Assembly: GCF_026625885.1 (NCBI RefSeq) | Contig: NZ_CP113068.1 | Span: 5,270,001-5,334,000 of the forward strand | Direction: 5' to 3' | Length of the DNA: 64,000 nt | Source of the DNA: Roseateles sp. SL47 | GTDB lineage: Bacteria > Pseudomonadota > Gammaproteobacteria > Burkholderiales > Burkholderiaceae_C | In this document: positions 1 through 64,000 of the stretch, piece by piece | Layout of the letters: every line of letters starts with the position of its first letter | Numbering within the stretch: the stretch's first letter is position 1 | Made by a program: the position numbers and the translations under genes | The notes under the pieces: generated by a model | Database searches by the model: none | Told to the model about the DNA's origin: nothing | What the model saw: the letters and a program-made list of their open reading frames with translations, nothing else

Positions 1-367
1 TGCGCATGGTCTCCAGATGGCGGGCCATGACACCGCCGATGGCTTCCATTTCGGTTTCGGAACCGAAGGCGCGCAGTCCTTGCACTTCCTCGGGCAGCAC
101 CACGTCGTCGTGCGGGATGTGCGGGATCACGAAGGAGCGCAGGTTGCGCTTGCCACGTTCACCCACCGTGCCGGGCGAACCGGGCGCCCGGGTGGGCAGC
201 AGGTTCAGACGACCGGCGTACTCCTCGACGATGATCTGCCGGGTGCGCACCGGCTTGGCCGGGAACAGGTTGAGTTGCTCCAGCCGCCCATAGCGGTTGG
301 GCAGGAGGTTGATGGCGGCCGTCAGGCTGGCCATCGAGAAGCCGGGGTTTTCAAAAGGGTTCTGCAT
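1..367 (-). CDS. Major capsid protein, lambda gpE type (3' end outside window)
   Basis: The first 122 residues of a phage major capsid protein are present; the rest lies beyond the left edge. The N-terminus reads MQNPFENPGFSMASLTAAIN, followed by a segment with NLLPNRYGRL and RQIIVEEY, the style of lambda gpE-family capsid proteins. The start is the ATG at 367 with GGAG seven bases upstream. It is the last gene visible in the head operon, directly downstream of the decoration protein, the same order as lambda D-E. It would assemble the icosahedral shell. Family assignment rests on the N-terminus and on gene order. Confidence 0.85.
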   Translation of the reverse strand, partial: MQNPFENPGFSMASLTAAINLLPNRYGRLEQLNLFPAKPVRTRQIIVEEYAGRLNLLPTRAPGSPGTVGERGKRNLRSFVIPHIPHDDVVLPEEVQGLRAFGSETEMEAIGGVMARHLETMR

Positions 368-388
368 TTGGGATCTCCAGAAATGACG

Positions 389-409
389 AAACCCGCCAGC
401 GGCGGGTTT
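389..409 (-). terminator. Hairpin between decoration and capsid genes
   Basis: A perfect 9-bp stem (AAACCCGCC at 389-397, GGCGGGTTT at 401-409) with a 3-nt loop lies between the decoration protein stop and the capsid start. There is no long U-run, so it may be a weak attenuator or an mRNA-stabilising hairpin rather than a full terminator. A similar AACCCGCC/GGCGGGTT hairpin occurs at 12270-12297. Confidence 0.45.
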
Positions 410-454
410 TGGGGGGAGTGAAACGGAGCGTTGGAAGTGGGTCAGGCGCGGGTT

Positions 455-832
455 TTAGGCACTCTCGCGGGCCAGGACTCCACGTTCTGCGAGTTGCTTG
501 ATGGCAGCCACTTTGTGCGCAGTGCTGATGCCGGTCGGCCAGATCAATGCGCCGCGCGCGACGATGGCGTGGCGGGCGATCAGGATCGCGTCCTCACGGT
601 CAATCAGCGTCGCATCGACGTCATTGCCGAGCACGCCGACGGCGGTTTCCGTGCCGTCCGAAGCGCTCGGGTCGATGGCCTTGAGCTTGGCGGTAGCCGT
701 TTCGCGGCCCACCACGGTACCCAGCGACAGGTTCTGCGCGGCCGCGACGGTGTCCTGGTCACGCGAGTAGAGATTCGGCGCTTCGTACTTCAGCAGGTCG
801 CCGAGATTCTTGGGTTGAGAGACAGTGGGCAT
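455..832 (-). CDS. Head decoration protein, lambda gpD type
   Basis: A 125-residue protein of the size and position of lambda gpD-family decoration proteins, which bind the outside of the expanded capsid and stabilise it against packaged DNA. The sequence has the typical early GDLLKYEAPNLYSRD segment and a central GTVVGRETATAKLKAIDP beta-rich part. The ATG at 832 has AAGGAG six bases upstream and begins four bases after the protease stop, so the genes are translated as a cluster. It lies between protease/scaffold and capsid, as in lambda. Confidence 0.85.
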   Translation of the reverse strand: MPTVSQPKNLGDLLKYEAPNLYSRDQDTVAAAQNLSLGTVVGRETATAKLKAIDPSASDGTETAVGVLGNDVDATLIDREDAILIARHAIVARGALIWPTGISTAHKVAAIKQLAERGVLARESA

Positions 833-835
833 GGC

Positions 836-1210
836 TTACTCCTTGGCGGTGAGTTTCTTGACGGCAGCGACCACCGGACTGTTTTCCGGGTGCTGGCTGG
901 TTCCTGCCTCGGCGGTGATACGCGAGGCAATTTCGGGTTGGTCGGCACGGGCGTCGAGCAAGGCGCGGCGCACCTGCGCTTCCGAGAAGCCTGCTGCGAG
1001 GAATTCCGCCGTGCGTTGGGATTGGCCCGCGATCAGGCACATCTCTGCAATGGCCTGAGCTTGGCCGCGCCCGCTGGCGAAGGACTGCGCCAGTGCGGCT
1101 TGGGCGGCAGGCGTCGGTTGCGGATCGCTGTCGGTCTGCGGCTGGTCGCCCTGTGGGTCGGTGTCGGCCGGATGGCTCGGGTTTTCGTGGTCGTCTTTGG
1201 GGTCGGTCAT
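836..1210 (-). CDS. Nested scaffold protein (Nu3-like), in frame inside the protease gene
   Basis: An in-frame ATG at 1210 (residue 312 of the protease) is preceded by GGAG eight bases upstream. It would give a 124-residue protein beginning MTDPKDDHENPSHP, with an acidic, Pro/Gln-rich N-terminal half and an Ala-rich helical C-terminal half ending AAVKKLTAKE. In lambda, the scaffold Nu3 is encoded exactly this way inside gene C. The ribosome-binding site and composition change are visible; that the product is made and scaffolds the prohead is inference. Confidence 0.6.
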   Translation of the reverse strand: MTDPKDDHENPSHPADTDPQGDQPQTDSDPQPTPAAQAALAQSFASGRGQAQAIAEMCLIAGQSQRTAEFLAAGFSEAQVRRALLDARADQPEIASRITAEAGTSQHPENSPVVAAVKKLTAKE

Positions 1211-2143
1211 GGTGTTCTCCAGGGTGAGAGGTTTGCTTCGGGGCGGGTTTGAAATGGCTTGCGCGGACAGGCTTCGCGGCGAGGCGCGGGCCACGCCGGG
1301 CTGCGCCAGCCGCTGCTTGGCCGCCAGCGCGTCGGTGAACTCGGTCATCACCGCATCAAACGGCATCACTGCGTCGGCGAGGCCTGCTGCCACCGCCTGC
1401 TCGCCGTAGAACAGCCCCGCCTCGGTGGCGCGCACGGCATCCGGATCGAGGCCGCGCATCTGTCCGACCTGATTCACGAAGATGTCGTAGAGACGATCCA
1501 CCTCGGTCTGCAACGCGGTAGTGGCCTGGGGAGTGAGTGGCTCGTGCGGGGAGAAATCGTTCTTGTGGCTGCCCGCGAAGACAGCGGTGTAGTTCAGGCC
1601 GTCTTTGGCGTCCTTCACCGACTGGTCGACGTGCAGCGCGATCACGCCAATCGAGCCGACGCCAGCGGTCTGCGACAGCGTCAGGCGCTGGCAGGCAGCC
1701 GCGATGGCAAAAGCTGCCGAGTACGCGGCATCGTTGGCGTGCGCCCAGATCGGCTTGATGGCGCTGGCTGCGCGGATGCGCTCGGCCAGTTCGAACACAC
1801 CCGAGGCCTCGCCGCCGGGCGAATCCAGATCGAGGAGGATGCCCGCCACCTGTGGGTCGGCCAGCGCGGCGTCCAGTCGGGCTTCGATCTCGCCGTAGGA
1901 CATCAGGCCAGAGGCGGCTTCGATACCCATCGAACGTCTGACCAGCGTGCCGACCACCGGGATGACGGCAATGCCCGCCTGCCCCGATGTGGTGCTCTGG
2001 CGCGGCATGGGCAGCGGCATCGCCATGTCCAGATCCGGCAAGCCGATGCGGGAACCCAGCACGGAGAGGATCACGTCGAGTTTGGGACGCGCAATGAGGA
2101 GCGGCGTCCCGTAGAGGCGGGACGCCAGATGAACGAGTTGCAT
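836..2143 (-). CDS. S49 (ClpP/SppA-like) head maturation protease with C-terminal scaffold region
   Basis: This 435-residue protein is the prohead protease, equivalent to lambda gpC. Residues about 55-270 form the S49 peptidase domain, with GILLDLDSPGGEASG near 101-115, a probable nucleophile Ser in AYSAAFAIAAA (about S142), and GVGSIGVIALHVDQS near 161-175 followed by lysines. Residues from about 312 on are a low-complexity acidic/Pro/Gln stretch and an Ala-rich helical tail, as expected for a scaffold. The start is the ATG at 2143, overlapping the portal gene end; an upstream in-frame start would run deep into the portal gene. The tail can also be made separately (see the nested feature). 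Confidence 0.9.
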   Translation of the reverse strand: MQLVHLASRLYGTPLLIARPKLDVILSVLGSRIGLPDLDMAMPLPMPRQSTTSGQAGIAVIPVVGTLVRRSMGIEAASGLMSYGEIEARLDAALADPQVAGILLDLDSPGGEASGVFELAERIRAASAIKPIWAHANDAAYSAAFAIAAACQRLTLSQTAGVGSIGVIALHVDQSVKDAKDGLNYTAVFAGSHKNDFSPHEPLTPQATTALQTEVDRLYDIFVNQVGQMRGLDPDAVRATEAGLFYGEQAVAAGLADAVMPFDAVMTEFTDALAAKQRLAQPGVARASPRSLSAQAISNPPRSKPLTLENTMTDPKDDHENPSHPADTDPQGDQPQTDSDPQPTPAAQAALAQSFASGRGQAQAIAEMCLIAGQSQRTAEFLAAGFSEAQVRRALLDARADQPEIASRITAEAGTSQHPENSPVVAAVKKLTAKE

Positions 2144-2144
2144 G

Positions 2145-3641
2145 TCAGTTGTCCTGATGGTCTTGCGGCACAGCCACTGCGGCGGCCGCATTCATGGGAG
2201 CGCTCAGAGGCGCTTTGTCGTGTCGCGGGTCGGAGTCGAAGACCAGACCGAGTTCGTCCGCCCGCAGGTTGTCGGCGGCGATCTCGCGGTCGATGTCTTC
2301 GGCGTCGTAGCCGAAGGCCGAGATGGCTTCCGAGCGAGACAGAAGTCCTGCACGAATGGCAGTCAGCATCGCGTCGAATTCCTTCTTGGGATCGACCCAT
2401 TGCCAGCCCTGCGGAATCCACTTGGCCGACAGGTACTCGCGCCTGCGACGATTGAAGTCGGGGAGCGGCAGCGCCGCTTCCAGCACGGCTTGTTCCATCC
2501 AGGCCCGCCAGATCGGGCGGCACAGCTGATGTACGATCACGCCATGCTGGATGGCCTCGCAACGGCGGCGAAACTCGAGCAGACCGGCCCGGATCGACGA
2601 GTAATTCACCTGTGTCAGATCGCCGGTCAGCATCTCGTAGGTGATGCCCATCGCAGCGGCCACAGCGCGGAATTGCATGCGCAGAAATTCGGCATAGCTC
2701 GCGCCGACGTCGGCGGGCTGGCTGAACTTCACGTCCTCACCGGGCTCTAGGATCTGCATCGTGCCCGGCTCCAGACCGGCCATCGCTGCGCCGCTGGCGT
2801 CGGGCAGCCCTTCGCCCATCAGGTTGTCCTCGGGCGATAGGCGCGTGATGAAGCCTGCAAACATCGCGGCGGTTTTCTTGCGCACGAGCTCGGCGTCGTC
2901 GTACTGGTCTAGTTCGTTGAGCTTGACCAGCGCGCGCGCCAGCCACGGTTCGCCCCGGATCTGTCCGGGCCGCAAGGGACGAAACAGGTGGATGATCTCG
3001 CTGGCAAGAACACGAACCGTATCGATGCCGCCGGTGCCGGACATGGGTGCGAGCGAACCGTCACCGGGATGCGAGCGGTAGAGGTGATAGGCCACGCGCC
3101 GCCCGAGTTTGTCGAACTCGATGCCTGCGCGGATCACGTTTCCCGAGGCCAATTCCTGATTCAGCGTGGCTGGCAGGTGTTCGGGTTCGAGCAACTGCAA
3201 TTGCAGGCCCACCGGCAGACCATCCTCCGGGCGGCGGTAGCGCAGCCGAACCAGACATTCCCCGCCTTCGAGCATCGCGCGACAGGCCAGCGCCTGCAGT
3301 CCATAGAAATCCGTCAGACCAGCGGCATCGGCTTCTTCGCACCAATCTCGCCAAAGGCTGTGAATGGCTTCACGTGAGGGCTGATCGGTCAGCATGCTCT
3401 GCGGCTTGATGCCGGTGCCGATGGCATTGGAGACGAAGGCCTCGACGCCTGCTGCAGCCCAAGCATTGCGGCGAACCAGATCGCGGCTCTTGGCGCGCAG
3501 TTCATTCTGTGTGAACGCCAGCGCTGCGACCGCGCCTGGATTGCCGACCTGCCATGCCAGCGCACGTCGACCGCCGCCGATGCCGTCGTAGAACGGTGTG
3601 CCACCGAACAGGCGACGGCGAATCTGAGTCAGCCAGCCCAT
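2145..3641 (-). CDS. Phage portal protein, lambda gpB type
   Basis: This 498-residue protein is close in size to lambda gpB (533). It begins MGWLTQIRRRLFGG and continues with ARDLVRRN-type and WCEEADAAG segments typical of lambda-family portals, and near the middle EIIHLFRPLRPGQIRGEPWL and LDQYDDAELVRKKTAA, which are strongly conserved in this family. It forms the dodecameric ring through which DNA is packaged and to which the tail connects. The ATG at 3641 overlaps the connector stop by one base (TGATG). A start 51 bases further upstream is open but would overlap the connector gene more. Confidence 0.93.
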   Translation of the reverse strand: MGWLTQIRRRLFGGTPFYDGIGGGRRALAWQVGNPGAVAALAFTQNELRAKSRDLVRRNAWAAAGVEAFVSNAIGTGIKPQSMLTDQPSREAIHSLWRDWCEEADAAGLTDFYGLQALACRAMLEGGECLVRLRYRRPEDGLPVGLQLQLLEPEHLPATLNQELASGNVIRAGIEFDKLGRRVAYHLYRSHPGDGSLAPMSGTGGIDTVRVLASEIIHLFRPLRPGQIRGEPWLARALVKLNELDQYDDAELVRKKTAAMFAGFITRLSPEDNLMGEGLPDASGAAMAGLEPGTMQILEPGEDVKFSQPADVGASYAEFLRMQFRAVAAAMGITYEMLTGDLTQVNYSSIRAGLLEFRRRCEAIQHGVIVHQLCRPIWRAWMEQAVLEAALPLPDFNRRRREYLSAKWIPQGWQWVDPKKEFDAMLTAIRAGLLSRSEAISAFGYDAEDIDREIAADNLRADELGLVFDSDPRHDKAPLSAPMNAAAAVAVPQDHQDN

Positions 3642-3862
3642 CAGAACCCCTTGCCCGTAGTGACACGGATCTGCCGTGGAGCACCGGGCCACAGGCCGGT
3701 GTCCACGGCCTGCTCGAAGAGGTCGCGCTTGACCGCCGCGATGGCGGCCTTGAGTTCATCGACGCTGCGGTATTCGACGGTCTTGTCGCCAAAGGTCACG
3801 CGCTTCTCGCCCTTGACCAGCGCCGCTTCCAACGCGTCGAGGTGTGCTTGTGTGTAGGCCAT
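3641..3862 (-). CDS. Head-tail connector, gpW family
   Basis: A 73-residue protein starting MAYTQAHLDALEAAL, with GEKRVTFGDKTVEYRS in the middle and a basic C-terminus, the form of lambda gpW. gpW plugs the portal after packaging and forms the platform for tail attachment. Its ATG overlaps the upstream stop by one base and its own stop overlaps the portal start, so the three genes are tightly coupled. Length and position between terminase-side genes and portal match lambda A-W-B. Confidence 0.88.
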   Translation of the reverse strand: MAYTQAHLDALEAALVKGEKRVTFGDKTVEYRSVDELKAAIAAVKRDLFEQAVDTGLWPGAPRQIRVTTGKGF

Positions 3863-4254
3863 CAGCGGAACACCGTGAGGTTGATTTCAGATGAGTCGTC
3901 GAACGATGCGGCCGTGGTGGCGCAACTGATGTCGACGTACTGGGCGGTCTTCTGGTCGGTGGTGGATCGCACGATGGCGATGCGCTGCGTGCCGCTGTTG
4001 GAGCTGCTGCGGGCGAGCGCCGTCCAGCAGTAATTGGCATCCGGCATGGCAGTAGCGAAGGTCACGCGGTAGCGGCCAGCCGCCGTTCGGGTCACATTGG
4101 CCACGTTGTGCGACGAGCGCACGACGATTTGCGTGCCGACATAGCCGAAGCACACCCACGCCCGGGCCAAGCCGGGGTGGGTGGCGTCGATCTTGGTCTT
4201 GACCTCGAGCCCGACACGACTTGCCAACGCACTGATGCGCGATGCGAGGCTCAT
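3862..4254 (-). CDS. Small tail-fibre-like protein of unknown role
   Basis: A 130-residue protein. Residues about 31-130 (RAWVCFGYVGTQIVVRSSHN, then VTRTAAGRYRVTFATAMPDANY) resemble the beta-rich C-terminal domain seen at the tips of phage tail fibres and in small phage proteins of unknown function. The first ten residues, MSLASRISAL, closely match the start of the next upstream gene (MSLATRIESL). It starts by an ATGA overlap with that gene. It sits between large terminase and the gpW connector, where lambda has nothing. A head decoration or receptor-type accessory role is possible but unproven. Confidence 0.6.
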   Translation of the reverse strand: MSLASRISALASRVGLEVKTKIDATHPGLARAWVCFGYVGTQIVVRSSHNVANVTRTAAGRYRVTFATAMPDANYCWTALARSSSNSGTQRIAIVRSTTDQKTAQYVDISCATTAASFDDSSEINLTVFR

Positions 4255-4745
4255 CAGACCAGCGCAGCCACAAAGACCGCGACGAAGTCGGTGTCGGTGT
4301 TGCCGACATCACTGGCCGCGACGGCACCGATGTTGCTGCGCGCCTGGAGTTGTTCGGCGACGGTCAGCGACTGCGCAGCATCGAAGCGCACGCGGTTGTT
4401 GACGGCGGCGAGCAGCGCATCCAGACCACTGGTGCCGTTCTGCAGCAGTTGCTGGATTTCCACCAGCGTGTCGTAGGCGGCATCGGCACCGCCCAAGATC
4501 TCAGTCTTGAGCGCATCGAGCAGCGAGACGATCTTGTTGGACGAGTAAGTGCTGGTCGTTGCAATCTGCGCGTCATCAATTACCGCTGAGGACACCACGG
4601 CGGCTTGAAGCTCGTTGATGGCCGCGACCAGATTCGACTTGTCGGTGGTGGTGAGGTTGGCCAGGTTGCCTGCCTTGGCGCGGACGTCGTTGAATTCCTG
4701 CGCGACGCGGATGACCAGGCTTTCGATACGGGTAGCAAGACTCAT
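4254..4745 (-). CDS. Fibre/coiled-coil-like phage protein of unknown role
   Basis: A 163-residue protein with an AAGGAG site five bases before its ATG. It begins MSLATRIESLVIRVAQEFND, continues with NLTTTDKSNLVAAINELQAAV and an LLQNGTSGLDALLAAVNNRVRFDAA segment, and ends QARSNIGAVAASDVGNTDTD. This heptad-rich layout with an NIGA motif is common in phage tail-fibre stalks. It is the upstream partner of the 130-residue protein and shares its N-terminal ten residues. No enzymatic motif is seen. Confidence 0.6.
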   Translation of the reverse strand: MSLATRIESLVIRVAQEFNDVRAKAGNLANLTTTDKSNLVAAINELQAAVVSSAVIDDAQIATTSTYSSNKIVSLLDALKTEILGGADAAYDTLVEIQQLLQNGTSGLDALLAAVNNRVRFDAAQSLTVAEQLQARSNIGAVAASDVGNTDTDFVAVFVAALV

Positions 4746-4761
4746 GTTTTCTCCTTGGGTG

Positions 4762-6723
4762 TCAGGACAGCCAGCGGCTTTTGATCACGCGCCGACCGGT
4801 GTTGCGGTTGCCAGAAACAGCGAGGCCACCGCGTTGGGTGGCCTCGTTGATCGATTCAGTTGGTGTTTCGGGGGCTGGCGGACTGGCCAGCCCCAGTTGT
4901 CGCTCCAGTTCCCGCCAGTGGCGTTCCTCGAAACGATCCAGTCCCGCCGCCGATGCGGCCGCGCGGGCGTAGACGTAGCAGTCGAGCGCTTCGTTGCGCT
5001 CGCGCATCTTTTGCCACTCGCGCACCGGGAAGCCGTTGCGGTCGCGGCGGGTGATCAGTTGCTCCGCGCAAAGCTGCTGGATGAACTCTGCGTCGATCTT
5101 GGGCAGGTGGACGAACCCGGCAGGAAACACCGTAGTCAATCCGTCCTCGCCAACATCGGCGCTCTTGCGCAGGTTGTTGTAGAACTCCAGCTTGGCGATG
5201 CCCACCGCCACCGAGTACACCTTGATACCCCGGCGCAGCTTCTTGCCGCCCTGCGAAATATCGACGGCAGTTGGCGTCCCGATCAGGGCTGCACCGCGCG
5301 GCACACCCTTGACCGCCATCACGCGCGGATCGCGACAGGCCCGCACGAAGGCATAGGCCTCCTGCGTGGCAAAGCCGGTGTCCAGTGCAAAGCGGGCCAG
5401 CGGCATCACCGCGCCCGAGACGTGCGTCCACGATTCGGAGAGCATTTCAGCAAGGCGCTTCCATACCGTGTCGCGGGCGGTGTCGCCCATCAGCACGCGG
5501 TGCTCGACCAACCAGGATTCCTTGCCACGCCCGAAAGCCCAGACCGACGCCTCGATGCGATCCTTCTGCACGTCGGCAGCGCCCACCAGCAGCAGTCCGC
5601 CCGGCGGCACCGAGCCAATCCGGTAGTCCTCGCGGCGCTCGACCAGCCGCTGCCAGTCCGGTGCTTCACCTTCCTCGACCCAAGATTCGCCCAGCTCGGT
5701 GTTCTTGAAGGTCTTGATGGCGGCGGCCGATCCCGATTCCTTGCTGACCGCGCTCTCCCACGCAGCGGCGATCTCGCGCCAAGCACGCCAGCCCACCGGG
5801 CTGTACAGCGATGAGAGGTGAAAGCCCGCCGTCTTGCCCGTGCCATCAGTGATCATCGCGCGCCACTCGCCGTGCTCCAGCATCCACGTCTTGTGGTGCT
5901 CGGCAATCGCGGTGTCACATGACTCGCAGATGTAGGCGGCGGTCTCCGGTTGCCCTTTGTCCCAACGCAGCTGCTCGAAACGCAGCCACTGACGGTGGGA
6001 GCAATGCGGACACGGCACAAAGTAGCGACGTTGGTCACTGGCCTCGTACTCGCGCTCGATAGCCGATGCCCCTGAGATCGTCGGCGTCGAGACGATGAAG
6101 ATCTTGCGCCGCGCGAAGGTGCGCGTGCGCGCCTCGGCCAGCGAGATCGCATCGCCTTCACCCTCGACGTCCAGCGGGTAGCCATCGACCTCGTCGAGAA
6201 ACAGATAGCGCACCGGCATCGAGCGCAGACCGACCGCGCTGTTCGCACCAGTCATCACCAGCACACCGCCCCTGAATTCCTTGGCCAGGATGGTGTTGCC
6301 CGAATCCCGGCTGCGCGCCGGTGCAATCAGTTCGGCCAATGCCGATGACTCTTCGATCAGCGGATCAATCCGCTGCTTGGAGTTGCGCTTGGCCATCTCT
6401 ACTGTTGGCCACACCGCCATCATCGGGCCCGGCGCGTGGTGGATCACGTAGCCGATCCAGTTCGATCCCATCTCAGTCGCGCCAAGCTGGGCGGCTTTCA
6501 TGAACACCACGCGCTCGACCGGGGAGGTCGGCGACAGGCAATCCATGATTGCTTTCAGGTACGGCGTGCGGCTGGTGCGCCAGCGCCCCGGTTCGGCAGA
6601 TGCCTTACTGGAGAGCATCCGGTGGCGATCCGACCATTCGGACACGGTGAGCAGCGGGTCGGGCGTCAATCCTTCACGCCATGCTCGTTCGATCTCGGCA
6701 GCGCCTTCGTAGTCCATGTCCAT
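4762..6723 (-). CDS. Large terminase subunit, lambda gpA family
   Basis: This 653-residue protein (lambda gpA is 641) is the packaging ATPase and nuclease. KAAQLGATEMGSNW near residues 77-90 corresponds to the Walker-A-like site, YLFLDEVDGYP near 170-180 to Walker B, and ARFALDTGFATQEAY near 425-440 to the nuclease acidic segment. A zinc-ribbon-like pair (CPHCSHRQW and CESCD) lies near 235-270. The ATG at 6723 overlaps the small-terminase stop (TGATG); a TTG one codon earlier is less likely. It cuts concatemeric DNA and drives it through the portal. Confidence 0.95.
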   Translation of the reverse strand: MDMDYEGAAEIERAWREGLTPDPLLTVSEWSDRHRMLSSKASAEPGRWRTSRTPYLKAIMDCLSPTSPVERVVFMKAAQLGATEMGSNWIGYVIHHAPGPMMAVWPTVEMAKRNSKQRIDPLIEESSALAELIAPARSRDSGNTILAKEFRGGVLVMTGANSAVGLRSMPVRYLFLDEVDGYPLDVEGEGDAISLAEARTRTFARRKIFIVSTPTISGASAIEREYEASDQRRYFVPCPHCSHRQWLRFEQLRWDKGQPETAAYICESCDTAIAEHHKTWMLEHGEWRAMITDGTGKTAGFHLSSLYSPVGWRAWREIAAAWESAVSKESGSAAAIKTFKNTELGESWVEEGEAPDWQRLVERREDYRIGSVPPGGLLLVGAADVQKDRIEASVWAFGRGKESWLVEHRVLMGDTARDTVWKRLAEMLSESWTHVSGAVMPLARFALDTGFATQEAYAFVRACRDPRVMAVKGVPRGAALIGTPTAVDISQGGKKLRRGIKVYSVAVGIAKLEFYNNLRKSADVGEDGLTTVFPAGFVHLPKIDAEFIQQLCAEQLITRRDRNGFPVREWQKMRERNEALDCYVYARAAASAAGLDRFEERHWRELERQLGLASPPAPETPTESINEATQRGGLAVSGNRNTGRRVIKSRWLS

Positions 6724-7259
6724 CAATCCACCCTTGGGCGCATCTCGCCCAGTTCCTGCAAGTGCTCACGCACCGCCGCCTCCAGGGCGATGTGCATCGT
6801 GTGGGGATCGACACCGAGCTTGGCCGCCATCTGCGCCGAGATGCGCGCTGGCCAGTTGAGCCATGCATCGCGTTCAGAGCGCGCCAGTTTGAAAACGTGG
6901 GCGATGGCCTGTGGCCGATCCACCAGCTCGCCCTTGAGGCGGGCCAGACGCACCTTGTTGGTTTGCGCCTTGACCACCTCATTGACCGTGCGCGCCTGAA
7001 GCAAGGACGTGCCACCTGAGGGCAGCGCTGCAGGCCCATCACCCGTGGTGCCGCTGGATTCCGGTACAGCGACCTTGACGGCGCGGGTGGCAGTGCCATT
7101 GCGAGGTGCATCGGAGTTGCGTGCCCATTCGCGGTCGACGCGCTCGGCATCAATCGTTCCGTCTGCCTCCGGCGTGATCCGTCCCGCAGCGATGGCCTTG
7201 CGCACCGCCGCATCGGACACCCCTCGGTGGCGTGCGTAGGCACGAATCGAAATACCCAT
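6723..7259 (-). CDS. Small terminase subunit, Nu1-like
   Basis: This 178-residue protein starts MGISIRAYARHRGVSDAAVR, a winged helix-turn-helix that would bind the packaging cos site, followed by an EADGTIDAERVDREWARN wing. The C-terminal half is helical, as needed to contact the large subunit. It is the first gene of the packaging operon and is coupled to the large subunit by one-base overlap. The start at ATG 7259 has AAGGGGA upstream; a longer start 24 bases earlier is open but lacks a better site. Confidence 0.85.
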   Translation of the reverse strand: MGISIRAYARHRGVSDAAVRKAIAAGRITPEADGTIDAERVDREWARNSDAPRNGTATRAVKVAVPESSGTTGDGPAALPSGGTSLLQARTVNEVVKAQTNKVRLARLKGELVDRPQAIAHVFKLARSERDAWLNWPARISAQMAAKLGVDPHTMHIALEAAVREHLQELGEMRPRVD

Positions 7260-7310
7260 ATTTCCCCTTCGGGGCACCTTCAATCATTTGTTCGTCATTC
7301 CTGCGGATTG

Positions 7311-7342
7311 AGCTTGGCTTCCATCGGGAACAGCGCGTTCAT
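7311..7342 (+). promoter_or_regulatory. Repeated structured leader, copy 1
   Basis: Contains the conserved GCTTGGCTTC (7312-7321), a 9-nt variable spacer, then CAGCGCGTTCAT (7331-7342). It sits 34 bases before the ATG of the 68-residue gene at 7377. The upstream hairpin arm is poor in this copy, unlike copies 2-5. Confidence 0.65.
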
Positions 7343-7376
7343 ACGTTCGTCATCAACACCATCAAAGGACACGGAC

Positions 7377-7583
7377 ATGAGCCAGATCGAAACCATCCTC
7401 ACCCTGATCGCGCAGAAGTACCTCGGCATCGAGACACTGGAAACGCGCAGATCAGACAGCCTCGATTTCCACGACACGGCGGTCTGGTGCATCAAGGACG
7501 CACTGGAAGCCGCCTTCAAGGCTGGTGTCGAACTTGGCGCATCGATGCCGAAGGCGACGGAGTCGGAAATTGGCAACGACTGA
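7377..7583 (+). CDS. DUF6900-like small accessory protein
   Basis: A 68-residue acidic protein beginning MSQIETILTLIAQKYLGIET, with LETRRSDSLDFHDTAVW in the middle and an alpha-helical AALEAAFKAGVELG-like tail. This matches my memory of the DUF6900 family, small proteins common on plasmids, conjugative elements and prophages with no defined activity. It is the first gene of the plus-strand accessory island and is preceded by leader copy 1. The start is the only internal ATG with a purine-rich site (AAAGGA) just upstream. Function unknown; a counter-defence role is speculation from location. Confidence 0.75.
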   Translation: MSQIETILTLIAQKYLGIETLETRRSDSLDFHDTAVWCIKDALEAAFKAGVELGASMPKATESEIGND

Positions 7584-7596
7584 TCGACAGAGCAGC

Positions 7597-7643
7597 AAGC
7601 CAATCAAGAAACGCTTGGCTTCACTCCTGAACAGCGCGTTCAT
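7597..7643 (+). promoter_or_regulatory. Repeated structured leader, copy 2
   Basis: AAGCCAA (7597-7603) pairs with TTGGCTT (7615-7621) across an 11-nt loop. The 3' arm is part of the conserved GCTTGGCTTC, followed after 9 nt by CAGCGCGTTCAT (7632-7643). The next ATG (7678) is 34 bases downstream, with AAGGAG ahead of it. Confidence 0.75.
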
Positions 7644-7677
7644 CACATCGTCATCAACCACCCCGAAGGAGCAGATC

Positions 7678-8199
7678 ATGACCATCACCCAACTGACCCT
7701 GTCCCAGCATTCCGTCCTGGCCTACGCCATCCACAACACCAGCGGCAAGATCGATTGGTTTCCCGACAATCTCAAAGGCGGTGCGCGCAAGAAGGTGCTC
7801 GACGGCCTGTTAAACCGCGCACTGATCACAACGGACGGCACCGACTGGTTCGTTGCTGCCGAGGGTTACGACGCAATGGGGTGCGCTCGCCCCGCACTTG
7901 CGCCTCTGGAGGCCGACCCCGAGATCGAGGCAGCCGTGACGGCAGCCGAGGCCACGTGGGCCAAGGACGCCACTACCGAGCAGGCCAAGCCGCGCACCCG
8001 CGAGAACAGCAAGCAGGCCGAAGTGATCCGGATGCTGCAACGTCCGGAAGGCGCGACCATTGGCCAGATCTGCCTGGCCACAGGCTGGCAGGCGCATACG
8101 GTACGCGGCACCTTCGCCGGGGCCTTCAAGAAAAAGCTCGGCCTGACCATCGTTTCGGACAAGCCGCAGGGTGGCGAGCGGGTGTACCGAATTGCTTGA
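7678..8199 (+). CDS. DUF3489 domain protein
   Basis: A 173-residue protein. Residues about 1-65 hold a small helical domain (LTLSQHSVLAYAIHNTSGKI, KKVLDGLLNRALI). Residues about 110-173 form a winged-helix-like DUF3489 domain (SKQAEVIRMLQRPEGATIGQ, then TGWQAHTVRGTFAGAFKKKLGL and GGERVYRI). The fold suggests DNA binding, and family members are frequent on mobile elements. The linker is Ala/Glu/Thr-rich. Leader copy 2 precedes it, and AAGGAGCAGATC lies before the ATG. It could be a regulator of the island; that is inference. Confidence 0.85.
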   Translation: MTITQLTLSQHSVLAYAIHNTSGKIDWFPDNLKGGARKKVLDGLLNRALITTDGTDWFVAAEGYDAMGCARPALAPLEADPEIEAAVTAAEATWAKDATTEQAKPRTRENSKQAEVIRMLQRPEGATIGQICLATGWQAHTVRGTFAGAFKKKLGLTIVSDKPQGGERVYRIA

Positions 8200-8206
8200 A
8201 GAAAGA

Positions 8207-8258
8207 TGGCGAGAGAGGCCATGAATAGCTTGGCTTCTCTCGCCACCAGCGCGTTCAT
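8207..8258 (+). promoter_or_regulatory. Repeated structured leader, copy 3 (strongest hairpin)
   Basis: A 15-bp stem is formed by 8207-8221 and 8231-8245 with a 9-nt loop; fourteen pairs are Watson-Crick and one is G-U. The 3' arm carries GCTTGGCTTC (8228-8237), followed after 9 nt by CAGCGCGTTCAT (8247-8258). The ATG at 8292 is 33 bases downstream. Confidence 0.8.
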
Positions 8259-8291
8259 ACGGATGTCGCAACGATCAACCCGGAGAACGCC

Positions 8292-8492
8292 ATGAGCACC
8301 CAGCAAACCACCACCGAAACCAACTACCAGCACTTCATCGCAGAACTGACCGCGCTCACCCGCAAGTACGGGGTCGCCATACAGTCGGTCGGCGGCGTGA
8401 TCCTGGCCGACACGCAGGGCGAATTCAGCAAGGTCAGTTACCGGGCCGATATCACCAGCGGCGACCTCTACCCGGAGTTCCCGGAAGGTTGA
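8292..8492 (+). CDS. Small accessory protein of unknown function
   Basis: A 66-residue protein, MSTQQTTTETNYQHFIAELT, then RKYGVAIQSVGGVILADTQG and a short acidic end. I do not recognise the family. It looks like a compact alpha-beta domain with no membrane segment or cysteines. It is preceded by leader copy 3 and a GGAG site (CCGGAGAACGCC) before the ATG, the same arrangement as its neighbours, which is the main support for it being a real gene. Confidence 0.7.
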   Translation: MSTQQTTTETNYQHFIAELTALTRKYGVAIQSVGGVILADTQGEFSKVSYRADITSGDLYPEFPEG

Positions 8493-8501
8493 GCAGAAAG
8501 C

Positions 8502-8553
8502 TCGAGCAAGAGGCCAAGCGGCGCTTGGCTTCCTGCTTGAACAGCGCGTTCAT
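8502..8553 (+). promoter_or_regulatory. Repeated structured leader, copy 4
   Basis: Positions 8502-8519 and 8523-8540 form an 18-position stem (15 Watson-Crick, two G-U, one mismatch) with a very short GGC loop, so the innermost pairs probably open. GCTTGGCTTC is at 8523-8532 and CAGCGCGTTCAT at 8542-8553, again with a 9-nt spacer. The ATG at 8596 is 42 bases downstream. Confidence 0.8.
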
Positions 8554-8595
8554 GCTGGTGTCGTGATTGACGACGCCACACCAGGAGAAATCGCC

Positions 8596-8955
8596 ATGAG
8601 CACCATGACCATCACCATCGAACGCACCCCGCGAACCCTGCAGTTCAGCGGTCAGAGCATCCAGATCGAGGAGTTGAGCATCCGCCTGCCGTTTTCACGC
8701 AAGCCCGCCGACCTCGGAGAATTGAGCGGGAGCGATCAGCACAAGGTCTACATCACCGAAACCAAGGAACTGACCACCGCCGAATTCGACGCCTTCTCGC
8801 GCAGTCTGCTGGTGTCACGCGATTGGCTGCGCGGCAAGGGCGGTGGCAGCGGCGACGGCTACCTCTGCGTCGAGGTCACCGCACCCGGGCGTCCCTACCT
8901 CTATGTCAATCCCGAGGGCGGTGATTACGCCCGCTACGTGGCCCGTCTCGGGTGA
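8596..8955 (+). CDS. Accessory protein of unknown function
   Basis: A 119-residue protein starting MSTMTITIERTPRTLQFSGQ, probably beta-rich in the first half (SIQIEELSIRLPFSRKPADL) and with a Gly/Tyr-rich end (GRPYLYVNPEGGDYARYVAR). I do not recognise the family. The start is fixed by AGGAGAAATCGCC just upstream; an earlier in-frame start would read through leader copy 4. It shares leader and orientation with the other island genes. No catalytic motif is evident. Confidence 0.7.
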   Translation: MSTMTITIERTPRTLQFSGQSIQIEELSIRLPFSRKPADLGELSGSDQHKVYITETKELTTAEFDAFSRSLLVSRDWLRGKGGGSGDGYLCVEVTAPGRPYLYVNPEGGDYARYVARLG

Positions 8956-8960
8956 TCGAA

Positions 8961-9014
8961 ATTGATCGAGAAAGAAGCTACGAACAGCTTGGCTTCTCAA
9001 TCGAACAGCGCGTT
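8961..9014 (+). promoter_or_regulatory. Repeated structured leader, copy 5
   Basis: GATCGAGAA (8964-8972) pairs with TTCTCAATC (8994-9002) with one mismatch, enclosing AAGCT/AGCTT (8975-8979, 8986-8990). GCTTGGCTTC is at 8987-8996. After 9 nt comes CAGCGCGTT (9006-9014), here followed by ACT instead of CAT. The ATG at 9056 has AAGGAG upstream. Confidence 0.75.
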
Positions 9015-9055
9015 ACTACGGGTGTCGCAACGATCAACCCGAAGGAGAAAACGCC

Positions 9056-9418
9056 ATGACCGCCAACCCAATCCCAGCCACCCAGAACGATGCCTGGGGC
9101 TTTTGGGGCACGATGAATGAACACGCCAGCGCCGCATGGCCCTTGGCCATGAACGCCATCTCAGACTCCACTCACCAGCCCCTCGAGTCGGTGCGGATCT
9201 TCCTCGACAGTCGCCACGGACGTCACTTCGCCGACGATGTCCAGAACGGTTTGCACCAAGGCCAAGCCTTGCAGGATGCGATCAACGCCGCCACCCAACG
9301 CTGGATGGGTTGGACGATTGGTCGCCAGACCAGCAAGCAGTACGGCATCCCGCGCGGCCTGCCTTATCTGACCGGCTTTGTGATCCACTGCGAAATCTGC
9401 GACGAGATGGCCGCCTGA
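9056..9418 (+). CDS. Accessory protein of unknown function
   Basis: A 120-residue protein starting MTANPIPATQNDAWGFWGTM, with a central FLDSRHGRHFADDVQNGL segment and a C-terminal QRWMGWTIGRQTSKQYGIP. Proteins of this type occur on plasmids and integrative elements, but I know of no assigned activity. The repeated Trp and Arg/His residues suggest nucleic-acid or protein binding; this is a guess. Leader copy 5 and AAGGAG precede the ATG. It ends in a TGATG overlap with the next gene. Confidence 0.7.
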   Translation: MTANPIPATQNDAWGFWGTMNEHASAAWPLAMNAISDSTHQPLESVRIFLDSRHGRHFADDVQNGLHQGQALQDAINAATQRWMGWTIGRQTSKQYGIPRGLPYLTGFVIHCEICDEMAA

Positions 9419-9642
9419 TGAAAACGCCCGCCACCGAACGGGAGCAGGCACTGCGTTGGCTGATCGCCAACCGGCGTCCAGACGTCTCCATCGAGCAGGC
9501 CGTGCGCGTGATGTGCATAGCACTGCCTCGCGATCTCACCACCATGCAAATCCTGCGACGCATCGCCGAGGAAGAAGAGGCCAGGCAACCCGCCCGCCCA
9601 TTCAACTGGCGCACACCTCCTGGTCTGCCGCCTCGCGGATAG
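9418..9642 (+). CDS. Small helical protein, last gene of the accessory island
   Basis: A 74-residue protein (MKTPATEREQALRWLIANRR, then SIEQAVRVMCIALPRDLTTM), mostly helical with a Pro/Arg-rich tail. Its ATG overlaps the preceding stop by one base, so it is translationally coupled and has no leader hairpin of its own. Its last 41 bases overlap the end of the convergent methyltransferase gene. Not recognised; the size suggests an adaptor or inhibitor. Confidence 0.55.
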   Translation: MKTPATEREQALRWLIANRRPDVSIEQAVRVMCIALPRDLTTMQILRRIAEEEEARQPARPFNWRTPPGLPPRG

Positions 9643-10837
9643 CCTTCTGGCCGGTGAAGTCTTCCCACCGGCGCACGATTACGTCCACATATTTCGGATC
9701 GAGTTCGATCAGCCGCGCGACGCGCCCGGATTTCTCTGCAGCGATCAGCGTCGTGCCGGAACCACCAAACGGGTCAAGCACCACGTTACCGGGGCGACTC
9801 GAATTGCGGATCGCCCGCTCGACCAACTCCACCGGCTTCATCGTCGGGTGCAGGTCGTTCTTCTGCGGTTTCTTGATGTTCCACACATCACCCTGATCGC
9901 GGTCACCGCACCAGTGACGCTGTGTTCCCTCGGGCCATCCGTAGAGGATCGGCTCGTACTGGCGCTGGTAGTCGGCGCGACCGAGCGTAAAAGTGTTCTT
10001 GGCCCAGATGATGAATGTCGACCACTTACCACCGGCGGCACGGAAGGCTGCCTGCAGCACGTCCAGTTCGCTGGACGACATCGCCACGTAGATTCCGCCA
10101 CGACTATGGGCCACGGTCGGCATTAGCGCTGCCAGCAGGAAGTCATAAAAGCCGTCGCCCAAATTGTCGTTGAGGATCGCGCGATCCTTGCCGCGCATCT
10201 TGTCCTTCGCGCTGTTGGCGTAGTTCACGTTGTACGGCGGGTCGGTGAACACCATGTCCGCCTGCTCGCCTTGCAGCAATCGGTCGTAGCTCTCGGCCAC
10301 CGTCGAGTCGCCGCACAGCAAGCGGTGCTGGCCCATGATCCAGACATCGCCCGAACGCGAGATCGGTGTTTCGCCAACCTCCGGCACCGCGTCTTCGTCG
10401 GTCTGCCCGTCGTTGTTGGGCTCGTCGCCCGCCAGCAGTTCGGCCAACGCGTCAGCATCGAAGCCGGTCAGATCAATGTCGAAGCCTTCGAGTTGCAAGG
10501 ACTCCAGTTCGATGCGCAGCATCGCGTCATCCCAGCCTGCGTTCTCGGCAATTCGGTTGTCCGCGATCACCAGGGCCCGGCGCTGGGTCGGACTCAGGTG
10601 ATCGAGCACGACCACGGGCACGATCTCCAGCCCGAGCTTTTGCGCAGCGGCCAAGCGTCCATGCCCAGCGACAATGATGCCGTCACTGCCTGCGAGGATC
10701 GGGTTGGTAAATCCAAACTCGGCAATCGATGCGGCGATCTGCGCCACCTGATCATCCGAGTGTGTCCGCGCATTGCGGGCATAGGGCAGCAGTTTGGCAG
10801 TTGGCCACTGCTCGATTTTGTCGGCTAGCCAGTTCAT
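9602..10837 (-). CDS. ParB-domain DNA methyltransferase, DPPY type (adenine N6 likely)
   Basis: A 411-residue fusion. Residues about 8-110 are a ParB/Srx-like N-terminal domain (LLPYARNARTHSDDQVAQIA, then GIIVAGHGRLAAAQKLG). Residues about 155-400 are a beta-class methyltransferase with catalytic FTDPPYNVNY near 205 and the SAM-binding DPFGGSGTT near 365. DPPY points to adenine N6 methylation. No restriction enzyme is nearby, so it is an orphan, probably protecting phage DNA or regulating phage genes. Its start overlaps the second methyltransferase stop by four bases (ATGA). Confidence 0.9.
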   Translation of the reverse strand: MNWLADKIEQWPTAKLLPYARNARTHSDDQVAQIAASIAEFGFTNPILAGSDGIIVAGHGRLAAAQKLGLEIVPVVVLDHLSPTQRRALVIADNRIAENAGWDDAMLRIELESLQLEGFDIDLTGFDADALAELLAGDEPNNDGQTDEDAVPEVGETPISRSGDVWIMGQHRLLCGDSTVAESYDRLLQGEQADMVFTDPPYNVNYANSAKDKMRGKDRAILNDNLGDGFYDFLLAALMPTVAHSRGGIYVAMSSSELDVLQAAFRAAGGKWSTFIIWAKNTFTLGRADYQRQYEPILYGWPEGTQRHWCGDRDQGDVWNIKKPQKNDLHPTMKPVELVERAIRNSSRPGNVVLDPFGGSGTTLIAAEKSGRVARLIELDPKYVDVIVRRWEDFTGQKAIREAADQEVCAS

Positions 10838-12246
10838 GCAGCCACCTCCGTTTTGCGTTCAGTGGCGACCTCGTCGAAAGATTGGCCGGTGGCGATGAGC
10901 GTGACCAGCACGCCGGGGTGGTTTTGCTGAAAGCGCTTTATGGCCACGTCCACGTACTCCGGCGCAATCTCGACGCTACGACAAATGCGGCCAGTGCGTT
11001 GCGCGGCCAGCATCGTCGTGCCACTGCCTCCGAAGGGCTCGAACACGAGGTCGCCCGAATCCGTGTAGGCCTCGATGGCGAACTCCGGTAGCGCCACCGG
11101 GAAGACGGCGGGGTGGTCGATGTCCTGCCCGATCTTGCCCTTGTGGCGCATCACGCGGATCACTGAGTCGGGGATGCGGGTGTCCTGCGTCGGCTGACCC
11201 TTGTGCGTCCATCCGCTGACTTCGCCATCCTTGGCGCGCATCGCCGTGGATGAGCCATCGGCGCGCAGATGCGAATCCTGGCCAGCGTGCTTGCAGGGCA
11301 CGATCTTGTTGGGCTTGCGGGTGCTGCGATTGAAGTGGAAAACGAACTCGAAACTCGGTGCCAGTCGGCCCTGCCAGTCGCCGGGCATGCCCGGCCCCTG
11401 ATCCCAGACGTACCACGCAAAGCGCCGCCATCCTTGTTGGCGCATCCAGGACAACCAGCCGTCCCAATAGAGGATGACTTCGTTGTCGCGGTGGATCAGC
11501 CCGAGGTTGACTAGTACCTGACCGTCATCGGCCATCGGCACGTTGCCAAACACGCCACGCATCAGTGCATCCCAATCGCCAATGCCGCCGGAGGTGTAGT
11601 CGCGCTGATTGCCATACGGCGGTGAGGTGAAGCACAGACGCGCGGTGTCACCCAGCATCAGAGTAGCGACCACCGTCCGGTCGGTGGCGTCACCGCAAAT
11701 CAATCGGTGCGACCCGATGGCCCAGACATCACCCACGCGCGACACCGGCACCACCGGTGCATCAGGCACATCGTCTGCCGTATCGGGGTCGTCGGCTTCT
11801 GCTTCGTCCTGCGCCGCAGGTTCTTCGTCAGAGGGCGCGGCATCTGCCAGCAGTGCCTCGATCTCGATGTTCTCGAAGCCGGTCAGCGCCAGCTCGTAAC
11901 CCGCTTCCGAGAGTTCCGCCAATTCCAGTGTCAGCATCTCTTCGTCCCACCCTGCGTCAAGCGCCAGCCGGTTGTCGGCAATGACGAGGGCGCGCTTTTG
12001 TGCCGTGCTGAGGTGGGCCAATTCGATCACCGGCACCTGATCCAGTCCCAGCTTGCGCGCGGCCGCCAGACGACCGTGGCCCGCGATGATGCCGTTGTCA
12101 CCATCGACCAGAACCGGATTCGTCCAGCCGTACTCGACGATGCTGGCGGCGATCTTGGCAACCTGCGCTTCGGAATGCGTGCGCGGATTGCGGGCGTAGG
12201 GAATCAGCGCCTCGACCTTGCGGTACTCGACGTTGAGCGTGTTCAA
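10834..12246 (-). CDS. ParB-domain DNA methyltransferase, TSPPY type (cytosine N4 likely)
   Basis: A 470-residue protein with the same architecture as its downstream neighbour: ParB-like domain (LIPYARNPRTHSEAQVAKIA, GIIAGHGRLAAARKLG), an acidic linker rich in Asp/Glu/Ala near residues 140-170, then a methyltransferase with FTSPPYGNQ and FEPFGGSGTT. The TSPPY motif is usual in N4-cytosine and some other beta-class enzymes, so the base modified probably differs from its partner. A TTG start at 12246 with AGGA eight bases upstream is preferred, because the reading frame upstream runs through a hairpin and repeats. The two genes appear to be an old duplication. Confidence 0.87.
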   Translation of the reverse strand: MNTLNVEYRKVEALIPYARNPRTHSEAQVAKIAASIVEYGWTNPVLVDGDNGIIAGHGRLAAARKLGLDQVPVIELAHLSTAQKRALVIADNRLALDAGWDEEMLTLELAELSEAGYELALTGFENIEIEALLADAAPSDEEPAAQDEAEADDPDTADDVPDAPVVPVSRVGDVWAIGSHRLICGDATDRTVVATLMLGDTARLCFTSPPYGNQRDYTSGGIGDWDALMRGVFGNVPMADDGQVLVNLGLIHRDNEVILYWDGWLSWMRQQGWRRFAWYVWDQGPGMPGDWQGRLAPSFEFVFHFNRSTRKPNKIVPCKHAGQDSHLRADGSSTAMRAKDGEVSGWTHKGQPTQDTRIPDSVIRVMRHKGKIGQDIDHPAVFPVALPEFAIEAYTDSGDLVFEPFGGSGTTMLAAQRTGRICRSVEIAPEYVDVAIKRFQQNHPGVLVTLIATGQSFDEVATERKTEVAA

Positions 12247-12623
12247 AGTTGGTGTCCTGAAAATAGAAAACCCGCCGACGAAGCCGTGGGCGGGTTTGTG
12301 GGTTGGTGCGAACTGGCGGGGGTGCGAACTGCGAACCGTGCGAACCTTGGTTCGCACCCTGACGCTAAAAAAGCGTCGCGCTGTCGCCCCCCGCATTGGT
12401 TTTTGGCCGGGAAGGACCCGTTGATTTCCGGGCAGCTCCGTCTGCCGTCACCTCTGTCCAGAAGATAGCTGAAATACTACCCCCGACCGGCCAGTTTTGT
12501 TGCAGGGCTACCGGGTCTCGAAAAGGACAAACGAGGCAAGGCGAGGACAAACACGGCAGGCATTACCCTAAATTGCCCACGTTTTTGGAACATCCTCGTC
12601 AAGTCGTGCTGCGCGGAGCGTAT
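12247..12623 (-). other. Non-coding stretch with hairpins and GTGCGAAC repeats
   Basis: About 380 bases without a convincing gene. It holds an AACCCGCC/GGCGGGTT hairpin (12270-12297), a cluster of GTGCGAAC direct repeats ending in a perfect inverted repeat (12306-12357), and a small GACGCT/AGCGTC hairpin (12361-12376). It separates the methyltransferase pair from the replication block and may carry the promoter and control sites for the methyltransferases. From 12400 to 12620 I see nothing convincing. Confidence 0.5.
12306..12357. repeat. GTGCGAAC iterons with terminal inverted repeat
   Basis: GTGCGAAC occurs at 12306-12313, 12322-12329 and 12338-12345, with a partial TGCGAAC at 12330-12336. 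GTGCGAACC (12338-12346) and GGTTCGCAC (12349-12357) form a perfect 9-bp inverted repeat with a 2-bp centre. The arrangement looks like protein-binding sites upstream of the methyltransferase operon. Confidence 0.65.
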
Positions 12624-13037
12624 TCACTGTGCGCGCAGCGTGACACCGCCATGCGCTGCATTGAGGTGATCGGCCACCGTCTGCAATGCCCGCTGCCAAT
12701 GCCGCCATGCCGTCGTTCGGTCGCAGGCGAAGCGGATCGTGATGTCTCGCCACCCGTAGCGCTTGGCCCGCATCCAGACCAAGTGCCTGTGTTCCTCCTC
12801 CAGCCACTGGACCCAGCGCATGACCTCCAGCATCCGCTCGATGGCAGCAGGGTCGGGAGGAAAGCGGTAGATCGTCGGTTCCGCGCCGAGGTTTTCCCAG
12901 GGCATGCGTTTGATCGCAGGCCAGCAGTTGAAGTAGCCCTGCACCCGCACGGGTGGCAAACGGCGTGCAGTGCTGGCCGCCTCTTCGAAGCGAGCGGCTA
13001 CGTCCTCGATTGTCCACGCGTTGCGACGGTCAGCCAT
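12624..13037 (-). CDS. DUF6362-like phage protein
   Basis: A 137-residue protein beginning MADRRNAWTIEDVAARFEEA, with LPPVRVQGYFNCWPAIKRMP and a C-terminal helix-turn-helix-like RYGWRDITIRFACDRTTAWR then HWQRALQTVADHLN. This matches the DUF6362 family of phage proteins, which often sit near late control and packaging genes. The HTH-like end suggests a late transcription activator or DNA-binding accessory. ATG 13037 is preceded by GGAGGACGACACC and overlaps the previous gene end. Confidence 0.75.
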   Translation of the reverse strand: MADRRNAWTIEDVAARFEEAASTARRLPPVRVQGYFNCWPAIKRMPWENLGAEPTIYRFPPDPAAIERMLEVMRWVQWLEEEHRHLVWMRAKRYGWRDITIRFACDRTTAWRHWQRALQTVADHLNAAHGGVTLRAQ

Positions 13038-13239
13038 GGTGTCGTCCTCCCGCACCGTAGAGGCGCTCGCCGATCTGGCGCACCAGTTCGCGCTCCATCC
13101 AGTCGAGGCGTTCGTCGTCAGCGGAGACGACCAAGATGCGCTGGTCATGCCAGCCACGTTCCTTGATCGCATTCAGATCCGTGGCTTGAGGTTGCAGACG
13201 ACCGAGGGGGCAGCGGTATTGGGGTGTCGGAACCTTCAC
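13030..13239 (-). CDS. Small phage protein of unknown function
   Basis: A 69-residue protein, starting GTG at 13239 with AGGAGG six bases upstream. It reads MKVPTPQYRCPLGRLQPQAT, then DDERLDWMERELVRQIGERL and a Gly/His-rich end. The strong site and tight packing between the RuvC-like and DUF6362 genes support it. I do not recognise a domain. Confidence 0.65.
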   Translation of the reverse strand: MKVPTPQYRCPLGRLQPQATDLNAIKERGWHDQRILVVSADDERLDWMERELVRQIGERLYGAGGRHHG

Positions 13240-13240
13240 G

Positions 13241-13705
13241 TCACACCTCCTGCGTCTCGACCGCCCAGTGCAATAGCGCCAGGGCATCGGCTTCGTTGTC
13301 GTCGGTCGGGGCATGGCCGCGCGATTGAACGGACGCGATCATTTCGTCCTTGCCCGCGTTTCCCTTGCCGGTCGCGTGCTTCTTGATCGTGCCGACCGGA
13401 ACGCCTTGGTATGGGATGTTGTGATGCTCACACCACGCAGTCAGGTGCCCCATGAAACCGCCGTAGGCGTGTGCCGCATCAACGCCCGCGTGCCGTCGAA
13501 CTTCCTCGAAGAACACAGCGTTGATGTGGTTGCTGGCCGAGAGCAGTTCATTGAGCCAGCGCTTGAAGCGAAGGAAGCGCATTCCGCCACCCTCGAATCG
13601 TTGCGGTTTGAAGTGCTCGGTGCCACTGGTGATGGTGCCGTCCAGGTGCTGCAGAGCCCACCCGGTGTGTGTGCCCAGATCAAGGGCCAGGATCGTTGTG
13701 TTCAT
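13241..13705 (-). CDS. RuvC-like Holliday junction resolvase / RNase H-fold nuclease
   Basis: A 154-residue protein with the RuvC motif order: ILALDLGTHTGWAL near residue 5-18 (first Asp), NAVFFEEVRRH near 70 (Glu), then GTIKKHATGKGNAGKDEMI near 113-131 and DDNEADALALLHW near 140 (last acidic cluster). Such phage resolvases cut branched DNA before packaging. The start MNTTIL at 13705 is chosen because the fold begins there; the frame is open a further 87 bases upstream. It overlaps a small upstream gene by 26 bases. Confidence 0.85.
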   Translation of the reverse strand: MNTTILALDLGTHTGWALQHLDGTITSGTEHFKPQRFEGGGMRFLRFKRWLNELLSASNHINAVFFEEVRRHAGVDAAHAYGGFMGHLTAWCEHHNIPYQGVPVGTIKKHATGKGNAGKDEMIASVQSRGHAPTDDNEADALALLHWAVETQEV

Positions 13706-13838
13706 CGTCGTGCTCCAGTTCGGGGGCGAGTGACGGATGCGACGGGTTCTTGGGATAACAGCCTTTACGTGCGCGCACGCGTAGCGCGTCAATCAGGAAA
13801 TCCGTCAAATCCGTCACTCGACCGGATTGCTCAGTCAT
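13680..13838 (-). CDS. Small coupled phage protein of unknown function
   Basis: A 52-residue protein starting MTEQSGRVTDLTDFLIDALR and continuing RARKGCYPKNPSHPSL to an acidic/His tail. It fills the otherwise empty gap between primase-helicase and resolvase. Its ATG overlaps the primase stop (ATGACTGA), the usual sign of translational coupling, and its end overlaps the resolvase start. No known domain; moderately confident because of this packing only. Confidence 0.5.
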   Translation of the reverse strand: MTEQSGRVTDLTDFLIDALRVRARKGCYPKNPSHPSLAPELEHDDEHNDPGP

Positions 13839-16122
13839 CTCGGTAGGGGAAGCCATGGCCACTTTGTGGGTGATAGGGCTTGGGTCTGAGGGCGATGCCT
13901 GTGATGCCGCGAGCGCCCCCGGTCAGCCGACACTTCTCGAACTTGCGGGCCGCCATCAGTTCGGAGAAGCGCTTGACCGAGCCCACGTACTCACCCGCGC
14001 GCTCAGCCCATTCACGCCAGTCAGCGAACAATTCGGAAACGCCTTCGCGGTGGGTCTTAGCCAGCAGGCAACGCTCTTCGATCCACTGCCCGAGCGCGTC
14101 CTCGGCCTCGAAATACTCCTCAGTCGCCGACACCACACTGGCGGGTGGCTTCAGTCCTTGGCGTTGCCAAAGGCTGCAGCCCTCGACCGCCCACGCCAGA
14201 ATGCCGTCCCGTTCCTTGAGCAGCTTTTCCGTCAGCCTGCCGTCACGCCGTTCGGGCGGGATCGTCACCGTGAACGGGATCAGGTGCAGTCGCCGCTTCA
14301 TCGCCTCATCCACGTTGCGGATCGATGGCTTGTGGTTGCCTGCGATCACCAACTTGAACTGCGGTACGTACTCGAAGAAGTCCTGGCGCATGAAACGCGC
14401 AGACACCTTGTCGCCACCGGTGATGGCCTTGACCTTGGATTCGTTCCAACGCCGACCCTGTTCGGTTTCGATGGATGACACAAAGCGTGCGCCGCGCAGG
14501 CCCGCCAGATCGGTCGGATGCCGGTCGGTGCGCGCCTCCATGAACGTGTCCATCGGCGCGTTGGCCGCGTAGTCGCCCAAGATGGTGGTCAAGACGTTGA
14601 CGAACACCGACTTGCCGTTCGCGCCGGTCCCGTACAGGAAGAACAGCGCGTGCTCGCTGGTCACGCCCGTCAGGCAGTAGCCGACCATCAGTTGCAGATA
14701 GGCAATCAGTTCAGCGTCGCCGCCTGTGACATCGGCCAGGAATGCGCGCCACGTCGGACTGTCGCCCTGCGGTGTGGCCGTGGTCACCTTGGTCATCCGG
14801 TCATCGCGCCGGTGCGGTCGCATGCGGCCCGTGCGCAGATCAACCACACCGCCTGGTGTGTTGAGCGCCCAGACGTCGGCATCCCACTCCTCGGCGGTGG
14901 ACGCGTGCTTGGGATCGGAGCGTGCGATTTTCTCGACGGACGAGATCGTGGCGGAGCTGGCCAGCTTGCCTTTGAGCCGAGGGCTGTCCGCCTTGAGTGA
15001 CGCCATCCGGCAGATACCGCGCGCCAGATGAGACACATAGAGCACCTGATCCGGATTCCAGCGGACACCGGTCCAGACCAGCCATTTGCCCCAAAGCGCG
15101 CAGTAGCGCCAGTCCTCGCCATAGCGGCGTGTGAAGGCCGAGGACAAGCCGTCCTCCGTAGCCCAGTCGACACCGGTCAGCAGATCCGGTGGTGGCGTTT
15201 CCTCGACCGAGCGCATCACCGGCATCCGCTCGCCGACGGCGAGGAAGCCTCCCACATCGAAGCCGTCCGGAATGGCGTCAGCCGCATCCCAGCCTTCCGG
15301 CTTGTCATCGGGAGGCACCAGGATGGCGACCGTGGTCGCACCCGCGTTCAGGATTGCTTGCGATGCACGGTCAGCGTAATCCCAGCCCGGCGCGTCCCGG
15401 TCAGGCCAGATCAGCACAGATTTGCCCGCCAGCGGCGACCAGTCGGTCTTGTCGACGGGAGCATTTGCGCCATGCATGGCCGTGGTTGCCACCACGCCGA
15501 TGGCGATCAGGGCCTGCGCACACTTCTCGCCCTCGACCAGCACAACGTGACCAGCGGCAGCCAGCCCCGGCTGGTTGTACAGCGGGCGCGGATCGGGCGA
15601 AGTCATCTTGCGCCGCTTGGCATCCCACGGCCGGAACTCCTTCTTGCGCCCGGGTGGATCGTAGCGGTACACGACCGCAATCAGTTTGCCGGTGGCATCG
15701 AAGTAGTCCCATTTGGCCGTGGCCGGGCCGAGATCGTCGACCGGGGCTTCCATCTTGGCTTTGCGCACCGGCACCGACCGAGCGCGACCGAGCAGATCGG
15801 CAGCCTCGTCGAGCACCCGGGGAAAGTCAGTGTGGATGTTGGCCCCGAGATAGGCCGCGATCAGCGCGAAGATATCGCCGCCGTCGCCTGTGGCGCGATC
15901 CGTCCACAAACCCGCTTTCTCGCCTTCGAGCACGACCTCGAGGCTGTCACCCGGGCTGCCGAGAATGTCGCCAATGAGGAACTTGCCCCTGCGCTTTTTC
16001 CCCGCAGGGAACATCGTGGTCAGCACCGAGTCCAGGCGTGCGATCAGGTCGGCGCGGATCTCGTCGCGCTGAGATTCTCGGTCGTGCTCCGCAGTTTGAG
16101 TGGCGTCGTTGAAGTCGATCAT
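13831..16122 (-). CDS. Phage primase-helicase, P4/D5 type
   Basis: A 763-residue replication protein. Residues about 50-120 hold an N-terminal regulatory/primase segment; about 195-275 a Toprim-like part (VVLVEGEKCAQALIAIGV, then VLIWPDRDAPGWDYADRA). Residues about 475-660 form a superfamily-3 helicase, with Walker A FLYGTGANGKSV near 490-503 and KLVIAGNHKPSIRNVDEA near 575. The C-terminal WAVEGCSLWQRQGLKPP is typical of D5-type enzymes. It would prime and unwind phage DNA at the origin. It overlaps the upstream HTH gene by four bases. Confidence 0.92.
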   Translation of the reverse strand: MIDFNDATQTAEHDRESQRDEIRADLIARLDSVLTTMFPAGKKRRGKFLIGDILGSPGDSLEVVLEGEKAGLWTDRATGDGGDIFALIAAYLGANIHTDFPRVLDEAADLLGRARSVPVRKAKMEAPVDDLGPATAKWDYFDATGKLIAVVYRYDPPGRKKEFRPWDAKRRKMTSPDPRPLYNQPGLAAAGHVVLVEGEKCAQALIAIGVVATTAMHGANAPVDKTDWSPLAGKSVLIWPDRDAPGWDYADRASQAILNAGATTVAILVPPDDKPEGWDAADAIPDGFDVGGFLAVGERMPVMRSVEETPPPDLLTGVDWATEDGLSSAFTRRYGEDWRYCALWGKWLVWTGVRWNPDQVLYVSHLARGICRMASLKADSPRLKGKLASSATISSVEKIARSDPKHASTAEEWDADVWALNTPGGVVDLRTGRMRPHRRDDRMTKVTTATPQGDSPTWRAFLADVTGGDAELIAYLQLMVGYCLTGVTSEHALFFLYGTGANGKSVFVNVLTTILGDYAANAPMDTFMEARTDRHPTDLAGLRGARFVSSIETEQGRRWNESKVKAITGGDKVSARFMRQDFFEYVPQFKLVIAGNHKPSIRNVDEAMKRRLHLIPFTVTIPPERRDGRLTEKLLKERDGILAWAVEGCSLWQRQGLKPPASVVSATEEYFEAEDALGQWIEERCLLAKTHREGVSELFADWREWAERAGEYVGSVKRFSELMAARKFEKCRLTGGARGITGIALRPKPYHPQSGHGFPYRDD

Positions 16123-16373
16123 TCGGCCCCCTCGACAGATGCGTCTGCGTCATCGGCATCACGGCCTTGGACGGCAGTGCTGCGTGTGGCCCACGCAGAG
16201 AGTTCGGACAGTCGATAGCGCACCAGACCGCCCATCAGGTAGTGCGGAATCCGGTACTTGCTGCGCATGGCATGGTCGGCAAACCAGTAGTACGGCAGGC
16301 GCAGTGCGGCAGCGGCCTGCTTGGCGTCGATCATCGGTTCGATGGCATTCGCTGGAGTGTTGTTGTCGGTCAC
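16119..16373 (-). CDS. Small helix-turn-helix protein
   Basis: An 84-residue protein starting at GTG 16373 with GGAGG eight bases upstream. DAKQAAAALRLPYYWFADHA followed by YLMGGLVRYRLSELSAWA is the AlpA/excisionase-like winged-HTH pattern. The GTGA overlap with the nuclease stop and the ATGA overlap with the primase-helicase start place it inside the replication operon, so a replication-origin or operon regulatory role is more likely than excision. Confidence 0.75.
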   Translation of the reverse strand: MTDNNTPANAIEPMIDAKQAAAALRLPYYWFADHAMRSKYRIPHYLMGGLVRYRLSELSAWATRSTAVQGRDADDADASVEGAE

Positions 16374-17107
16374 GCTTGTGTCCTCCAGCAGCGGTCTTGC
16401 CACGCGCACATCCGGCATTCGAAGTGGGTCGGGTCATTGAAGGCGCGCGGCAGAAGTTCTCCCGCCTCGGTGGCCGTGATGACCTTTACCGCCCGATCCG
16501 ACATGCGCTGGGCGAGAGCTGCGTCAAAGGGCACGGCCTCGGTGTAGATCTCCATCGTGTCGGCGTTGAGCGCCGTGAAGATCGCCGAGTGCTCGTGCAG
16601 TTCGAGATAGGCTTGGTAGATCGCCACTTGCGCGGCGTAGATGGGCTTGGAGATGGCCAGCCCTTTTTTCTCCAGATCGCTCCAGGATTTGTTGCCCAAG
16701 CATTTGCATTCCCAGAGCGCGGGATAGGCGAAGCCCTCCGGGCCACCGACGATGACGCCGTCGATGTGGCCCTGCAGGCGACCGTTGGCCACCGAGAAAC
16801 CGAACTGCTCGCCGTCGGCCTTGCGGGTGCGCAGGTCGAAGCCCGCGTCCCGCAGCCACGCGACCATGCAGTCCTCCATGACATGGCCGCGCTCGAGGAT
16901 GCGCAGCATCCGACCCGGGGTATCACGCCCGTGGTCGATGGGTGCCTTGGCGTACTCGAACTGCAGCGCGCGTTCACAGGCCACGCCGAGACGTGAGGCC
17001 CCGAGGTACTGGCGTTCTGACTGGCGGGCGCGAGCCTGCTGGAGGCCCGTGTCCACCAGGGTGGTGACCTGACCCGAGATGCTCGATGAGGAGTTGAAGT
17101 CGATCAT
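16370..17107 (-). CDS. PD-(D/E)XK nuclease with Cas4/AddB-like cysteine cluster
   Basis: A 245-residue nuclease. GHIDGVIVGG (near residue 120) and ALWECKCLGNKSW (near 135) supply the D and ExK of the PD-(D/E)XK core. One cysteine lies early (RLGVACERAL, near residue 47) and three lie at the C-terminus (ECRMCAWQDRCW), the 1+3 spacing of the iron-sulphur cluster in Cas4 and AddB. It is probably an exonuclease working with the RecA-like ATPase and the candidate ssDNA-binding protein just upstream. The start MIDFNSSSS at 17107 overlaps the DUF6511 stop (ATGA). Confidence 0.85.
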   Translation of the reverse strand: MIDFNSSSSISGQVTTLVDTGLQQARARQSERQYLGASRLGVACERALQFEYAKAPIDHGRDTPGRMLRILERGHVMEDCMVAWLRDAGFDLRTRKADGEQFGFSVANGRLQGHIDGVIVGGPEGFAYPALWECKCLGNKSWSDLEKKGLAISKPIYAAQVAIYQAYLELHEHSAIFTALNADTMEIYTEAVPFDAALAQRMSDRAVKVITATEAGELLPRAFNDPTHFECRMCAWQDRCWRTQA

Positions 17108-17604
17108 GGCTTCTTCTCCTTCGGCTCTTCCCAGGGCAGGTCGTCCTCCAGATCGGCGAACGGGTTGGCTGCACTCGGCGTCATGGGATCGGCCGTGGGC
17201 GTCATGCCACGCACCGGCGGGTACTTGCTCGTCTCGTGGTGCTCGACCATTGCCTCGGTGTAGCAAGTGACGATGGCGTCGATCACTTGCAGCGCCTCGG
17301 CTTCGGAATAGTCGCCCAGCGGTTTGGCGAAGCCGATCTCGCCCGCTGCCTCGCCGAAGGACTTGAGGCATTTCTTCATCGCGGCCAGTTCGACATCAGA
17401 TGGATCGATCATGGCGACCTCCTTGGTGTCGGTGCGGCCGTCTTTGACCCGCAGCCAGTTGCCGTACAGCGTGTGAAACGCGTTCTGGCAACGCTGCGAG
17501 CAGAACACCCAGTCGATGGGGTAGCGCCGGGGATTGCCGACACCGTGACGGTTGTCGGTGTGGCCGAATCCCCGGGCCTGTCGTTTGCAGACCCAGCATT
17601 TCAT
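17104..17604 (-). CDS. DUF6511-like protein with N-terminal zinc ribbon
   Basis: A 166-residue protein. Residues 1-45 have two Cys pairs (MKCWVCKR and WVFCSQRC), a zinc ribbon. Residues about 65-140 form a helical domain starting MIDPSDVELAAMKKCLKSFG with EAEALQVIDAIVTCYTEAM. The tail is Pro/Asp-rich. This is the DUF6511 arrangement as I recall it. A very strong Shine-Dalgarno (AAGGAGGT, 4 bases before the internal ATG at 17412) could produce a second, 102-residue protein without the zinc ribbon. Role unknown, probably linked to the adjacent nuclease. Confidence 0.75.
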   Translation of the reverse strand: MKCWVCKRQARGFGHTDNRHGVGNPRRYPIDWVFCSQRCQNAFHTLYGNWLRVKDGRTDTKEVAMIDPSDVELAAMKKCLKSFGEAAGEIGFAKPLGDYSEAEALQVIDAIVTCYTEAMVEHHETSKYPPVRGMTPTADPMTPSAANPFADLEDDLPWEEPKEKKP

Positions 17605-17614
17605 TCGCCCCCCC

Positions 17615-18247
17615 TTACTGAGCCCATGACGGTTTGCCCGTCACGGGTGCGCGTTGAGGTGTGGATGCCTGATACGCAGGGGCTGCCTGCGCTGGCGCGC
17701 CGGAGGTGCCACCGCCAGAGCTGCTCTTGGTGGGCACGCCCATCAACTTGGCGTAGTCGGGGTGATCGGGTTCGATCGCCAGCTTGACCACGTTGCGGTC
17801 TTGGCCCTTGGTGTCCTTCTCGATGTCCACGCGGGCCAGGAACTCCAGACCGTCCAGTTCGTGAAAGCCCTGGATGCGGCGGGCGGCGGCAGCCTGTGGG
17901 CTGTTGTCCTGCGGGTTGACGTTGCGGGCGCTGTTGAGCGCGGCGCGAAGGAAGCTGCGCCCCATCTGCCCCCAGGTCGGCCCCTTGGGGGAGTGCAGGC
18001 CGATGTTGCTCCACATCTTGCGTTTGGCATGATCGCCAGCGGTAACCACGAATTCGGCGGCGAGGTAGATAGAGCCCGTGTCGAAGGATTCGGTGGCGTA
18101 ACCGCCGCCCCAGCCCTGCGACGGATCGTCATAACCGCCGGGCTTGAGGGTCATGCGTACCGGGACGGCGGTGCCTTTGGGGATCAGTTCGAAGCCGGAC
18201 TGCTGTGATTCGGCGTCGTTGAAGTCATTCCAGTTGTTGGTGGTCAT
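17615..18247 (-). CDS. Phage recombination-module protein, possible ssDNA binder
   Basis: A 210-residue protein. Residues about 5-140 look like a compact beta-rich domain (SGFELIPKGTAVPVRMTLKP, YLAAEFVVTAGDHAKRKMWS, then LARVDIEKDTKG and NVVKLAIEPDHPDYAKLM), in the style of phage ssDNA-binding or DUF669-like proteins. The end is a disordered Gly/Ser/Ala/Pro tail ending in SWAQ, similar in composition to the tail of bacterial SSB but without the acidic tip. It lies between the RecA-like ATPase and the DUF6511/nuclease pair. ATG 18247 has CAGGAG upstream. Family assignment is tentative. Confidence 0.65.
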   Translation of the reverse strand: MTTNNWNDFNDAESQQSGFELIPKGTAVPVRMTLKPGGYDDPSQGWGGGYATESFDTGSIYLAAEFVVTAGDHAKRKMWSNIGLHSPKGPTWGQMGRSFLRAALNSARNVNPQDNSPQAAAARRIQGFHELDGLEFLARVDIEKDTKGQDRNVVKLAIEPDHPDYAKLMGVPTKSSSGGGTSGAPAQAAPAYQASTPQRAPVTGKPSWAQ

Positions 18248-18252
18248 GGCGA

Positions 18253-19092
18253 TTACTCCTGAGATTCGATGTGTGCGGCGGCGCTGGCGGGCGTGGTGGA
18301 TGTGCCCGCGCACTTGGCGATCAGCGCGCCGAGATGCGGCGGCTCCAGCAGGTCGAGACGACCGCTGCGGTCTTTGGCCGGGAAGCCGTAGGGATTGACG
18401 GTGTGTGTGACGAAGGCGCGGTAAGCGCTGCCGTCGTCGGCCTTGATCTCGGCCAGCGTCACGACCTCGTCGACGATGCCGGGCAGCTCCAGACTGGTCT
18501 TGCTGCCTTCGATCTGTGGCACGAACACCTTGCGGTTGAAGTCATCCAGTCGCTCATCGAGGATGGCGACGAACACCACATTCTTGCCCCGGGCGTGCTG
18601 CAGGTGGGTCAACGCGCCGATCATTTCCTGGCCGAGCAGGCCATAGGCAGCGCGCAGATCGGGCTTGCCGGAACGATCACTGACCGCGCCGGGCTGCGTC
18701 TTGCACCACGCGAAGCACTGCCGGGACAGCTGCGTGATCGAGTCGAGAAAGAAGGTCTGATAGCGGTCGAGCTGCGTCGGGTCGCCGAACTTCTCGATGA
18801 CGTGGTCGTAGTGCGCCTGCGAGAACGCGCTCTCCGGCGGCAGCGACTTGTCCGGGCCCGCGAGGAACACGAAGAAGTCGCGGCTCTCGGGCCACGATGC
18901 CGGACGGATGGTGTCGCCCGGCCAGTCGGCCACGGCGAGATCACCCGCCTCAATGTCGAGGAACAAGGTGGTGGTCGGGTCGAGGTCTTTGAGCCGGGTG
19001 GTCTTGCCGATGCCGGATTTGCCCAGCATCAGGAGCTTCACGCCCTTGCGTTCAGCAAGTCGCTGTTGGGCAGAGATGATTGGAAGTGACAT
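18253..19092 (-). CDS. RecA-like ATPase (AAA_24 / Sak4-type)
   Basis: A 279-residue ATPase with Walker A LMLGKSGIGKTTRL near residue 22-35, TTLFLDIEAGDLAV near 42-55, Walker-B-like TFFLDSITQLSRQ near 115, and VVFVAILDERLDD near 172. This is the phage AAA_24 family that includes Sak4-type single-strand annealing proteins. It probably acts with the neighbouring nuclease and ssDNA-binding candidate in phage recombination. The ATG at 19092 overlaps the antirepressor stop; GGAGG lies upstream. Confidence 0.85.
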   Translation of the reverse strand: MSLPIISAQQRLAERKGVKLLMLGKSGIGKTTRLKDLDPTTTLFLDIEAGDLAVADWPGDTIRPASWPESRDFFVFLAGPDKSLPPESAFSQAHYDHVIEKFGDPTQLDRYQTFFLDSITQLSRQCFAWCKTQPGAVSDRSGKPDLRAAYGLLGQEMIGALTHLQHARGKNVVFVAILDERLDDFNRKVFVPQIEGSKTSLELPGIVDEVVTLAEIKADDGSAYRAFVTHTVNPYGFPAKDRSGRLDLLEPPHLGALIAKCAGTSTTPASAAAHIESQE

Positions 19093-19853
19093 CACGCCAC
19101 CTCCTTCAACTGCTCGGCGACGGCGGGATTCCAGAGGATCTGATAGCCGCTGTGGCCATTGCGCGAGTACGGCATGGCCTCGGCCCACGCTTCACCGGCC
19201 TCGGTCAGCTCCCACTCGTCGCGGTCGTTGCGGAACTGAAAACCGTGCGATGCCAGCATCTGGTTCGTGGCCTTGGCCGAACGGCTCAGCAGCTTGCCGA
19301 GTTGGGTGGCATTGCGCGCGCAGATCGGCTCATTGGCCGACGGCAGCGCGCGGCGCAACACCTCGGTGGTGATGCCGGTGTTCTCCTGAATGCAGGTCAG
19401 GGTTGCCGCTGCCGCGATGCCCGGCTTCACACCCGGCACCTTCGCCACGGCCTCGCCGATCAGCAGAATCGCGGATACGCGGTCGTGGGTCGGTGCAGGT
19501 AAAGCCGCCAGGGCACCAGGAATGGCGTAGCTGCCGGTCTTGTGGATCGCGGGCAGTACCTCGCTGGTGACCCAACGCTTGAAGCGCTTGGCTGCATCCT
19601 TGGTACTGCCGAGGATCAGGGCGTAGAGGCCCGACTCGTTGACATGGTTGGCGCGCTGCGTGCGTCCGAGGTTGTCGATGACCTCCAATTTCTGGAGGTC
19701 ATCACCATCGACGTGGGATTTGATCGCCTGAGACGGATTGCTCATCTCCAAGGCATCGCAGACATCGCTGGCGTTGAACCACGGCAGGCCAGCACCATCG
19801 ACTTGGACGCGCACGGCGTGCGCTTCAAACTGGAAAGGAATGATTGCACTCAT
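19092..19853 (-). CDS. BRO-family antirepressor
   Basis: A 253-residue protein. The N-terminal BRO domain is clear: PFQFEAHAVRVQVDGAGLPW, FNASDVCDALEMSNPSQAIK, then HVNESGLYALILGSTKDAAK and FKRWVTSEVLPAIHKTGSY. The C-terminal part (about 115-253) has a long helical segment and a winged-helix-like KATNQMLASHGFQFRNDRDE. BRO antirepressors inactivate phage repressors by direct binding. Here it sits at the head of the recombination block, so it may switch early transcription on once expressed. Confidence 0.88.
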   Translation of the reverse strand: MSAIIPFQFEAHAVRVQVDGAGLPWFNASDVCDALEMSNPSQAIKSHVDGDDLQKLEVIDNLGRTQRANHVNESGLYALILGSTKDAAKRFKRWVTSEVLPAIHKTGSYAIPGALAALPAPTHDRVSAILLIGEAVAKVPGVKPGIAAAATLTCIQENTGITTEVLRRALPSANEPICARNATQLGKLLSRSAKATNQMLASHGFQFRNDRDEWELTEAGEAWAEAMPYSRNGHSGYQILWNPAVAEQLKEVA

Positions 19854-19858
19854 GGTCG

Positions 19859-20335
19859 TTACTCCGAATCAAGGGAAAGGGTGAAAGACGGCTTGCCGGA
19901 ATCCACGGTGCGGGCGGCGGCGAACTGCTGTTGCAGCGCCGGGGGCCAGTTCGTGTAGCGGGACTCGGAGACGGATAACTTGATGTCGAGGTAGCCCTCG
20001 ACCTTCTCGCCCGAAGCCACGATGCGCTCGGCGATTTCGGCCAGTTGCTGCTGGCTCCAGCTGACCTTCTTGGGTAGCTCGAACTTCAGATGCAGCGGGC
20101 CATCGCTGATGTGGGCAGTGCCAAAATCGCGGCCGGACTCACGCAGCGCGGCGCGCGCCTGCTCGCCGTAGCACTGATCCAGCGCCGCATCGAACTTGGT
20201 GCGGGCCTTCTTGAGCCAGTCGATGGCCGCGTCGAGGTTCTTGTCGATCTCGCGTTTCTGCTCAGGTGGCAGAGCGGCCAGTTGGCTGACGGACATCTCG
20301 GCGATGTCGGCGGGGAAGATGGTCAGATCGCTCAT
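19859..20335 (-). CDS. Phage protein of unknown function, early operon
   Basis: A 158-residue protein starting MSDLTIFPADIAEMSVSQLA. It is helical through residue 70 (REIDKNLDAAIDWLKKARTK), then has HLKFELPKKVSWSQQQLAEI and a C-terminal half that may form a small beta domain. Families like this accompany phage BRO or recombination genes, but I know no activity. GGAGGAAGGCC lies before the ATG. Confidence 0.65.
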   Translation of the reverse strand: MSDLTIFPADIAEMSVSQLAALPPEQKREIDKNLDAAIDWLKKARTKFDAALDQCYGEQARAALRESGRDFGTAHISDGPLHLKFELPKKVSWSQQQLAEIAERIVASGEKVEGYLDIKLSVSESRYTNWPPALQQQFAAARTVDSGKPSFTLSLDSE

Positions 20336-20346
20336 GGCCTTCCTCC

Positions 20347-20610
20347 TCACTGGTACGCACGAGTGAAGCTGGAGTAACGCGAGACGCGCCGCTCGAAGGC
20401 TTCGATTTCGTGCAGGAGGTAGGTGACGCGGCGGCCGAGCTTGCAGTAGATCGGCCCGAGCTGTTCCTGACGCCAGCGGCGCAGGGTCTTGACGGAGAGC
20501 CCCCAGCGGATGGCGAGCTCGTTTTCGTCGAGGGCGATGCAGGTGACATCGCCCGGGTTGGGTCGGATGGGATTCCGACCGATTTGGATTGCTGGTGCTT
20601 GGGTTTGCAT
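20347..20610 (-). CDS. Helix-turn-helix protein, possible early regulator or excisionase
   Basis: An 87-residue DNA-binding protein: ENELAIRWGLSVKTLRRWRQ is a MerR/excisionase-type HTH, followed by GPIYCKLGRRVTYLLHEIEA. The ATG at 20610 has AGGAGG nine bases upstream. It is the first gene of the leftward early operon, and TTTATG-type iterons lie immediately upstream (20660-20700), so it may bind there. Confidence 0.75.
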   Translation of the reverse strand: MQTQAPAIQIGRNPIRPNPGDVTCIALDENELAIRWGLSVKTLRRWRQEQLGPIYCKLGRRVTYLLHEIEAFERRVSRYSSFTRAYQ

Positions 20611-20653
20611 TTCGATGTGCCTCCTAGATGAAATGGGCACATCGAAGTCTCCG

Positions 20654-20700
20654 CACGGGTTTATGGCCCGTGTCTGGTTCGATTTATGGGCGGATTTATG
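20654..20700. repeat. TTTATG iterons and dyad upstream of the early operon
   Basis: TTTATGG occurs at 20660-20666 and 20683-20689, with TTTATG again at 20695-20700. The first copy is the loop of a CACGGG/CCCGTG hairpin (20654-20659, 20667-20672). On the minus strand these read CATAAATC-type repeats spaced 12 bases apart. They lie upstream of the HTH gene and touch the stop of the 309-residue gene, consistent with an operator. Confidence 0.5.
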
Positions 20701-21625
20701 TGTTGCGCCGTATCCGATATTTGCCGCGCTTGACCAGGGCGATAACGTCCTCGCGCTCAGCCTTGCCACCGAAGGCATCGTCGAAGGACTGATAGCCGGT
20801 GTTGGCGATCCTGTTGACCTCGGCCCAGGACACCTCAGGTGCGGCCTTCCCGTCGGCACTCCACATCTGCTTGATGATCTTGGCCCGCTCCGCCGACAAC
20901 TCGCGCGATTCGGGGAAGTGCGGCAACTTCAGTCGATTGCCTTGGAAGAACTCCACTGGCTCCGGCGCACCACTGGGTGTCACATAGCCGTGCAGCACCC
21001 TGTCGAATGCGCTCGCGTCGAAAACGTCCTGCCCGCCGTCCACGCGGACGAACTCGTCGAGCGCCCGAATCACATGGTCACGCGGCAACACGGAATGCGT
21101 TCGGCATGCCTGCAAAACCACGCCACTGCGTGGCCACACCGAGTCGGCCAGAACGGAAGATGTATCGTCGACGGGTGCACATGCCCACGCCCGCCCGACA
21201 AACACCGGAGCAAAATCATGCGTCCCAGCGACGCGCAAATCGCCCAGATGCCAAAGATGATGCGGCGTGCGACATGGGCGATTTGCCCGCCGCCGATCCT
21301 CCATGCCCATCAGTGATGCAAGATCGGCCAGCCATGGTTCGATCTGGATGCCGTACAGCGCTATTTCGCTCAGTGGCCGCACGACAGTGCGACCGTTCAG
21401 CGGGCTGCGATAGCGATAGCAACCTGCATCCGGATCAGCCTCGATTTCGACCTCACGCTCGGAGTCCAGGAACGGAGCCATCACATGCGTGAGGTGGCCC
21501 TTGTCGGTGACCCAGCCCCGTTGCATAAACTGAAGCCAGTCACGCCCGAGTGATGTGGCCAGTACCGGTGTATCCAGGCTCTGCAACCTGTCAATGGCTG
21601 CGAAGAATCGCAGATAGAGTGACAT
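20696..21625 (-). CDS. 309-residue protein of unknown function (control module)
   Basis: I do not recognise this protein. It is soluble, with no signal peptide or membrane segment. The first 50 residues are helical (YLRFFAAIDRLQSLDTPVLA), the middle has WLADLASLMGMEDRRR and HHLWHLGDLRVAGTHDFAPV, and the end has FDDAFGGKAEREDVIALVKR with a basic RIRRNT tail. The His/Trp-rich centre may be an active or binding site. It lies 14 bases after the 474-residue gene and is certainly co-transcribed. Candidates include a defence effector or a component of lysogeny control. Confidence 0.65.
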   Translation of the reverse strand: MSLYLRFFAAIDRLQSLDTPVLATSLGRDWLQFMQRGWVTDKGHLTHVMAPFLDSEREVEIEADPDAGCYRYRSPLNGRTVVRPLSEIALYGIQIEPWLADLASLMGMEDRRRANRPCRTPHHLWHLGDLRVAGTHDFAPVFVGRAWACAPVDDTSSVLADSVWPRSGVVLQACRTHSVLPRDHVIRALDEFVRVDGGQDVFDASAFDRVLHGYVTPSGAPEPVEFFQGNRLKLPHFPESRELSAERAKIIKQMWSADGKAAPEVSWAEVNRIANTGYQSFDDAFGGKAEREDVIALVKRGKYRIRRNT

Positions 21626-21639
21626 CGTCGGCTTCTCCC

Positions 21640-23064
21640 TCAGAACTCGCTCAGTACGCCGATGCGGATCAGTTGCTCCAGCACGCGTTTGCGGTCGTCC
21701 TCGGTTTTGCTCTTGTCATTCAGCCCGTTGGGGGCGGTGATCTGGACGGCGACGTTGTGTGCCTTGCGGTGGGGCTGCTTGGCTATACGCATCACCAGCT
21801 TCACTTGCACCAGCGCGTACTGGCTCAGATCCTCGGCGCTGTAATCCTCGTAGGCGACTTGATAGATGTTGCGACCGTCGCGCCGGTCGCGGGTGATCTC
21901 CATCTTGCTTGCCAGTTGCCGGGAAACGGGTTTTCCACCCAGTTCCAGCTGCTGCTCAAAAGGCTTGGCCACCTTGATCTGCAGAATCGCGATGCTCTCG
22001 ATATCGGCGATGCGATCCTGTTCCAGTCGTTTGAGCATTGCCGAGGTTGAGAACCCGAACAAATCGAACTGGCGGATCGGCATGTCATCAATCGTGCCTT
22101 CATGCGCCAGCACCACATCACGGAAGATGGTGGCGAGTTCGCGCCGCGCCTCACGGTTTTCGCAGAACACGGTCAGCGCTCCGGTGGCCGGTTCCCAGGA
22201 AAAGCGCGCCGACATGGCCGCAGGTTCCTCGTGATCGATCACATGGCCATCCTCGACCTGCTGGTAATGTGCAGTGGAGCCATTGAAGGTGGCGCACACA
22301 GTGTGCAGAAGGTTCGGGGATTCGCCCTCTGCATCGTCATCATCGTCATGCTGTGAATGTGACAGACCATGCCGCACAAACTGCTCGATCAGGATTTGAT
22401 CCTGCGGCACATGCGGGAACAGCTCGGCAATCCGTGTGCGCAGCGTTTCCTGGACGTCGTCGACTTGCTGCGGCTCCACGCCCTTGGGGCCAAGGTAGTG
22501 GCTGGAGAAATGGTCGCTTTTCCATTGGCGGTGCATCACCTGTTCATGCTCGGCCTGATCGAACCGAGTTTCGCGACGAGCCCCGGCCTCGGGGAACTCC
22601 TGCAGGATGCACAGGTGCAGTGCGCGGCTGTGACGGTCGCTGGGCGCTTCAAGCACGGCAGCATCGTCCTCGCGTCGTTCGTCGAGCACCGACTGAACTG
22701 CCTGCGCGCCGTAGTCATCGCCAAGCAGGAGCACCCGCTCGACGACATCTTCGAGGCGCTGGCGAATGGCAGCGTCCAGCTTGGCCACGCAATGAAAAAA
22801 CGCATGCCGGGATTCGACCGGCAATTTGCCCTTGGCGGCTTCGGCCAACGCATGCAGTTCCGGCAACGGTTCACCGCTGGCACGTTCGAGCAGGCGCACC
22901 ACCAGCGTCGGACGCTTTACCTTTCGCAGCAGATCGATGAAATGCTCCATTCCGGGCAGGATGGCGGGGCCGTCATCCGACCGCTGCTCGCGCACGCGTT
23001 TCGAGGATAGTTGCTGATTGACCACTTTCTCCTGCTGAGCGGTGGTGGTGTGACCGGTAGGCAT
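21640..23064 (-). CDS. 474-residue protein of unknown function (control module)
   Basis: I do not recognise this protein. It is soluble; residues about 1-200 are rich in helices (HFIDLLRKVKRPTLVVRLLE, RQRLEDVVERVLLLGDDYGA). An acidic DDDDDAEGE loop lies near residue 240, and the second half is more beta-rich (RFSWEPATGALTVFCENREA, AVQITAPNGLNDKSKTE). ATG 23064 has AAGGAG seven bases upstream; a TTG two codons earlier is less likely. It follows a terminator placed after the ImmA gene and a palindrome matching the repressor operator, so it is probably under XRE control. It could act on DNA or on the host cell, but no motif proves it. Confidence 0.65.
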   Translation of the reverse strand: MPTGHTTTAQQEKVVNQQLSSKRVREQRSDDGPAILPGMEHFIDLLRKVKRPTLVVRLLERASGEPLPELHALAEAAKGKLPVESRHAFFHCVAKLDAAIRQRLEDVVERVLLLGDDYGAQAVQSVLDERREDDAAVLEAPSDRHSRALHLCILQEFPEAGARRETRFDQAEHEQVMHRQWKSDHFSSHYLGPKGVEPQQVDDVQETLRTRIAELFPHVPQDQILIEQFVRHGLSHSQHDDDDDAEGESPNLLHTVCATFNGSTAHYQQVEDGHVIDHEEPAAMSARFSWEPATGALTVFCENREARRELATIFRDVVLAHEGTIDDMPIRQFDLFGFSTSAMLKRLEQDRIADIESIAILQIKVAKPFEQQLELGGKPVSRQLASKMEITRDRRDGRNIYQVAYEDYSAEDLSQYALVQVKLVMRIAKQPHRKAHNVAVQITAPNGLNDKSKTEDDRKRVLEQLIRIGVLSEF

Positions 23065-23100
23065 AGGCAAGCTCCTTCAACAAAGTGCGCGATTGCGCGA

Positions 23101-23112
23101 GCAGTTAACTGC
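23101..23112. promoter_or_regulatory. AGTTAACT palindrome, possible second XRE operator
   Basis: A perfect 12-bp palindrome, GCAGTTAACTGC, 36 bases before the ATG of the 474-residue gene. Its AGTTAAC core is the same as one half of the dyad over the XRE promoter (24316-24333). Confidence 0.5.
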
Positions 23113-23119
23113 GAGGCTC

Positions 23120-23143
23120 AAAAAATGCCGACGCAAGGTCGGC
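23120..23143 (-). terminator. Rho-independent terminator after the ImmA gene
   Basis: On the minus strand GCCGAC-CTTGC-GTCGGC is followed by A and six T. It lies 21 bases downstream of the ImmA stop and separates the repressor/protease operon from the 474/309 pair. Confidence 0.75.
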
Positions 23144-23163
23144 GTGGAGGGATAGGGGAATGA

Positions 23164-23976
23164 TCAGCGCAAGATGGCCTCCGGTCGGATCAATCCGTAG
23201 CGCTGCAGGCGCACCTGCACAAAACGTGGGTTGACGCCAAAGCGCATGGCGAGGGCTTTCTCCAAGAATTCCATATCGACCGCGTCGGTGGCGGTGAGAT
23301 GCAGGCTGATGCCGTGGATCTCAGGATCAAGCGAAGGGCCACGGTGGATGCTGACGTTGTATTCCGGGGCGAGCTCCTCTGCGGCGGCACTCAAAAGCTG
23401 GCGTGGCATCAGCAGCGAACCCATGAATTCATTGGCGCGCAGTTCTGCGAAATGAACGTCCGAGGCCAGGGCGGCCTTGCCGGTGGTCGGTGATTTCGCC
23501 AAATGTTCGCTGTCGGGCGTCGTGGTGCGGTAGGCGCGCTGCCCACATGGTTCAAAGGTGTCGAACAGCCCCGGCCCTTTGCTGCCATCCATGATCCAGC
23601 CCGGCGCATCGAACACTGCATGCCCCAATTCGTGGGCCAGCGTGCTGAGTGCCAACAGTCCGCTGAGTTTTTCGCCGATGGGTGAGACGCATACCATTGC
23701 GGTGTCCGGGACACCGGGGTCGAACTCGCAAATACCGAAGACGTGGTTGCCTTGCTCGTCATGCACCTCACTCTCGGTGCTGACCTCGAGCGCGAAGTCG
23801 ATGCCGTTGATCTTCAGGCGGTCGATCTGGCGCAGTGTGCCGAAGGCAATGGCATCCACACCGCCCGCCACCAGTTGTTGGCGAGCCTGCGCGGCAAGGC
23901 CTTCGATTTCAACGTGCTTGATGAATTTGGGGCGCTTGCGGTCGCAATGCCGGTAGTCGAGGGTCAAAACCGGCAT
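23164..23976 (-). CDS. ImmA/IrrE-family zinc metalloprotease
   Basis: A 270-residue protein with the zincin motif TLAHELGHAVFDAPGW (near residue 113-128) and the third-ligand segment FAELRANEFMGSLLMP (near 180-195), diagnostic for ImmA/IrrE. Family proteases cleave or destabilise an XRE repressor when activated; ICEBs1 ImmA-ImmR is the model. The protein is longer than typical ImmA (about 130-180 residues), with an extra N-terminal beta-rich part (LTLDYRHCDRKRPKFIKHVE) that may sense a signal. Its ATG directly abuts the XRE stop, so the pair is made together. Confidence 0.88.
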   Translation of the reverse strand: MPVLTLDYRHCDRKRPKFIKHVEIEGLAAQARQQLVAGGVDAIAFGTLRQIDRLKINGIDFALEVSTESEVHDEQGNHVFGICEFDPGVPDTAMVCVSPIGEKLSGLLALSTLAHELGHAVFDAPGWIMDGSKGPGLFDTFEPCGQRAYRTTTPDSEHLAKSPTTGKAALASDVHFAELRANEFMGSLLMPRQLLSAAAEELAPEYNVSIHRGPSLDPEIHGISLHLTATDAVDMEFLEKALAMRFGVNPRFVQVRLQRYGLIRPEAILR

Positions 23977-24255
23977 TCACTTCTTCTCCGTTGCTTCCCG
24001 GCGGTACATCCGCACAACGTTACCCACATCCTCGCGCATGTCGGGCGGCAGACGGCTGGCCTCAACGAATGCGTCGTCCGGATCGATACCCAGAATCTCG
24101 GCCGCCTTGCGTATCAGTTCATCCTTGGGCGGTTTTTCCATATCGCGCTCGATGCGTGACCAGTAGGCGGGCGAAATTTCGAGCTGACGCGCGAACTCGT
24201 TCATCTGGATGTTCTTCTCTTCGCGCTGCTTGCGAATGAAGGCTCCGAAAGGCAT
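23977..24255 (-). CDS. XRE-family repressor
   Basis: A 92-residue protein: IRKQREEKNIQMNEFARQLE followed by ISPAYWSRIERDMEKPP is the XRE-type HTH, and the C-terminal half (LIRKAAEILGIDPDDAF, DMREDVGNVVRMYRREA) is helical and could dimerise. This is the likely lysogeny repressor and ImmA substrate. AGGA lies before the ATG at 24255. The promoter overlaps a dyad (24316-24333), so autoregulation is expected. Confidence 0.9.
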   Translation of the reverse strand: MPFGAFIRKQREEKNIQMNEFARQLEISPAYWSRIERDMEKPPKDELIRKAAEILGIDPDDAFVEASRLPPDMREDVGNVVRMYRREATEKK

Positions 24256-24291
24256 GGGTGTTTCCTAATTGCGTGATTGGTCAATGGAGTG

Positions 24292-24333
24292 ATCGTACTG
24301 CTCCACCTTAATTTCGTCAACTGTTTAGTTAAC
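24292..24333 (-). promoter_or_regulatory. XRE repressor promoter with overlapping dyad operator
   Basis: On the minus strand TTGACG (24315-24320) and TACGAT (24292-24297) are 17 bases apart, a good sigma-70 match at -35. A dyad GTCAACT-GTTT-AGTTAAC (24316-24333; one mismatch between arms) covers the -35. The next gene on the other side begins at 24422. Confidence 0.6.
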
Positions 24334-24421
24334 GCGAAACTGGTTCGATTGCCCGGAATTGCCATCCGCTTTGGAAGATCTGGCTCACTATTCCTGACAG
24401 TTGCAATTCCTCGGAGCCGTC

Positions 24422-24613
24422 ATGAAGAACCTCGAACTCGCATCTCCCTCAGAGATGTCCGCCAGCGCCCGCGCTGGTGAAATCACCGCCATCCTTGCGG
24501 CCGCCATCGTCCGCACCGTCGTCGCAGAAGCGCCAAAACAGAGAGAAGTTGGCCTTGGCTTCCTGCCCGACCAGCGCGTTCATACAACCCCCTATCAAAC
24601 GGAGAAGTTGTGA
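24422..24613 (+). CDS. Small protein upstream of the integrase operon
   Basis: A 63-residue protein (MKNLELASPSEMSASARAGE, then ITAILAAAIVRTVVAEAPKQ) with GGAG five bases before the ATG. Short proteins with a SASAR...EI...LAxAIVR pattern are usual just before DUF2924/recombinase pairs, in my recollection. Its last 20 or so codons run through leader copy 6, so the C-terminal sequence may be constrained by RNA structure rather than protein function, or the true role of this stretch may be the leader. Confidence 0.55.
   Translation: MKNLELASPSEMSASARAGEITAILAAAIVRTVVAEAPKQREVGLGFLPDQRVHTTPYQTEKL
24532..24583 (+). promoter_or_regulatory. Repeated structured leader, copy 6
   Basis: CCTTGGCTTC (24553-24562; one change from copies 1-5), exactly 9 nt, then CAGCGCGTTCAT (24572-24583). 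GCCAA (24532-24536) can pair with TTGGC. It is 29 bases before the DUF2924 ATG and lies inside the end of the 63-residue gene. Confidence 0.65.
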
Positions 24614-25065
24614 TGAACGAGAAACAAGCATCCGTCGCCGCACGGATCGCGGAGCTGTCGAGCCAGCCCATCGCTGAGCTGTGGCCAGTGTGGGATCGGT
24701 ACTTCAGCAGCCGCCCCATCAACCCCAACCGCGTCTTCATCGAGTCGCGCATCGCCTACAAGATGCAGGAGGAGGCCTTCGGCGGTCTGGCGCACAACAC
24801 GCGCCAGCGCCTGGAGGCCATCGGTGCCAAGCATTCCAAGATCAAGCTGCGGGCTCGCCCGCGCGACACCAACTTCGCGCCCGGCACCGTGCTGCTGCGC
24901 GAATGGGGCGACCGCGAGCACAAGGTGGCGGTCACCGCCGAAGGTCTGTTCGAGTACGAGGGCAGCACCTTCAAGAGCCTGACAGCCGTGGCCCGGCAGA
25001 TCACCGGCACGCACTGGTCGGGGCCACTGTTCTTCGGCCTGACCGGCAAGGCAGGTGCGCAATGA
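24613..25065 (+). CDS. DUF2924 protein
   Basis: A 150-residue protein: ASVAARIAELSSQPIAELWP, WDRYFSSRPINPNRVFIESR, then a beta-rich C-terminal part (GTVLLREWGDREHKVAVTAE, FEYEGSTFKSLTAVARQITG, WSGPLFFGL). This is the DUF2924 family, almost always encoded next to large serine recombinases, whose DNA-binding accessory it may be. ATG 24613 follows an AACGGAGAAGTTGTG stretch; the stop overlaps the recombinase start (ATGA). Confidence 0.9.
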   Translation: MNEKQASVAARIAELSSQPIAELWPVWDRYFSSRPINPNRVFIESRIAYKMQEEAFGGLAHNTRQRLEAIGAKHSKIKLRARPRDTNFAPGTVLLREWGDREHKVAVTAEGLFEYEGSTFKSLTAVARQITGTHWSGPLFFGLTGKAGAQ

Positions 25066-26450
25066 GCGACGCCACCCAAATCGCCTCTCCCAAGGCGCGC
25101 AAACGCTGCGCCGTCTACTGCCGGGTGTCGTCGGACGAGCGCCTTGACCAAGAGTTCAACTCCATCGACGCGCAGAAGGAGGCTGGCCACGCCTACGTCG
25201 CCAGCCAACGCGCAGAAGGATGGATTCCGGTGGCCGACGACTACGACGACCCCGGCTTCTCCGGCGGCAACACGGATCGTCCCGGGCTGAAACGCCTGAT
25301 GGCCGACATCGAGCGCGGCCAGATCGACATCGTGGTGGTCTACAAGATTGACCGCCTGACGCGCAGCCTTGCCGACTTCTCCAAGATGGTCGAGGTGTTC
25401 GAGCGCCAGGGCGTGTCGTTCGTGTCGGTCACGCAGCAGTTCAACACCACCACCTCGATGGGACGGCTGATGCTCAACGTGCTGCTGTCCTTCGCCCAGT
25501 TCGAGCGCGAGGTCACCGGCGAGCGCATCCGCGACAAGATCGCCGCCAGCAAGCGCAAAGGGATGTGGATGGGTGGCGTGCCGCCGCTCGGCTTCGACGT
25601 GGAGAACCGTCTGCTGGTCATCAACGACACCGAGGCGGCGGTGGTGCGGCGCATCTTTGAGGAGATGCTGACCATCGGCTCGCCCACCCAGATTGCCGCC
25701 AACCTGACGCTTGATGGCATTACCACCAAGGCGTGGACGACACAGGACGGTCAGACAAGGGCAGGCACGCGCATCGACAAGAAGTACCTGCACAAGCTGC
25801 TGCGCAACCGCATCTACCTCGGGGAGTTGTCGCACAAGGGCAGTTGGTACCCGGGCGTGCATCAAGCCATCATCGATCCCGGACTGTGGGGACGGGTTCA
25901 CGAAGTGCTGGCCAAGGACGGTCACACCCGGTCGGTGGAAACCAAGATCAGGTCGCGCACCGACGCCTTGCTGCGCGGCCTGCTGTACGCGCCCTCGGGC
26001 GAGCGGATGTACCCGACCTACTCGCGCAAGAACGGGCGCAAGTACCACTACTACGTGTCCAAGTCGGAAGCGCGGTTCGGCGCGCCGGGAAAGGGCTACG
26101 AGCGCCTGCCCGCGCCGGAGATCGAAGGGGCGGTGGTCGCCCAGATCCGAACGGTGCTGACCAGCCCGGAAACGGTGGCGTCGGTGGTTCGGCACATCCA
26201 ACGCAACGGGGCCCAGATCGACGAGGCCACCACCGTGATGGCGATGGGACGGCTCAACAACGTGTGGGATCAACTGTTCCCCGTCGAGCGCCACCGCATC
26301 GCCAATCTGATGATCGAGCGCATCGACCTCGTCCACGCAGGCGAGGTGCAGGGGATCAAGGTGAAGTGGCGTGAGGTGGGTTGGAACGCGCTCATCGCGG
26401 AGTTCGCCCCGAACAGCATCGGTGCCGAACTGCTGGAGGTCGAAGTCTGA
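25062..26450 (+). CDS. Large serine recombinase (prophage integrase)
   Basis: A 462-residue serine recombinase. The resolvase domain starts RCAVYCRVSSDERLDQEFNS with the catalytic Ser in CRVSS, and contains VVVYKIDRLTRSLADFSKMV and LLSFAQFEREVTGERIRDKI. The recombinase domain (about 165-290) has KRKGMWMGGVPPLGFDVE and YLHKLLRNRIYLGELSHKGS. The C-terminal part has only weak zinc-binding residues, unlike many phage integrases. It would integrate and excise this prophage. It is translationally coupled to DUF2924 and to the small proteins downstream. Confidence 0.93.
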   Translation: MSDATQIASPKARKRCAVYCRVSSDERLDQEFNSIDAQKEAGHAYVASQRAEGWIPVADDYDDPGFSGGNTDRPGLKRLMADIERGQIDIVVVYKIDRLTRSLADFSKMVEVFERQGVSFVSVTQQFNTTTSMGRLMLNVLLSFAQFEREVTGERIRDKIAASKRKGMWMGGVPPLGFDVENRLLVINDTEAAVVRRIFEEMLTIGSPTQIAANLTLDGITTKAWTTQDGQTRAGTRIDKKYLHKLLRNRIYLGELSHKGSWYPGVHQAIIDPGLWGRVHEVLAKDGHTRSVETKIRSRTDALLRGLLYAPSGERMYPTYSRKNGRKYHYYVSKSEARFGAPGKGYERLPAPEIEGAVVAQIRTVLTSPETVASVVRHIQRNGAQIDEATTVMAMGRLNNVWDQLFPVERHRIANLMIERIDLVHAGEVQGIKVKWREVGWNALIAEFAPNSIGAELLEVEV

Positions 26451-26821
26451 TGGACGAGTCGATGGAAACCTTTGTGCCACTAACGTTCCGCCGCCGGGGC
26501 GTCCAGCGCGTGGCTGCCGACGACCGGCACGTCCACGACGTGACCCTGCTCGACGGTGTGGCACGCGCCTTCTACTGGCAGCACCTGCTGGACACCGGCG
26601 CGATGCAAAGCGGGTCGGCCATCGCCCGTGCCGAGAAACTGCACCACTCGGTGGTCAACGAACTGCTGCGCCTGACCCTGCTGGCCCCCGACATCATTGA
26701 GCAATTCATGGCGGGCAAGCAGCCACGTCGGCTGACGCTGATGTGGTTTCAGCGAAACCGCCTAATGGTCGACTGGCACGCCCAGCGCCAGCTCATGGCC
26801 AGTTTTGAGGAGGAGGCATGA
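26450..26821 (+). CDS. Small HTH-like protein A, paralogue pair next to integrase
   Basis: A 123-residue protein beginning MDESMETFVPLTFRRRGVQR. Residues about 40-105 (ARAFYWQHLLDTGAMQSGSA, RAEKLHHSVVNELLRLTLLA, DIIEQFMAGKQPRRLTLMWF) resemble the ParB/KorB-type HTH. It overlaps the recombinase stop by one base (TGATG). The neighbouring protein B is a divergent copy of it. Position and HTH make it a candidate recombination directionality factor or integrase regulator; this is inference. Confidence 0.7.
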   Translation: MDESMETFVPLTFRRRGVQRVAADDRHVHDVTLLDGVARAFYWQHLLDTGAMQSGSAIARAEKLHHSVVNELLRLTLLAPDIIEQFMAGKQPRRLTLMWFQRNRLMVDWHAQRQLMASFEEEA

Positions 26822-27297
26822 GCAAGAAGCATTGCGGCCACGCCAAGGGCGACCCGGTGACCTATCAGACGCCGCTGCCCGCTGGCGGCGTGCAGATGGA
26901 AACCTTCCTGCCCTGGACACTGGTGCGCCGGGGCCTGAAAAAGCAGGTCATCACGCCGCTGGACGCGCCGCAGGAGTTCCTGGACGAGGCCCGCCGTGAG
27001 CGGCAGGTGCGCGAGATGGCGCAGGACACCCCCTTGATGCGGGCGCTCGGCCTCGCGCACCACTGGCAGCGCCTGCTGGACGAAGGACGGTTCAGTTCGA
27101 TGACCGAGATCGCGGCGGCCGAAGGCATCGACCTCGGCCAAGCGAGCAAGATGAGCCGACTGGCACAACTGGCCCCCGACTTGATCGAAGCCATCGCCCT
27201 GGGACGCCTCAATGTGGGCGTCAGCCAGTTGCTGCGCGGCAGGTTGTCGGCGTCCTGGCTGGCCCAACGTGAGGCGCTAGTGGCAGGCTGGCGCTGA
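26818..27297 (+). CDS. Small HTH-like protein B, paralogue pair next to integrase
   Basis: A 159-residue protein that shares with protein A the METFLPWTLVRRG start (METFVPLTFRRRG in A) and the ALGLAHHWQRLLDEGRFSSM, AAAEGIDLGQASKMSRLAQL, APDLIEAIALGRLNVGVSQL module. A 26-residue N-terminal extension carries Cys and His. ATGA overlap with A indicates coupling. It is the last phage gene before the terminator. Confidence 0.7.
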   Translation: MSKKHCGHAKGDPVTYQTPLPAGGVQMETFLPWTLVRRGLKKQVITPLDAPQEFLDEARRERQVREMAQDTPLMRALGLAHHWQRLLDEGRFSSMTEIAAAEGIDLGQASKMSRLAQLAPDLIEAIALGRLNVGVSQLLRGRLSASWLAQREALVAGWR

Positions 27298-27318
27298 TAT
27301 CCGTGCCGCACCGACCCG

Positions 27319-27339
27319 CCGCCTCCGGGCGGTTTTTTT
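27319..27339 (+). terminator. Rho-independent terminator of the integrase operon
   Basis: CCGCC-TCCG-GGCGG followed by seven T, 22 bases after the last phage gene. Confidence 0.85.
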
Positions 27340-27561
27340 GTGCTTTTCGCTGTCTCGGTCGCGTCCGCCAGAGCAAGCGAAGAAGCAAACCGACGGCCCG
27401 CAAACCCGCGCCAACACACGGCTCCGGGCCTTGAATGCTCAAGAGGGCAGCAGAGAACAGAGAGAGAAAAACGGCGGAATGCACGCCGAAAACGACGACT
27501 TCCGGAGATGCATGCTCAAGAGGCCAAGGCCGGAAATCGCGCCAACACTGGCGTTCTGGGC
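27340..27561. other. Prophage-chromosome boundary region, no gene
   Basis: No convincing gene in this 220-base stretch between the phage terminator and the tmRNA terminator. The right attachment site must lie here or just inside. The only repeat I see is ATGCTCAAGAGG at 27435-27446 and again at 27512-27523, 77 bases apart. The left attachment site is outside the window, so the crossover cannot be defined. Confidence 0.4.
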
Positions 27562-27593
27562 AAAAAAAATCCCAACCGATAAGGGTTGGGATT
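27562..27593 (-). terminator. tmRNA terminator
   Basis: On the minus strand AATCCCAACC-CTTATC-GGTTGGGATT is followed by a run of T (eight in total), directly downstream of the tmRNA 3' end. It shows that host sequence extends at least to here. Confidence 0.85.
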
Positions 27594-27601
27594 TTGGGTT
27601 T

Positions 27602-27975
27602 TGGTGGAGGCGGGGGGAATTGAACCCCCGTCCGCAAGCCGTCCACGTACAGTTCTACATGCGTAGCTGTCTGATTTGGATCTCGCCCATGGAGTCGCGC
27701 AGCAGCACGCTACCCCACAAGCCAGCACCCTAAATCTCACCTGTGCCCAAGGTGCCCGGACACAAGCCAGCCTATGTAATTAACCTCTCAATCATCACCT
27801 TGCGGATCAGACCCGGCCCATAGGCCAACCGTTGAGAGGCTCACGCGCAATTAAGCGGCGAGTGCGAACGTAGAGTCGTTTGCAGTTACTGTGTTTCCAG
27901 GTGGATTTACGAGGATACTGGCCCTCGGCATGCCCTGCGACGCATCAGAACCCACGTCGAAACCAGGTCGCCCCC
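27602..27975 (-). ncRNA. ssrA: tmRNA (transfer-messenger RNA)
   Basis: The 5' end GGGGGCG pairs with CGCCTCC before the encoded CCA at the other end (27602-27605), forming the tRNA-like acceptor stem. The TTCAA of the T-arm lies near 27620. The tag reading frame, GCA to stop TAA at 27883-27851, encodes ANDSTFALAA, a normal betaproteobacterial-type degradation tag. The molecule rescues stalled ribosomes with SmpB. It appears intact, so the adjacent prophage has not broken it. Confidence 0.95.
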
Positions 27976-27990
27976 ATAGAAGCTGACGCC

Positions 27991-27996
27991 AGTATA
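27991..27996 (-). promoter_or_regulatory. tmRNA -10 element
   Basis: TATACT on the minus strand lies about 15 bases before the mature tmRNA 5' end, a good sigma-70 -10 box. The -35 region is GC-rich and does not match the consensus. Confidence 0.55.
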
Positions 27997-28066
27997 GCAC
28001 CGGGGCCCCTTGCCCCTCGGGTGGGAGGCCCGCGCGGGCCCTGCCCGCGCAGTGACGCACAGGCGC

Positions 28067-28822
28067 TTAAGCGTGGCGGGTCGCCCGCATGGGCGCCAGC
28101 CACGCCAGCAATTCGGAAGGGGTGTCGAGGATCACGTCAGCGCCCCACGCATCAATCGGCTCGCCCTGCCCGAGGTAGCCCCAGCGGACCGCCACCGTCG
28201 GCATACCCGCCGCCTTGCCGGCTTGAATGTCCCGCACATCGTCTCCGACGTAAATGCAATGAAGCGGATCCACCCCGGCACGGCGCGCCGCTTCCAGCAA
28301 GGGCGCCGGGTGAGGTTTGGCATGGCCGGTGGTGTCTCCACCAATGACTGCGGACGCCATTCGATCCCAGCCCAGACCACGCGCCAGCGGCAGTGCAAAT
28401 CGCTCGATCTTGTTGGTGACAATGCCCCAGCTCAGCCCTGCCGCCACCAAGCCCGCCAGCATCTCCTCCACACCCTCGAACGCGTAGGTGGACTGCAGCA
28501 GGCGCGCTTCGTAGCGGTCAAAGAACTCAGTGCGCAGCGCAGCAAACGCTTCGTCCTGCGGCGTGACACCAAAGGCTACGCCCATCATGCCGCGCGCGCC
28601 GGCCCCCACCATCGGACGCAGCCGCTCGAACGGCACCGCTGGAAGCCCACGAGCCAGCAGCATCTCGTTGGTGGCACCGGCCAGATCCGGCGCACTGTCC
28701 ACCAGCGTGCCGTCCAGATCGAAGAGGACCGCACGCACCACACGCCCAATGGGCGGCTGCAAGGCTTGAGCCGCAGCGTTCACCAGCGGCCCGCTCACGG
28801 CCCGACCCCCGCCCACACCCAC
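28067..28822 (-). CDS. gph: Phosphoglycolate phosphatase, HAD superfamily
   Basis: A HAD hydrolase with motif I RAVLFDLDGTLVDSAPDL, motif II SWGIVTNKIERFA, and motif III/IV KPHPAPLLEAARRAG and CIYVGDDVRDIQAGKAAG. It dephosphorylates 2-phosphoglycolate formed during repair or photorespiration-like oxidation. The order ubiG-gph is conserved in Burkholderiales. The start is uncertain: the GTG at 28822 gives 251 residues, but GTG codons at 28798 and just before VVRAVLFD would fit the family length of about 225 better. No good ribosome site distinguishes them. Confidence 0.85.
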   Translation of the reverse strand: MGVGGGRAVSGPLVNAAAQALQPPIGRVVRAVLFDLDGTLVDSAPDLAGATNEMLLARGLPAVPFERLRPMVGAGARGMMGVAFGVTPQDEAFAALRTEFFDRYEARLLQSTYAFEGVEEMLAGLVAAGLSWGIVTNKIERFALPLARGLGWDRMASAVIGGDTTGHAKPHPAPLLEAARRAGVDPLHCIYVGDDVRDIQAGKAAGMPTVAVRWGYLGQGEPIDAWGADVILDTPSELLAWLAPMRATRHA

Positions 28823-28883
28823 GCCCCCTTGAAAGGGGACAGCAAAAGACCCTTCAAAGCAAAAGCCCGCATGACCTGACCCC

Positions 28884-29585
28884 TCATGCCGGGCGACGGC
28901 ACGCCAATAGGTAGTTCACGTCGGTATCGCCGCCCAGCTTGTAGCGCTGCGTCAGCGGATTGAAGGTCAGGCCCTTGGCGCCTTGTGGCTCCAGCCCGGC
29001 TTCGCGGCACATCTGCCCCAGCTCGGACGGACGGATGAAACGGCCGTATTCATGGGTGCCCGCTGGCAGCATCCGCAGCACATATTCCGCGCCGACGATG
29101 GCCAGCAGGAAGGACTTGGCATTGCGGTTCAGCGTGGAGAGAAACACCCAGCCACCCGGCTTCACCAGCCGCCCCAGTGCAGTCACCACCGACGCTGGAT
29201 CCGGCACATGCTCCAGCATCTCCATGCAGGTGACCACATCGAATTCACCGGGGCGCTGCGCCGCCAAATCCTCGACGGCAATCTCCTGATAGGCCACGTT
29301 GTCGGTCCCGGCCTCCATGGCATGCAGTTCGGCCACACGCAGCGACTTCACCGCCAGGTCAATGCCCAGCACATTCGCGCCTTTGCGCGCCATGGCATCG
29401 GCCAGGATGCCGCCGCCGCACCCCACATCCAGCACGCGTTTGCCAGCCAACGGGCTGTAGCCGTCAATCCAGTTCAACCGCAATGGATTGATGCGGTGCA
29501 GGGGCTTGAATTCACTTTCGGTATCCCACCAGCGGTGGGCCAGCTCGCTGAATTTCGCGAGTTCGTTTGCATCGACGTTCGCCAT
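28884..29585 (-). CDS. ubiG: Ubiquinone biosynthesis O-methyltransferase
   Basis: A 233-residue SAM-dependent methyltransferase. The UbiG signature is clear: [40 protein letters not shown], then the SAM loop [25 protein letters not shown] and the C-terminal [20 protein letters not shown]. It carries out two O-methylations in ubiquinone synthesis. It starts at the ATG 29585, matching the family start. It lies downstream of the ompA terminator and upstream of gph. Confidence 0.96.
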
Positions 29586-29612
29586 GGGTCGCAATGGTAG
29601 CCGAGGGAAAAG

Positions 29613-29645
29613 AAAAACCCCGCCAGCCTTGCAGCCAGCGGGGTT
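29613..29645 (-). terminator. Terminator downstream of the OmpA-family gene
   Basis: On the minus strand ACCCCGC and GCGGGGT flank a 14-base loop, followed by five T. It lies 50 bases after the OmpA stop and just before ubiG. Confidence 0.75.
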
Positions 29646-29694
29646 CGGATCGTTTCAGCATCAGGCACTTGCGCGCCCGATTGCGGAAGGACGA

Positions 29695-30351
29695 TTACTT
29701 GACGGCGCGGGTGCCGACCACTTCGATTTCGACGCGGCGGTTCTTGGAGCGGCCTTCAGCAGTGGCGTTGTCAGCCACAGGCTGCTTCTCGCCCTTGCCT
29801 TCTGTGTACACGCGGTTCTTTTCCAGACCCTTGCTCACCAGATAAGCCTTCACAGCTTCAGCGCGGCGGACCGACAGCTTCTGGTTGTACTCGTCGCTAC
29901 CGACGCTGTCGGTGTGGCCGACGGCGATGATCACTTCGAGGTTGATGCCACCCGTCTTGCCGACCAGGTCATCCAGAGCGGTCTTCGCATCGGCCTTCAG
30001 CACCGACTTGTCGAAGTCGAAGAAAGCGTCAGCAGCGTAGGTGACCTTTTCGCTGGTGGGCTTCGGAGGAACGACCACCGGAGCGGGCGTCGTCGGGGAA
30101 GCAGCAGGAGCCGGTGCCGGGGCAGGAGCCGGAGCAACCACCGGTGCAGCGACGGGCTTCAGCGCGCCATCGCAATCCTTGCCAGCCGTGGCCGGGGTCC
30201 AAAAGGCATCGCGCCAGCACAGCTCGTTGGTGCCGTTCTTCCAAACGGTGCCGTCCGTTGCACGCCAGTTGTCCACGGTTTGGGCCATAGCACCCGAGGT
30301 GGCCAAAGCGGCGACAGCGAAGAGCGACGCCACGCGGTTCAGTTTCTTCAT
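29695..30351 (-). CDS. ompA: OmpA-family outer membrane protein
   Basis: A 218-residue protein with a signal peptide (MKKLNRVASLFAVAALATSG, cleavage after AMA). After the signal there is a short WRATDGTVWKNGTNELCWRD segment with Cys, a Pro/Ala linker (about 68-95), then a C-terminal OmpA domain with FDFDKSVLKADAKTALDDLV and VIIAVGHTDSVGSDEYNQKL, LSVRRAEAVKAYLVSKG. It anchors the outer membrane to peptidoglycan. It lacks the eight-stranded barrel of E. coli OmpA, as in other Burkholderiales. GAGGAG lies before the ATG. Confidence 0.9.
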   Translation of the reverse strand: MKKLNRVASLFAVAALATSGAMAQTVDNWRATDGTVWKNGTNELCWRDAFWTPATAGKDCDGALKPVAAPVVAPAPAPAPAPAASPTTPAPVVVPPKPTSEKVTYAADAFFDFDKSVLKADAKTALDDLVGKTGGINLEVIIAVGHTDSVGSDEYNQKLSVRRAEAVKAYLVSKGLEKNRVYTEGKGEKQPVADNATAEGRSKNRRVEIEVVGTRAVK

Positions 30352-30636
30352 GATTCTCCTCTCAAGGAAAGCCGCAGTTGCCCTGCGAAATGTCCAATGT
30401 CGGAACTAAAAACCTCAAGAGCCACCGAAGACCGCGCGTACTACTCCACACGACCAAGGGTTTCTCCTAGGGACCGACCGATTGTGCCATAGGGCAACAG
30501 GTCGATTTCATTCTCGCAAGGCGCACCGCGATCGGGCGCAAAGCTGTTGCGCAGGCACTACAAGCGGGCGCATTTAGAATGTCGTTCTTCTGCTCAATCC
30601 AGAGGCCGGCGTTCCCATGCGCGCGGCCTGCCGCGC
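30352..30636. other. Intergenic region between ompA and gyrA
   Basis: The 285 bases between divergent ompA and gyrA should carry both promoters. Apart from the good ribosome-binding site for ompA (AGAGGAGAATC), I do not see confident promoter elements, hairpins or repeats. Confidence 0.4.
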
Positions 30637-33312
30637 ATGACTCAGTTCGCCAAGGAAACCCTGCCGATCAGCCTCGAAGAGGAGATGCGCCGCTCGTACC
30701 TCGATTACGCCATGAGCGTGATCGTGGGGCGCGCCCTCCCCGACGCGCGTGACGGCCTTAAGCCGGTGCATCGGCGCGTGCTCTTCGCGATGCACGAGCT
30801 GAACAACGACTGGAACCGTCCCTACAAGAAGTCGGCGCGTATCGTCGGCGATGTGATCGGTAAATATCACCCGCACGGTGACAGCGCCGTGTATGACACC
30901 ATCGTTCGTCTGGCCCAGGATTTCTCCCTGCGCCACATGCTGGTGGATGGTCAGGGGAATTTCGGTTCGGTGGACGGCGACAACGCCGCCGCCATGCGGT
31001 ACACCGAAATCCGTTTGTCGAAAATCGCCCACGAAATGCTGGCGGATATCGACAAGGAAACCGTCGATTACGGCCCCAACTACGACGGCAGCGAAAAAGA
31101 ACCGCTGGTTTTGCCCACCCGGCTGCCAAACCTGTTGGTCAATGGCTCCTCCGGTATTGCGGTGGGCATGGCCACGAATATCCCGCCTCACAACCTGAAT
31201 GAGGTGGTCGACGCTTGCATGCATGCGTTGAAAAACCCGGACTGCTCCATCGAAGAACTGATGGAAATCATTCCGGCGCCCGATTTCCCCACCGCCGGCA
31301 TCATCTATGGGCTGAGCGGCGTGCGCGAGGGCTACCGCACCGGCCGCGGCAAGGTGGTGATGCGGGCGAAGGTCCATTTCGAGGACATCGACCGTGGCCA
31401 GCGTCAGGCAATCATCGTTGACGAGATCCCCTACCAGGTCAACAAGAAGACGCTGCTGGAGCGCATTGCCGAGCTGGTCCAGGAAAAGAAGATCGAGGGC
31501 ATCAGCCACATCCAGGACGAGTCCGACAAGTCGGGCATGCGTGTGGTGATCGAGCTCAAGCGGGGTGAAGTCCCTGAGGTGGTGCTCAACAACCTCTACA
31601 AGCAGACCCAGCTGCAGGACAGCTTCGGCATCAACATGGTGGCGCTGGTGGATGGCCAGCCGCGCGTGTGCAACCTGAAGGACCTGATCACCGTCTTCCT
31701 GGAGCACCGCCGCGAAGTCGTCACCCGCCGCACCGTGTACGAACTGCGCAAGGCCCGTGAACGCGGCCATGTGCTGGAAGGCCTGGCGGTGGCGCTGGCC
31801 AACATCGATGACTTCATCAAGATCATCCGCGAGTCCCCCACCCCGCCGGTGGCCAAGGCCGAGCTGATGGCCCGTTCCTGGGATTCGTCGCTGGTGCGCG
31901 AGATGCTCACCCGCGCAGCCGGTGAGCATGCGGGCGGCGCCAATGCCTACCGTCCGGAAGGCCTGCCGCTGCAATACGGCATGCAGCCGGACGGGCTGTA
32001 CCGCCTCTCCGACGACCAGGCCGGTGAAATCCTGCAGATGCGTCTGCAACGCCTGACCGGCCTGGAGCAGGACAAGATCGTCGGCGAATACCGCGACGTC
32101 ATGGCCCAGATCGCCGACCTGCTGGACATCCTGGCCACGCCGGCCCGCGTGACCGCCATCATCAGCGACGAACTCGTGGCCGTGCGCCAGGAATTCGGCC
32201 AGACCAAGCTGGGCGCCCGCCGCAGCGTGATCGAGCACAACGCCCAGGAACTGGGCACCGAAGACCTGATCACTCCCACCGACATGGTGGTGACGCTCTC
32301 CCACACCGGCTACATCAAGAGCCAGGCCCTGAGCGAATACCGCGCCCAGCGCCGCGGCGGCCGTGGCAAGCAGGCCACCGCCACGAAGGAAGACGACTGG
32401 ATCGACCAGCTCTTCATTGCCAACACCCACGACTGGATGCTGTGCTTCAGCAACCGGGGGCGTGTGTATTGGCTGAAGGTGTGGGAAGTGCCGCAGGGCT
32501 CGCGCAACTCGCGCGGCAAGCCCATCGTCAACATGTTCCCGCTGCAGCCGGAAGAGAAGATCAACGTCATCCTCCCGCTGACCGGTGAATTCCGCACCTT
32601 CCCGGAAGACCACTTCATCTTCTTTGCCACCGCCCTGGGCACGGTGAAGAAGACCTCGCTGAAGGACTTCAGCAACCCGCGCAAGGCCGGCATCATCGCG
32701 GTGGACCTGGATGATGGCGACTACCTCATCGGCGCCGCCCTGACCGACGGCCAGCATGACGTGATGCTGTTCTCCGACGGCGGCAAGGCCGTGCGTTTCG
32801 ATGAGGACGATGTGCGCCCGATGGGCCGCCAGGCCCGCGGCGTGCGCGGCATGATGCTGGAACCCGACCAGCGCCTGATTGCGATGCTGGTGGCTGAGGA
32901 CGAAAGCCAGAGCGTGCTGACCGCGACCGAGAACGGTTATGGAAAGCGCACGAGCATCGCGGAATACACGCGCCATGGCCGGGGCACCAAGGGCATGATT
33001 GCCATCCAGCAGAGCGAGCGCAACGGCAAGGTCGTGGCCGCGACGCTGGTTCGCCCTGAGGACGAGATCATGCTCATCACCGATACCGGCGTGCTGGTGC
33101 GCACCCGTGTGTCGGAAATCCGTGAGCTGGGCCGTGCCACGCAGGGGGTGACGCTGATTGCCCTGGACGAAGGTGCCAAGCTTTCGGGCCTGCAGCGCAT
33201 CGTTGAAAACGACGCGAATGAAAACACCGGCGAGGGCAGCGATGCCGCGCCAACCGATACCGATGGCACTGGCGCCACCGGCACTACTTCCGAACCTGAC
33301 GCGAAGGAATGA
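30637..33312 (+). CDS. gyrA: DNA gyrase subunit A
   Basis: An 891-residue gyrase A. The N-terminal start [20 protein letters not shown] aligns without gaps to E. coli GyrA, giving the same numbering: quinolone-determining residues Ser83 and Asp87 in [13 protein letters not shown] and catalytic Tyr122 in AMRYTEIRL. No resistance substitutions appear at 83 or 87. The GyrA-box QRRGGRGKQ and the C-terminal six-bladed beta-pinwheel (repeats such as [20 protein letters not shown]) are present. The start at 30637 is preferred to an earlier one that adds 30 unmatched residues. Confidence 0.98.
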
Positions 33313-33935
33313 TCTTGTTGCTCAAGCATGTACAAGTGGGTGCCCTCGCGGCCGCCCTGCTGATGTCCCCCCTGGCCTTTGCCCAGAAGGCCGACAGCTC
33401 GCCCGCCAAGAAGGAATTGATCAACAAGGTGCTCAAGCTCCAGCAGCCGGCCATCGAGCAGCTGACGGTGGGCGTGCTGAGCCGCCCGGTGAACGACCTG
33501 GCCCAGAAGCTGATGCCCGCCATCCGCCGCCTGCCGGAAGACAAGCGTGAATCGACGGCCAAGTCCATCGACGCCTCGCTGCGCAAGTTCATGGAAGACA
33601 ACAGCCCGGCCCTGATCGAGAAGGGCAAGTCCATCCAGGCGTCGACCATCGGCCTGACCCTGGACGAGAAGTTCAGCGAAGACGAACTGAAGCAACTGGT
33701 GGCCTGGCTGGAATCGCCGGTGAGCAAGAAGTTCGCCGAAGTGGCCCCCGACCTGCAAGCCGTCTACACCAAGAAGCTGATCGACGATAACGGCAAGGCA
33801 CTGGACGACAAGTTCAACGCACTGCAGACCAACATCGCCAAGCAACTGGGTCTGGATGCTCCGGCAGCCAACGGCGCCGCCGCTTCGGGCGCCAAGCCGG
33901 CCTCCAAGCCGGCCGTGACCGCTCCGAAGAAGTAA
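33309..33935 (+). CDS. Exported protein, DUF2059-like
   Basis: A 208-residue protein with a signal peptide ([20 protein letters not shown]) and a DUF2059-type segment ([40 protein letters not shown]), followed by a Lys/Ala/Pro tail. The ATG at 33309 overlaps the gyrA stop (ATGA), so translation may be coupled; TTG codons at 33315/33318 are alternatives. It is periplasmic, function unknown. Its place between gyrA and serC is typical in the order. Confidence 0.8.
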
Positions 33936-33946
33936 GGAAGCGCGAC

Positions 33947-33979
33947 GCTGGCGTTCCCGGTGCAACCTGGAACGCCAGC
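33947..33979. terminator. Perfect 11-bp hairpin before serC
   Basis: GCTGGCGTTCC (33947-33957) pairs perfectly with GGAACGCCAGC (33969-33979). There is no U-run after it on the plus strand, so termination is possible but not certain. Confidence 0.45.
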
Positions 33980-34020
33980 CGCTCTCCTCCCCCAGCCGCT
34001 GCTCAGACGCCTGACACCCC

Positions 34021-35142
34021 ATGACCTCCACCCGCCGTCCTTTTAACTTCTCCCCCGGCCCCGCCGCAGTGCCTGAAGAGGTGCTGACGCAGGTGGCAGC
34101 GGAGATGCTGGACTGGCAAGGCAGCGGCATGTCGGTGATGGAGATGAGCCATCGCGGCAAGGAATTCGGCGCCATCCATGAGGCCGCCGAACGCGACTTG
34201 CGCGAGCTGCTGCAGGTGCCAGCCAACTTCCGCATCCTGTTCATGCAGGGCGGCGGGCTGGGCGAAAACGCCATCGTGCCACTGAACCTGTCGCGCGGTG
34301 GCGCGGTGGATGTGGTGGTCACCGGCGCCTGGTCCCGCAAGAGCGCCGGCGAAGCCCGCCGTTATGCCGATGTCAAGATCGCGTCGGACAGCGCCAATGC
34401 CGACGGCCGCTACCAGACCCTCACCGCCCCCGCCTCCTGGCAATTGCGGCGTGAGGCCTCCTACGTCCACGTCTGCACCAACGAGACCATCGACGGCCTG
34501 GAATTCCATCAGTTGCCCGACCTGAAGGCACTCGGCAGCGACGCGCCGCTGGCCATCGACTGCTCCTCCCACATCCTGTCCCGGAGCCTGGACTGGTCCC
34601 GGGTGGGGCTGGCCTTCGCCGGGGCCCAGAAGAACATCGGCCCGGCCGGATTGACGCTGGTGGCGGTGCGCGAGGATCTGCTGGGCCATGCCCTGCCCAT
34701 CTGCCCCTCGGCCTTCAACTACCAGACGGTGGCCGAGAACCACTCCATGTTCAACACCCCGCCGACCTTCGCGATCTATGTCGCCGGCCTGGTGTTCCAA
34801 TGGATCAAGCGCTTCCAGTACGCCGGCAAGACCGGCCTGGCGGCCATTGAACAACGCAACATCGACAAGGCCGCCCTGCTCTACCAGGCGCTGGACGGCT
34901 CGTCGCTGTTTGAGAACCGTGTCGCGCCCGAGGCGCGCTCGCGGATGAACGTTCCATTCTTCCTGCGCGACGAACGTCTGAACGACGACTTCCTGGCAGG
35001 CGCCAAGGCGCGCGGGCTGCTGCAACTCAAAGGCCACAAGTCGGTGGGCGGCATGCGGGCATCGATCTACAACGCGATGCCAATGGAGGGTGTCCAGGCT
35101 CTGGTGAGCTACCTCAAGGACTTCGAGACCCAACATGGCTGA
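34021..35142 (+). CDS. serC: Phosphoserine aminotransferase
   Basis: A 373-residue class V aminotransferase. The start [18 protein letters not shown] and the active-site [18 protein letters not shown] (PLP Lys204) are diagnostic. The C-terminal [20 protein letters not shown] and [12 protein letters not shown] match SerC. It makes 3-phosphoserine for serine synthesis and also acts in pyridoxal phosphate synthesis. It overlaps the start of pheA by eight bases, so the two are co-transcribed. Confidence 0.97.
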
Positions 35143-36259
35143 CGCCACCGACTCCTCCTCCCTTCCCCCTCCGGTGGCCAGCGCCGAGCTGCTGGTCCTG
35201 CGCGACCAGATCGACGCACTGGACAGCCAGTTGCTGTCCCTGCTGAACCAGCGGGCCCATGTGGCCGAGCAGGTGGGTGAAATCAAGCGCCGTGACGGCA
35301 CGCCCTTCTTCCGCCCCGACCGGGTGGCGCAGGTCATCGCCAAGATCAAGGCGGCCAACCAGGGCCCGCTCAAGGGCGAGCATGTGGCCGCCATCTGGCG
35401 GGAGATCATGTCCGCCTGCCTGGCGCTGGAATCTCCTCAACGCGTCGCGGTGCTGGGCCCCTTTGGCACCTTCTGCGAGCAGGCGGCCATCGAATATTTC
35501 GGTGGCGCCGCCGACCTGATCTACTGCAACAGCTTTGATGAGGTCTTCCATGCCACGGCGTCCGGCAGCGCCCAGTACGGCGTGGTGGGCGTGGAGAACA
35601 TGACCGAGGGCGTGGTCACCCGCTCGCTCGACCTCTTCTTGCACACCCCCACCCATCAAGTGGGGGAAGTCAGCCTGCTGATCCGGCACAACCTGCTGCG
35701 CAAGGACAACTCGCTGGAGGGCATCGAGGCCGTGCTGGCCCATCCGCAGGCGCTGGCCCAATGCCAGAACTGGCTCTCCAAGCACCTGCCCCATGCCGAG
35801 CGGCGTGCGGTCTCCAGCAATGCCGAAGGTGCGCGCCTGGCTGCCACCAATCCGGCCTGGGCCGCCATCGCCAGCGAACGGGCGGCCCCCTTGTTTGGGC
35901 TGCACATCGTCGCCCATGCGGTCCAGGATGAGGCCTACAACCGCACGCGGTTTGCCATCATCACACTGCCGCAGACCATGGACATGCCGCCCGCCAGCGG
36001 TCGCGATTGCACCAGCCTCGTGGTGTCGGTCCACAACCGCCCCGGGGCCATGCATGACCTGCTGGTGCCGCTCAAGCAGCACGGCGTCTCCATGACCCGT
36101 CTGGAGTCGCGCCCGGCCCGCACCGGCCAGTGGGAGTACTACTTCTATATCGATCTGGACGGCCATCCGTCCCAGCCTCATGTGGCAGCAGCCTTGGCGG
36201 AGTTGCGGGAACTCTGTGCCTTCTTCAAGATCATTGGCGCCTATCCATTGAAGGCCTGA
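35135..36259 (+). CDS. pheA: Bifunctional chorismate mutase/prephenate dehydratase
   Basis: A 374-residue protein with three domains: chorismate mutase (about 20-100, [20 protein letters not shown]), prephenate dehydratase (about 105-285, [20 protein letters not shown] and the catalytic NRTRF), and an ACT domain (about 295-374) with the ESRP motif in TRLESRPAR, the phenylalanine-feedback site. It converts chorismate to phenylpyruvate. The segment [11 protein letters not shown] differs slightly from the usual P-(V/I)-ENS-TEG, but the key T-E-G is kept. Confidence 0.96.
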
Positions 36260-36373
36260 GCCCATGCGGCGCTTACCGGCACTCAGGCCACACAATCACG
36301 GGGTGACAAGACGGCTAATCGAACAGGCAATACAACAGGGAGCTCGGCGCCTGGCACCTCGGAGGCTGGCGCC

Positions 36374-37354
36374 ATGAGCAAGTCGGCCGACAAGAACGGC
36401 AGCCGGGGGGCTCAAAAGGCCGCCAGCAAAACAGGTAGTCAAGCAGGTAGAAAAGCGGTGTCTGCGACCTTCAATCAACTCGGTGTGATCGGCTGCGGCC
36501 TGATGGGCGGCTCGTTTGCGCTGGCCATGAAGAAGGCCGGGCTGGTCCGCCGTGTGGTGGGCTACAGCAAGTCGCCCTCCACGACGGAAACCGCCCGGCG
36601 CATGGGCGTCATCGATATTGCGGCGGAGTCCGCCCTGCTTGCAGTGTCCGGCTCGGACATCGTGCTGCTGGCCGTGCCGGTTGCCGCGACCGAATCCACG
36701 CTGAAGGCGATCCGCCACCTGATCCACAGCGACGTCCTGCTGATGGACGTTGGCTCCACCAAGGGTGATGTGGTGGATGCCGCGCGGCGCACACTGGGCA
36801 AGCAGTTGCCCACCTTCGTGCCGGCGCATCCCATCGCCGGCAAGGAGTCGGCGGGTGTGCAGCATGCGGACGCCAATCTCTACCACGGCCGTCAGGTGAT
36901 CCTGACGCCGCTGGAGCAGACCCGTCCGGAGCTGGTGCAAAAGGCCACCGACGTGTGGTCGGCGCTGGGATGCCAGGTGCTGAAGATGGCACCGCACAAC
37001 CATGACGCCGCCTTCGCCGCCGTCAGCCATTTGCCGCATCTGCTGGCCTATGCCTACTTCAATGCGGTAGCCCGGCAGCCGTCCGGCCGAGACTTCCTCA
37101 GTCTGGCCGGCTCGGGCTTCCGCGACTTCACCCGCATTGCCGCAAGCGATCCCACCATCTGGCGGGACATCCTCATTGCCAACAAGAACGAGCTGCTGAC
37201 CCAGACCCAGAAGTTCCGGGAATCCCTGGATGCGCTGGAACAGGCCATCCAGAAGGGCGACACGTCCAGCCTGGAAGGCATGATCCGTCAGGCGTCGGAA
37301 GGCCGTTCACAGTGGCAACTGAGCACACCTCCCGCCCCGCCGAAGTCAAAGTAG
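36374..37354 (+). CDS. tyrA: Prephenate dehydrogenase
   Basis: A 326-residue protein with an N-terminal NAD-binding Rossmann fold (LGVIGCGLMGGSFALAMKKA) after a 30-residue basic, low-complexity extension. The dehydrogenase domain has LMDVGSTKGDVVDAA, PAHPIAGKESAG and SHLPHLLAYAYFNAVA. It oxidises prephenate for tyrosine synthesis and lies directly after pheA, but the gap of 114 bases may hold a start site. No ACT domain. Confidence 0.95.
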   Translation: MSKSADKNGSRGAQKAASKTGSQAGRKAVSATFNQLGVIGCGLMGGSFALAMKKAGLVRRVVGYSKSPSTTETARRMGVIDIAAESALLAVSGSDIVLLAVPVAATESTLKAIRHLIHSDVLLMDVGSTKGDVVDAARRTLGKQLPTFVPAHPIAGKESAGVQHADANLYHGRQVILTPLEQTRPELVQKATDVWSALGCQVLKMAPHNHDAAFAAVSHLPHLLAYAYFNAVARQPSGRDFLSLAGSGFRDFTRIAASDPTIWRDILIANKNELLTQTQKFRESLDALEQAIQKGDTSSLEGMIRQASEGRSQWQLSTPPAPPKSK

Positions 37355-37483
37355 CTGTCTCGGGAAGGCCGCTGGGCCGCTCCCGATCCGACAATCCGTC
37401 GAGACGTCCACCCATCCGTTCCGGGCCCGCCCTGGCGCTGCCGCCAGCCGGTCGGCCCGGGCCGGTCCGATCCAGGCCCTGCC

Positions 37484-39529
37484 ATGTACAAGACCGCCTT
37501 CCTCGACCTGCCTCCGCTGCGCGGTGCAGCCGGTACCGTTGCCCTGCCCGGCTCCAAGAGCATCTCCAACCGCGTCCTGCTGCTGGCCGGCCTGTCCGAG
37601 GGCGAGACCCTGGTGCACGACCTGCTGGACTCGGACGACACCAAGGTGATGATCGCCGCTCTGCGCGAACTGGGCTGCGTGCTCCATCAACGTGATGACG
37701 GCGTGCTGTCCGTCACCGGCCTCGGGGGCCGTCTGCAGCAGCGCCAGGCTCGACTGTTCCTGGGGAATGCCGGCACCGCGATGCGCCCCCTCACCGCTGC
37801 CCTGGCCCTGCTGGCCGCCACGCAGGGCGGACAGTTCGAGCTGTCGGGCGTGCCGCGCATGCATGAACGGCCGATCGGTGATCTGGTCGATGCCCTGCGC
37901 GCGCTGGGCTGCCCCATCGACTGCCTAGGCCAGGAGGGCTATCCGCCGCTGCGCCTGAACGGCCCTGCCCCCCTCAGCCTGGACGCACCGGTGCGTGTGC
38001 GCGGTGATGTATCGAGCCAGTTCCTCACCGCGCTGCTGCTGGCCCTGCCGCTGGTGGCCGGGGGCGCGGGCGACGGCCAGGGTGCGCGGGACATCCATAT
38101 CGAGGTGACCGGCGAACTCATCTCCAAACCCTATGTGCAGATCACCCTGGACCTGCTCGCCCGCTTCGGCGTGCAGGTGCAGCGCGATGCGAACTGGCAG
38201 CATTTCGTCATTCCAGCCGGCAGCCGTTACGCATCCCCCGGCGATGTGCATGTGGAAGGCGACGCCTCGTCGGCCTCCTACTTCGTGGCCCTCGGCGCCA
38301 TTGCGGCCGAGGCGGCACCGATTCGCATCGAAGGTGTCGGTGCCAGCTCGGTGCAGGGGGATGTCCGTTTTGTGGAGGCGGCCCAGGCGATGGGCGCGGC
38401 CGTCACGCTGGGCCCGAACTGGCTGGAAGTGCGCCGAGGCGCCTGGCCGCTGAAGGCCCTGGACCTGGATTGCAACCACATCCCGGATGCGGCCATGACG
38501 CTGGCCGTGATGGCCCTGTATGCCGACGGCCCGACCACGCTGCGCAACATCGCCTCCTGGCGGGTCAAGGAAACCGACCGCATCGCCGCCATGGCGACCG
38601 AGCTGCGCAAACTGGGCGCCGAGGTGGACGAAGGGCCGGACTGGCTGCGTGTCCATCCGCTGCAGCACTGGCGTCCGGCCGCCATCCACACCTATGACGA
38701 CCACCGGGTGGCCATGTGCTTCTCCCTCGCGGCTTTCAACGGCCTGGTGGCCGGCCGTGGCGAACAGGCGGTGCCGGTTCGCATCCTGGACCCGCAATGC
38801 GTCGCCAAGACCTTCCCGGATTACTTCGAGACCTTGTTCAGCGTCGTCCATGCCCGCGCCGACGAGATCCCGGTCATCACGATCGACGGCCCGACCGCCT
38901 CCGGCAAAGGCACCTTGACCGACGAGGTGGCTCGCGCCCTGGGCTACGGTGTCCTGGATTCCGGGGCGCTCTACCGCGTCACCGGCCTGGCGGCTCACCG
39001 CGCCGGCATCGACCTGGCCGATGGCGCGGCCGTCGCGGCGCTGGTGCCCAGCCTGGACCTGCGATTCGAACAAGGCCGCGTCCTGCTGGACGACGAAGAT
39101 GTGAGCAATGAACTGCGCCTGGAGGCCACCGGCCTGATGGCCTCGCAGGTCGGCGCCCATCCGCCCGTGCGCCAGGCCCTGCACCAGCTGCAGCTGGACT
39201 TCCGCCGCCTGCCCGGCCTGGTGGCGGATGGCCGCGACATGGGCACGGCCCTCTTCCCGGACGCCCCGCTGAAGGTCTTTTTGACCGCCAGCGCCGCCAC
39301 ACGGGCCGAGCGGCGGTACAAGCAATTGATTTCCAAAGGCATCCCGGCTAACATCTCAGACTTGCGCGCAGATCTGGAAGCGCGTGACGCCCGTGACAAA
39401 AGTCGCAGTGCGTCACCGCTACAGGCAGCTGCGGACGCGATTGAGCTGGACAACTCCGCCCACTCCATTGAGGCTTCAAGGGATCTGGTGTTGAGCTGGT
39501 GGCAAACAAAGCGCCCGTTTCTGAATTAA
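37484..39529 (+). CDS. aroA-cmk: Fused EPSP synthase / cytidylate kinase
   Basis: A single 681-codon frame with no stop. Residues 1 to about 455 are EPSP synthase ([60 protein letters not shown]), and residues from about 463 on are cytidylate kinase ([20 protein letters not shown], then [20 protein letters not shown] and [20 protein letters not shown]). The shikimate-pathway enzyme and the CMP kinase are therefore made as one chain. Separate genes are usual in E. coli; fused genes occur in some Burkholderiales. Start at 37484 matches MYKTAFLDL. Confidence 0.96.
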
Positions 39530-39722
39530 CCCGCTGAACAGGCGACTGTTTTGCACGCATGCAGGAGCGTCACCCCTCCCTCCGAACGTCAGTTCATCGG
39601 GGGTGACGTGTTCAACAACCTAACCCGCAAGTCCGCTTGCACAAAACGCCCGCGCACCTCTCGGATCAGGCCGCTTGACGCCTCAAGCGCCGGACGCTCT
39701 GTGCCTGGCAAGGAAATCTCAC

Positions 39723-41402
39723 ATGTCTGAATCTTTTGCCGCCCTTTTCGAGGAATCGCTGCAACGCGCCAACATGCGCACCGGCGAGGTCATCTCGGCT
39801 GAAGTGGTCCGTATCGAGCACAACTTCGTGGTGGTCAACGCCGGCCTGAAGTCTGAAGCCTACGTGCCCATCGAAGAGTTCAAGAACGACCAGGGCGAAG
39901 TCGAAGTCCAGGTGGGCGACTTCATTTCGGTGGCCATCGACGCCATCGAAAACGGCTACGGCGACACCATCTTGTCGCGCGACAAGGCCAAGCGTCTGGC
40001 TTCGTGGCTGTCGCTGGAAAACGCGCTGGAATCCGGCGAGTTCGTCACCGGCACCGTCTCCGGCAAGGTCAAGGGCGGCCTGACCGTCCTGGTCAACGGC
40101 ATCCGCGCCTTCCTGCCCGGTTCGCTGCTGGACACCCGTCCGGTCAAGGACATGAGCCCGTTCGAGGGCAAGACCATGGAATTCAAGGTCATCAAGCTCG
40201 ACCGCAAGCGCAACAACGTTGTGCTGTCGCGTCGCGCTGTGGTGGAAGCCTCCATGGGTGAAGAGCGCGCCAAGCTGCTCGAAACGCTGACCGAAGGCGC
40301 CATCGTCAACGGCGTGGTCAAGAACATCACCGAATACGGTGCGTTCGTGGACCTGGGCGGCATCGACGGCCTGCTGCACATCACCGACATGGCCTGGCGC
40401 CGTGTCCGTCACCCGAGCGAAGTGGTGACGGTGGGTCAAGAGCTGACCGCCAAGGTCCTGAAGTTCGACGCCGAGAAGAACCGCGTCTCGCTGGGTCTGA
40501 AGCAGCTGGGCGACGATCCGTGGTTCGGCGTGTCGCGCCGCTACCCGGCCAACACCCGCCTGTTCGGCAAGGTCACCAACATTGCTGACTACGGCGCGTT
40601 CGTCGAAATCGAACCGGGCATCGAAGGTCTGGTGCACGTGTCCGAAATGGACTGGACCAACAAGAACGTTGCGCCTTCCAAGGTCGTCTCCCTGGGTGAC
40701 GAAGTGGAAGTCATGGTCCTGGAGATCGACGAAGACAAGCGTCGCATCTCGCTGGGCATGAAGCAGTGCCGTGCCAACCCGTGGGAAGAGTTCGCCGAAA
40801 ACGTCAAGCGTGGCGACCGCGTCAAGGGCCCCATCAAGTCGATCACCGACTTCGGCGTGTTCGTGGGCCTGGCCCAGGGCATCGACGGCCTGGTGCACCT
40901 GTCCGACCTGTCGTGGAACGAGCCGGGCGAAACGGCTGTCCGCAACTACAAGAAGGGCCAGGAAGTCGAAGCCATCGTGCTGGCTGTGGACGTCGAGCGC
41001 GAGCGCATCTCGCTGGGCATCAAGCAGCTGGACGGCGACCCGTTCTCGACCTTCGTCTCGGTCAACGACCGCGGCATGTCCGTCACCGGCAAGGTCAAGA
41101 CCGTGGATGCCCGCGGCGCTGAGATCGACCTGGGTGAAGACGTCACCGGCTACCTGCGCGCTTCGGAAATCGCCCGCGACCGCGTGGAAGATGCCCGTAA
41201 CGTGCTGAAGGAAGGCGAAGAAGTCACCGCGATCATCATCAACGTCGATCGCAAGACCCGCAGCATCCAGCTGTCGATCAAGGCCAAGGACAGCGCCGAC
41301 CAGCAAGAAGCCATGCAGCGCCTGTCGCAGTCGAACGAGCGTGAAAACGCTGGTACGACCAGCCTGGGTGCTCTGCTGCGCGCCAAGCTGGATCAGAACT
41401 AA
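39723..41402 (+). CDS. rpsA: Ribosomal protein S1
   Basis: A 559-residue protein with six S1 repeats. Family landmarks are present: [20 protein letters not shown] at the start, [54 protein letters not shown], and [20 protein letters not shown]. It binds mRNA during initiation. The downstream order rpsA-ihfB is conserved across proteobacteria. The start at 39723 is preferred to an upstream extension of 16 residues. Confidence 0.97.
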
Positions 41403-41568
41403 GCCCCCCAGTCGCTTCGCTCCTGCCCCCAAGGGGCGCCATCCTGAAGTCATGGAAACCCTGACTTCGGATTTGGTGGATTGAGGCCCCCCAGTCGCTC
41501 CGCTCCTGCCCCCAAGGGGCGCCATCCTGCAGTCAGGGAAACCCTGACTTCGGATGTGGCTTGAGGAA
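41403..41568. repeat. Two tandem copies of an 83-base intergenic repeat
   Basis: Copies at 41403-41485 and 41486-41568 are nearly identical. Each contains GCCCCCCAGTCGCT, CTCCTGCCCCCAAGGGGCG, and an AGTCA-GG-AAA-CCCTGACT hairpin (perfect in the second, one mismatch in the first). Repeats of this type are scattered between genes in Burkholderiales genomes, in my recollection. The function is unknown. Confidence 0.75.
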
Positions 41569-41597
41569 CGGCTGGTGGGCAGGGCCCACCAAGCCGT
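41568..41597. terminator. Strong hairpin downstream of rpsA
   Basis: ACGGCTGGTGGGC (41568-41580) and GCCCACCAAGCCGT (41584-41597) form a 13-bp stem with one bulge. There is no U-run after it, so termination is possible only with Rho or not at all. The following 230 bases to ihfB hold no gene that I can support. Confidence 0.5.
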
Positions 41598-41828
41598 TCA
41601 TTCAGGTGACAGGTCGTCAGGCCTGGTGTCTGTGGTGGCGGGCGGGGTGAAGTGGCGGTTCGGGAGGTGTGGCGTCGAAGGGCGTTGCATTTTTCTCGGA
41701 AAATGAGGCTTTTACGGGTGCAGGGCAGTGCAGGCCTGAGGTAGGCTGAAGCCGCTGTTGTGCCCGATGTAGTTCCTTCATACAGGCTCGCATGTGCGGG
41801 CCTGTTGTTCTTCAGATTCCCCATCACC

Positions 41829-42137
41829 ATGACCCGATCCGACCTCGTGGCCCATTTGTCCGAGCGCTTCAGCCAGCTCACCCAACGAGACACGGAATTC
41901 GCGGTCAAGACCATCCTGGACGCCATGTCCGACGCACTGGCCCGCGGCCATCGCATCGAGATCCGCGGTTTCGGCAGTTTCTCCATCAACCGCCGCCCTC
42001 CCCGCACCGGACGAAATCCCCGTAGCGGCGAGCAGGTGATGATTCCCGAGAAGCTGGTCCCCCATTTCAAGCCCGGCAAGGCGCTGCGCGAAGCCGTGGA
42101 CGCCCAATTGCCTGCGGACACACCTGCTTCCGAATAA
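41829..42137 (+). CDS. ihfB: Integration host factor, beta subunit
   Basis: A 102-residue HU/IHF-family protein: [40 protein letters not shown], then [20 protein letters not shown] with the DNA-intercalating RxPRxGRNP loop. It bends DNA together with IHF-alpha. It starts at ATG 41829 and is downstream of rpsA as usual. A leader of over 400 bases precedes it. Confidence 0.97.
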
Positions 42138-42165
42138 GCCTTTCAGCCAGCCTAGAATCGCGCCC

Positions 42166-42453
42166 ATGCGAATCCTGGTCTGGCTCTTCCGTGCCTTCCT
42201 GTTCTTCACCCTCTTCGCCTTCGCGCTGAACAACAGCCAGGAGGTCGTTGTGCACTGGTTCTTCGGCCAGGCCTGGCGTGCCCCCCTGGTCATCGTGGTG
42301 CTGCTGGTGTTTGCCGTGGGCTGCGCCTTCGGCGTTCTGGCCATGGTGCCCGCCTGGTGGCGCCACAAGCGTGCCGCCGCGCGAAGCCTGCCTCCCGCAG
42401 ACGACCTGCCCCCCCCTCCCTCCCCAGACCCCAAGCTCCCCGATGGAATTTGA
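42166..42453 (+). CDS. lapA: LapA-family membrane protein
   Basis: A 95-residue inner-membrane protein with two transmembrane helices (WLFRAFLFFTLFAFALNNSQ and APLVIVVLLVFAVGCAFGVL) and a Pro-rich cytoplasmic tail, matching LapA (DUF1049). It works with LapB and FtsH in controlling LpxC and so LPS synthesis. Its end overlaps the start of lapB by 11 bases, typical of this pair. Confidence 0.9.
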   Translation: MRILVWLFRAFLFFTLFAFALNNSQEVVVHWFFGQAWRAPLVIVVLLVFAVGCAFGVLAMVPAWWRHKRAAARSLPPADDLPPPPSPDPKLPDGI

Positions 42454-43600
42454 TCTCAGCTGGTTGCTGATCGGCGTCCCCCTCGTCTTCGGCCTCGGGT
42501 GGCTGGCGTCCAAGCTGGACTCCCGTCAATGGAAGCGGGAACAGCGCGACGCCCCACGGGCCTATTTCAAAGGCCTGAACCTGCTGCTGAACGAGCAGCA
42601 GGACAAGGCCATCGACGCCTTCATCGAAGCCGTCCAGGCCGACCCCGACACCTCCGAATTGCACTTCGCGCTGGGCAACCTGTTCCGCCGTCGAGGCGAA
42701 TATGAGCGCGCCGTGCGCGTGCACCAGCACCTGCTGTCCCGCGGCGATCTGCCCAAGGACGAGCGCGACCGCGCCCAATACGCCCTCGCCCAGGACTTCT
42801 TCAAGGCCGGGCTGTTCGACCGCGCCGAGACCGCCTACGAAGCCCTGAAAGGCACCGCCTTCGACCGCGAGGCCTCGCTGGCACTGCTGTCGCTGTATGA
42901 GCGCTCCCGTGAATGGGCCAAGGCCGCCGATGTGGCCGAATCGCTGGAAGCCACCGGCACCGGTTCCTTCGCCAGCCGCATCGCCAATTACTGGTGCGAA
43001 TTGGCCCTGGAAGCCCAGAGCAGCCAGGATCTGGCCGCCGCCCGCCAATGGCTGGAACGGGCCCGCCAGCGCGCCCCGCAATCCGCCCGCGCCTATGTGC
43101 TGCTCGGCCAGATGCTCACCCGCGAAGGCGATCAGGCCGGCACCATGGGCATCTATGGCGAACTGCTGAAAGCCAATCCGGACGCCTTCAACCTGGTGGC
43201 CCGCGACTACGCCCAGGCCGCCCTGGCCACCCAGTCGGTCCCGCAGGCACTGTCACTGCTGGAAGCCCACTACCGCCGCCATCCCAGCATGGCCCTGCTG
43301 CTGGCCATCGCGCTGCTGGAACCGGCACCGGACGCCCAGCGCCGCCGTCTGGCCGAGCACTTGCGGGTGGAACCGGCCCTGTCGGCCGCCACCCAGCTGC
43401 TGCAGCAAAGCCAGACCCGCCAGCAACCGCTGAACGAGGACGAAGCCCAGTTGGTGGGCGGCGCCCTGCAACGTGCCGTTCGTCCGCTGCAGCGCTACCG
43501 TTGCGCAGCCTGCGGCTTCGAGTCGCAGCACTATTTCTGGCAGTGCCCCGGCTGTCTGAGCTGGGACAGCTATCCGCCCCGGTGGGTGGAAGAACTCTGA
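42443..43600 (+). CDS. lapB: LPS assembly protein B
   Basis: A 385-residue protein with an N-terminal membrane helix (DLSWLLIGVPLVFGLGWLAS), a long tract of TPR repeats (GLNLLLNEQQDKAIDAFIEA, ELHFALGNLFRRRGEYERAV, and others) and a C-terminal rubredoxin-like metal site with CAACGFESQHYFWQCPGC. LapB recruits LpxC to FtsH. Start ATG 42443 lies inside lapA, which couples the two. Confidence 0.95.
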   Translation: MEFDLSWLLIGVPLVFGLGWLASKLDSRQWKREQRDAPRAYFKGLNLLLNEQQDKAIDAFIEAVQADPDTSELHFALGNLFRRRGEYERAVRVHQHLLSRGDLPKDERDRAQYALAQDFFKAGLFDRAETAYEALKGTAFDREASLALLSLYERSREWAKAADVAESLEATGTGSFASRIANYWCELALEAQSSQDLAAARQWLERARQRAPQSARAYVLLGQMLTREGDQAGTMGIYGELLKANPDAFNLVARDYAQAALATQSVPQALSLLEAHYRRHPSMALLLAIALLEPAPDAQRRRLAEHLRVEPALSAATQLLQQSQTRQQPLNEDEAQLVGGALQRAVRPLQRYRCAACGFESQHYFWQCPGCLSWDSYPPRWVEEL

Positions 43601-43735
43601 GGCGGCATGACAGCACGGGGCATGAACGGCGCGACCGCTGGTCCAACAACGCCCCACTCTGCCCCTGACTTCAACCGCACCGCCCGCCCCTTCGCCTGAT
43701 CGCTGATCACTCGCCCCTTCTGCACCGCACCCAAC

Positions 43736-44488
43736 ATGTCGACGAGCCCAGCCCCCCACGACGACCCGCGCGTCATCCTCTGCATGAAGTGGGGAACGAA
43801 GTACGGCCCCGAATACGTCAATCGTCTCTACGCGATGGTGCGCCGGCATCTGCGCGGCGACTTCCGCTTCGTCTGCCTCACCGACCGCAGCGAAGGCATC
43901 CGCCCGGAAGTGCAATGCCTGCCCATTCCGGCGCTGGCGCTGCCCGAAGGCATTCCCGAACGCGGCTGGACCAAACTCACCACCTTCGAAGCGGACCTGC
44001 ACGGCCTCAAGGGCACCGCACTGTTCCTGGACCTGGATGTGGTGATCGTGGACGACATCACCCCGTTCTTCGAAGTGCCCGGGGAATTCCTGATCATTCA
44101 CGACTGGAAGCGCCCCTGGCGCATTACCGGCAACTCCTCGGTCTACCGCTTCACCCTCGGCGCCCATGCCGACGTGCTGGCCAAGTTCCGGGCCGAGTTT
44201 GAAAGCATCCGCGAGAAGTTCCGCAACGAGCAGGCCTATCTCTCCGACGCGATCAACCGCAAGGGCCAGTTGCAGTATTGGGACTCCCACTGGTGCGCCA
44301 GCTTCAAATACCACTGCATTCCGCGCTGGCCGCTGAACTACTGGCAGCCACCGCGCATTCCCGCTGGGGCTCGCATCCTGATCTTCCACGGGGTGATGAA
44401 CCCGCCTGACGCACTGGCCGGCCAAAGCAACGGCAACTGGCGCCGCCCGCTGCCAGCGCCTTGGATTGCGGACCACTGGCATGAATGA
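43736..44488 (+). CDS. Glycosyltransferase with DxD motif
   Basis: A 250-residue protein. VILCMKWGTKYGPEYVNRLY, RFVCLTDRSEGIRPEV and TALFLDLDVVIVDDI, with the DxD metal site in LDLDV, place it in a GT-A family of sugar transferases. DWKRPWRITGNSSVYRF and the C-terminal LIFHGVMNPPDAL are the other conserved parts. It probably adds a sugar to LPS or capsule. No signal or membrane segment. The start is ATG 43736. Confidence 0.85.
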   Translation: MSTSPAPHDDPRVILCMKWGTKYGPEYVNRLYAMVRRHLRGDFRFVCLTDRSEGIRPEVQCLPIPALALPEGIPERGWTKLTTFEADLHGLKGTALFLDLDVVIVDDITPFFEVPGEFLIIHDWKRPWRITGNSSVYRFTLGAHADVLAKFRAEFESIREKFRNEQAYLSDAINRKGQLQYWDSHWCASFKYHCIPRWPLNYWQPPRIPAGARILIFHGVMNPPDALAGQSNGNWRRPLPAPWIADHWHE

Positions 44489-44499
44489 ACGGCACAGAT

Positions 44500-44585
44500 C
44501 AGCGGCCTATTAGCGGCCTATTAACGACCGGTTAGCGGGCATAAATAGCCGGCATGAATAGCCGTCACGAATAGCCGCCACGCCT
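44500..44585. repeat. Degenerate short tandem repeats
   Basis: AGCGGCCTATT occurs twice at 44500-44522, then TTAACGACCGGTTAGCGGG, followed by roughly 13-base units of AATAGCCGNCA-type (44543-44585). They look like a decayed minisatellite between two glycosyltransferase genes. Confidence 0.6.
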
Positions 44586-44617
44586 AGACGCAAAGAATCA
44601 CTCGCACGCGCTCCACC

Positions 44618-45706
44618 ATGCAAGCCTCCCAGCCGAAGGCCGGCCCACCGTTGGCCCCCCGCTTAAACGCGTCGCGCCCCTGGCTGAGCTTTCTCATTCC
44701 GGCCTACAACGTCGAGGCTTATTTGCGAGAGAGCGTGGCATCGGCGCTGAGCCAATCCGATGCTGATGTGGAGGTGCTGATCGTGGACGACTGCTCCACC
44801 GACGGCACCCCGGCACTGATGCGCCGCCTGGCGGAAGAAGACCCTCGGATTCGATGCGTGTTCCATGAGCGCAACCAGGGTGTTTCGGTCACTCGCAACA
44901 CCTTGCTGGATGAGGCGCGAGGCCGCTACGTCTGGTTCCTGGATGCCGACGACTATTTGATGCCGGGAGCGGTTCCGCGCCTGCGCAACATCATTGACCA
45001 GCATGCACCGGCTTTGGTGATGTGTGACTACCGCATGGTTCGCGAGGCTCCCAAGCTCAAGCACCGGCTGCGGGGCCATCCTCGCAAGAGCACCTTCAAG
45101 GGTCCGCAACGCCAGCGGATCACCGATGCCTCAGTCATCATGACCGGCACCTTCCGGGGCGGGCAGATGCACCCGTGGTCCAAGATCGCGCGCCGCGAAC
45201 TATGGGGCAGTGACCTGCGCTTCCCGCCGGGCATGCACTTCGAGGACATCCATCTGCTGCCCTTCCTGGCCCTGCGGGCGCCGGACCTCTGGTATGAGCC
45301 CGAAGTCTGGGTGGCCTACCGCCAGCGGCAGGGCTCCATCATGCACACCCTCAACCTGCGCAAGGCCGATGACCTGGCCTGGGCCATGACCGGGCTGAAG
45401 GAAGCCGCTGAGGCGGTGCAGCGCAGCCCTTCCAGCCTGGGGCCGGAGACCTGCTTCGCCTGGGCCAACACACTGGCCCGCAAATTCATCGGCGCCGCCC
45501 GCATGGCCTGGCGTTTCAACCCGCAGCAGGCACCGGCCATCCTCCACGCTTATGTGCAATGGATGGTGGCAGCTTCCCCCATGCCCCCTGACACGCTCAT
45601 GGCCGAATACCTTCGACGCGGCTGGTGGCTGCGGGCTCTGCGATTGAGGCAATGGCTTCGCCGGGCTCAGGCGCCGGCACCTGCAGGAGATGCTGCGGGG
45701 GACTGA
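44618..45706 (+). CDS. Glycosyltransferase family 2
   Basis: A 362-residue GT2 enzyme: LSFLIPAYNVEAYLRESVAS, VEVLIVDDCSTDGTPALMRR, GVSVTRNTLLDEARGRYVWF and LDADDYLMPGAVPRLRN, the last with the DAD metal motif. The C-terminal half is a helical acceptor domain. It probably transfers a sugar to an LPS core or exopolysaccharide. Its 3' end overlaps the convergent next gene by 40 bases. Confidence 0.93.
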   Translation: MQASQPKAGPPLAPRLNASRPWLSFLIPAYNVEAYLRESVASALSQSDADVEVLIVDDCSTDGTPALMRRLAEEDPRIRCVFHERNQGVSVTRNTLLDEARGRYVWFLDADDYLMPGAVPRLRNIIDQHAPALVMCDYRMVREAPKLKHRLRGHPRKSTFKGPQRQRITDASVIMTGTFRGGQMHPWSKIARRELWGSDLRFPPGMHFEDIHLLPFLALRAPDLWYEPEVWVAYRQRQGSIMHTLNLRKADDLAWAMTGLKEAAEAVQRSPSSLGPETCFAWANTLARKFIGAARMAWRFNPQQAPAILHAYVQWMVAASPMPPDTLMAEYLRRGWWLRALRLRQWLRRAQAPAPAGDAAGD

Positions 45707-46842
45707 TGCCGTGACGCCGGTTGCCCAATCGCCAGCAGCAAATCCTCGTAGCGCTGCATCATCAGCTCCACGCTGTGCTCGTGAATGGCCCGCTGCCGCG
45801 CTGCCGCCCCCAGCCGCTGAGCCAGCGCTTCATCGCGCAACAACTGCTCCAGCGCATCCGCCATCGCGGCGGCATCCCCTTCGGGCGTGAGCAGACCGGT
45901 CCTGCCCGGTTCCAGCACGCCTTCCACCCCTGGCACCGCCGACGCCACACAGGCGCATCCCGCCGCCATGCCTTCCAGCAAGGCCAAGGGCATGCCCTCC
46001 CAGTGGGTGCTCAGGACAAAGATGCGTTGGCTCATCAGCAGGGCGGGCATGTCCTTGTGGTAGCCCAGAAAGCGCACCTGCCCTTCCAGGCCCAGTTCCC
46101 GGACCAAGCGCTCGGACGCCCTCATGTAAGACGCCTTGCCCTGCCCCGCCAGATGCAGTGGGGGCCGCAGGCCGCGCTGCGCCAGCAGGCCCAGGGCGCG
46201 GATCAGGGTGAGTTGGTCCTTTTGCCGGGCAAAACGCGCCGACATCACAATGCCGGGCTCCCGCAGCGCATGCGGATGTGCGTCCGCCGCCGCAAAGCGT
46301 TCCAGCCGGATACCGTTGGGAATGGCCACCGTCAGCACCTCGGGCATGCCCAGGCTCACCAGCGTGCGACGCACCCCTTCGGACACACCGACCAGTTTGG
46401 CGCTACGCCGCGCCAAGGCCCGCGCCTGGGCGAGCGACCAGGGTCCATACCGCTCGCGGGAGTTGTGTTCCACCTGCACCACGGCCGGCACACCCGCCTG
46501 CAGGGCAGCCTTGCGCCCCAGCAGATGCTCCGGGAAGCCATGCGCCATGACCACATCGGGCTTGAGCCGCTCACACAGGCGCCGCAGCGACCAGACCGTG
46601 ACGCAATGGGCCCAGCCCGGCACCAGATGCACCTCCAGGCCTTGATCTCGGAGTGCCTGGACTTTGGCGGGATCGGTGCTGCGTTTGCGGCGCAGCACCA
46701 GAATCGGCTCAAGCCGGCCCGCCTGGCGCTGGGAGCGGCACAACTCCACAGCGACCTGAGTGGCGCCGGAAAAGCCGCCGGTGACGAAATGCAGCACGCG
46801 GCGGGTCCCACCCGCGGGCGCGCCCGAAGTGGGAACGGTCAT
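45667..46842 (-). CDS. Glycosyltransferase family 4
   Basis: A 391-residue GT-B enzyme: VLHFVTGGFSGATQVAVELC, VAIPNGIRLERFAAADAHPH, then the GT4 donor segment (FVLSTHWEGMPLALLEGMAA, VASAVPGVEGVLEPGRTGLL). It adds a sugar to an outer-core or capsular glycan. It is transcribed against its neighbours and has no other obvious partner. Start MTVPTSGA at 46842; nine further in-frame codons upstream lack a good site. Confidence 0.92.
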   Translation of the reverse strand: MTVPTSGAPAGGTRRVLHFVTGGFSGATQVAVELCRSQRQAGRLEPILVLRRKRSTDPAKVQALRDQGLEVHLVPGWAHCVTVWSLRRLCERLKPDVVMAHGFPEHLLGRKAALQAGVPAVVQVEHNSRERYGPWSLAQARALARRSAKLVGVSEGVRRTLVSLGMPEVLTVAIPNGIRLERFAAADAHPHALREPGIVMSARFARQKDQLTLIRALGLLAQRGLRPPLHLAGQGKASYMRASERLVRELGLEGQVRFLGYHKDMPALLMSQRIFVLSTHWEGMPLALLEGMAAGCACVASAVPGVEGVLEPGRTGLLTPEGDAAAMADALEQLLRDEALAQRLGAAARQRAIHEHSVELMMQRYEDLLLAIGQPASRHQSPAASPAGAGA

Positions 46843-46970
46843 GGAAACAGTGTATCGGAGCCTTGACACTCCGCCATCGAGCCTTCACACGTCAGCCAGG
46901 TGTGCGCCTCGCTGGTGCGAGCTTCGAGCACAATGTGTCCACCCTCTCGACCTTGCCCTGCGGACCCTCC

Positions 46971-48089
46971 ATGACTACAGACTTCCTCATCGTGGGCGCC
47001 GGTTATGCCGGCTCCGTCTGCGCGCGTGTGCTGGCCGATGCCGGCAAGACCGTCCATGTGATCGACAAGCGGCCGCACATCGGTGGCAATGCCTATGACG
47101 AGCGGGATCCGCACGGGGTGCTGATCCACCCCTACGGCCCGCACATCTTCCACACCAATGCCAAGAAGGTGATCGAGTTCCTGTCCCGCTTCACCACCTG
47201 GCGCTTCTACGAACACCGGGTGCTGGCCCAGGTCGGTGAGCAGTTGCTGCCGATTCCGATCAACCGCACCACCATCAACCAGCTCTACGGCCTGTCACTC
47301 ACGGAAGACGAGGTGCAGGGCTATCTGGAGACCGTGCGCGAACCGCGTGAACCGCTGCAGACCAGCGAGGACGTGGTGCTCAACAGCGTCGGCCGCGATC
47401 TGTGCGAGAAGTTCTTCCGCGGCTACACCCGCAAGCAGTGGGGGCTGGACCTCTCCCAGCTGTCCGCTGGGGTCGCCGCACGCATTCCCACCCGCAGCAA
47501 CGACGACGACCGGTATTTCGGCGACACCTACCAGTTCATGCCGGCCGATGGCTACACCGCCATGTTCGAGCGCATGCTGGACCATCCCGGCATCACCGTC
47601 CGCACCGGCGTGGAGTTCAAGGACGTGCGCGCCGACTTTGCCGGCAGCCACATCATCTACTCCGGGCCCATCGACGCGTTTTTCGACCATTGTTATGGCC
47701 CGCTGCCCTACCGCAGCCTGCGCTTTGAGCATGAGCATCTGCCACAGACCGAGCGCTTCCAGCCGGTGGGCACGGTGAACTATCCCAACGACCACGACTA
47801 CACCCGCATCACCGAGTTCAAGCATTTGACGGGTGAAGCCCACGCGGGAACCTCCGTCGTGCGCGAATATCCGCAGGCCGACGGCGACCCGTATTACCCC
47901 GTGCCCCGGCCGGAGAACGAAGCCCTGTTCAAGCGTTACGCCGCACTGGCCGATGCCGCACAAGGCGTGACCTTTGTCGGACGGCTCGCGCAGTACCGCT
48001 ACTACAACATGGACCAGATCGTGGCGGCGGCGCTGAAGACGGCGCAGGATCTGCTGGAGCCGCCGGTGCCGGGGAACGCCCCGACGTGA
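46971..48089 (+). CDS. glf: UDP-galactopyranose mutase
   Basis: A 372-residue flavoenzyme. FLIVGAGYAGSVCARVLADA is the FAD-binding start, followed by GPHIFHTNAKKVIEFLSRFT, INRTTINQLYGLSLTEDEVQ, and DLSQLSAGVAARIPTRSNDD, which are specific for Glf. It makes UDP-galactofuranose, a donor for furanose sugars in LPS or capsule, so the neighbouring transferases may include a galactofuranosyltransferase. The start at ATG 46971 has CGGACC upstream, not strong. Confidence 0.95.
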   Translation: MTTDFLIVGAGYAGSVCARVLADAGKTVHVIDKRPHIGGNAYDERDPHGVLIHPYGPHIFHTNAKKVIEFLSRFTTWRFYEHRVLAQVGEQLLPIPINRTTINQLYGLSLTEDEVQGYLETVREPREPLQTSEDVVLNSVGRDLCEKFFRGYTRKQWGLDLSQLSAGVAARIPTRSNDDDRYFGDTYQFMPADGYTAMFERMLDHPGITVRTGVEFKDVRADFAGSHIIYSGPIDAFFDHCYGPLPYRSLRFEHEHLPQTERFQPVGTVNYPNDHDYTRITEFKHLTGEAHAGTSVVREYPQADGDPYYPVPRPENEALFKRYAALADAAQGVTFVGRLAQYRYYNMDQIVAAALKTAQDLLEPPVPGNAPT

Positions 48090-48238
48090 TCCCGGGCTGA
48101 AGGGATCGTGGCCTGAACGGCAACCCAGTGGCCCGGGGCGACGAGTGGCCCCCCCGCCGAGCGGCCGCCGATTCCGGGCACAATCCGTTTTTCGCCTATT
48201 CGCGGGCGTGCCCCTGGGACGCTCGCCGCTTCGTATTC

Positions 48239-50014
48239 ATGTGCGCTGCCCCTTCCGCCTCCACACCCCTTGAACCGCTGGGCCCGACCGCCAGCCGGCT
48301 GTGGCGCTTCATGAAGCCGCACCGCCTGGGGCTCTTCCTCACGGTGCTCTGCTACCTGCTGGTGGCCGCCACCGAGCCGCTCATCCCCAACCTGATCAAT
48401 TTCGCGCTGGGGGAAGGTTTCAATCCCAAGACCGGCGCCGTGGGCACCAGCCAATACAGCTTTCCCATCTGGATGGTGCCCGTCACGCTGATCGGCCTGT
48501 TCGCGCTGCGTGGGCTGTTCAGCTTCTGCGGCCAGTACCTGCTGAACTGGACCATCTCCCGCACCGTGATGGACATCCGCGCCGCCCTGCTGCAAGTGCT
48601 GCTGCGCGCCGACGCCCGCGTCTACACCAACCTCCAGCCAGCCACCGCCGTCAGCAAGGTGGTGAGTGATCCGCAGCAGGTGGTCACGCTGGTGGCCGGC
48701 TCGCTGGTCACCATCCTGCGGGATGGGCTGCCGGCGCTTTCGCTGATGGGCTACCTGTTCTTCCTGAACTGGAAGCTGACCCTGCTGTCGCTGATCACCG
48801 TGCCGGGCCTGGCGTTTGTGGTGCGCAAGGTCAACCGCCGGGTGCGCCGCATGGGCTCCTGGGCCTACGACTCGCAGTTGCGCCTGGTTTCGGTGATTGA
48901 AGACGTGACACGTGCCTGGCGTGTGGTGCGCAGCTTCGATGCGGCCGATCACGAACGCGAACGCTTTGCCCAGCGGGCCAAGGAAGTGCAGCGCAGCGCG
49001 CTCAAGACCGCCGCCGCCAATGCGCTGGCACAGCCGCTGTCGCAGCTGATGGCCAGCATCGGCATTTCCATCATCGTCAGCCTGGCCCTGGTCCAGGCCC
49101 GCCAGAACGGCACCGGCGTCGGGGAGTTCGCCGGCTTTGTGACCGCGCTGCTGCTGATGAGCTCGCGCCTGCGCCACCTCAGCGATGTGATGCAGCCCAT
49201 CACCAACGCCCTGGTCATTGCCCGAGGCTGCATGGGCATGCTGGACCTGCCCGCCGAGCGGGATACCGGGACGCGTGAACTGAGCCAGGTCCGTGGAGAC
49301 ATCCAGCTGCAGCAGGTCACGCTGCGTTATCCCGGCGCCAACCGCGATGCCCTGAGCCAACTCAACCTTCACATCCCTGCTGGACAAACCACCGCCCTGG
49401 TCGGCAGCTCGGGCGCAGGCAAGAGCACGGTGGTCAGTCTGCTGCTGGGTTTTGAACCTCCGGACAGCGGCCAGATTCTGCTGGACGGCGTGCCCATCCA
49501 TGAACTGACCAAGGCCAATCTGCGCCGTCAATTCGCGGTCGTGTCGCAGGACATCGTGCTGTTTGATGCATCGGTGGCCGACAACATCGCCTACGCCCAG
49601 CCCCGCGACGACACCAAGCTGGAGCAGGTGCTGCGTGCCGCTGCGCTGTGGGACTTCGTCCAGGCCCTGCCGGAAGGCTTGGACACCAACATCGGCGCCA
49701 ACGGCAGCAAGCTGTCCGGCGGCCAGCGCCAGCGGGTGGCCATCGCCCGCGCGCTCTACAAGGACGCCCCGGTCTGGATCTTCGACGAAGCCACCTCGGC
49801 CCTGGACACCGAAAGCGAACGCGCGGTGCAGCAGGCGCTGGAACAGTGGCAGGGCCGCAAGACGCTGATCGTCATCGCCCACCGCCTCTCGACCATCCGC
49901 CGTGCCGACATCATCCAGGTGATGAGCGACGGTCAGGTGATCGAACGCGGCAACCACGACGATCTGGTGGCCGCTGGCGGTACTTATGCCGGGATGGTGC
50001 AGGTGCAGCACTGA
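48239..50014 (+). CDS. msbA: Lipid A/LPS ABC exporter, MsbA type
   Basis: A 591-residue half-transporter. Six membrane helices (for example GLFLTVLCYLLVAATEPLIP and TLLSLITVPGLAFVVRK) precede an ATPase with Walker A LVGSSGAGKSTVVSLLLG, signature KLSGGQRQRVAIARALYKDA and Walker B WIFDEATSALDTES. It would flip lipid A-core across the inner membrane. The order next to glycosyltransferase and glf genes fits. The start at 48239 is chosen for homology; an earlier frame adds 37 unrelated residues. Confidence 0.9.
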   Translation: MCAAPSASTPLEPLGPTASRLWRFMKPHRLGLFLTVLCYLLVAATEPLIPNLINFALGEGFNPKTGAVGTSQYSFPIWMVPVTLIGLFALRGLFSFCGQYLLNWTISRTVMDIRAALLQVLLRADARVYTNLQPATAVSKVVSDPQQVVTLVAGSLVTILRDGLPALSLMGYLFFLNWKLTLLSLITVPGLAFVVRKVNRRVRRMGSWAYDSQLRLVSVIEDVTRAWRVVRSFDAADHERERFAQRAKEVQRSALKTAAANALAQPLSQLMASIGISIIVSLALVQARQNGTGVGEFAGFVTALLLMSSRLRHLSDVMQPITNALVIARGCMGMLDLPAERDTGTRELSQVRGDIQLQQVTLRYPGANRDALSQLNLHIPAGQTTALVGSSGAGKSTVVSLLLGFEPPDSGQILLDGVPIHELTKANLRRQFAVVSQDIVLFDASVADNIAYAQPRDDTKLEQVLRAAALWDFVQALPEGLDTNIGANGSKLSGGQRQRVAIARALYKDAPVWIFDEATSALDTESERAVQQALEQWQGRKTLIVIAHRLSTIRRADIIQVMSDGQVIERGNHDDLVAAGGTYAGMVQVQH

Positions 50015-50096
50015 ACGTAGCAGCGCTGACACAAACTTGCTAAGTCCCCGACATTCACCGTCGGTCCAATGAGGTTTCCATTCGACGGAGTACCTC

Positions 50097-51062
50097 ATGC
50101 CCATGAGCCGACACGCCTTCCGCACCGGGATCCATGCCGACGCCACCCGTCTGGCTGCGTCGGGGTCTGAGGGCCCTCACGACGACGGCCACGACCATCA
50201 TCTCGGGCTGGCCCATGACCTGGTGGTCCTGAGCCAGCAGCAACAGCGCCGCCGCGCGCTTGGCCTGCTGGCGGGCGTGGCGGGTCTGGGTGCGCTGCCG
50301 CTGATCGGCTGCGGTGGTGGGGACTCGGACAGCACCAGCACCTCCAGCAGCGGTTCTTCCAGTTCCAGCGGGTCCGGCAGCTCCAGCAGCGGTTCCACGT
50401 CCAGCGGCACCACCAGCTGCAGCGTCATCCCTGAAGAAACCCAGGGCCCCTACCCCGGCGACGGCTCCAACAGCAACAGCAGCGGCGTGGTGAACGCGCT
50501 GGCCCTGTCCGGCATCGTGCGCAGCGACATCCGCTCCAGCATCGGCAGCGCCACCGGGACTGCGGATGGCGTGGCACTGACCGTCACCCTGACCCTGGTG
50601 AATGCCGCCAACAGCTGCGCGGACCTGTCCGGTTATGCCATCTATCTCTGGCATTGCGACCGCCTGGGCCGCTATTCGATGTACAGCAGCGGCGTCACGT
50701 CGGAGAACTACCTGCGCGGCGTGCAGGTAACCGGCAGCGACGGCACTGTCACCTTCACCACCATCTTCCCGGGCTGCTACTCGGGCCGCATGCCGCACAT
50801 GCATTTCGAGGTCTATCCCAGCGCCAGCGCGGCCACCTCTTATGCCAACAAGGTCAAGACCTCGCAGATCGCTTTCCCGACGGATGTCTGCTCCACCGTC
50901 TATTCGCTCAGCAGCTACAGCAGCAGCCTGACCAATTTCAATCAGATGTCCTTCGCCACCGATGGCATCTTCAGCGATGGCTACAGCACCCAGCTGTCCA
51001 CCGTCACCGGCAGTACCTCGGCCGGCTACGCAGCCACGCTCACCGTAGGAATTTCCGCGTGA
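50097..51062 (+). CDS. Lipoprotein-type intradiol ring-cleavage dioxygenase
   Basis: A 321-residue protein. A lipobox LPLIGCGGG follows an RRRALGLLAGVAGLGAL segment that could be a Tat-like signal. Residues about 85-110 are a Ser/Gly-rich linker. The catalytic domain (about 115-321) keeps the iron ligands in the family order: one Tyr in WHCDRLGRYSMY, another in FPGCYSGRMP, and the two His in PHMHFEV. Intradiol dioxygenases cleave catechols. Membrane-attached forms with low-complexity linkers are found in proteobacteria. Substrate unknown. Confidence 0.85.
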   Translation: MPMSRHAFRTGIHADATRLAASGSEGPHDDGHDHHLGLAHDLVVLSQQQQRRRALGLLAGVAGLGALPLIGCGGGDSDSTSTSSSGSSSSSGSGSSSSGSTSSGTTSCSVIPEETQGPYPGDGSNSNSSGVVNALALSGIVRSDIRSSIGSATGTADGVALTVTLTLVNAANSCADLSGYAIYLWHCDRLGRYSMYSSGVTSENYLRGVQVTGSDGTVTFTTIFPGCYSGRMPHMHFEVYPSASAATSYANKVKTSQIAFPTDVCSTVYSLSSYSSSLTNFNQMSFATDGIFSDGYSTQLSTVTGSTSAGYAATLTVGISA

Positions 51063-51280
51063 CGCAACCGCCTCCGTTCCCCTCCGCCTGGCCCCCGGCC
51101 TGGCCGACTGATGATGACAAGTCCGGTGGCTCCGCCACCCCCAAGGCCACCATGACCTCCCCCACCGCATTCGGCAACACTGCCGGTGCCACGGCGGCGC
51201 CCCCTCCCGCGCTACCTGCGGCTCGTGTATCGTCCCAGGATGCACCGGTCTCGCGCCCGGTGCCTCTCGTGGAGGACCGA

Positions 51281-51985
51281 ATGACCCGATGCCTGGTGGT
51301 CGATGACGATGCGGAGATCCGTACTTCGCTGCAGGACTATTTGCAGAAGTTTGGCGTGACGGTGAGTGCCGCCGCCGATGGCCGCGACATGCGCCGCCTG
51401 ATGGCCGCGCAGGTGTTTGACGTGGTGGTGCTGGACCTGATGCTGCCGGATGAAAACGGCCTGAGCCTGTGCCAGTGGATCCAGCAGCATCACCCCAGCG
51501 TGCCGGTGATCATGCTCACCGCCCACGGCGACCCGATCAGCCGCGTCCTGGGGCTGGAGATGGGCGCGGACGACTATCTGGCCAAGCCCTTCGAGCCGCG
51601 TGAGCTGGTGGCCCGCATCCATGCCATCCGCCGCCGCGCCAAGCGGGGCGAAAACGAAGCGCAGACCCGCCGTGAATTCCGCTTTGAAGGCTGGAGCTTC
51701 GACCGCCTGCTGCGTCAGTTGATCTCTCCGCAACAAGTGGTGGTGCCGCTGTCCAGCGCGGAATACCGCATGCTGACCGCGCTGGTGGAACGCCCCGGCC
51801 GGGTGCTGTCCCGCGAGCAGTTGATCGAACTCACCCGGGCGCCCGGGGTCGAAGTGAACGACCGCAGCGTGGACCTCACCATTTCTCGCCTGCGCCAGAA
51901 GCTGGGGGATTCGCCGAAAGACCCGCGACTGATCCGCACCATGCGGGGCGAGGGTTATCTGTTCGACGCCCAGGTGCAGTCTTGA
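51281..51985 (+). CDS. OmpR-family response regulator
   Basis: A 234-residue regulator. The receiver (CLVVDDDAEIRTSLQDYLQK) has the phosphoacceptor Asp52 in VVVLDLMLPDENG and the Lys in YLAKPFEPRE; the winged helix is VVVPLSSAEYRMLTALVERP and DRSVDLTISRLRQKLGDSPK. ATG 51281 has GGAGGACCGA upstream. It is paired with the kinase by a four-base overlap. The 218 bases before it hold no supported gene. Confidence 0.95.
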   Translation: MTRCLVVDDDAEIRTSLQDYLQKFGVTVSAAADGRDMRRLMAAQVFDVVVLDLMLPDENGLSLCQWIQQHHPSVPVIMLTAHGDPISRVLGLEMGADDYLAKPFEPRELVARIHAIRRRAKRGENEAQTRREFRFEGWSFDRLLRQLISPQQVVVPLSSAEYRMLTALVERPGRVLSREQLIELTRAPGVEVNDRSVDLTISRLRQKLGDSPKDPRLIRTMRGEGYLFDAQVQS

Positions 51986-53352
51986 CCGAGCCCGCCGCCG
52001 CCCGCAACGGCCTGCGCCACTGGATGGGCCGCATCCTGGGCGACACCTTGGCCCGCCGCATCTTTCTGCTGTTGTGGATCACGCTGGTGGCGGCCCAACT
52101 GCTGGCCATCATGGCGGTGCAGTGGATGGAAGGTTGGAACATGCCGCTCACCCATGTGCCGGTGGCCCCCACGCTGCCGCCCATGGCGCAGATCGGGGGA
52201 CCGGGCCCGCAAGGCCCGATGGGCGGCAACGGCCTTCGCGGGCTGAACGACAGCAACGGCCCGCAGGGGCAAAATGACACCAGCGGTGCCCAGGGGCCGT
52301 CAAGCCGCCCGGGCCAGAACGGCCCGATGCGCGACGGCGGCGGCCCGCCCGAGTTTCGCAACCAGGACTTCCAGGACGTGCCCATCCCCGGGACCGGCCC
52401 GGACTTCATGGAACGCGGCCCCGGTTTCATGGACCGTGACCGGGACCGTCTGCGTGACCGCGGCCCGTTCCGTGGCCTGAGCAACAAGGCGCTGATGCTG
52501 GACTACGGCATCCGCCTGCTGGTCACCGCACTGGCGGCCTGGCTGGCGTCTCGCTGGCTGGCCAAGCCGATGCGCGAACTGGTGCAGGCCTCCCGGGCGC
52601 TGGGCCAGTCGCTGCACAAGCAGGACCGGCTGCCGCTGCTGGATGAGCATCGGGGCACGCTGGAAGTGCGCGAGACGGCACAGGTCTTCAACGCCATGGC
52701 TCGCCAGTTGCGGCGTCAGTTCAACGAGCGGGGCCTGATGGTGGCTGCCATTTCCCACGACCTCCGCACCCCGCTGACCCGGCTGCGCATGCGGCTGGAA
52801 ACCCTGGACATCGAGGAACAGCAGCGGGTGCGCTCGGTGGAGGACATCCATGAGATGAATGCCCTGGTCGATGCGGTGATGGAGCTGTTCCGGGGCGACA
52901 GCCCGGGCGCCGTGGAAGACATGCAGGACCTGGATCTGGGCGCCCTGGCCCAGTCGATGGTGGATGACCTGGCCGAACAGGGTCAGGCGGTCAGCTTTGA
53001 GATGAAGGGTGAGGCCGTGGTGGCGCGCGGCCAGCCGATGGCCTTGCGCCGGGTGTTGGGCAACCTGATCGGCAATGCCCTGCGTTATGGCGGCCAGGCG
53101 GATGTGCATGTGGGCCGGGATGGCCGTGGTGCGTGGGTGCATGTCTGCGACAAAGGCCCCGGCATTCCCCCCGACAAGATCGAGGCCGTGTTCGAGCCCT
53201 TCTACCGGCTGGAAGATTCCCGCAACCGGCACACCGGCGGCGTGGGGCTGGGCCTCTACATTGCGCGGGAACTCACCCAGCGCCAGGGTGGCGAGCTGTC
53301 GCTGACCAATCGCCCGTCGGGCGGTCTGATGGCGGAACTGCGCCTGCCGTAG
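51982..53352 (+). CDS. Sensor histidine kinase with collagen-like periplasmic segment
   Basis: A 456-residue kinase. Two membrane segments (RIFLLLWITLVAAQLLAIMA near 30-48 and YGIRLLVTALAAWLASRW near 175-192) enclose a periplasmic part with a Gly-X-Y-like run at about residues 71-118 (GPGPQGPMGGN, NGPQGQNDTSGAQG). HAMP, then the H-box AAISHDLRTPLTRL with His259, and the ATPase motifs NLIGNALRYGG and GVGLGLYIARELTQR. It starts by TTGA overlap with the regulator stop; ATG at 52024 is an alternative. Confidence 0.93.
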   Translation: MTEPAAARNGLRHWMGRILGDTLARRIFLLLWITLVAAQLLAIMAVQWMEGWNMPLTHVPVAPTLPPMAQIGGPGPQGPMGGNGLRGLNDSNGPQGQNDTSGAQGPSSRPGQNGPMRDGGGPPEFRNQDFQDVPIPGTGPDFMERGPGFMDRDRDRLRDRGPFRGLSNKALMLDYGIRLLVTALAAWLASRWLAKPMRELVQASRALGQSLHKQDRLPLLDEHRGTLEVRETAQVFNAMARQLRRQFNERGLMVAAISHDLRTPLTRLRMRLETLDIEEQQRVRSVEDIHEMNALVDAVMELFRGDSPGAVEDMQDLDLGALAQSMVDDLAEQGQAVSFEMKGEAVVARGQPMALRRVLGNLIGNALRYGGQADVHVGRDGRGAWVHVCDKGPGIPPDKIEAVFEPFYRLEDSRNRHTGGVGLGLYIARELTQRQGGELSLTNRPSGGLMAELRLP

Positions 53353-53403
53353 CCCCCATTTCCCCTCATTCCGCCCGCCACCCCGATCAAGGCCGGCAGC
53401 GCC

Positions 53404-54699
53404 TCAGGCGACCAGTCGCGGCGGCCCGGGCGGATTCGGTGGCATCTGCACCGCAAATCCCCCTGCGCGCTTGCGCATGGAGGCCGGATCGATCGGCGGC
53501 GCCTGCGCCGGCCAGCCGAAAAAGCGCTGGATGTCGCTGCGCAGCGCCAGCGTATCGGCCATGCCCAGCGTGATCAGCTCGGTGGTGTAGGCAGGCTCGA
53601 ACAGCAGATAGCTCAGCAGCGCCGAGCCACTCGCCGTGGCTCCCTCGCCGGACACCCCCACACTGCGCAGCAGCGCCCGGATCGGCGGCGGCAGGTGGCC
53701 CACATGCTCGGCGGCCAGGCTGTCCAGCGGGCGGCTGGGTGCGATCACCAGCGCTTCCAGCGGCCGCAGCGGCGTGTTGCGCAGGGACTCCTCCGGCAGC
53801 AGCGACAAGGTCTTGTTGATGCGCTGCATGCGCTCGATGTCCACCGCCAGTGCGTCCAGGAAGATGTTGGACAGCGCATGGCCGGCGATCTGCGCCAGGC
53901 TGGGGTGCCCGGCCGGCATCGGGCTCTGCTGGCCTTCGCCTCCGGCCTCATGCATCCGCCCCGCACCAATGATCAGCACCTTCTGCGCGCCCAGATGAAC
54001 GGCCGGTGAAATGGGGGCCGTCTGCCGCATGGAACCGTCCCCGAACCATTCCATCTGCCCATGCAGGTCCAAGGGCTCCGCCGGAAAGATGAAGGGAATG
54101 GCGGAGGAAGCGATGAGGTGCTCGATGGTCAGCCGGCGGGTCTGCACTGCCAGGCGCTGGCTGCGCACCCACGGGGCCCGCACCTGCTGGGCTTGATAAA
54201 ACGTGACGTGATGGCCGGAGGTGTAGCTGGAGCCGGTGACGGCCAGCGCATCGAGATGGCCCTGGGCCAGCATCTGGTCCAGTCGGTCCAGCTGGATCCA
54301 GCGGGTCAGCAGGCCGCGCAGAGGCGTGTTGTCCAGCAGGCTGCGGGGCCGGGTGCGGCGCCAGCGGGCCAGCGCCCAACCCAGGCTCATCATCGTCAGC
54401 CAGCGGGCCCCGCTGCGGATGACCCCCAGCGAATCGGCCGCGTACACCTGGTCCACATGGATGTTCTGCCAGATGTACATCAAGCCGTCCACGGCCGAGC
54501 AGAAATCATCCGCCTGACAGGCCAGCGTCGCGGCATTGATGGCGCCGGCGGAGGTGCCGGCAATCACCTGGAAAGGGCTGCCCTCGGTGGCGCAGGCATC
54601 ACGCCGCAATTGGGCGATGGCCGCCAGCACCCCCACCTGATAGGCCGCACGCGCCCCGCCTCCCGTGAGGATCAGGCCGGTCTTGGTCGGGGCGTCCAT
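53404..54699 (-). CDS. Patatin-like phospholipase
   Basis: A 431-residue protein with the patatin oxyanion segment GLILTGGGARAAYQVGVLAA, the nucleophile Ser in IAGTSAGAINA and the catalytic Asp in WFGDGSMRQ. A Ser-Asp dyad of this type hydrolyses acyl esters. The C-terminal domain is unusual in length and Pro-rich. It is transcribed toward the two-component genes. No signal peptide. Confidence 0.92.
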   Translation of the reverse strand: MDAPTKTGLILTGGGARAAYQVGVLAAIAQLRRDACATEGSPFQVIAGTSAGAINAATLACQADDFCSAVDGLMYIWQNIHVDQVYAADSLGVIRSGARWLTMMSLGWALARWRRTRPRSLLDNTPLRGLLTRWIQLDRLDQMLAQGHLDALAVTGSSYTSGHHVTFYQAQQVRAPWVRSQRLAVQTRRLTIEHLIASSAIPFIFPAEPLDLHGQMEWFGDGSMRQTAPISPAVHLGAQKVLIIGAGRMHEAGGEGQQSPMPAGHPSLAQIAGHALSNIFLDALAVDIERMQRINKTLSLLPEESLRNTPLRPLEALVIAPSRPLDSLAAEHVGHLPPPIRALLRSVGVSGEGATASGSALLSYLLFEPAYTTELITLGMADTLALRSDIQRFFGWPAQAPPIDPASMRKRAGGFAVQMPPNPPGPPRLVA

Positions 54700-54774
54700 G
54701 GTGAATCAAGCTTACTCCCGACAACTCACCTGGATCGCTGGCACTGATCCGTCAAATGGGGGATCGACAGCCCA

Positions 54775-57700
54775 TCAACCGCCCGCGTCGTACACGATCT
54801 CTGCGGGCGCCAGCTTCTGCAGCGCCTCGTCACTGGGCCAGAACTTGCCGGCACCGCCCAGGCCAAGCTCCGCCGTGGCTCCGTCCCGCCGGATGGGGAT
54901 GCGCAACTCCAGCCCCTGGCTGAGGGTGCCCTGGTCGGTTTCCACCCGCTTGGCCGGCCAGGTGCGGATCAGCTCCAGCACGGTGGCCGCCGGCAGGTTG
55001 GGCGCCGTACGCAGGAAACGGCCGAACTTGGCCCGCGCCGCCGGCACGCTGTAGACCTGCTGGATGTTCATGCGCAGGCCGCCGGAGAAGCGGTCGTTCT
55101 GCACCTTGCCCACCGCAATCACCAGCTCGTCTTCAGCCAGCAGCTCCTTGTTGGTGTTGAGCAGCTCTTCATTGGCCACGGCCTCGATGGCGTCGGTCTT
55201 GTCATCCAGCTTGAAGATGCCCACCCGGCCACGCTGACCGTTGATGACACGCATGTCGCTGACGATGCCCGCCACCACCACCGGTTCACGGCTGTCCTGC
55301 AGATCCACGATGCGACGGCGGACCATCTTGCGGATCTCTGCCTCGCACTGGTCGAACAGGTGGCCGGAGAGATAGAAGCCGATGGCTGTCTTCTCCAGGC
55401 TCAGCCGCTCCTTGATGCCCCAACCGGGCACGTCCACCAGCTCCGGCTCGGCGGTGGAGCTGCCATGGGTGTCATCGAAGTCGAACAACCCGCCCTGATT
55501 GGCGTTCTGGGCCAGGTTGTCGGCATAGGTATAGCCCAGCGAGACACTGGCCAGCAGCCGTGCGCGATCCGGCTCCAGCGCGTCGAAGGCACCCGCCTTG
55601 ATCAGCGCTTCCACCACCCGCTTGTTGACCGCCTTGCGGTCCACACGGGCGCAGAAATCGAAGAAGCTCTTGAACGGGCCGCCCTCGGTGCGGGCCCGCA
55701 CGATGGCCTCGATGGCGCCCGCGCCCGTGCCTTTCACGGCGCCCAGGCTGTAGTTGATCTTGCGTGAGCGGGGCGTGCCCCCGCGCTTGCCGTCGGCGGC
55801 CGACTCGCTGCCCGCAGCCGGCGGCATCGGCTCGAAACGGCCGACGCCCAGGTTGATGTTGGGCGGCTCGAACTCGATGCCGAACAGCTTCGCATCCTTC
55901 ATCAGGACCTTGAGCTTGTCGGTGTCGTCCGATTCGATGGTCATGTTCGCGGCGAAGAACTCCGCCGTGAAATGCACCTTCAGCCAGCCGGTGTGATAGG
56001 CCAGCAGCGAGTAAGCGGCCGCGTGCGACTTGTTGAAGCCGTAGCCCGCAAACTTCTCCATCAAGTCAAAGACCTCGTCGGCCTTGTCCTGATCGATGCC
56101 CTTGCCCGCGGCGCCCTTGCGGAACAGCTCGCGGTGCATGGCCATTTCCTCGGCCTTCTTCTTGCCCATGGCCCGGCGCAGCATGTCGGCGCCGCCCAGC
56201 GAGTAGCCGCCCAGCACCTGGGCCGTCTGCATCACCTGTTCCTGGTAGACCATGATGCCGTAGGTCTCCGACAGCACCGGCTCCACCAGCGGATGCGGAT
56301 ATTCCACCGGTTCCTTGCCGTGCTTGCGAGCCACGAAGCTGGGGATCAGGTCCATCGGGCCCGGTCGGTACAAGGCGTTCAGGGCGATCAGGTCTTCCAG
56401 GCGCGATGGCTTGGCGTCCTTGAGCATGCGCTGCATGCCGCTGGATTCAAACTGGAACACCGATTCGGTCAGGCCATCGGAGAAGAGCTTGTAGGTCCTC
56501 TTGTCGTCCAATGGAATCGTCTCGAAGGCGAAGTTCGCGTGTTCCGGGTACTGCGAGACGATGAAGTTCTTGGCCAGCTCCAGGATGGTCAGCGTGGCCA
56601 GGCCCAGAAAGTCGAACTTCACCAGGCCGATGGCTTCAACGTCGTCCTTGTCGTACTGGCTCACCGCCGAGGTGGAGCCGGGCTGCTGATACTGCGGGCA
56701 GAAGTCGGTGATCTTGCCCGGTGCAATCAGCACGCCCCCGGCGTGCATGCCGATGGAGCGCACCGTGCCCTCCACCCGCGCCGCCATCTCCAGCAGGCCG
56801 GCCACTTCCTCGTCCTGCTTTTCGCGTTCTTCAATCTCGGGCGACTCATGCCGCGCATAGACCATCTTGGCCTTGTCCGGATCGAAATCGGGCGGCAGCT
56901 TGGCCAGCGTCACCGTCTTGCCGGGAGGGGCCGGAACCAGCTTGGCAATCGAGTCGACATGGCCAAACCCCATGCCCAGCACCCGGCCGATGTCGCGCAG
57001 CGCGCCCTTGGCGGCCATGGTGCCGAAGGTGGCAATCTGGCTCACCGCCGGACGGCCGTATTTGTCCTTCACATATTCGATCACCCGGTCCCGGTTGCCC
57101 TGGCAGAAGTCGATGTCGAAGTCAGGCATCGACACCCGCTCCGGGTTCAGGAAACGTTCAAACAGCAGGTTGTACTGCAGCGGGTCCAGGTCGGTGATCA
57201 GCAGCACATAGGCCACCAGCGAGCCAGCACCAGAGCCCCGGCCCGGGCCCACCGGGCAGCCGTTGTTCTTCGCCCAGCGGATGAAGTCACCCACGATGAG
57301 GAAGTAGCCGGGAAAGCCCATCTTGATGATGGTGTCCAGCTCGAACTCCAGCCGTTCCACATACCGGGGCCGCACCTCCTCGCGTTTGGCCGGGTCCGGA
57401 TAGAGCAGCTGCAGGCGGTCTTCCAGGCCCTCGTGGGAGAGCTGGCGGAAATACTGCTCCATCGGCATGGGCGTGCCGTCGGCGCGGATGGGCGTCGGGA
57501 AGTTGGGCAGCTGTGGCTTGCCCAGCACCAGCGTCAGGCTGCAGCGGCGCGCAATCTCGACGGTGTTGGTGATGGCGCTCGGGATGTCGGCAAACAGGGC
57601 CTCCATCTGCGCTTGCGTCTTGAAGTGCTGGCTGGGCAGAAAACGCTTGATTCGCTTAGGGTTGGCCAGGGTTTCGCCCTCGGCCACGCAGACGCGGGCC

Positions 57701-58332
57701 TCGTGCGCCTCGAAATCGTCCTCTTCCAGGAACTGGATGGGATGGGTGGCCACCACCGGCAGCCCGGCCTGCGCCGCCAGCGGCACCAGTTGACGCACCA
57801 GGGCCTCCTGGCCCGGCAGACCGGCGCGCTGCAGCTCCAGATAAAAGCGGTGGGGGTAGATGGCGGCCAGGCGCCGGGCCCATTCCAGGGCCTTGGTCGC
57901 GTCCCCGGCGATCAGCGCCTGCCCCACCGGGCCGAACTGCATGCCGCCCAGGCAGATCAGGCCTTCATGCAGCTCCTGCATCCATTCCAGTTTCAGCAGG
58001 GCCTGGTTGCGCTGCACGTTCTGGATCCAGGCGCGGGACAGCAGCTCGCTCAGGTTGAGATAGCCCTGGAAGTTCTGCACCAGCAGCAGCACCCGGCTGG
58101 GCGGCTTGTCATGGCTGTCCGGCTCCAGCCAGACCTCCGCGCCCAGGATGGGCTTGACACCCTTTTTCCGGCAGGCGTTGTAGAACTTCACCCCCCCGAA
58201 CATGTTGGCCAGATCCGTCAGGCCCAGGGCGACCTGCCCGTCCTTGGCGGCTGCCTTGGCGGCGTCGTCGACGCGCAGGGTGCCGTCGACCACGGAAAAC
58301 TCGGTGTGAATGCGGAGGTGAACAAAAGCCAT
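54775..58332 (-). CDS. dnaE: DNA polymerase III alpha subunit
   Basis: A 1185-residue replicative polymerase. The PHP domain is at the N-terminus (FVHLRIHTEFSVVDGTLRVD); the palm carries the catalytic Asp residues in MPDFDIDFCQGNRDRVIEYV and the conserved GPGRGSGAGSLVAYVLLITD precedes it. The C-terminal OB-fold (REPVVVAGIVSDMRVINGQR) is present. The start at ATG 58332 matches the family. It is the sole dnaE in the window and has no upstream partner. Confidence 0.98.
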   Translation of the reverse strand: MAFVHLRIHTEFSVVDGTLRVDDAAKAAAKDGQVALGLTDLANMFGGVKFYNACRKKGVKPILGAEVWLEPDSHDKPPSRVLLLVQNFQGYLNLSELLSRAWIQNVQRNQALLKLEWMQELHEGLICLGGMQFGPVGQALIAGDATKALEWARRLAAIYPHRFYLELQRAGLPGQEALVRQLVPLAAQAGLPVVATHPIQFLEEDDFEAHEARVCVAEGETLANPKRIKRFLPSQHFKTQAQMEALFADIPSAITNTVEIARRCSLTLVLGKPQLPNFPTPIRADGTPMPMEQYFRQLSHEGLEDRLQLLYPDPAKREEVRPRYVERLEFELDTIIKMGFPGYFLIVGDFIRWAKNNGCPVGPGRGSGAGSLVAYVLLITDLDPLQYNLLFERFLNPERVSMPDFDIDFCQGNRDRVIEYVKDKYGRPAVSQIATFGTMAAKGALRDIGRVLGMGFGHVDSIAKLVPAPPGKTVTLAKLPPDFDPDKAKMVYARHESPEIEEREKQDEEVAGLLEMAARVEGTVRSIGMHAGGVLIAPGKITDFCPQYQQPGSTSAVSQYDKDDVEAIGLVKFDFLGLATLTILELAKNFIVSQYPEHANFAFETIPLDDKRTYKLFSDGLTESVFQFESSGMQRMLKDAKPSRLEDLIALNALYRPGPMDLIPSFVARKHGKEPVEYPHPLVEPVLSETYGIMVYQEQVMQTAQVLGGYSLGGADMLRRAMGKKKAEEMAMHRELFRKGAAGKGIDQDKADEVFDLMEKFAGYGFNKSHAAAYSLLAYHTGWLKVHFTAEFFAANMTIESDDTDKLKVLMKDAKLFGIEFEPPNINLGVGRFEPMPPAAGSESAADGKRGGTPRSRKINYSLGAVKGTGAGAIEAIVRARTEGGPFKSFFDFCARVDRKAVNKRVVEALIKAGAFDALEPDRARLLASVSLGYTYADNLAQNANQGGLFDFDDTHGSSTAEPELVDVPGWGIKERLSLEKTAIGFYLSGHLFDQCEAEIRKMVRRRIVDLQDSREPVVVAGIVSDMRVINGQRGRVGIFKLDDKTDAIEAVANEELLNTNKELLAEDELVIAVGKVQNDRFSGGLRMNIQQVYSVPAARAKFGRFLRTAPNLPAATVLELIRTWPAKRVETDQGTLSQGLELRIPIRRDGATAELGLGGAGKFWPSDEALQKLAPAEIVYDAGG

Positions 58333-58497
58333 ATCCGGGATTGTAGGGAGGCGCGACGCTCCTCCGGGCGTCAGTCACCCCCCTCTCGGGCGCTATGCTG
58401 CCAGTCATCCGATCGTTCATGCACCGAATCGCCGCAGGCCCCGTGGGCTGAAGTGCTCGGTGCGCAAAGCTGCCGCCCCCACAGGAGTGCCTGGAAG

Positions 58498-59688
58498 ATG
58501 TCCGACCTGCCCGCCGTGCCGATCTCTGCCCCGAAATCCACCTGGAGCCCGTTGTGGACCGCAGTCACCGCACTGGCGCTGACCGTGCCGGTGTTGGGGA
58601 TATCGGCCCAGGCGGCCGATGGCGCGAATCCAGCGGGGGGCGCTCATGGGGGCGCCAGCGCGAGCCCTGGCGCAAGCACCAGCACCAGCACCAGCGAGCC
58701 GGCCGCCAACCCAAGCAAGCCGCACGATCCCGTCAAGGCCGCCAAGGCCGCCCCGGCCCATGCACCGGTGCCCGCCGCGAGTGCCGCTACCCAGCCCCAG
58801 CCCACCAGCGCCGACATCATCGCCACCGCCCCCGCCACCGCCTGGCGCGAGGTGGACCCGGACAGCCTGCTGATCATGACCCTGCCCCAGGGCGAGGCCT
58901 ATATCGAGCTGGCACCGCGTTTCGCGCCCCGCCATGTGGACAACATCCGCGCCCTGGCCCGCGGCGGCTACTGGGACGGACTGGCCATCCTGCGGGTGCA
59001 GGACAACTACGTCACCCAATGGGGCGACCCGGATGCGGATGATGAGGACACCGGCACCAAGGGCAAGGCCCGGCCTTTCCCAACCGGCGCCGCCCCCCAC
59101 CTGCCTGCCGAATTCGACGTCCCGCTCAAGGGCCTGCCCCTGAACGTCCTGCCGGATGTGGACGGCTGGGCGCCCCAGGCCGGCCATGTGGACGGCTTTC
59201 CGGTGGCCGCCGACCCGAAGACCGGACGTGCCTGGATGGCCCACTGTTATGCCACCGTCGGCGCCGGCCGAGGCAACGATGTGGACTCCAGCACCGGGGC
59301 CGAGTTGTATGTGGTGATCGGCCATGCCCCCCGCGGGCTGGACCTCAACATCACCGTGGTGGGCCGTGTCCTGCGGGGCATGGAAGATCTGTCCTCGCTG
59401 CCGCGCGGCACCGGCCGCCTGGGGTTTTATGACAAGCCCGAGCAGCGCCAGACCATCACCCGCATCACGCTGGCCTCCGCCCTGCCGGCGGACCAGCGCC
59501 CACAGCTGCAGGTGCTGCGCACCGACACCCCCACCTGGCAGGCGCTGCTCCATGCGCGCCGCCACCGTGGGGGCTGGTTTGTGCACAGCCCGGAGCACAC
59601 CGAGATCTGCTCGGCAGCGGCCCCCGTCCGGAACAAGCCGACCGATGTGAAGCTGGAGAAGATCGTGTCGCCAGAGAGCCGGCGTTGA
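58498..59688 (+). CDS. Secreted cyclophilin-type peptidyl-prolyl isomerase
   Basis: A 396-residue protein. A signal or membrane segment ([20 protein letters not shown]) is followed by a low-complexity Ala/Ser/Pro linker (about 40-110), then a cyclophilin-like domain with [40 protein letters not shown] and [13 protein letters not shown] strand. It helps fold periplasmic proteins. The ATG at 58498 is preferred; the frame is open far upstream, but only as antisense of dnaE. Confidence 0.88.
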
Positions 59689-59851
59689 CGAGCTGGTCCG
59701 CATACAGAGGGTAGGCCGGTCAACGAACCTTGACCGGGATCGGCCTCCACTGACGCGCATGCCTGAACTGCTGACAGCGAGTGGCCCGGTCCACCACCTA
59801 CAATCGCCCGTCCTGCACCGTATCCACGGGCCTTGTGCCCGGTTTGCCGAC

Positions 59852-60628
59852 GTGAACCCATCCGGCTCGTCCATTCTCAACATCTCCTGCTACCTGTTCG
59901 TCGGCATCGACGACCCTCACGCGCTGCGCGAGCGCCTGCACGAGCACGCGGCTCAGTTGGGCCTCAAGGGCACCGTGCTGATTGCCGAGGAAGGCATCAA
60001 CCTCTTTCTGGCGGGCCCGGCGGCCGACGTCAACGCCTGGGTGGAGGCCCTGCGCGCCGACCCACGCTTCGCCACGCTGGCCCCCAAGGAAAGCTGGAGC
60101 ACCGAAGTGCCCTTCCGCAAGCTGCTGGTGAAGGTGAAGCCGGAGATCATCCGCATGAATCATCCGACCATCCGGCCGGACCGCAGCCCCCGCGCCCCTG
60201 CGCTGCCGGCGGCCACACTCAAGCGCTGGCTGGACCAGGGCCATGACGACAACGGTCGCCCGGTGGTCACGCTGGACACCCGCAATGGCTTCGAAGTGGA
60301 TGTGGGCGCCTTTAACAAGGCCATCGACTGGCGCATCACCAAGTTCAGCGAATTCCCCGAAGCGGTGAAGACGCACCGCGCGGAACTGGAAGGCAAAACG
60401 GTGGTGAGCTACTGCACGGGTGGCATCCGCTGTGAAAAGGCGGCGCTCTACCTGGCTCAACAGAACCTGGGGGGCCCGGTCTATCAGCTCGAAGGCGGCA
60501 TCCTGAAGTATTTCGAGGAAGTGGGCGGGGACCACTATCACGGCGACTGCTTTGTCTTTGACGAGCGCCGTGCGGTGGACCCCGGTCTGGCGCCCTCGCC
60601 CCACAACGAAGCGCTGGATCGTCACTGA
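59852..60628 (+). CDS. trhO: tRNA uridine(34) hydroxylase, rhodanese domain
   Basis: A 258-residue protein with an N-terminal acylphosphatase-like part (SCYLFVGIDDPHALRERLHE, LKGTVLIAEEGINLFLAGPA) and a rhodanese domain whose active Cys188 lies in VSYCTGGIRCEKAALYLAQQ. This matches TrhO (YceA), which hydroxylates U34 of tRNA. The start GTG at 59852 fits the family; an open ATG 93 bases upstream gives an unmatched extension. Confidence 0.92.
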   Translation: MNPSGSSILNISCYLFVGIDDPHALRERLHEHAAQLGLKGTVLIAEEGINLFLAGPAADVNAWVEALRADPRFATLAPKESWSTEVPFRKLLVKVKPEIIRMNHPTIRPDRSPRAPALPAATLKRWLDQGHDDNGRPVVTLDTRNGFEVDVGAFNKAIDWRITKFSEFPEAVKTHRAELEGKTVVSYCTGGIRCEKAALYLAQQNLGGPVYQLEGGILKYFEEVGGDHYHGDCFVFDERRAVDPGLAPSPHNEALDRH

Positions 60629-60702
60629 GCCGCGCCGTACCACGGTGACGACCAGCGGCATCGGCATTCTGAGCAGCATCCCCAGTGGCCCTCCACAGCG
60701 GC

Positions 60703-61677
60703 ATGAGCGAACGCCCCACCCTCCTGGCCCGGCTGATGAAGCTGCTGGGCTTTCTGGTGCTGGCCACGGCCCTGCTGGCCATGGCCTTCCATGCGCCGGA
60801 CCGTCCGCTGGAAAGCCTGCTCAGCCGTTGGGCGGAAGCGCCTTCCGACTTCATCGAACTACCGATGGCCGGCGGCCAGATCCAGTTGGTACATCTGCGC
60901 GACGAAGGGCCCCGTGACGATGCGGCGCCGATCGTGCTGCTGCACGGCACCGCCGCCAGCCTGCACACCTGGGCCGGCTGGGTGTCCGAATTAAAGACCG
61001 AACGTCGGGTCATCACGCTGGACCTGCCTGGATTCGGCCTCACCGGCCCCTCGGTGGTGGGGGATTACAGCGACGAAGCCTACGACCGCTTTCTGAAGGC
61101 CTTCCTGGCGCACCTCAAGCTCCAGCGGGTGGTGCTGGGCGGCAATTCGCTGGGAGGGGGAATTGCCTGGGGATACGCTGCACGCCATCCGGAGCAGGTG
61201 GCCGCCCTGGTGCTGGTGGATGCCGGCAATCTGGCGGTGGCCAGTGCGTCGGTGCCGGCCGGTTTCCGTGTGCCGCAATCGGCCGTGCTGCGCGCGTTGG
61301 CCCGCAATTTTCTGCCGCGACCGTTGGTGGAACGCAGCATCAAGGCGGTGTATGGGGACCCTTCCAAAGTCAGTGCCGCCCTCGTGGACCGCTATTTCGA
61401 GCTGACCTTGCGCGAGGGCAACCGCGAAGCCCTGGCGCAGCGACTGGCCCAGCGCACCCCCGGCCGTTTTGCGGATTTGCTGCCCCGCATCCAGGCGCCA
61501 ACCCTGATTCTGTGGGGCGGCCAGGACCGGCTCATCCCGCCGGAAGCGGGGCGGATCTTCCAGCAGCAGATCCCTCGCAGCCGCCTGGAACTCTTCCCTT
61601 CGCTGGGTCATGTCCCCCAGGAGGAGGACCCCTTGTCCACCGTGCGCCCGGTCCAGGCGTTTTTGCACTCGCTATAA
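60703..61677 (+). CDS. Alpha/beta hydrolase
   Basis: A 324-residue hydrolase. An N-terminal helix (LLGFLVLATALLAMAFHAPD) suggests membrane attachment. The catalytic set is visible: oxyanion VLLHGTAASLHTW, nucleophile Ser in VLGGNSLGGGIAW, Asp in WGGQDRLIP, and His in SLGHVPQEE. The substrate cannot be told from sequence. It is followed closely by the transporter genes but without overlap. Confidence 0.9.
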   Translation: MSERPTLLARLMKLLGFLVLATALLAMAFHAPDRPLESLLSRWAEAPSDFIELPMAGGQIQLVHLRDEGPRDDAAPIVLLHGTAASLHTWAGWVSELKTERRVITLDLPGFGLTGPSVVGDYSDEAYDRFLKAFLAHLKLQRVVLGGNSLGGGIAWGYAARHPEQVAALVLVDAGNLAVASASVPAGFRVPQSAVLRALARNFLPRPLVERSIKAVYGDPSKVSAALVDRYFELTLREGNREALAQRLAQRTPGRFADLLPRIQAPTLILWGGQDRLIPPEAGRIFQQQIPRSRLELFPSLGHVPQEEDPLSTVRPVQAFLHSL

Positions 61678-61745
61678 CCCTGATGGTTGCGCGTCATGCC
61701 GCATTGCAACATCGGCCTTTCTGAATCCCCCACAAAGGAAACTTC

Positions 61746-62540
61746 ATGCAACGTCGCTTTCTGATTGCCCGCGCTGCCCTGGTGGCGGCTGCCGTGCTGG
61801 CCACCGCCGGCGCCCAGGCCCAGGCTCCCGAATGGAAGAAGATCCGCATCGGTGTGGAAGGCGCCTACCCTCCCTTCTCTGAAGTGGGCGCGGACGGCAA
61901 GCTCAAGGGCTTCGAGATCGACCTGGCCTATGCCCTGTGCGCCCAGATCAAGGCCGAATGCACCCTGGTGCAGCAGGACTTCGACGGCCTGATTCCGGCC
62001 CTGCAGTCCCGCAAGGTGGATGCCATCATTGCTTCCATGTCCATCACGGACGAACGCAAGAAGGTCATCGCCTTCTCCAACCCCTACTACAGCGTGCCCG
62101 CCCGCTTCGCGGCCAAGGCTGGCGCCAAGTTCGACTTCTCCCCCGCCGGCCTGAAGGGCAAGAAGATCGGTGTGCAGCGCGCCACCATCCATGAGAAGTT
62201 TGTGGATGCCACGTTCAAGCAGAGCGACATTGTTCGCTACGCCACACAAGACCAGGCCTTCCTGGACCTGAAGTCCGGCCGTGTGGACCTGACGCTGGCC
62301 GACATGGTGGCCACGGACATGGGCTTCATCCAGACGCCGGCCGGCAAGGGGTATGAAATGGTCGGCCCGGAATACAACGATCCGAAGTACTTTGGCGTTG
62401 GGGTCGGGGTGGGCCTGCGCAAGCAGGACGAAAAGACCCTGGCCAAAAAGTTCAATGACGGCATTGCCGCCCTGAAGACCAGCGGTGAATTCAAAAAACT
62501 GAACGACAAGTACTTCAAGTACGACATCTCGGTGAAGTAA
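61746..62540 (+). CDS. Amino-acid ABC transporter, periplasmic binding protein
   Basis: A 264-residue solute-binding protein with a signal peptide (MQRRFLIARAALVAAAVLAT, cleavage near AQA). The mature part has KIRIGVEGAYPPFSEVGADG, GFEIDLAYALCAQIKAECTL and DAIIASMSITDERKKVIAFS, typical of lysine/arginine/ornithine or histidine binding proteins (HisJ/ArgT type). The substrate is probably a basic amino acid, by homology style only. AAAGGAAACTTC lies before the ATG. Confidence 0.92.
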   Translation: MQRRFLIARAALVAAAVLATAGAQAQAPEWKKIRIGVEGAYPPFSEVGADGKLKGFEIDLAYALCAQIKAECTLVQQDFDGLIPALQSRKVDAIIASMSITDERKKVIAFSNPYYSVPARFAAKAGAKFDFSPAGLKGKKIGVQRATIHEKFVDATFKQSDIVRYATQDQAFLDLKSGRVDLTLADMVATDMGFIQTPAGKGYEMVGPEYNDPKYFGVGVGVGLRKQDEKTLAKKFNDGIAALKTSGEFKKLNDKYFKYDISVK

Positions 62541-62615
62541 CCCCTCCCCGGCAGCGCCTGGGCCGGCCCATTGCCGGCTCAGGCCTGAGGGGCGGGTCTG
62601 GATGGAAAGACGTTG

Positions 62616-63308
62616 ATGAATCTGCATGGGTATCTGCCCAGCCTGCTTGAAGGCTCCTTGCTGACCCTGGCCGTGGCCTTGAGTTCCATGGCGCTGGCCA
62701 TGCTGCTGGGCCTGATCGGCGCCCTGGCCAAACTGTCGCGCTGGCGCCCTGCCCAGTGGCTGGCCACGGTTTACACCACGCTGATTCGCGGCGTGCCGGA
62801 CCTGCTGCTGATGCTGCTGATCTTCTTCGGCGGCCAGGTCTTGGTGAACACCCTGGCGCTGTCGCTGGGCCATGAGGACTACATCGACATCAACCCGTTT
62901 GTGGCCGGGGTGCTGACCATCGGTTTCATCTTCGGCGCCTATCTGACGGAAGCCTTCCGGGGCGCCTTCCTGGCGGTGCCCCCCGGGCAGCGGGAGGCGG
63001 GGCTGGCGTATGGGATGTCGCCACGCCAGGTGGCCTGGCGCATTACGTTCCCCCAGATGTTCCGGCATGCGTTGCCGGGGCTTTCCAACAACTGGCTGGT
63101 GCTGATCAAGAGCACCGCCATCGTCTCGGTGATCGGCCTGCATGATCTGATGACCCGTGGCATGCAGGCGGCGGGCAGCACCCGCGAGCCGTTTGTGTTC
63201 TACAGCGCGGTGGCGCTCATCTATCTGGCCTTCACCACCCTCTCCGAACTGCTGTTCAGCCATCTGAACAAGCGGCTGTCCATCGGCGTGCGGCGCCAGT
63301 CGCTATGA
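62616..63308 (+). CDS. Amino-acid ABC transporter permease (HisQ type)
   Basis: A 230-residue permease with about five membrane helices. It starts MNLHGYLPSLLEGSLLTLAV and has the EAA-loop for ATPase contact in EAGLAYGMSPRQVAWRITFP. It pairs with the following permease. The ATG at 62616 is preferred to a TTG one codon earlier. Confidence 0.92.
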   Translation: MNLHGYLPSLLEGSLLTLAVALSSMALAMLLGLIGALAKLSRWRPAQWLATVYTTLIRGVPDLLLMLLIFFGGQVLVNTLALSLGHEDYIDINPFVAGVLTIGFIFGAYLTEAFRGAFLAVPPGQREAGLAYGMSPRQVAWRITFPQMFRHALPGLSNNWLVLIKSTAIVSVIGLHDLMTRGMQAAGSTREPFVFYSAVALIYLAFTTLSELLFSHLNKRLSIGVRRQSL

Positions 63309-63452
63309 CACGCTGGTGACTGCCGATGGAATCGCAGCCCTGCCGCACTGATACGCCGGTGGGCCGCTCCATGGGTGGCCCCGCCTGTTGCTTCCTCTGT
63401 TGCCCTTTCCGGGTGGCAGTTCCGTCAAACGCCGCCCTCTGACCCGCCGCCC

Positions 63453-64000
63453 ATGAATCTGGACGCCATTCTTGAGAACTTCCCTCGGTATCTGGAGGGA
63501 GCGCTGGCCACTGCCGAACTGCTGGGCATCTCACTGCTCATCGGGCTGGCGCTGGCCATTCCGCTGGCCGTGCTGCGCACGCTGCCGATGCCGTGGGTCT
63601 CCCGCCCGATCTGGGTCTACACCTACATCTTCCGCGGCACCCCGATGCTGGTGCAGCTCTTCCTGATTTACTACGGGCTGGGCCAGTTCGAATGGATGCA
63701 GCAGAGCGCCCTGTGGCCGCTGTTCAGCTCCGCCTGGTTCTGCGCCTGCCTGACCTTTGTACTGAACACCTGCGCCTACACCACCGAAATCATTGCCGGC
63801 TCCATCCGCGCATTGCCTTATGGAGAAATCGAAGCGGCCAAGGCGCTGGGCATGACCCGCTGGGTGATGCTGCGCCGCATTGTGCTGCCCTCGGCCCTGC
63901 GGCGTTCGCTGCCGGCCTACAGCAACGAAGTGATCTTCATGCTGCACGGCACGTCATTGGCCAGCGTGGTCACCATCATGGATCTCACCGGCGCTGCGCG
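63453..64000 (+). CDS. Amino-acid ABC transporter permease (HisM type), 3' end outside window
   Basis: The first 182 codons of the second permease are present. MNLDAILENFPRYLEGALAT, YIFRGTPMLVQLFLIYYGLG and the EAA-loop EIEAAKALGMTRWVMLRRIV identify it. It forms a heterodimer with the preceding permease. The gene is cut by the right edge, and the ATPase gene is expected further right. Confidence 0.92.
   Translation, partial: MNLDAILENFPRYLEGALATAELLGISLLIGLALAIPLAVLRTLPMPWVSRPIWVYTYIFRGTPMLVQLFLIYYGLGQFEWMQQSALWPLFSSAWFCACLTFVLNTCAYTTEIIAGSIRALPYGEIEAAKALGMTRWVMLRRIVLPSALRRSLPAYSNEVIFMLHGTSLASVVTIMDLTGAA

Follow-up and report, generated by a model that had tools for sequence, protein, structure and literature searches.

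The radC RNA motif (RF01754) occurs in front of genes of mobile elements. Among known repeats, the closest in kind to the element described here is best taken to be the SAS/ESAS of Cluster K mycobacteriophages. According to the part of their description that was available, these are conserved asymmetric repeats, nearly always in one orientation, which precede many unrelated non-structural phage genes. Their 13 bp sequence, GGGATAGGAGCCC, is found at the ribosome site, as a rule 3-7 bp from the start; inverted repeats stand immediately upstream of about half of the copies, and no exact copy is reported in the two host genomes named. The same part of the text gives their function as not known at that time, and its authors saw little support for the ESAS hairpins. 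Two other kinds of phage site should be mentioned. In the accessible part of PMC4351075, the 17-bp repeats of Cluster O mycobacteriophages have dyad symmetry and no close link to gene starts, and in that of PMC9371919 the AlpA site GGGACG lies between the -35 and -10 boxes.

How does the present locus compare? The window, that is, the whole stretch of 64,000 nt that was analysed, carries an element which shares with the SAS/ESAS, as far as the available text describes them, a single orientation, a place before many unrelated phage genes, and absence from the host, the last as judged from the own genome only. Inverted repeats upstream of a subset of copies are also shared: at the junctions between array genes, 23 of 24 non-redundant copies have a stem of at least 5 pairs, a few of them weak. 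Unlike the SAS/ESAS of that text, the element is bipartite, lies 29-42 nt before the ATG in the window and has another sequence, and unlike the ESAS hairpins there, the junction stems fold better with their own spacer (N9) than with a swapped one. With the Cluster O repeats, as that source presents them (PMC4351075), it has in common that many conserved copies are found per phage genome. No description of the element itself was found in the open-access literature, as far as the texts were accessible.

Six copies of a bipartite element in the window

The consensus is TTGGCTTY-N9-CAGCGCGTT followed by CAT or ACT, and all six window copies lie on the + strand. When the window was scanned with GCTTGGCTTC-N9-CAGCGCGTTCAT allowing up to 3 mismatches, exactly six sites and no others were found, against a mean of 0.00 and a largest count of 0 matches in dinucleotide shuffles. 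Thus the six repeated copies that an earlier note on this DNA had reported are real. In the own genome (6.39 Mb) these sites are the only exact copies, beside 27 further matches with 2 or 3 mismatches. Copies 1-6 end (CAT/ACT) 34, 34, 33, 42, 38 and 29 nt before their ATG, so the spacing of 29-42 nt before a start codon also holds.

Copy 1 (7312..7342; all copy coordinates include the leading GC) is an exact match and the first of the array; it has no stem of the junction type and lies before ATG 7377 of a DUF6900 gene (68 aa, 7377..7583, +; PF21841, E 1.4e-23). Exact matches are also seen in copy 2 (7613..7643), before a DUF3489/phrog_10315 gene (173 aa, 7678..8199, +; PF11994, E 1.4e-31; phrog_10315, E 5.2e-73), in copy 3 (8228..8258), before a 66-aa gene of no family that is homologous to AcaML1 gp27 (77%; 8292..8492, +), and in copy 4 (8523..8553), before a 119-aa gene with a weak phrog_21303 match (E 3.1e-5; 8596..8955, +). 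Copy 5 (8987..9017) is the ACT variant, which has two mismatches to the CAT form and recurs elsewhere; its gene belongs to phrog_8020 (120 aa, 9056..9418, +; E 2e-49). The extra stretch said to be common to copies 3 and 5 is indeed there, as GTCGCAACGATCAACCC.

Copy 6 (24553..24583, one mismatch) had been placed at 24532, and its true start is 24553. The first gene after it encodes a DUF2924 protein (150 aa, 24613..25065, +; PF11149, E 9.7e-51), followed on the same strand by a serine recombinase (25062..26450; PF00239, E 4.7e-42), the small protein gp2 (26447..26821), which sequence alignment shows to be paralogous to gp1, and gp1 itself (26818..27297; phrog_14161), with at most weak resemblance to a ParB/Spo0J-type HTH. 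These observations support the proposal of one cis-element family before prophage accessory genes, with a copy of its own for the integrase operon. Note that copy 6 also sits within the 3' end of a 63-codon ORF (63 aa, 24422..24613, +) that was missed in the first reading, and writes its C-terminal codons, LGFLPDQRVH.

Spread and placement of the element

The element is widespread in prophages, mostly of Proteobacteria, and in the order of the host it is present in 25 of 399 sampled genomes. One genome, that of Thiomonas bhubaneswarensis DSM 18181, has four copies at a single locus. Among the 370 unique instances listed, 340 have a downstream start and 336 a protein of at least 40 aa; among these listed matches the element precedes 29 protein families (single linkage), 18 of them with at least two members. 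The two halves are separated by 9 nt in 388 of 388 cases among gaps of 0-30, and in 440 of 466 with shorter halves, both counts coming from loci that were chosen for this gap. Within 80 nt, 401 of 420 copies are followed by both a ribosome-site-like sequence and an ORF; the opposite side gives 81 and random positions give 135. In 247 of those 401, d is 34-36. Eight copies are found at d = 13. Most of the N9 is variable across copies, its last letters being partly conserved, and the leader after the element is A/C-rich and T-poor. The non-redundant set of 120 copies prefers Y at position 34 (98%), R at 35 (83%), Y at 36 (98%) and C at 37 (79%); two loci, L176 and L186, were left out of it as chance matches. 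No pairing of the element with 16S rRNA above that of shuffles was seen.

Is the repeat simply a recombination seam, kept as a cassette boundary where modules exchange? An identical repeat between unrelated genes would suit this, as would the near-constant stop-to-motif gap at array junctions (mode 30 nt). But the copies keep a single orientation and a strict distance to the ATG, their core is invariant while the N9 and the flanks vary freely, and some copies lie inside a small ORF, so that we consider such a seam very improbable.

Comparison with radC and other Rfam families

The earlier note had raised possible membership in the radC RNA motif, and the two are alike in preceding genes of mobile elements. 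Covariance model searches gave no match to it: the window yields tmRNA only, the region 7200-9300 gives no radC even at E<=10, the own genome has 0 matches to RF01754, and 20 other motif-bearing loci have no Rfam match at gathering score. What is more, neither TTGGCTTC nor CAGCGCGTT occurs in five radC loci from two congeners, of which the four in G002 score over the cut-off and the one in G006 below it. On the basis of these searches and of the repeat-free radC loci, radC and the other Rfam families are ruled out.

Hairpins at the junctions between array genes

Stems had been described in copies 2-5 and taken to argue for RNA structure. The 15-bp stem of copy 3 (8207..8245, +), whose 3' arm is TGGCTTC plus the N9, and the long stem of copy 4 (8502..8540, +) are both the minimum-energy folds of their 74 nt, at -32.3 and -32.1 kcal/mol. 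The stem of copy 5 (8966..9004, +) is present and weaker, at -19.0 kcal/mol over 74 nt. For copy 2 there is a possible hairpin (7584..7631, +; stop-to-motif gap 30 nt) with the 5' arm AAGCCAA and the 3' arm TTGGCTT, and a hairpin occurs in the related locus L039; the arm is as described, but the best 74-nt fold here is another. Copy 6 has a different, interrupted stem in which GCTT and part of the N9 pair upstream (-21.9).

Do all copies share a structure? The earlier note had looked to covariation in a wide alignment, and RNAalifold on 104 sequences gave no hairpin and no covariation. Nor was a common hairpin found in a fixed register, the best z being 2.6 among 45 tests. From these two analyses a common RNA hairpin for the whole copy set is rejected. 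The case for RNA structure thus stands at the junctions between array genes, where stem letters change and the fold is kept, and fails for a feature common to all copies.

A clear energy gain over swaps is seen at the junctions only: the 24 non-redundant copies there are more stable than in all 200 rounds of N9 swapping, although their N9 pair count, unlike the energy, is only mildly raised (14/200 rounds). In first-of-array copies the N9 makes 3.80 pairs upstream versus 2.89 in swaps, with 13 of 200 rounds as high, and with a looser redundancy cut none of 200. Junction copies are therefore not cleanly separated from the others. For the pooled 121 copies the fold energy is -17.84 against -16.93 when swapped (sd 0.15); swaps by downstream family show a gain in families 1, 2 and 4 (z -2.3, -2.2 and -3.6) and none in 0 and 3. 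A reading of the junction hairpin as a terminator was also considered. On the coding strand no intrinsic-terminator T run follows it (0 of 23 with at least 5 T in 8 nt). On the minus strand such a reading might draw on the 8 nt 5' of the hairpin, which contain 3.78 A on average and at least 5 A in 7 of 23, and on a scan of 7230-9700, whose six terminator-like sites all lie on the - strand, against an expected 2.2; but the leaders are A-rich too.

These results bear on the possibility, less likely in our view and yet a serious one, that the element is an RNA leader: a protein or small RNA would recognise the invariant letters on the mRNA, the junction hairpin belonging to the element, and thereby set the translation or stability of each gene. 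The junction stability, the N9 pairing of first-of-array copies and the pooled energy gain all speak for it, as do the strict strand, the distance to the ribosome site and the A/C-rich, T-poor leader. The first-of-array pairing and the interrupted stem of copy 6 give it more weight, and a promoter reading less. Against it, no structure is common to all copies, 16S pairing does not exceed shuffles, and no Rfam family is matched. Moreover, TTGGCTTC is buried (7 or 8 of its 8 letters paired upstream) in 71% of the 24 junction copies, in 27% of 15 first-of-array copies and in 33% of 9 DUF2924 copies, and it is invariant whether mostly buried or mostly not. One RNA conformation does not explain this, which argues that the invariant letters are read as DNA.

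DUF2924 leaders and candidate readers

DUF2924 and gp1, which belong to the recombinase module, are with or near all 18 motif-bearing elements compared. In 16 they stand together with the recombinase in the compared DNA, and in G058b and G103 they lie outside the compared stretch, about 10 kb from it and about 47 kb from the array. Among the 25 motif-bearing genomes DUF2924 is absent from four, one of which is probably a chance match. In the leaders of 19 more distant DUF2924 genes, C-1, T0, T1 and G2 are kept in 19, 19, 18 and 19, and G21, C22, G23, T24 and T28 in 19, 19, 17, 19 and 19. The kept letters lie inside coding sequence whose encoded residues vary. The tally of DUF2924 leaders covers 28 of 30 rows, since L482 and L483 have no match at the expected place; L482 has the element further upstream.

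It could be argued that the repeat is a coding remnant, a duplicate of the C-terminal end (LGFxxxQRVH) of the small ORF that precedes DUF2924. In that family 46 of 51 copies share a reading frame with an ATG upstream, which also weighs against an RNA leader, and diverged copies mostly read L-x-x-x3-x-[RS]-V. However, the codons hardly vary (27 of 28 rows have CTT), CAT alternates with ACT, and in the arrays the element frame often has no upstream start codon (42/76, 28/64, 39/59 and 15/25 in four families). We find a coding origin hardly credible. A conserved peptide LGFxxxQRVH in all copies is rejected for the arrays.

Which protein, then, might read the element? In a rather improbable scheme the element would be a loading or operator site overlying a weak promoter, through which a phage regulator (an AlpA- or Q-like antiterminator, an HTH_17-like protein, or gp1/gp2) would switch the array and the integrase operon jointly. 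In the window a candidate reader is the AlpA/excisionase-like, HTH_17-like homologue of AcaML1 gp9 (20350..20610, -); AcaML1 gp9 itself scores below Pfam's HTH_17 cut-off. An HTH_17-like protein is present in 15 of the 18 elements, one of the three lacking it being only partly covered, and the two copies in G260 precede genes of this kind. These facts, and the DUF2924/gp1 module with or near all 18 elements, favour an operator. But no HTH_17-like protein was found in the compared stretches of G084 and G327, neither DUF2924 nor gp1 was found in G260 and G353, and in G135, G232 and G165 the integrase copy has diverged while the array copies stay canonical. As far as the accessible parts of PMC7969949 and PMC9371919 describe AlpA and phage Q antitermination sites, they would be alike in being regulatory elements within a promoter with a specific regulator. 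Yet no conserved regulator site of the AlpA/Q loading kind was seen between -35 and -10: where GGGACG lies between the boxes (PMC9371919, in the part available), the present element has the mostly variable N9. The best Foldseek match of the gp1 model (pLDDT 70) is Spo0J, not significant at E 0.27, and the DUF2924 model (pLDDT 63) is too poor to use. DUF2924 or gp1 as sole reader is unsupported.

A promoter-type signal as the best explanation

The explanation we favour, with somewhat less than even confidence, takes the invariant element as DNA that marks the transcription start: a promoter with an uncommon specificity, or else a promoter overlaid by a regulator site. A factor of the phage or of the host would read it. 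For this speak the constant gap between the halves, the strict placement ahead of a ribosome site and ORF, the letters kept in the more distant DUF2924 leaders, the constancy of TTGGCTTC in buried and unburied copies alike, and the missing T-rich tail of the junction hairpin. In this reading TTGGCT would be the -35 box and GTTCAT/GTTACT would occupy -12 to -7, separated by 17 bp of spacer. The predicted start is some 7 nt further on, at a purine in most copies, and the ribosome site would fall in a 5' UTR of about 27-30 nt. The 17-bp spacing and the Y34 and R35 preferences would suit a promoter, and Y-R-Y-C at positions 34-37 would be -1/+1/+2/+3 in this register, but the predicted start region of copy 6 is CCCC. 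Several points tell against a promoter: the proposed -10 has no A at -11, and the approximately 17 conserved letters are stricter than in ordinary promoters. The A/C-rich leader and the tight ATG distance would also suit a translational element. A scan of 7230-9700 for the sigma-70 consensus (TTGACA-16..18-TATAAT, A at -11) found 0 sites.

Given a promoter-type element before each gene, every small array gene would be a separate transcription unit, and the DUF2924-recombinase operon would have an internal start of the same type. Between array genes, the free spacer letters and TTGGCTTC would double as the 3' arm of the junction hairpin. Its 5' arm comes just after the stop codon of the previous gene, and the structure may cap or shield the 3' end of that gene's message. 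More speculatively, and we think this unlikely, there might be a dedicated class of mobile-element promoters in phages of several bacterial classes, with a specificity factor other than a standard sigma, where accessory genes are traded between phages as single-gene units, each with its promoter, its gene and a 5' hairpin half that the promoter of the next unit completes.

What does the element mean for these phages? It marks gene starts in mobile elements of the 25 genomes in one bacterial order, and would group uncharacterised accessory genes into a regulon, among them DUF6900, DUF3489, DUF2924, phrog_8020 and others. A start signal overlapping the hairpin of the previous gene would chain single-gene units compactly. 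If it is a promoter class, its reader would be a new regulator, and the site would predict which small genes are switched on together.

Distribution of the element

The bipartite element TTGGCTTY-N9-CAGCGCGTT(CAT/ACT), in which N9 denotes nine variable letters, occurs six times in the window in exact or near-exact form and always on the plus strand. Each copy lies 29-42 nt upstream of an ATG, so the number and spacing claimed in the earlier note are both borne out; a genome scan gave no seventh exact copy. Copies 1-5 precede five small genes that form one island, and for copies 2-5 the stop of the preceding gene is 29-32 nt upstream of the copy. The island (7284-9650, plus strand) opposes minus-strand phage genes on either side. 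Named by homology to Acidithiobacillus phage AcaML1, these are terminase genes on one flank (4762-7283) and, on the other, a tandem pair of homologous ParB-like/DNA methylase genes adjoining the array (9602-12396), both with homologues in AcaML1 (gp24, gp25) and in other array phages. Copy 6 precedes the genes for DUF2924, for a serine recombinase and for a pair of small paralogous proteins. These genes adjoin the tmRNA gene (27602-27975, minus strand) beside the prophage's recombinase end, where the prophage may have integrated.

How widely is the element spread? Scans found it in at least 120 stretches of viral contigs and at at least 118 loci of bacterial genomes. In 84 of the 118 genome loci listed the copy stands ahead of a recurrent-family gene; Nitrospira defluvii (L179) is among those listed, as are an alphaproteobacterial MAG (L187) and, to judge by record titles, many Beta- and Gammaproteobacteria. 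Single matches in some distant groups (L141, L196, L212, L217) lack a downstream gene and look like chance. The element occurs in 25 of 399 sampled genomes from the order of the host; the reversed pattern matched one. The proteins after 336 copies fall into 29 single-linkage families, 18 with at least two members and 11 singletons. At least two of these singletons (L176, L186) are chance matches, and the five largest families together account for 275 of the 336 proteins. A named relative is AcaML1: its genes follow the same order, and the 40 kb that were read contain four copies, of which one carries TTT. That copy, at 18193, falls within annotated gp33 (17986-18447, opposite strand), and the annotation may be doubtful there. 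The parts seen of two AcaML1 papers (PMC3826726, PMC5567305) describe no repeat of this kind.

Conserved letters and placement

In 120 non-redundant copies, where the pattern letters themselves follow from the way the copies were chosen, A stands at position 15 in 82% and at 16 in 88%, followed by Y34 (98%), R35 (83%), Y36 (98%) and C37 (79%). At loci already holding a copy, the gap between the halves is 9 in 388/388 cases, and in 440/466 with shorter halves. An ORF with a ribosome-site-like sequence lies within 80 nt downstream of 401 of 420 unique copies, and the corresponding counts are 81 for the opposite side and 135 for random positions; the distance to the ATG is 34-36 in 247 of the 401.

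Leaders were also read for 30 DUF2924 matches of the order sample, 28 of them alignable. In nine of the 28 the DUF2924 gene shares 74% identity or more with that of the window; in the other 19 it is below 60%. Of the leaders of these 19, 16 depart from the element in at least two of 22 compared letters (for example CTTGGCTTC..CAGCGCGTGAAT and CTTGCTATT..CGAAGCGTTCAT), and the 19 retain CTTG, GCGT and the final T with few exceptions. The leaders fall inside a small ORF, at its 3' end. Since its silently changeable codon positions are mostly unchanged (CTT in 27/28 rows) while R and S alternate, it is the DNA or RNA letters that are constrained.

The hairpin

The RNA structure proposed in the earlier note does not hold for the whole set, which has no common fold, and stands for the junction copies, those with a co-directional gene's stop 20-36 nt upstream. 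RNAalifold on 104 sequences gave three pairs and zero covariation, so the covariation looked for in a wider alignment did not appear, and in most families fixed-register pairing was not above swaps. Non-redundant copies were folded by group: junction (24 of 75), first-of-array, ahead of the array's first gene (15 of 54), and DUF2924 (9 of 51). Junction copies fold at a mean of -18.0 kcal/mol, against -16.1 (sd 0.39) with N9s swapped between copies, a mean as low arising in 0/200 rounds, and against -9.4 with shuffled upstream arms. For first-of-array copies, z is -1.0 relative to swapped N9s and -4.3 relative to shuffled arms; the corresponding values for DUF2924 copies are -0.7 and -1.6. The eight invariant letters TTGGCTTC have 7 or 8 bases paired upstream in 71% of junction, 27% of first-of-array and 33% of DUF2924 copies (75-81%, 13-17% and 26-31% at looser redundancy cuts). 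The split between junction and first-of-array copies is not clean, because the junction N9 pair count is only mildly above swaps (4.04 vs 3.46; 14/200 rounds as high) and first-of-array N9s also pair upstream more than swaps (3.80 vs 2.89; 13/200, or 0/200 with looser cuts). A T tail on the coding strand follows 0/23 junction hairpins; purine-rich flanks 5' of them make some terminator-like for the minus strand. As a separate observation, one contig of a congener (G002) has four radC RNA matches above the cut-off (L387, L389-L391), all lying within 40 kb.

Candidate readers

Of 18 element regions, 16 contain DUF2924, the recombinase, gp2 and gp1 together; in G058b and G103 the DUF2924 and gp1 matches are located outside the fetched stretch. 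DUF2924 (E <1e-20) occurs in 21/25 motif genomes of the order sample versus 37/399 overall. Of the four motif genomes that lack it, one (G167) is probably a chance match, and G260 and G353 also lack a gp1 match. It is found in 14 of 20 records reached via motif loci, 19 of which are viral contigs and possibly fragments. An HTH_17-like protein is present in 15/18 elements; the G260 copies stand ahead of genes of this kind. Co-occurrence with the element makes these proteins at most candidate readers. gp2 and gp1 are an adjacent paralogous pair after the recombinase (26447-27297, plus strand). gp1 has 2058 homologues at E<=0.001, the best 120 of them without a Pfam domain; some sources call its relatives LacI regulators.

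Reading of the element

The nearest known kind by phenomenon is the Start-Associated Sequences that occur in Cluster K mycobacteriophages (PMC3203893). They share with the element one orientation, unrelated genes downstream and inverted repeats, the latter at about half of their copies, where the authors saw little support for pairing, but differ from it in sequence and place. The AlpA site GGGACG sits between the promoter boxes, whereas the element's stretch there is free. By title, literature matches to CAGCGCGTTCAT concerned other subjects only, and none of those listed for GCTTGGCTTC was on this subject.

Is the element then an RNA structure or a DNA site? TTGGCTTC is invariant both where the RNA would bury it and where it mostly would not; a DNA site accounts for this invariance and a single RNA fold does not. 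The geometry is promoter-like, with TTGGCT at -35, a 17-bp spacer, GTTCAT/GTTACT at -12 to -7 and YR at -1/+1. A sigma-70 scan of 7230-9700 found no promoter, and copy 6 lacks the YRYC start. Because the invariance points to DNA and the geometry resembles a promoter, we infer that the element would be a transcription-start signal with unusual specificity, and that the hairpin would be a separate RNA feature belonging to the preceding message.
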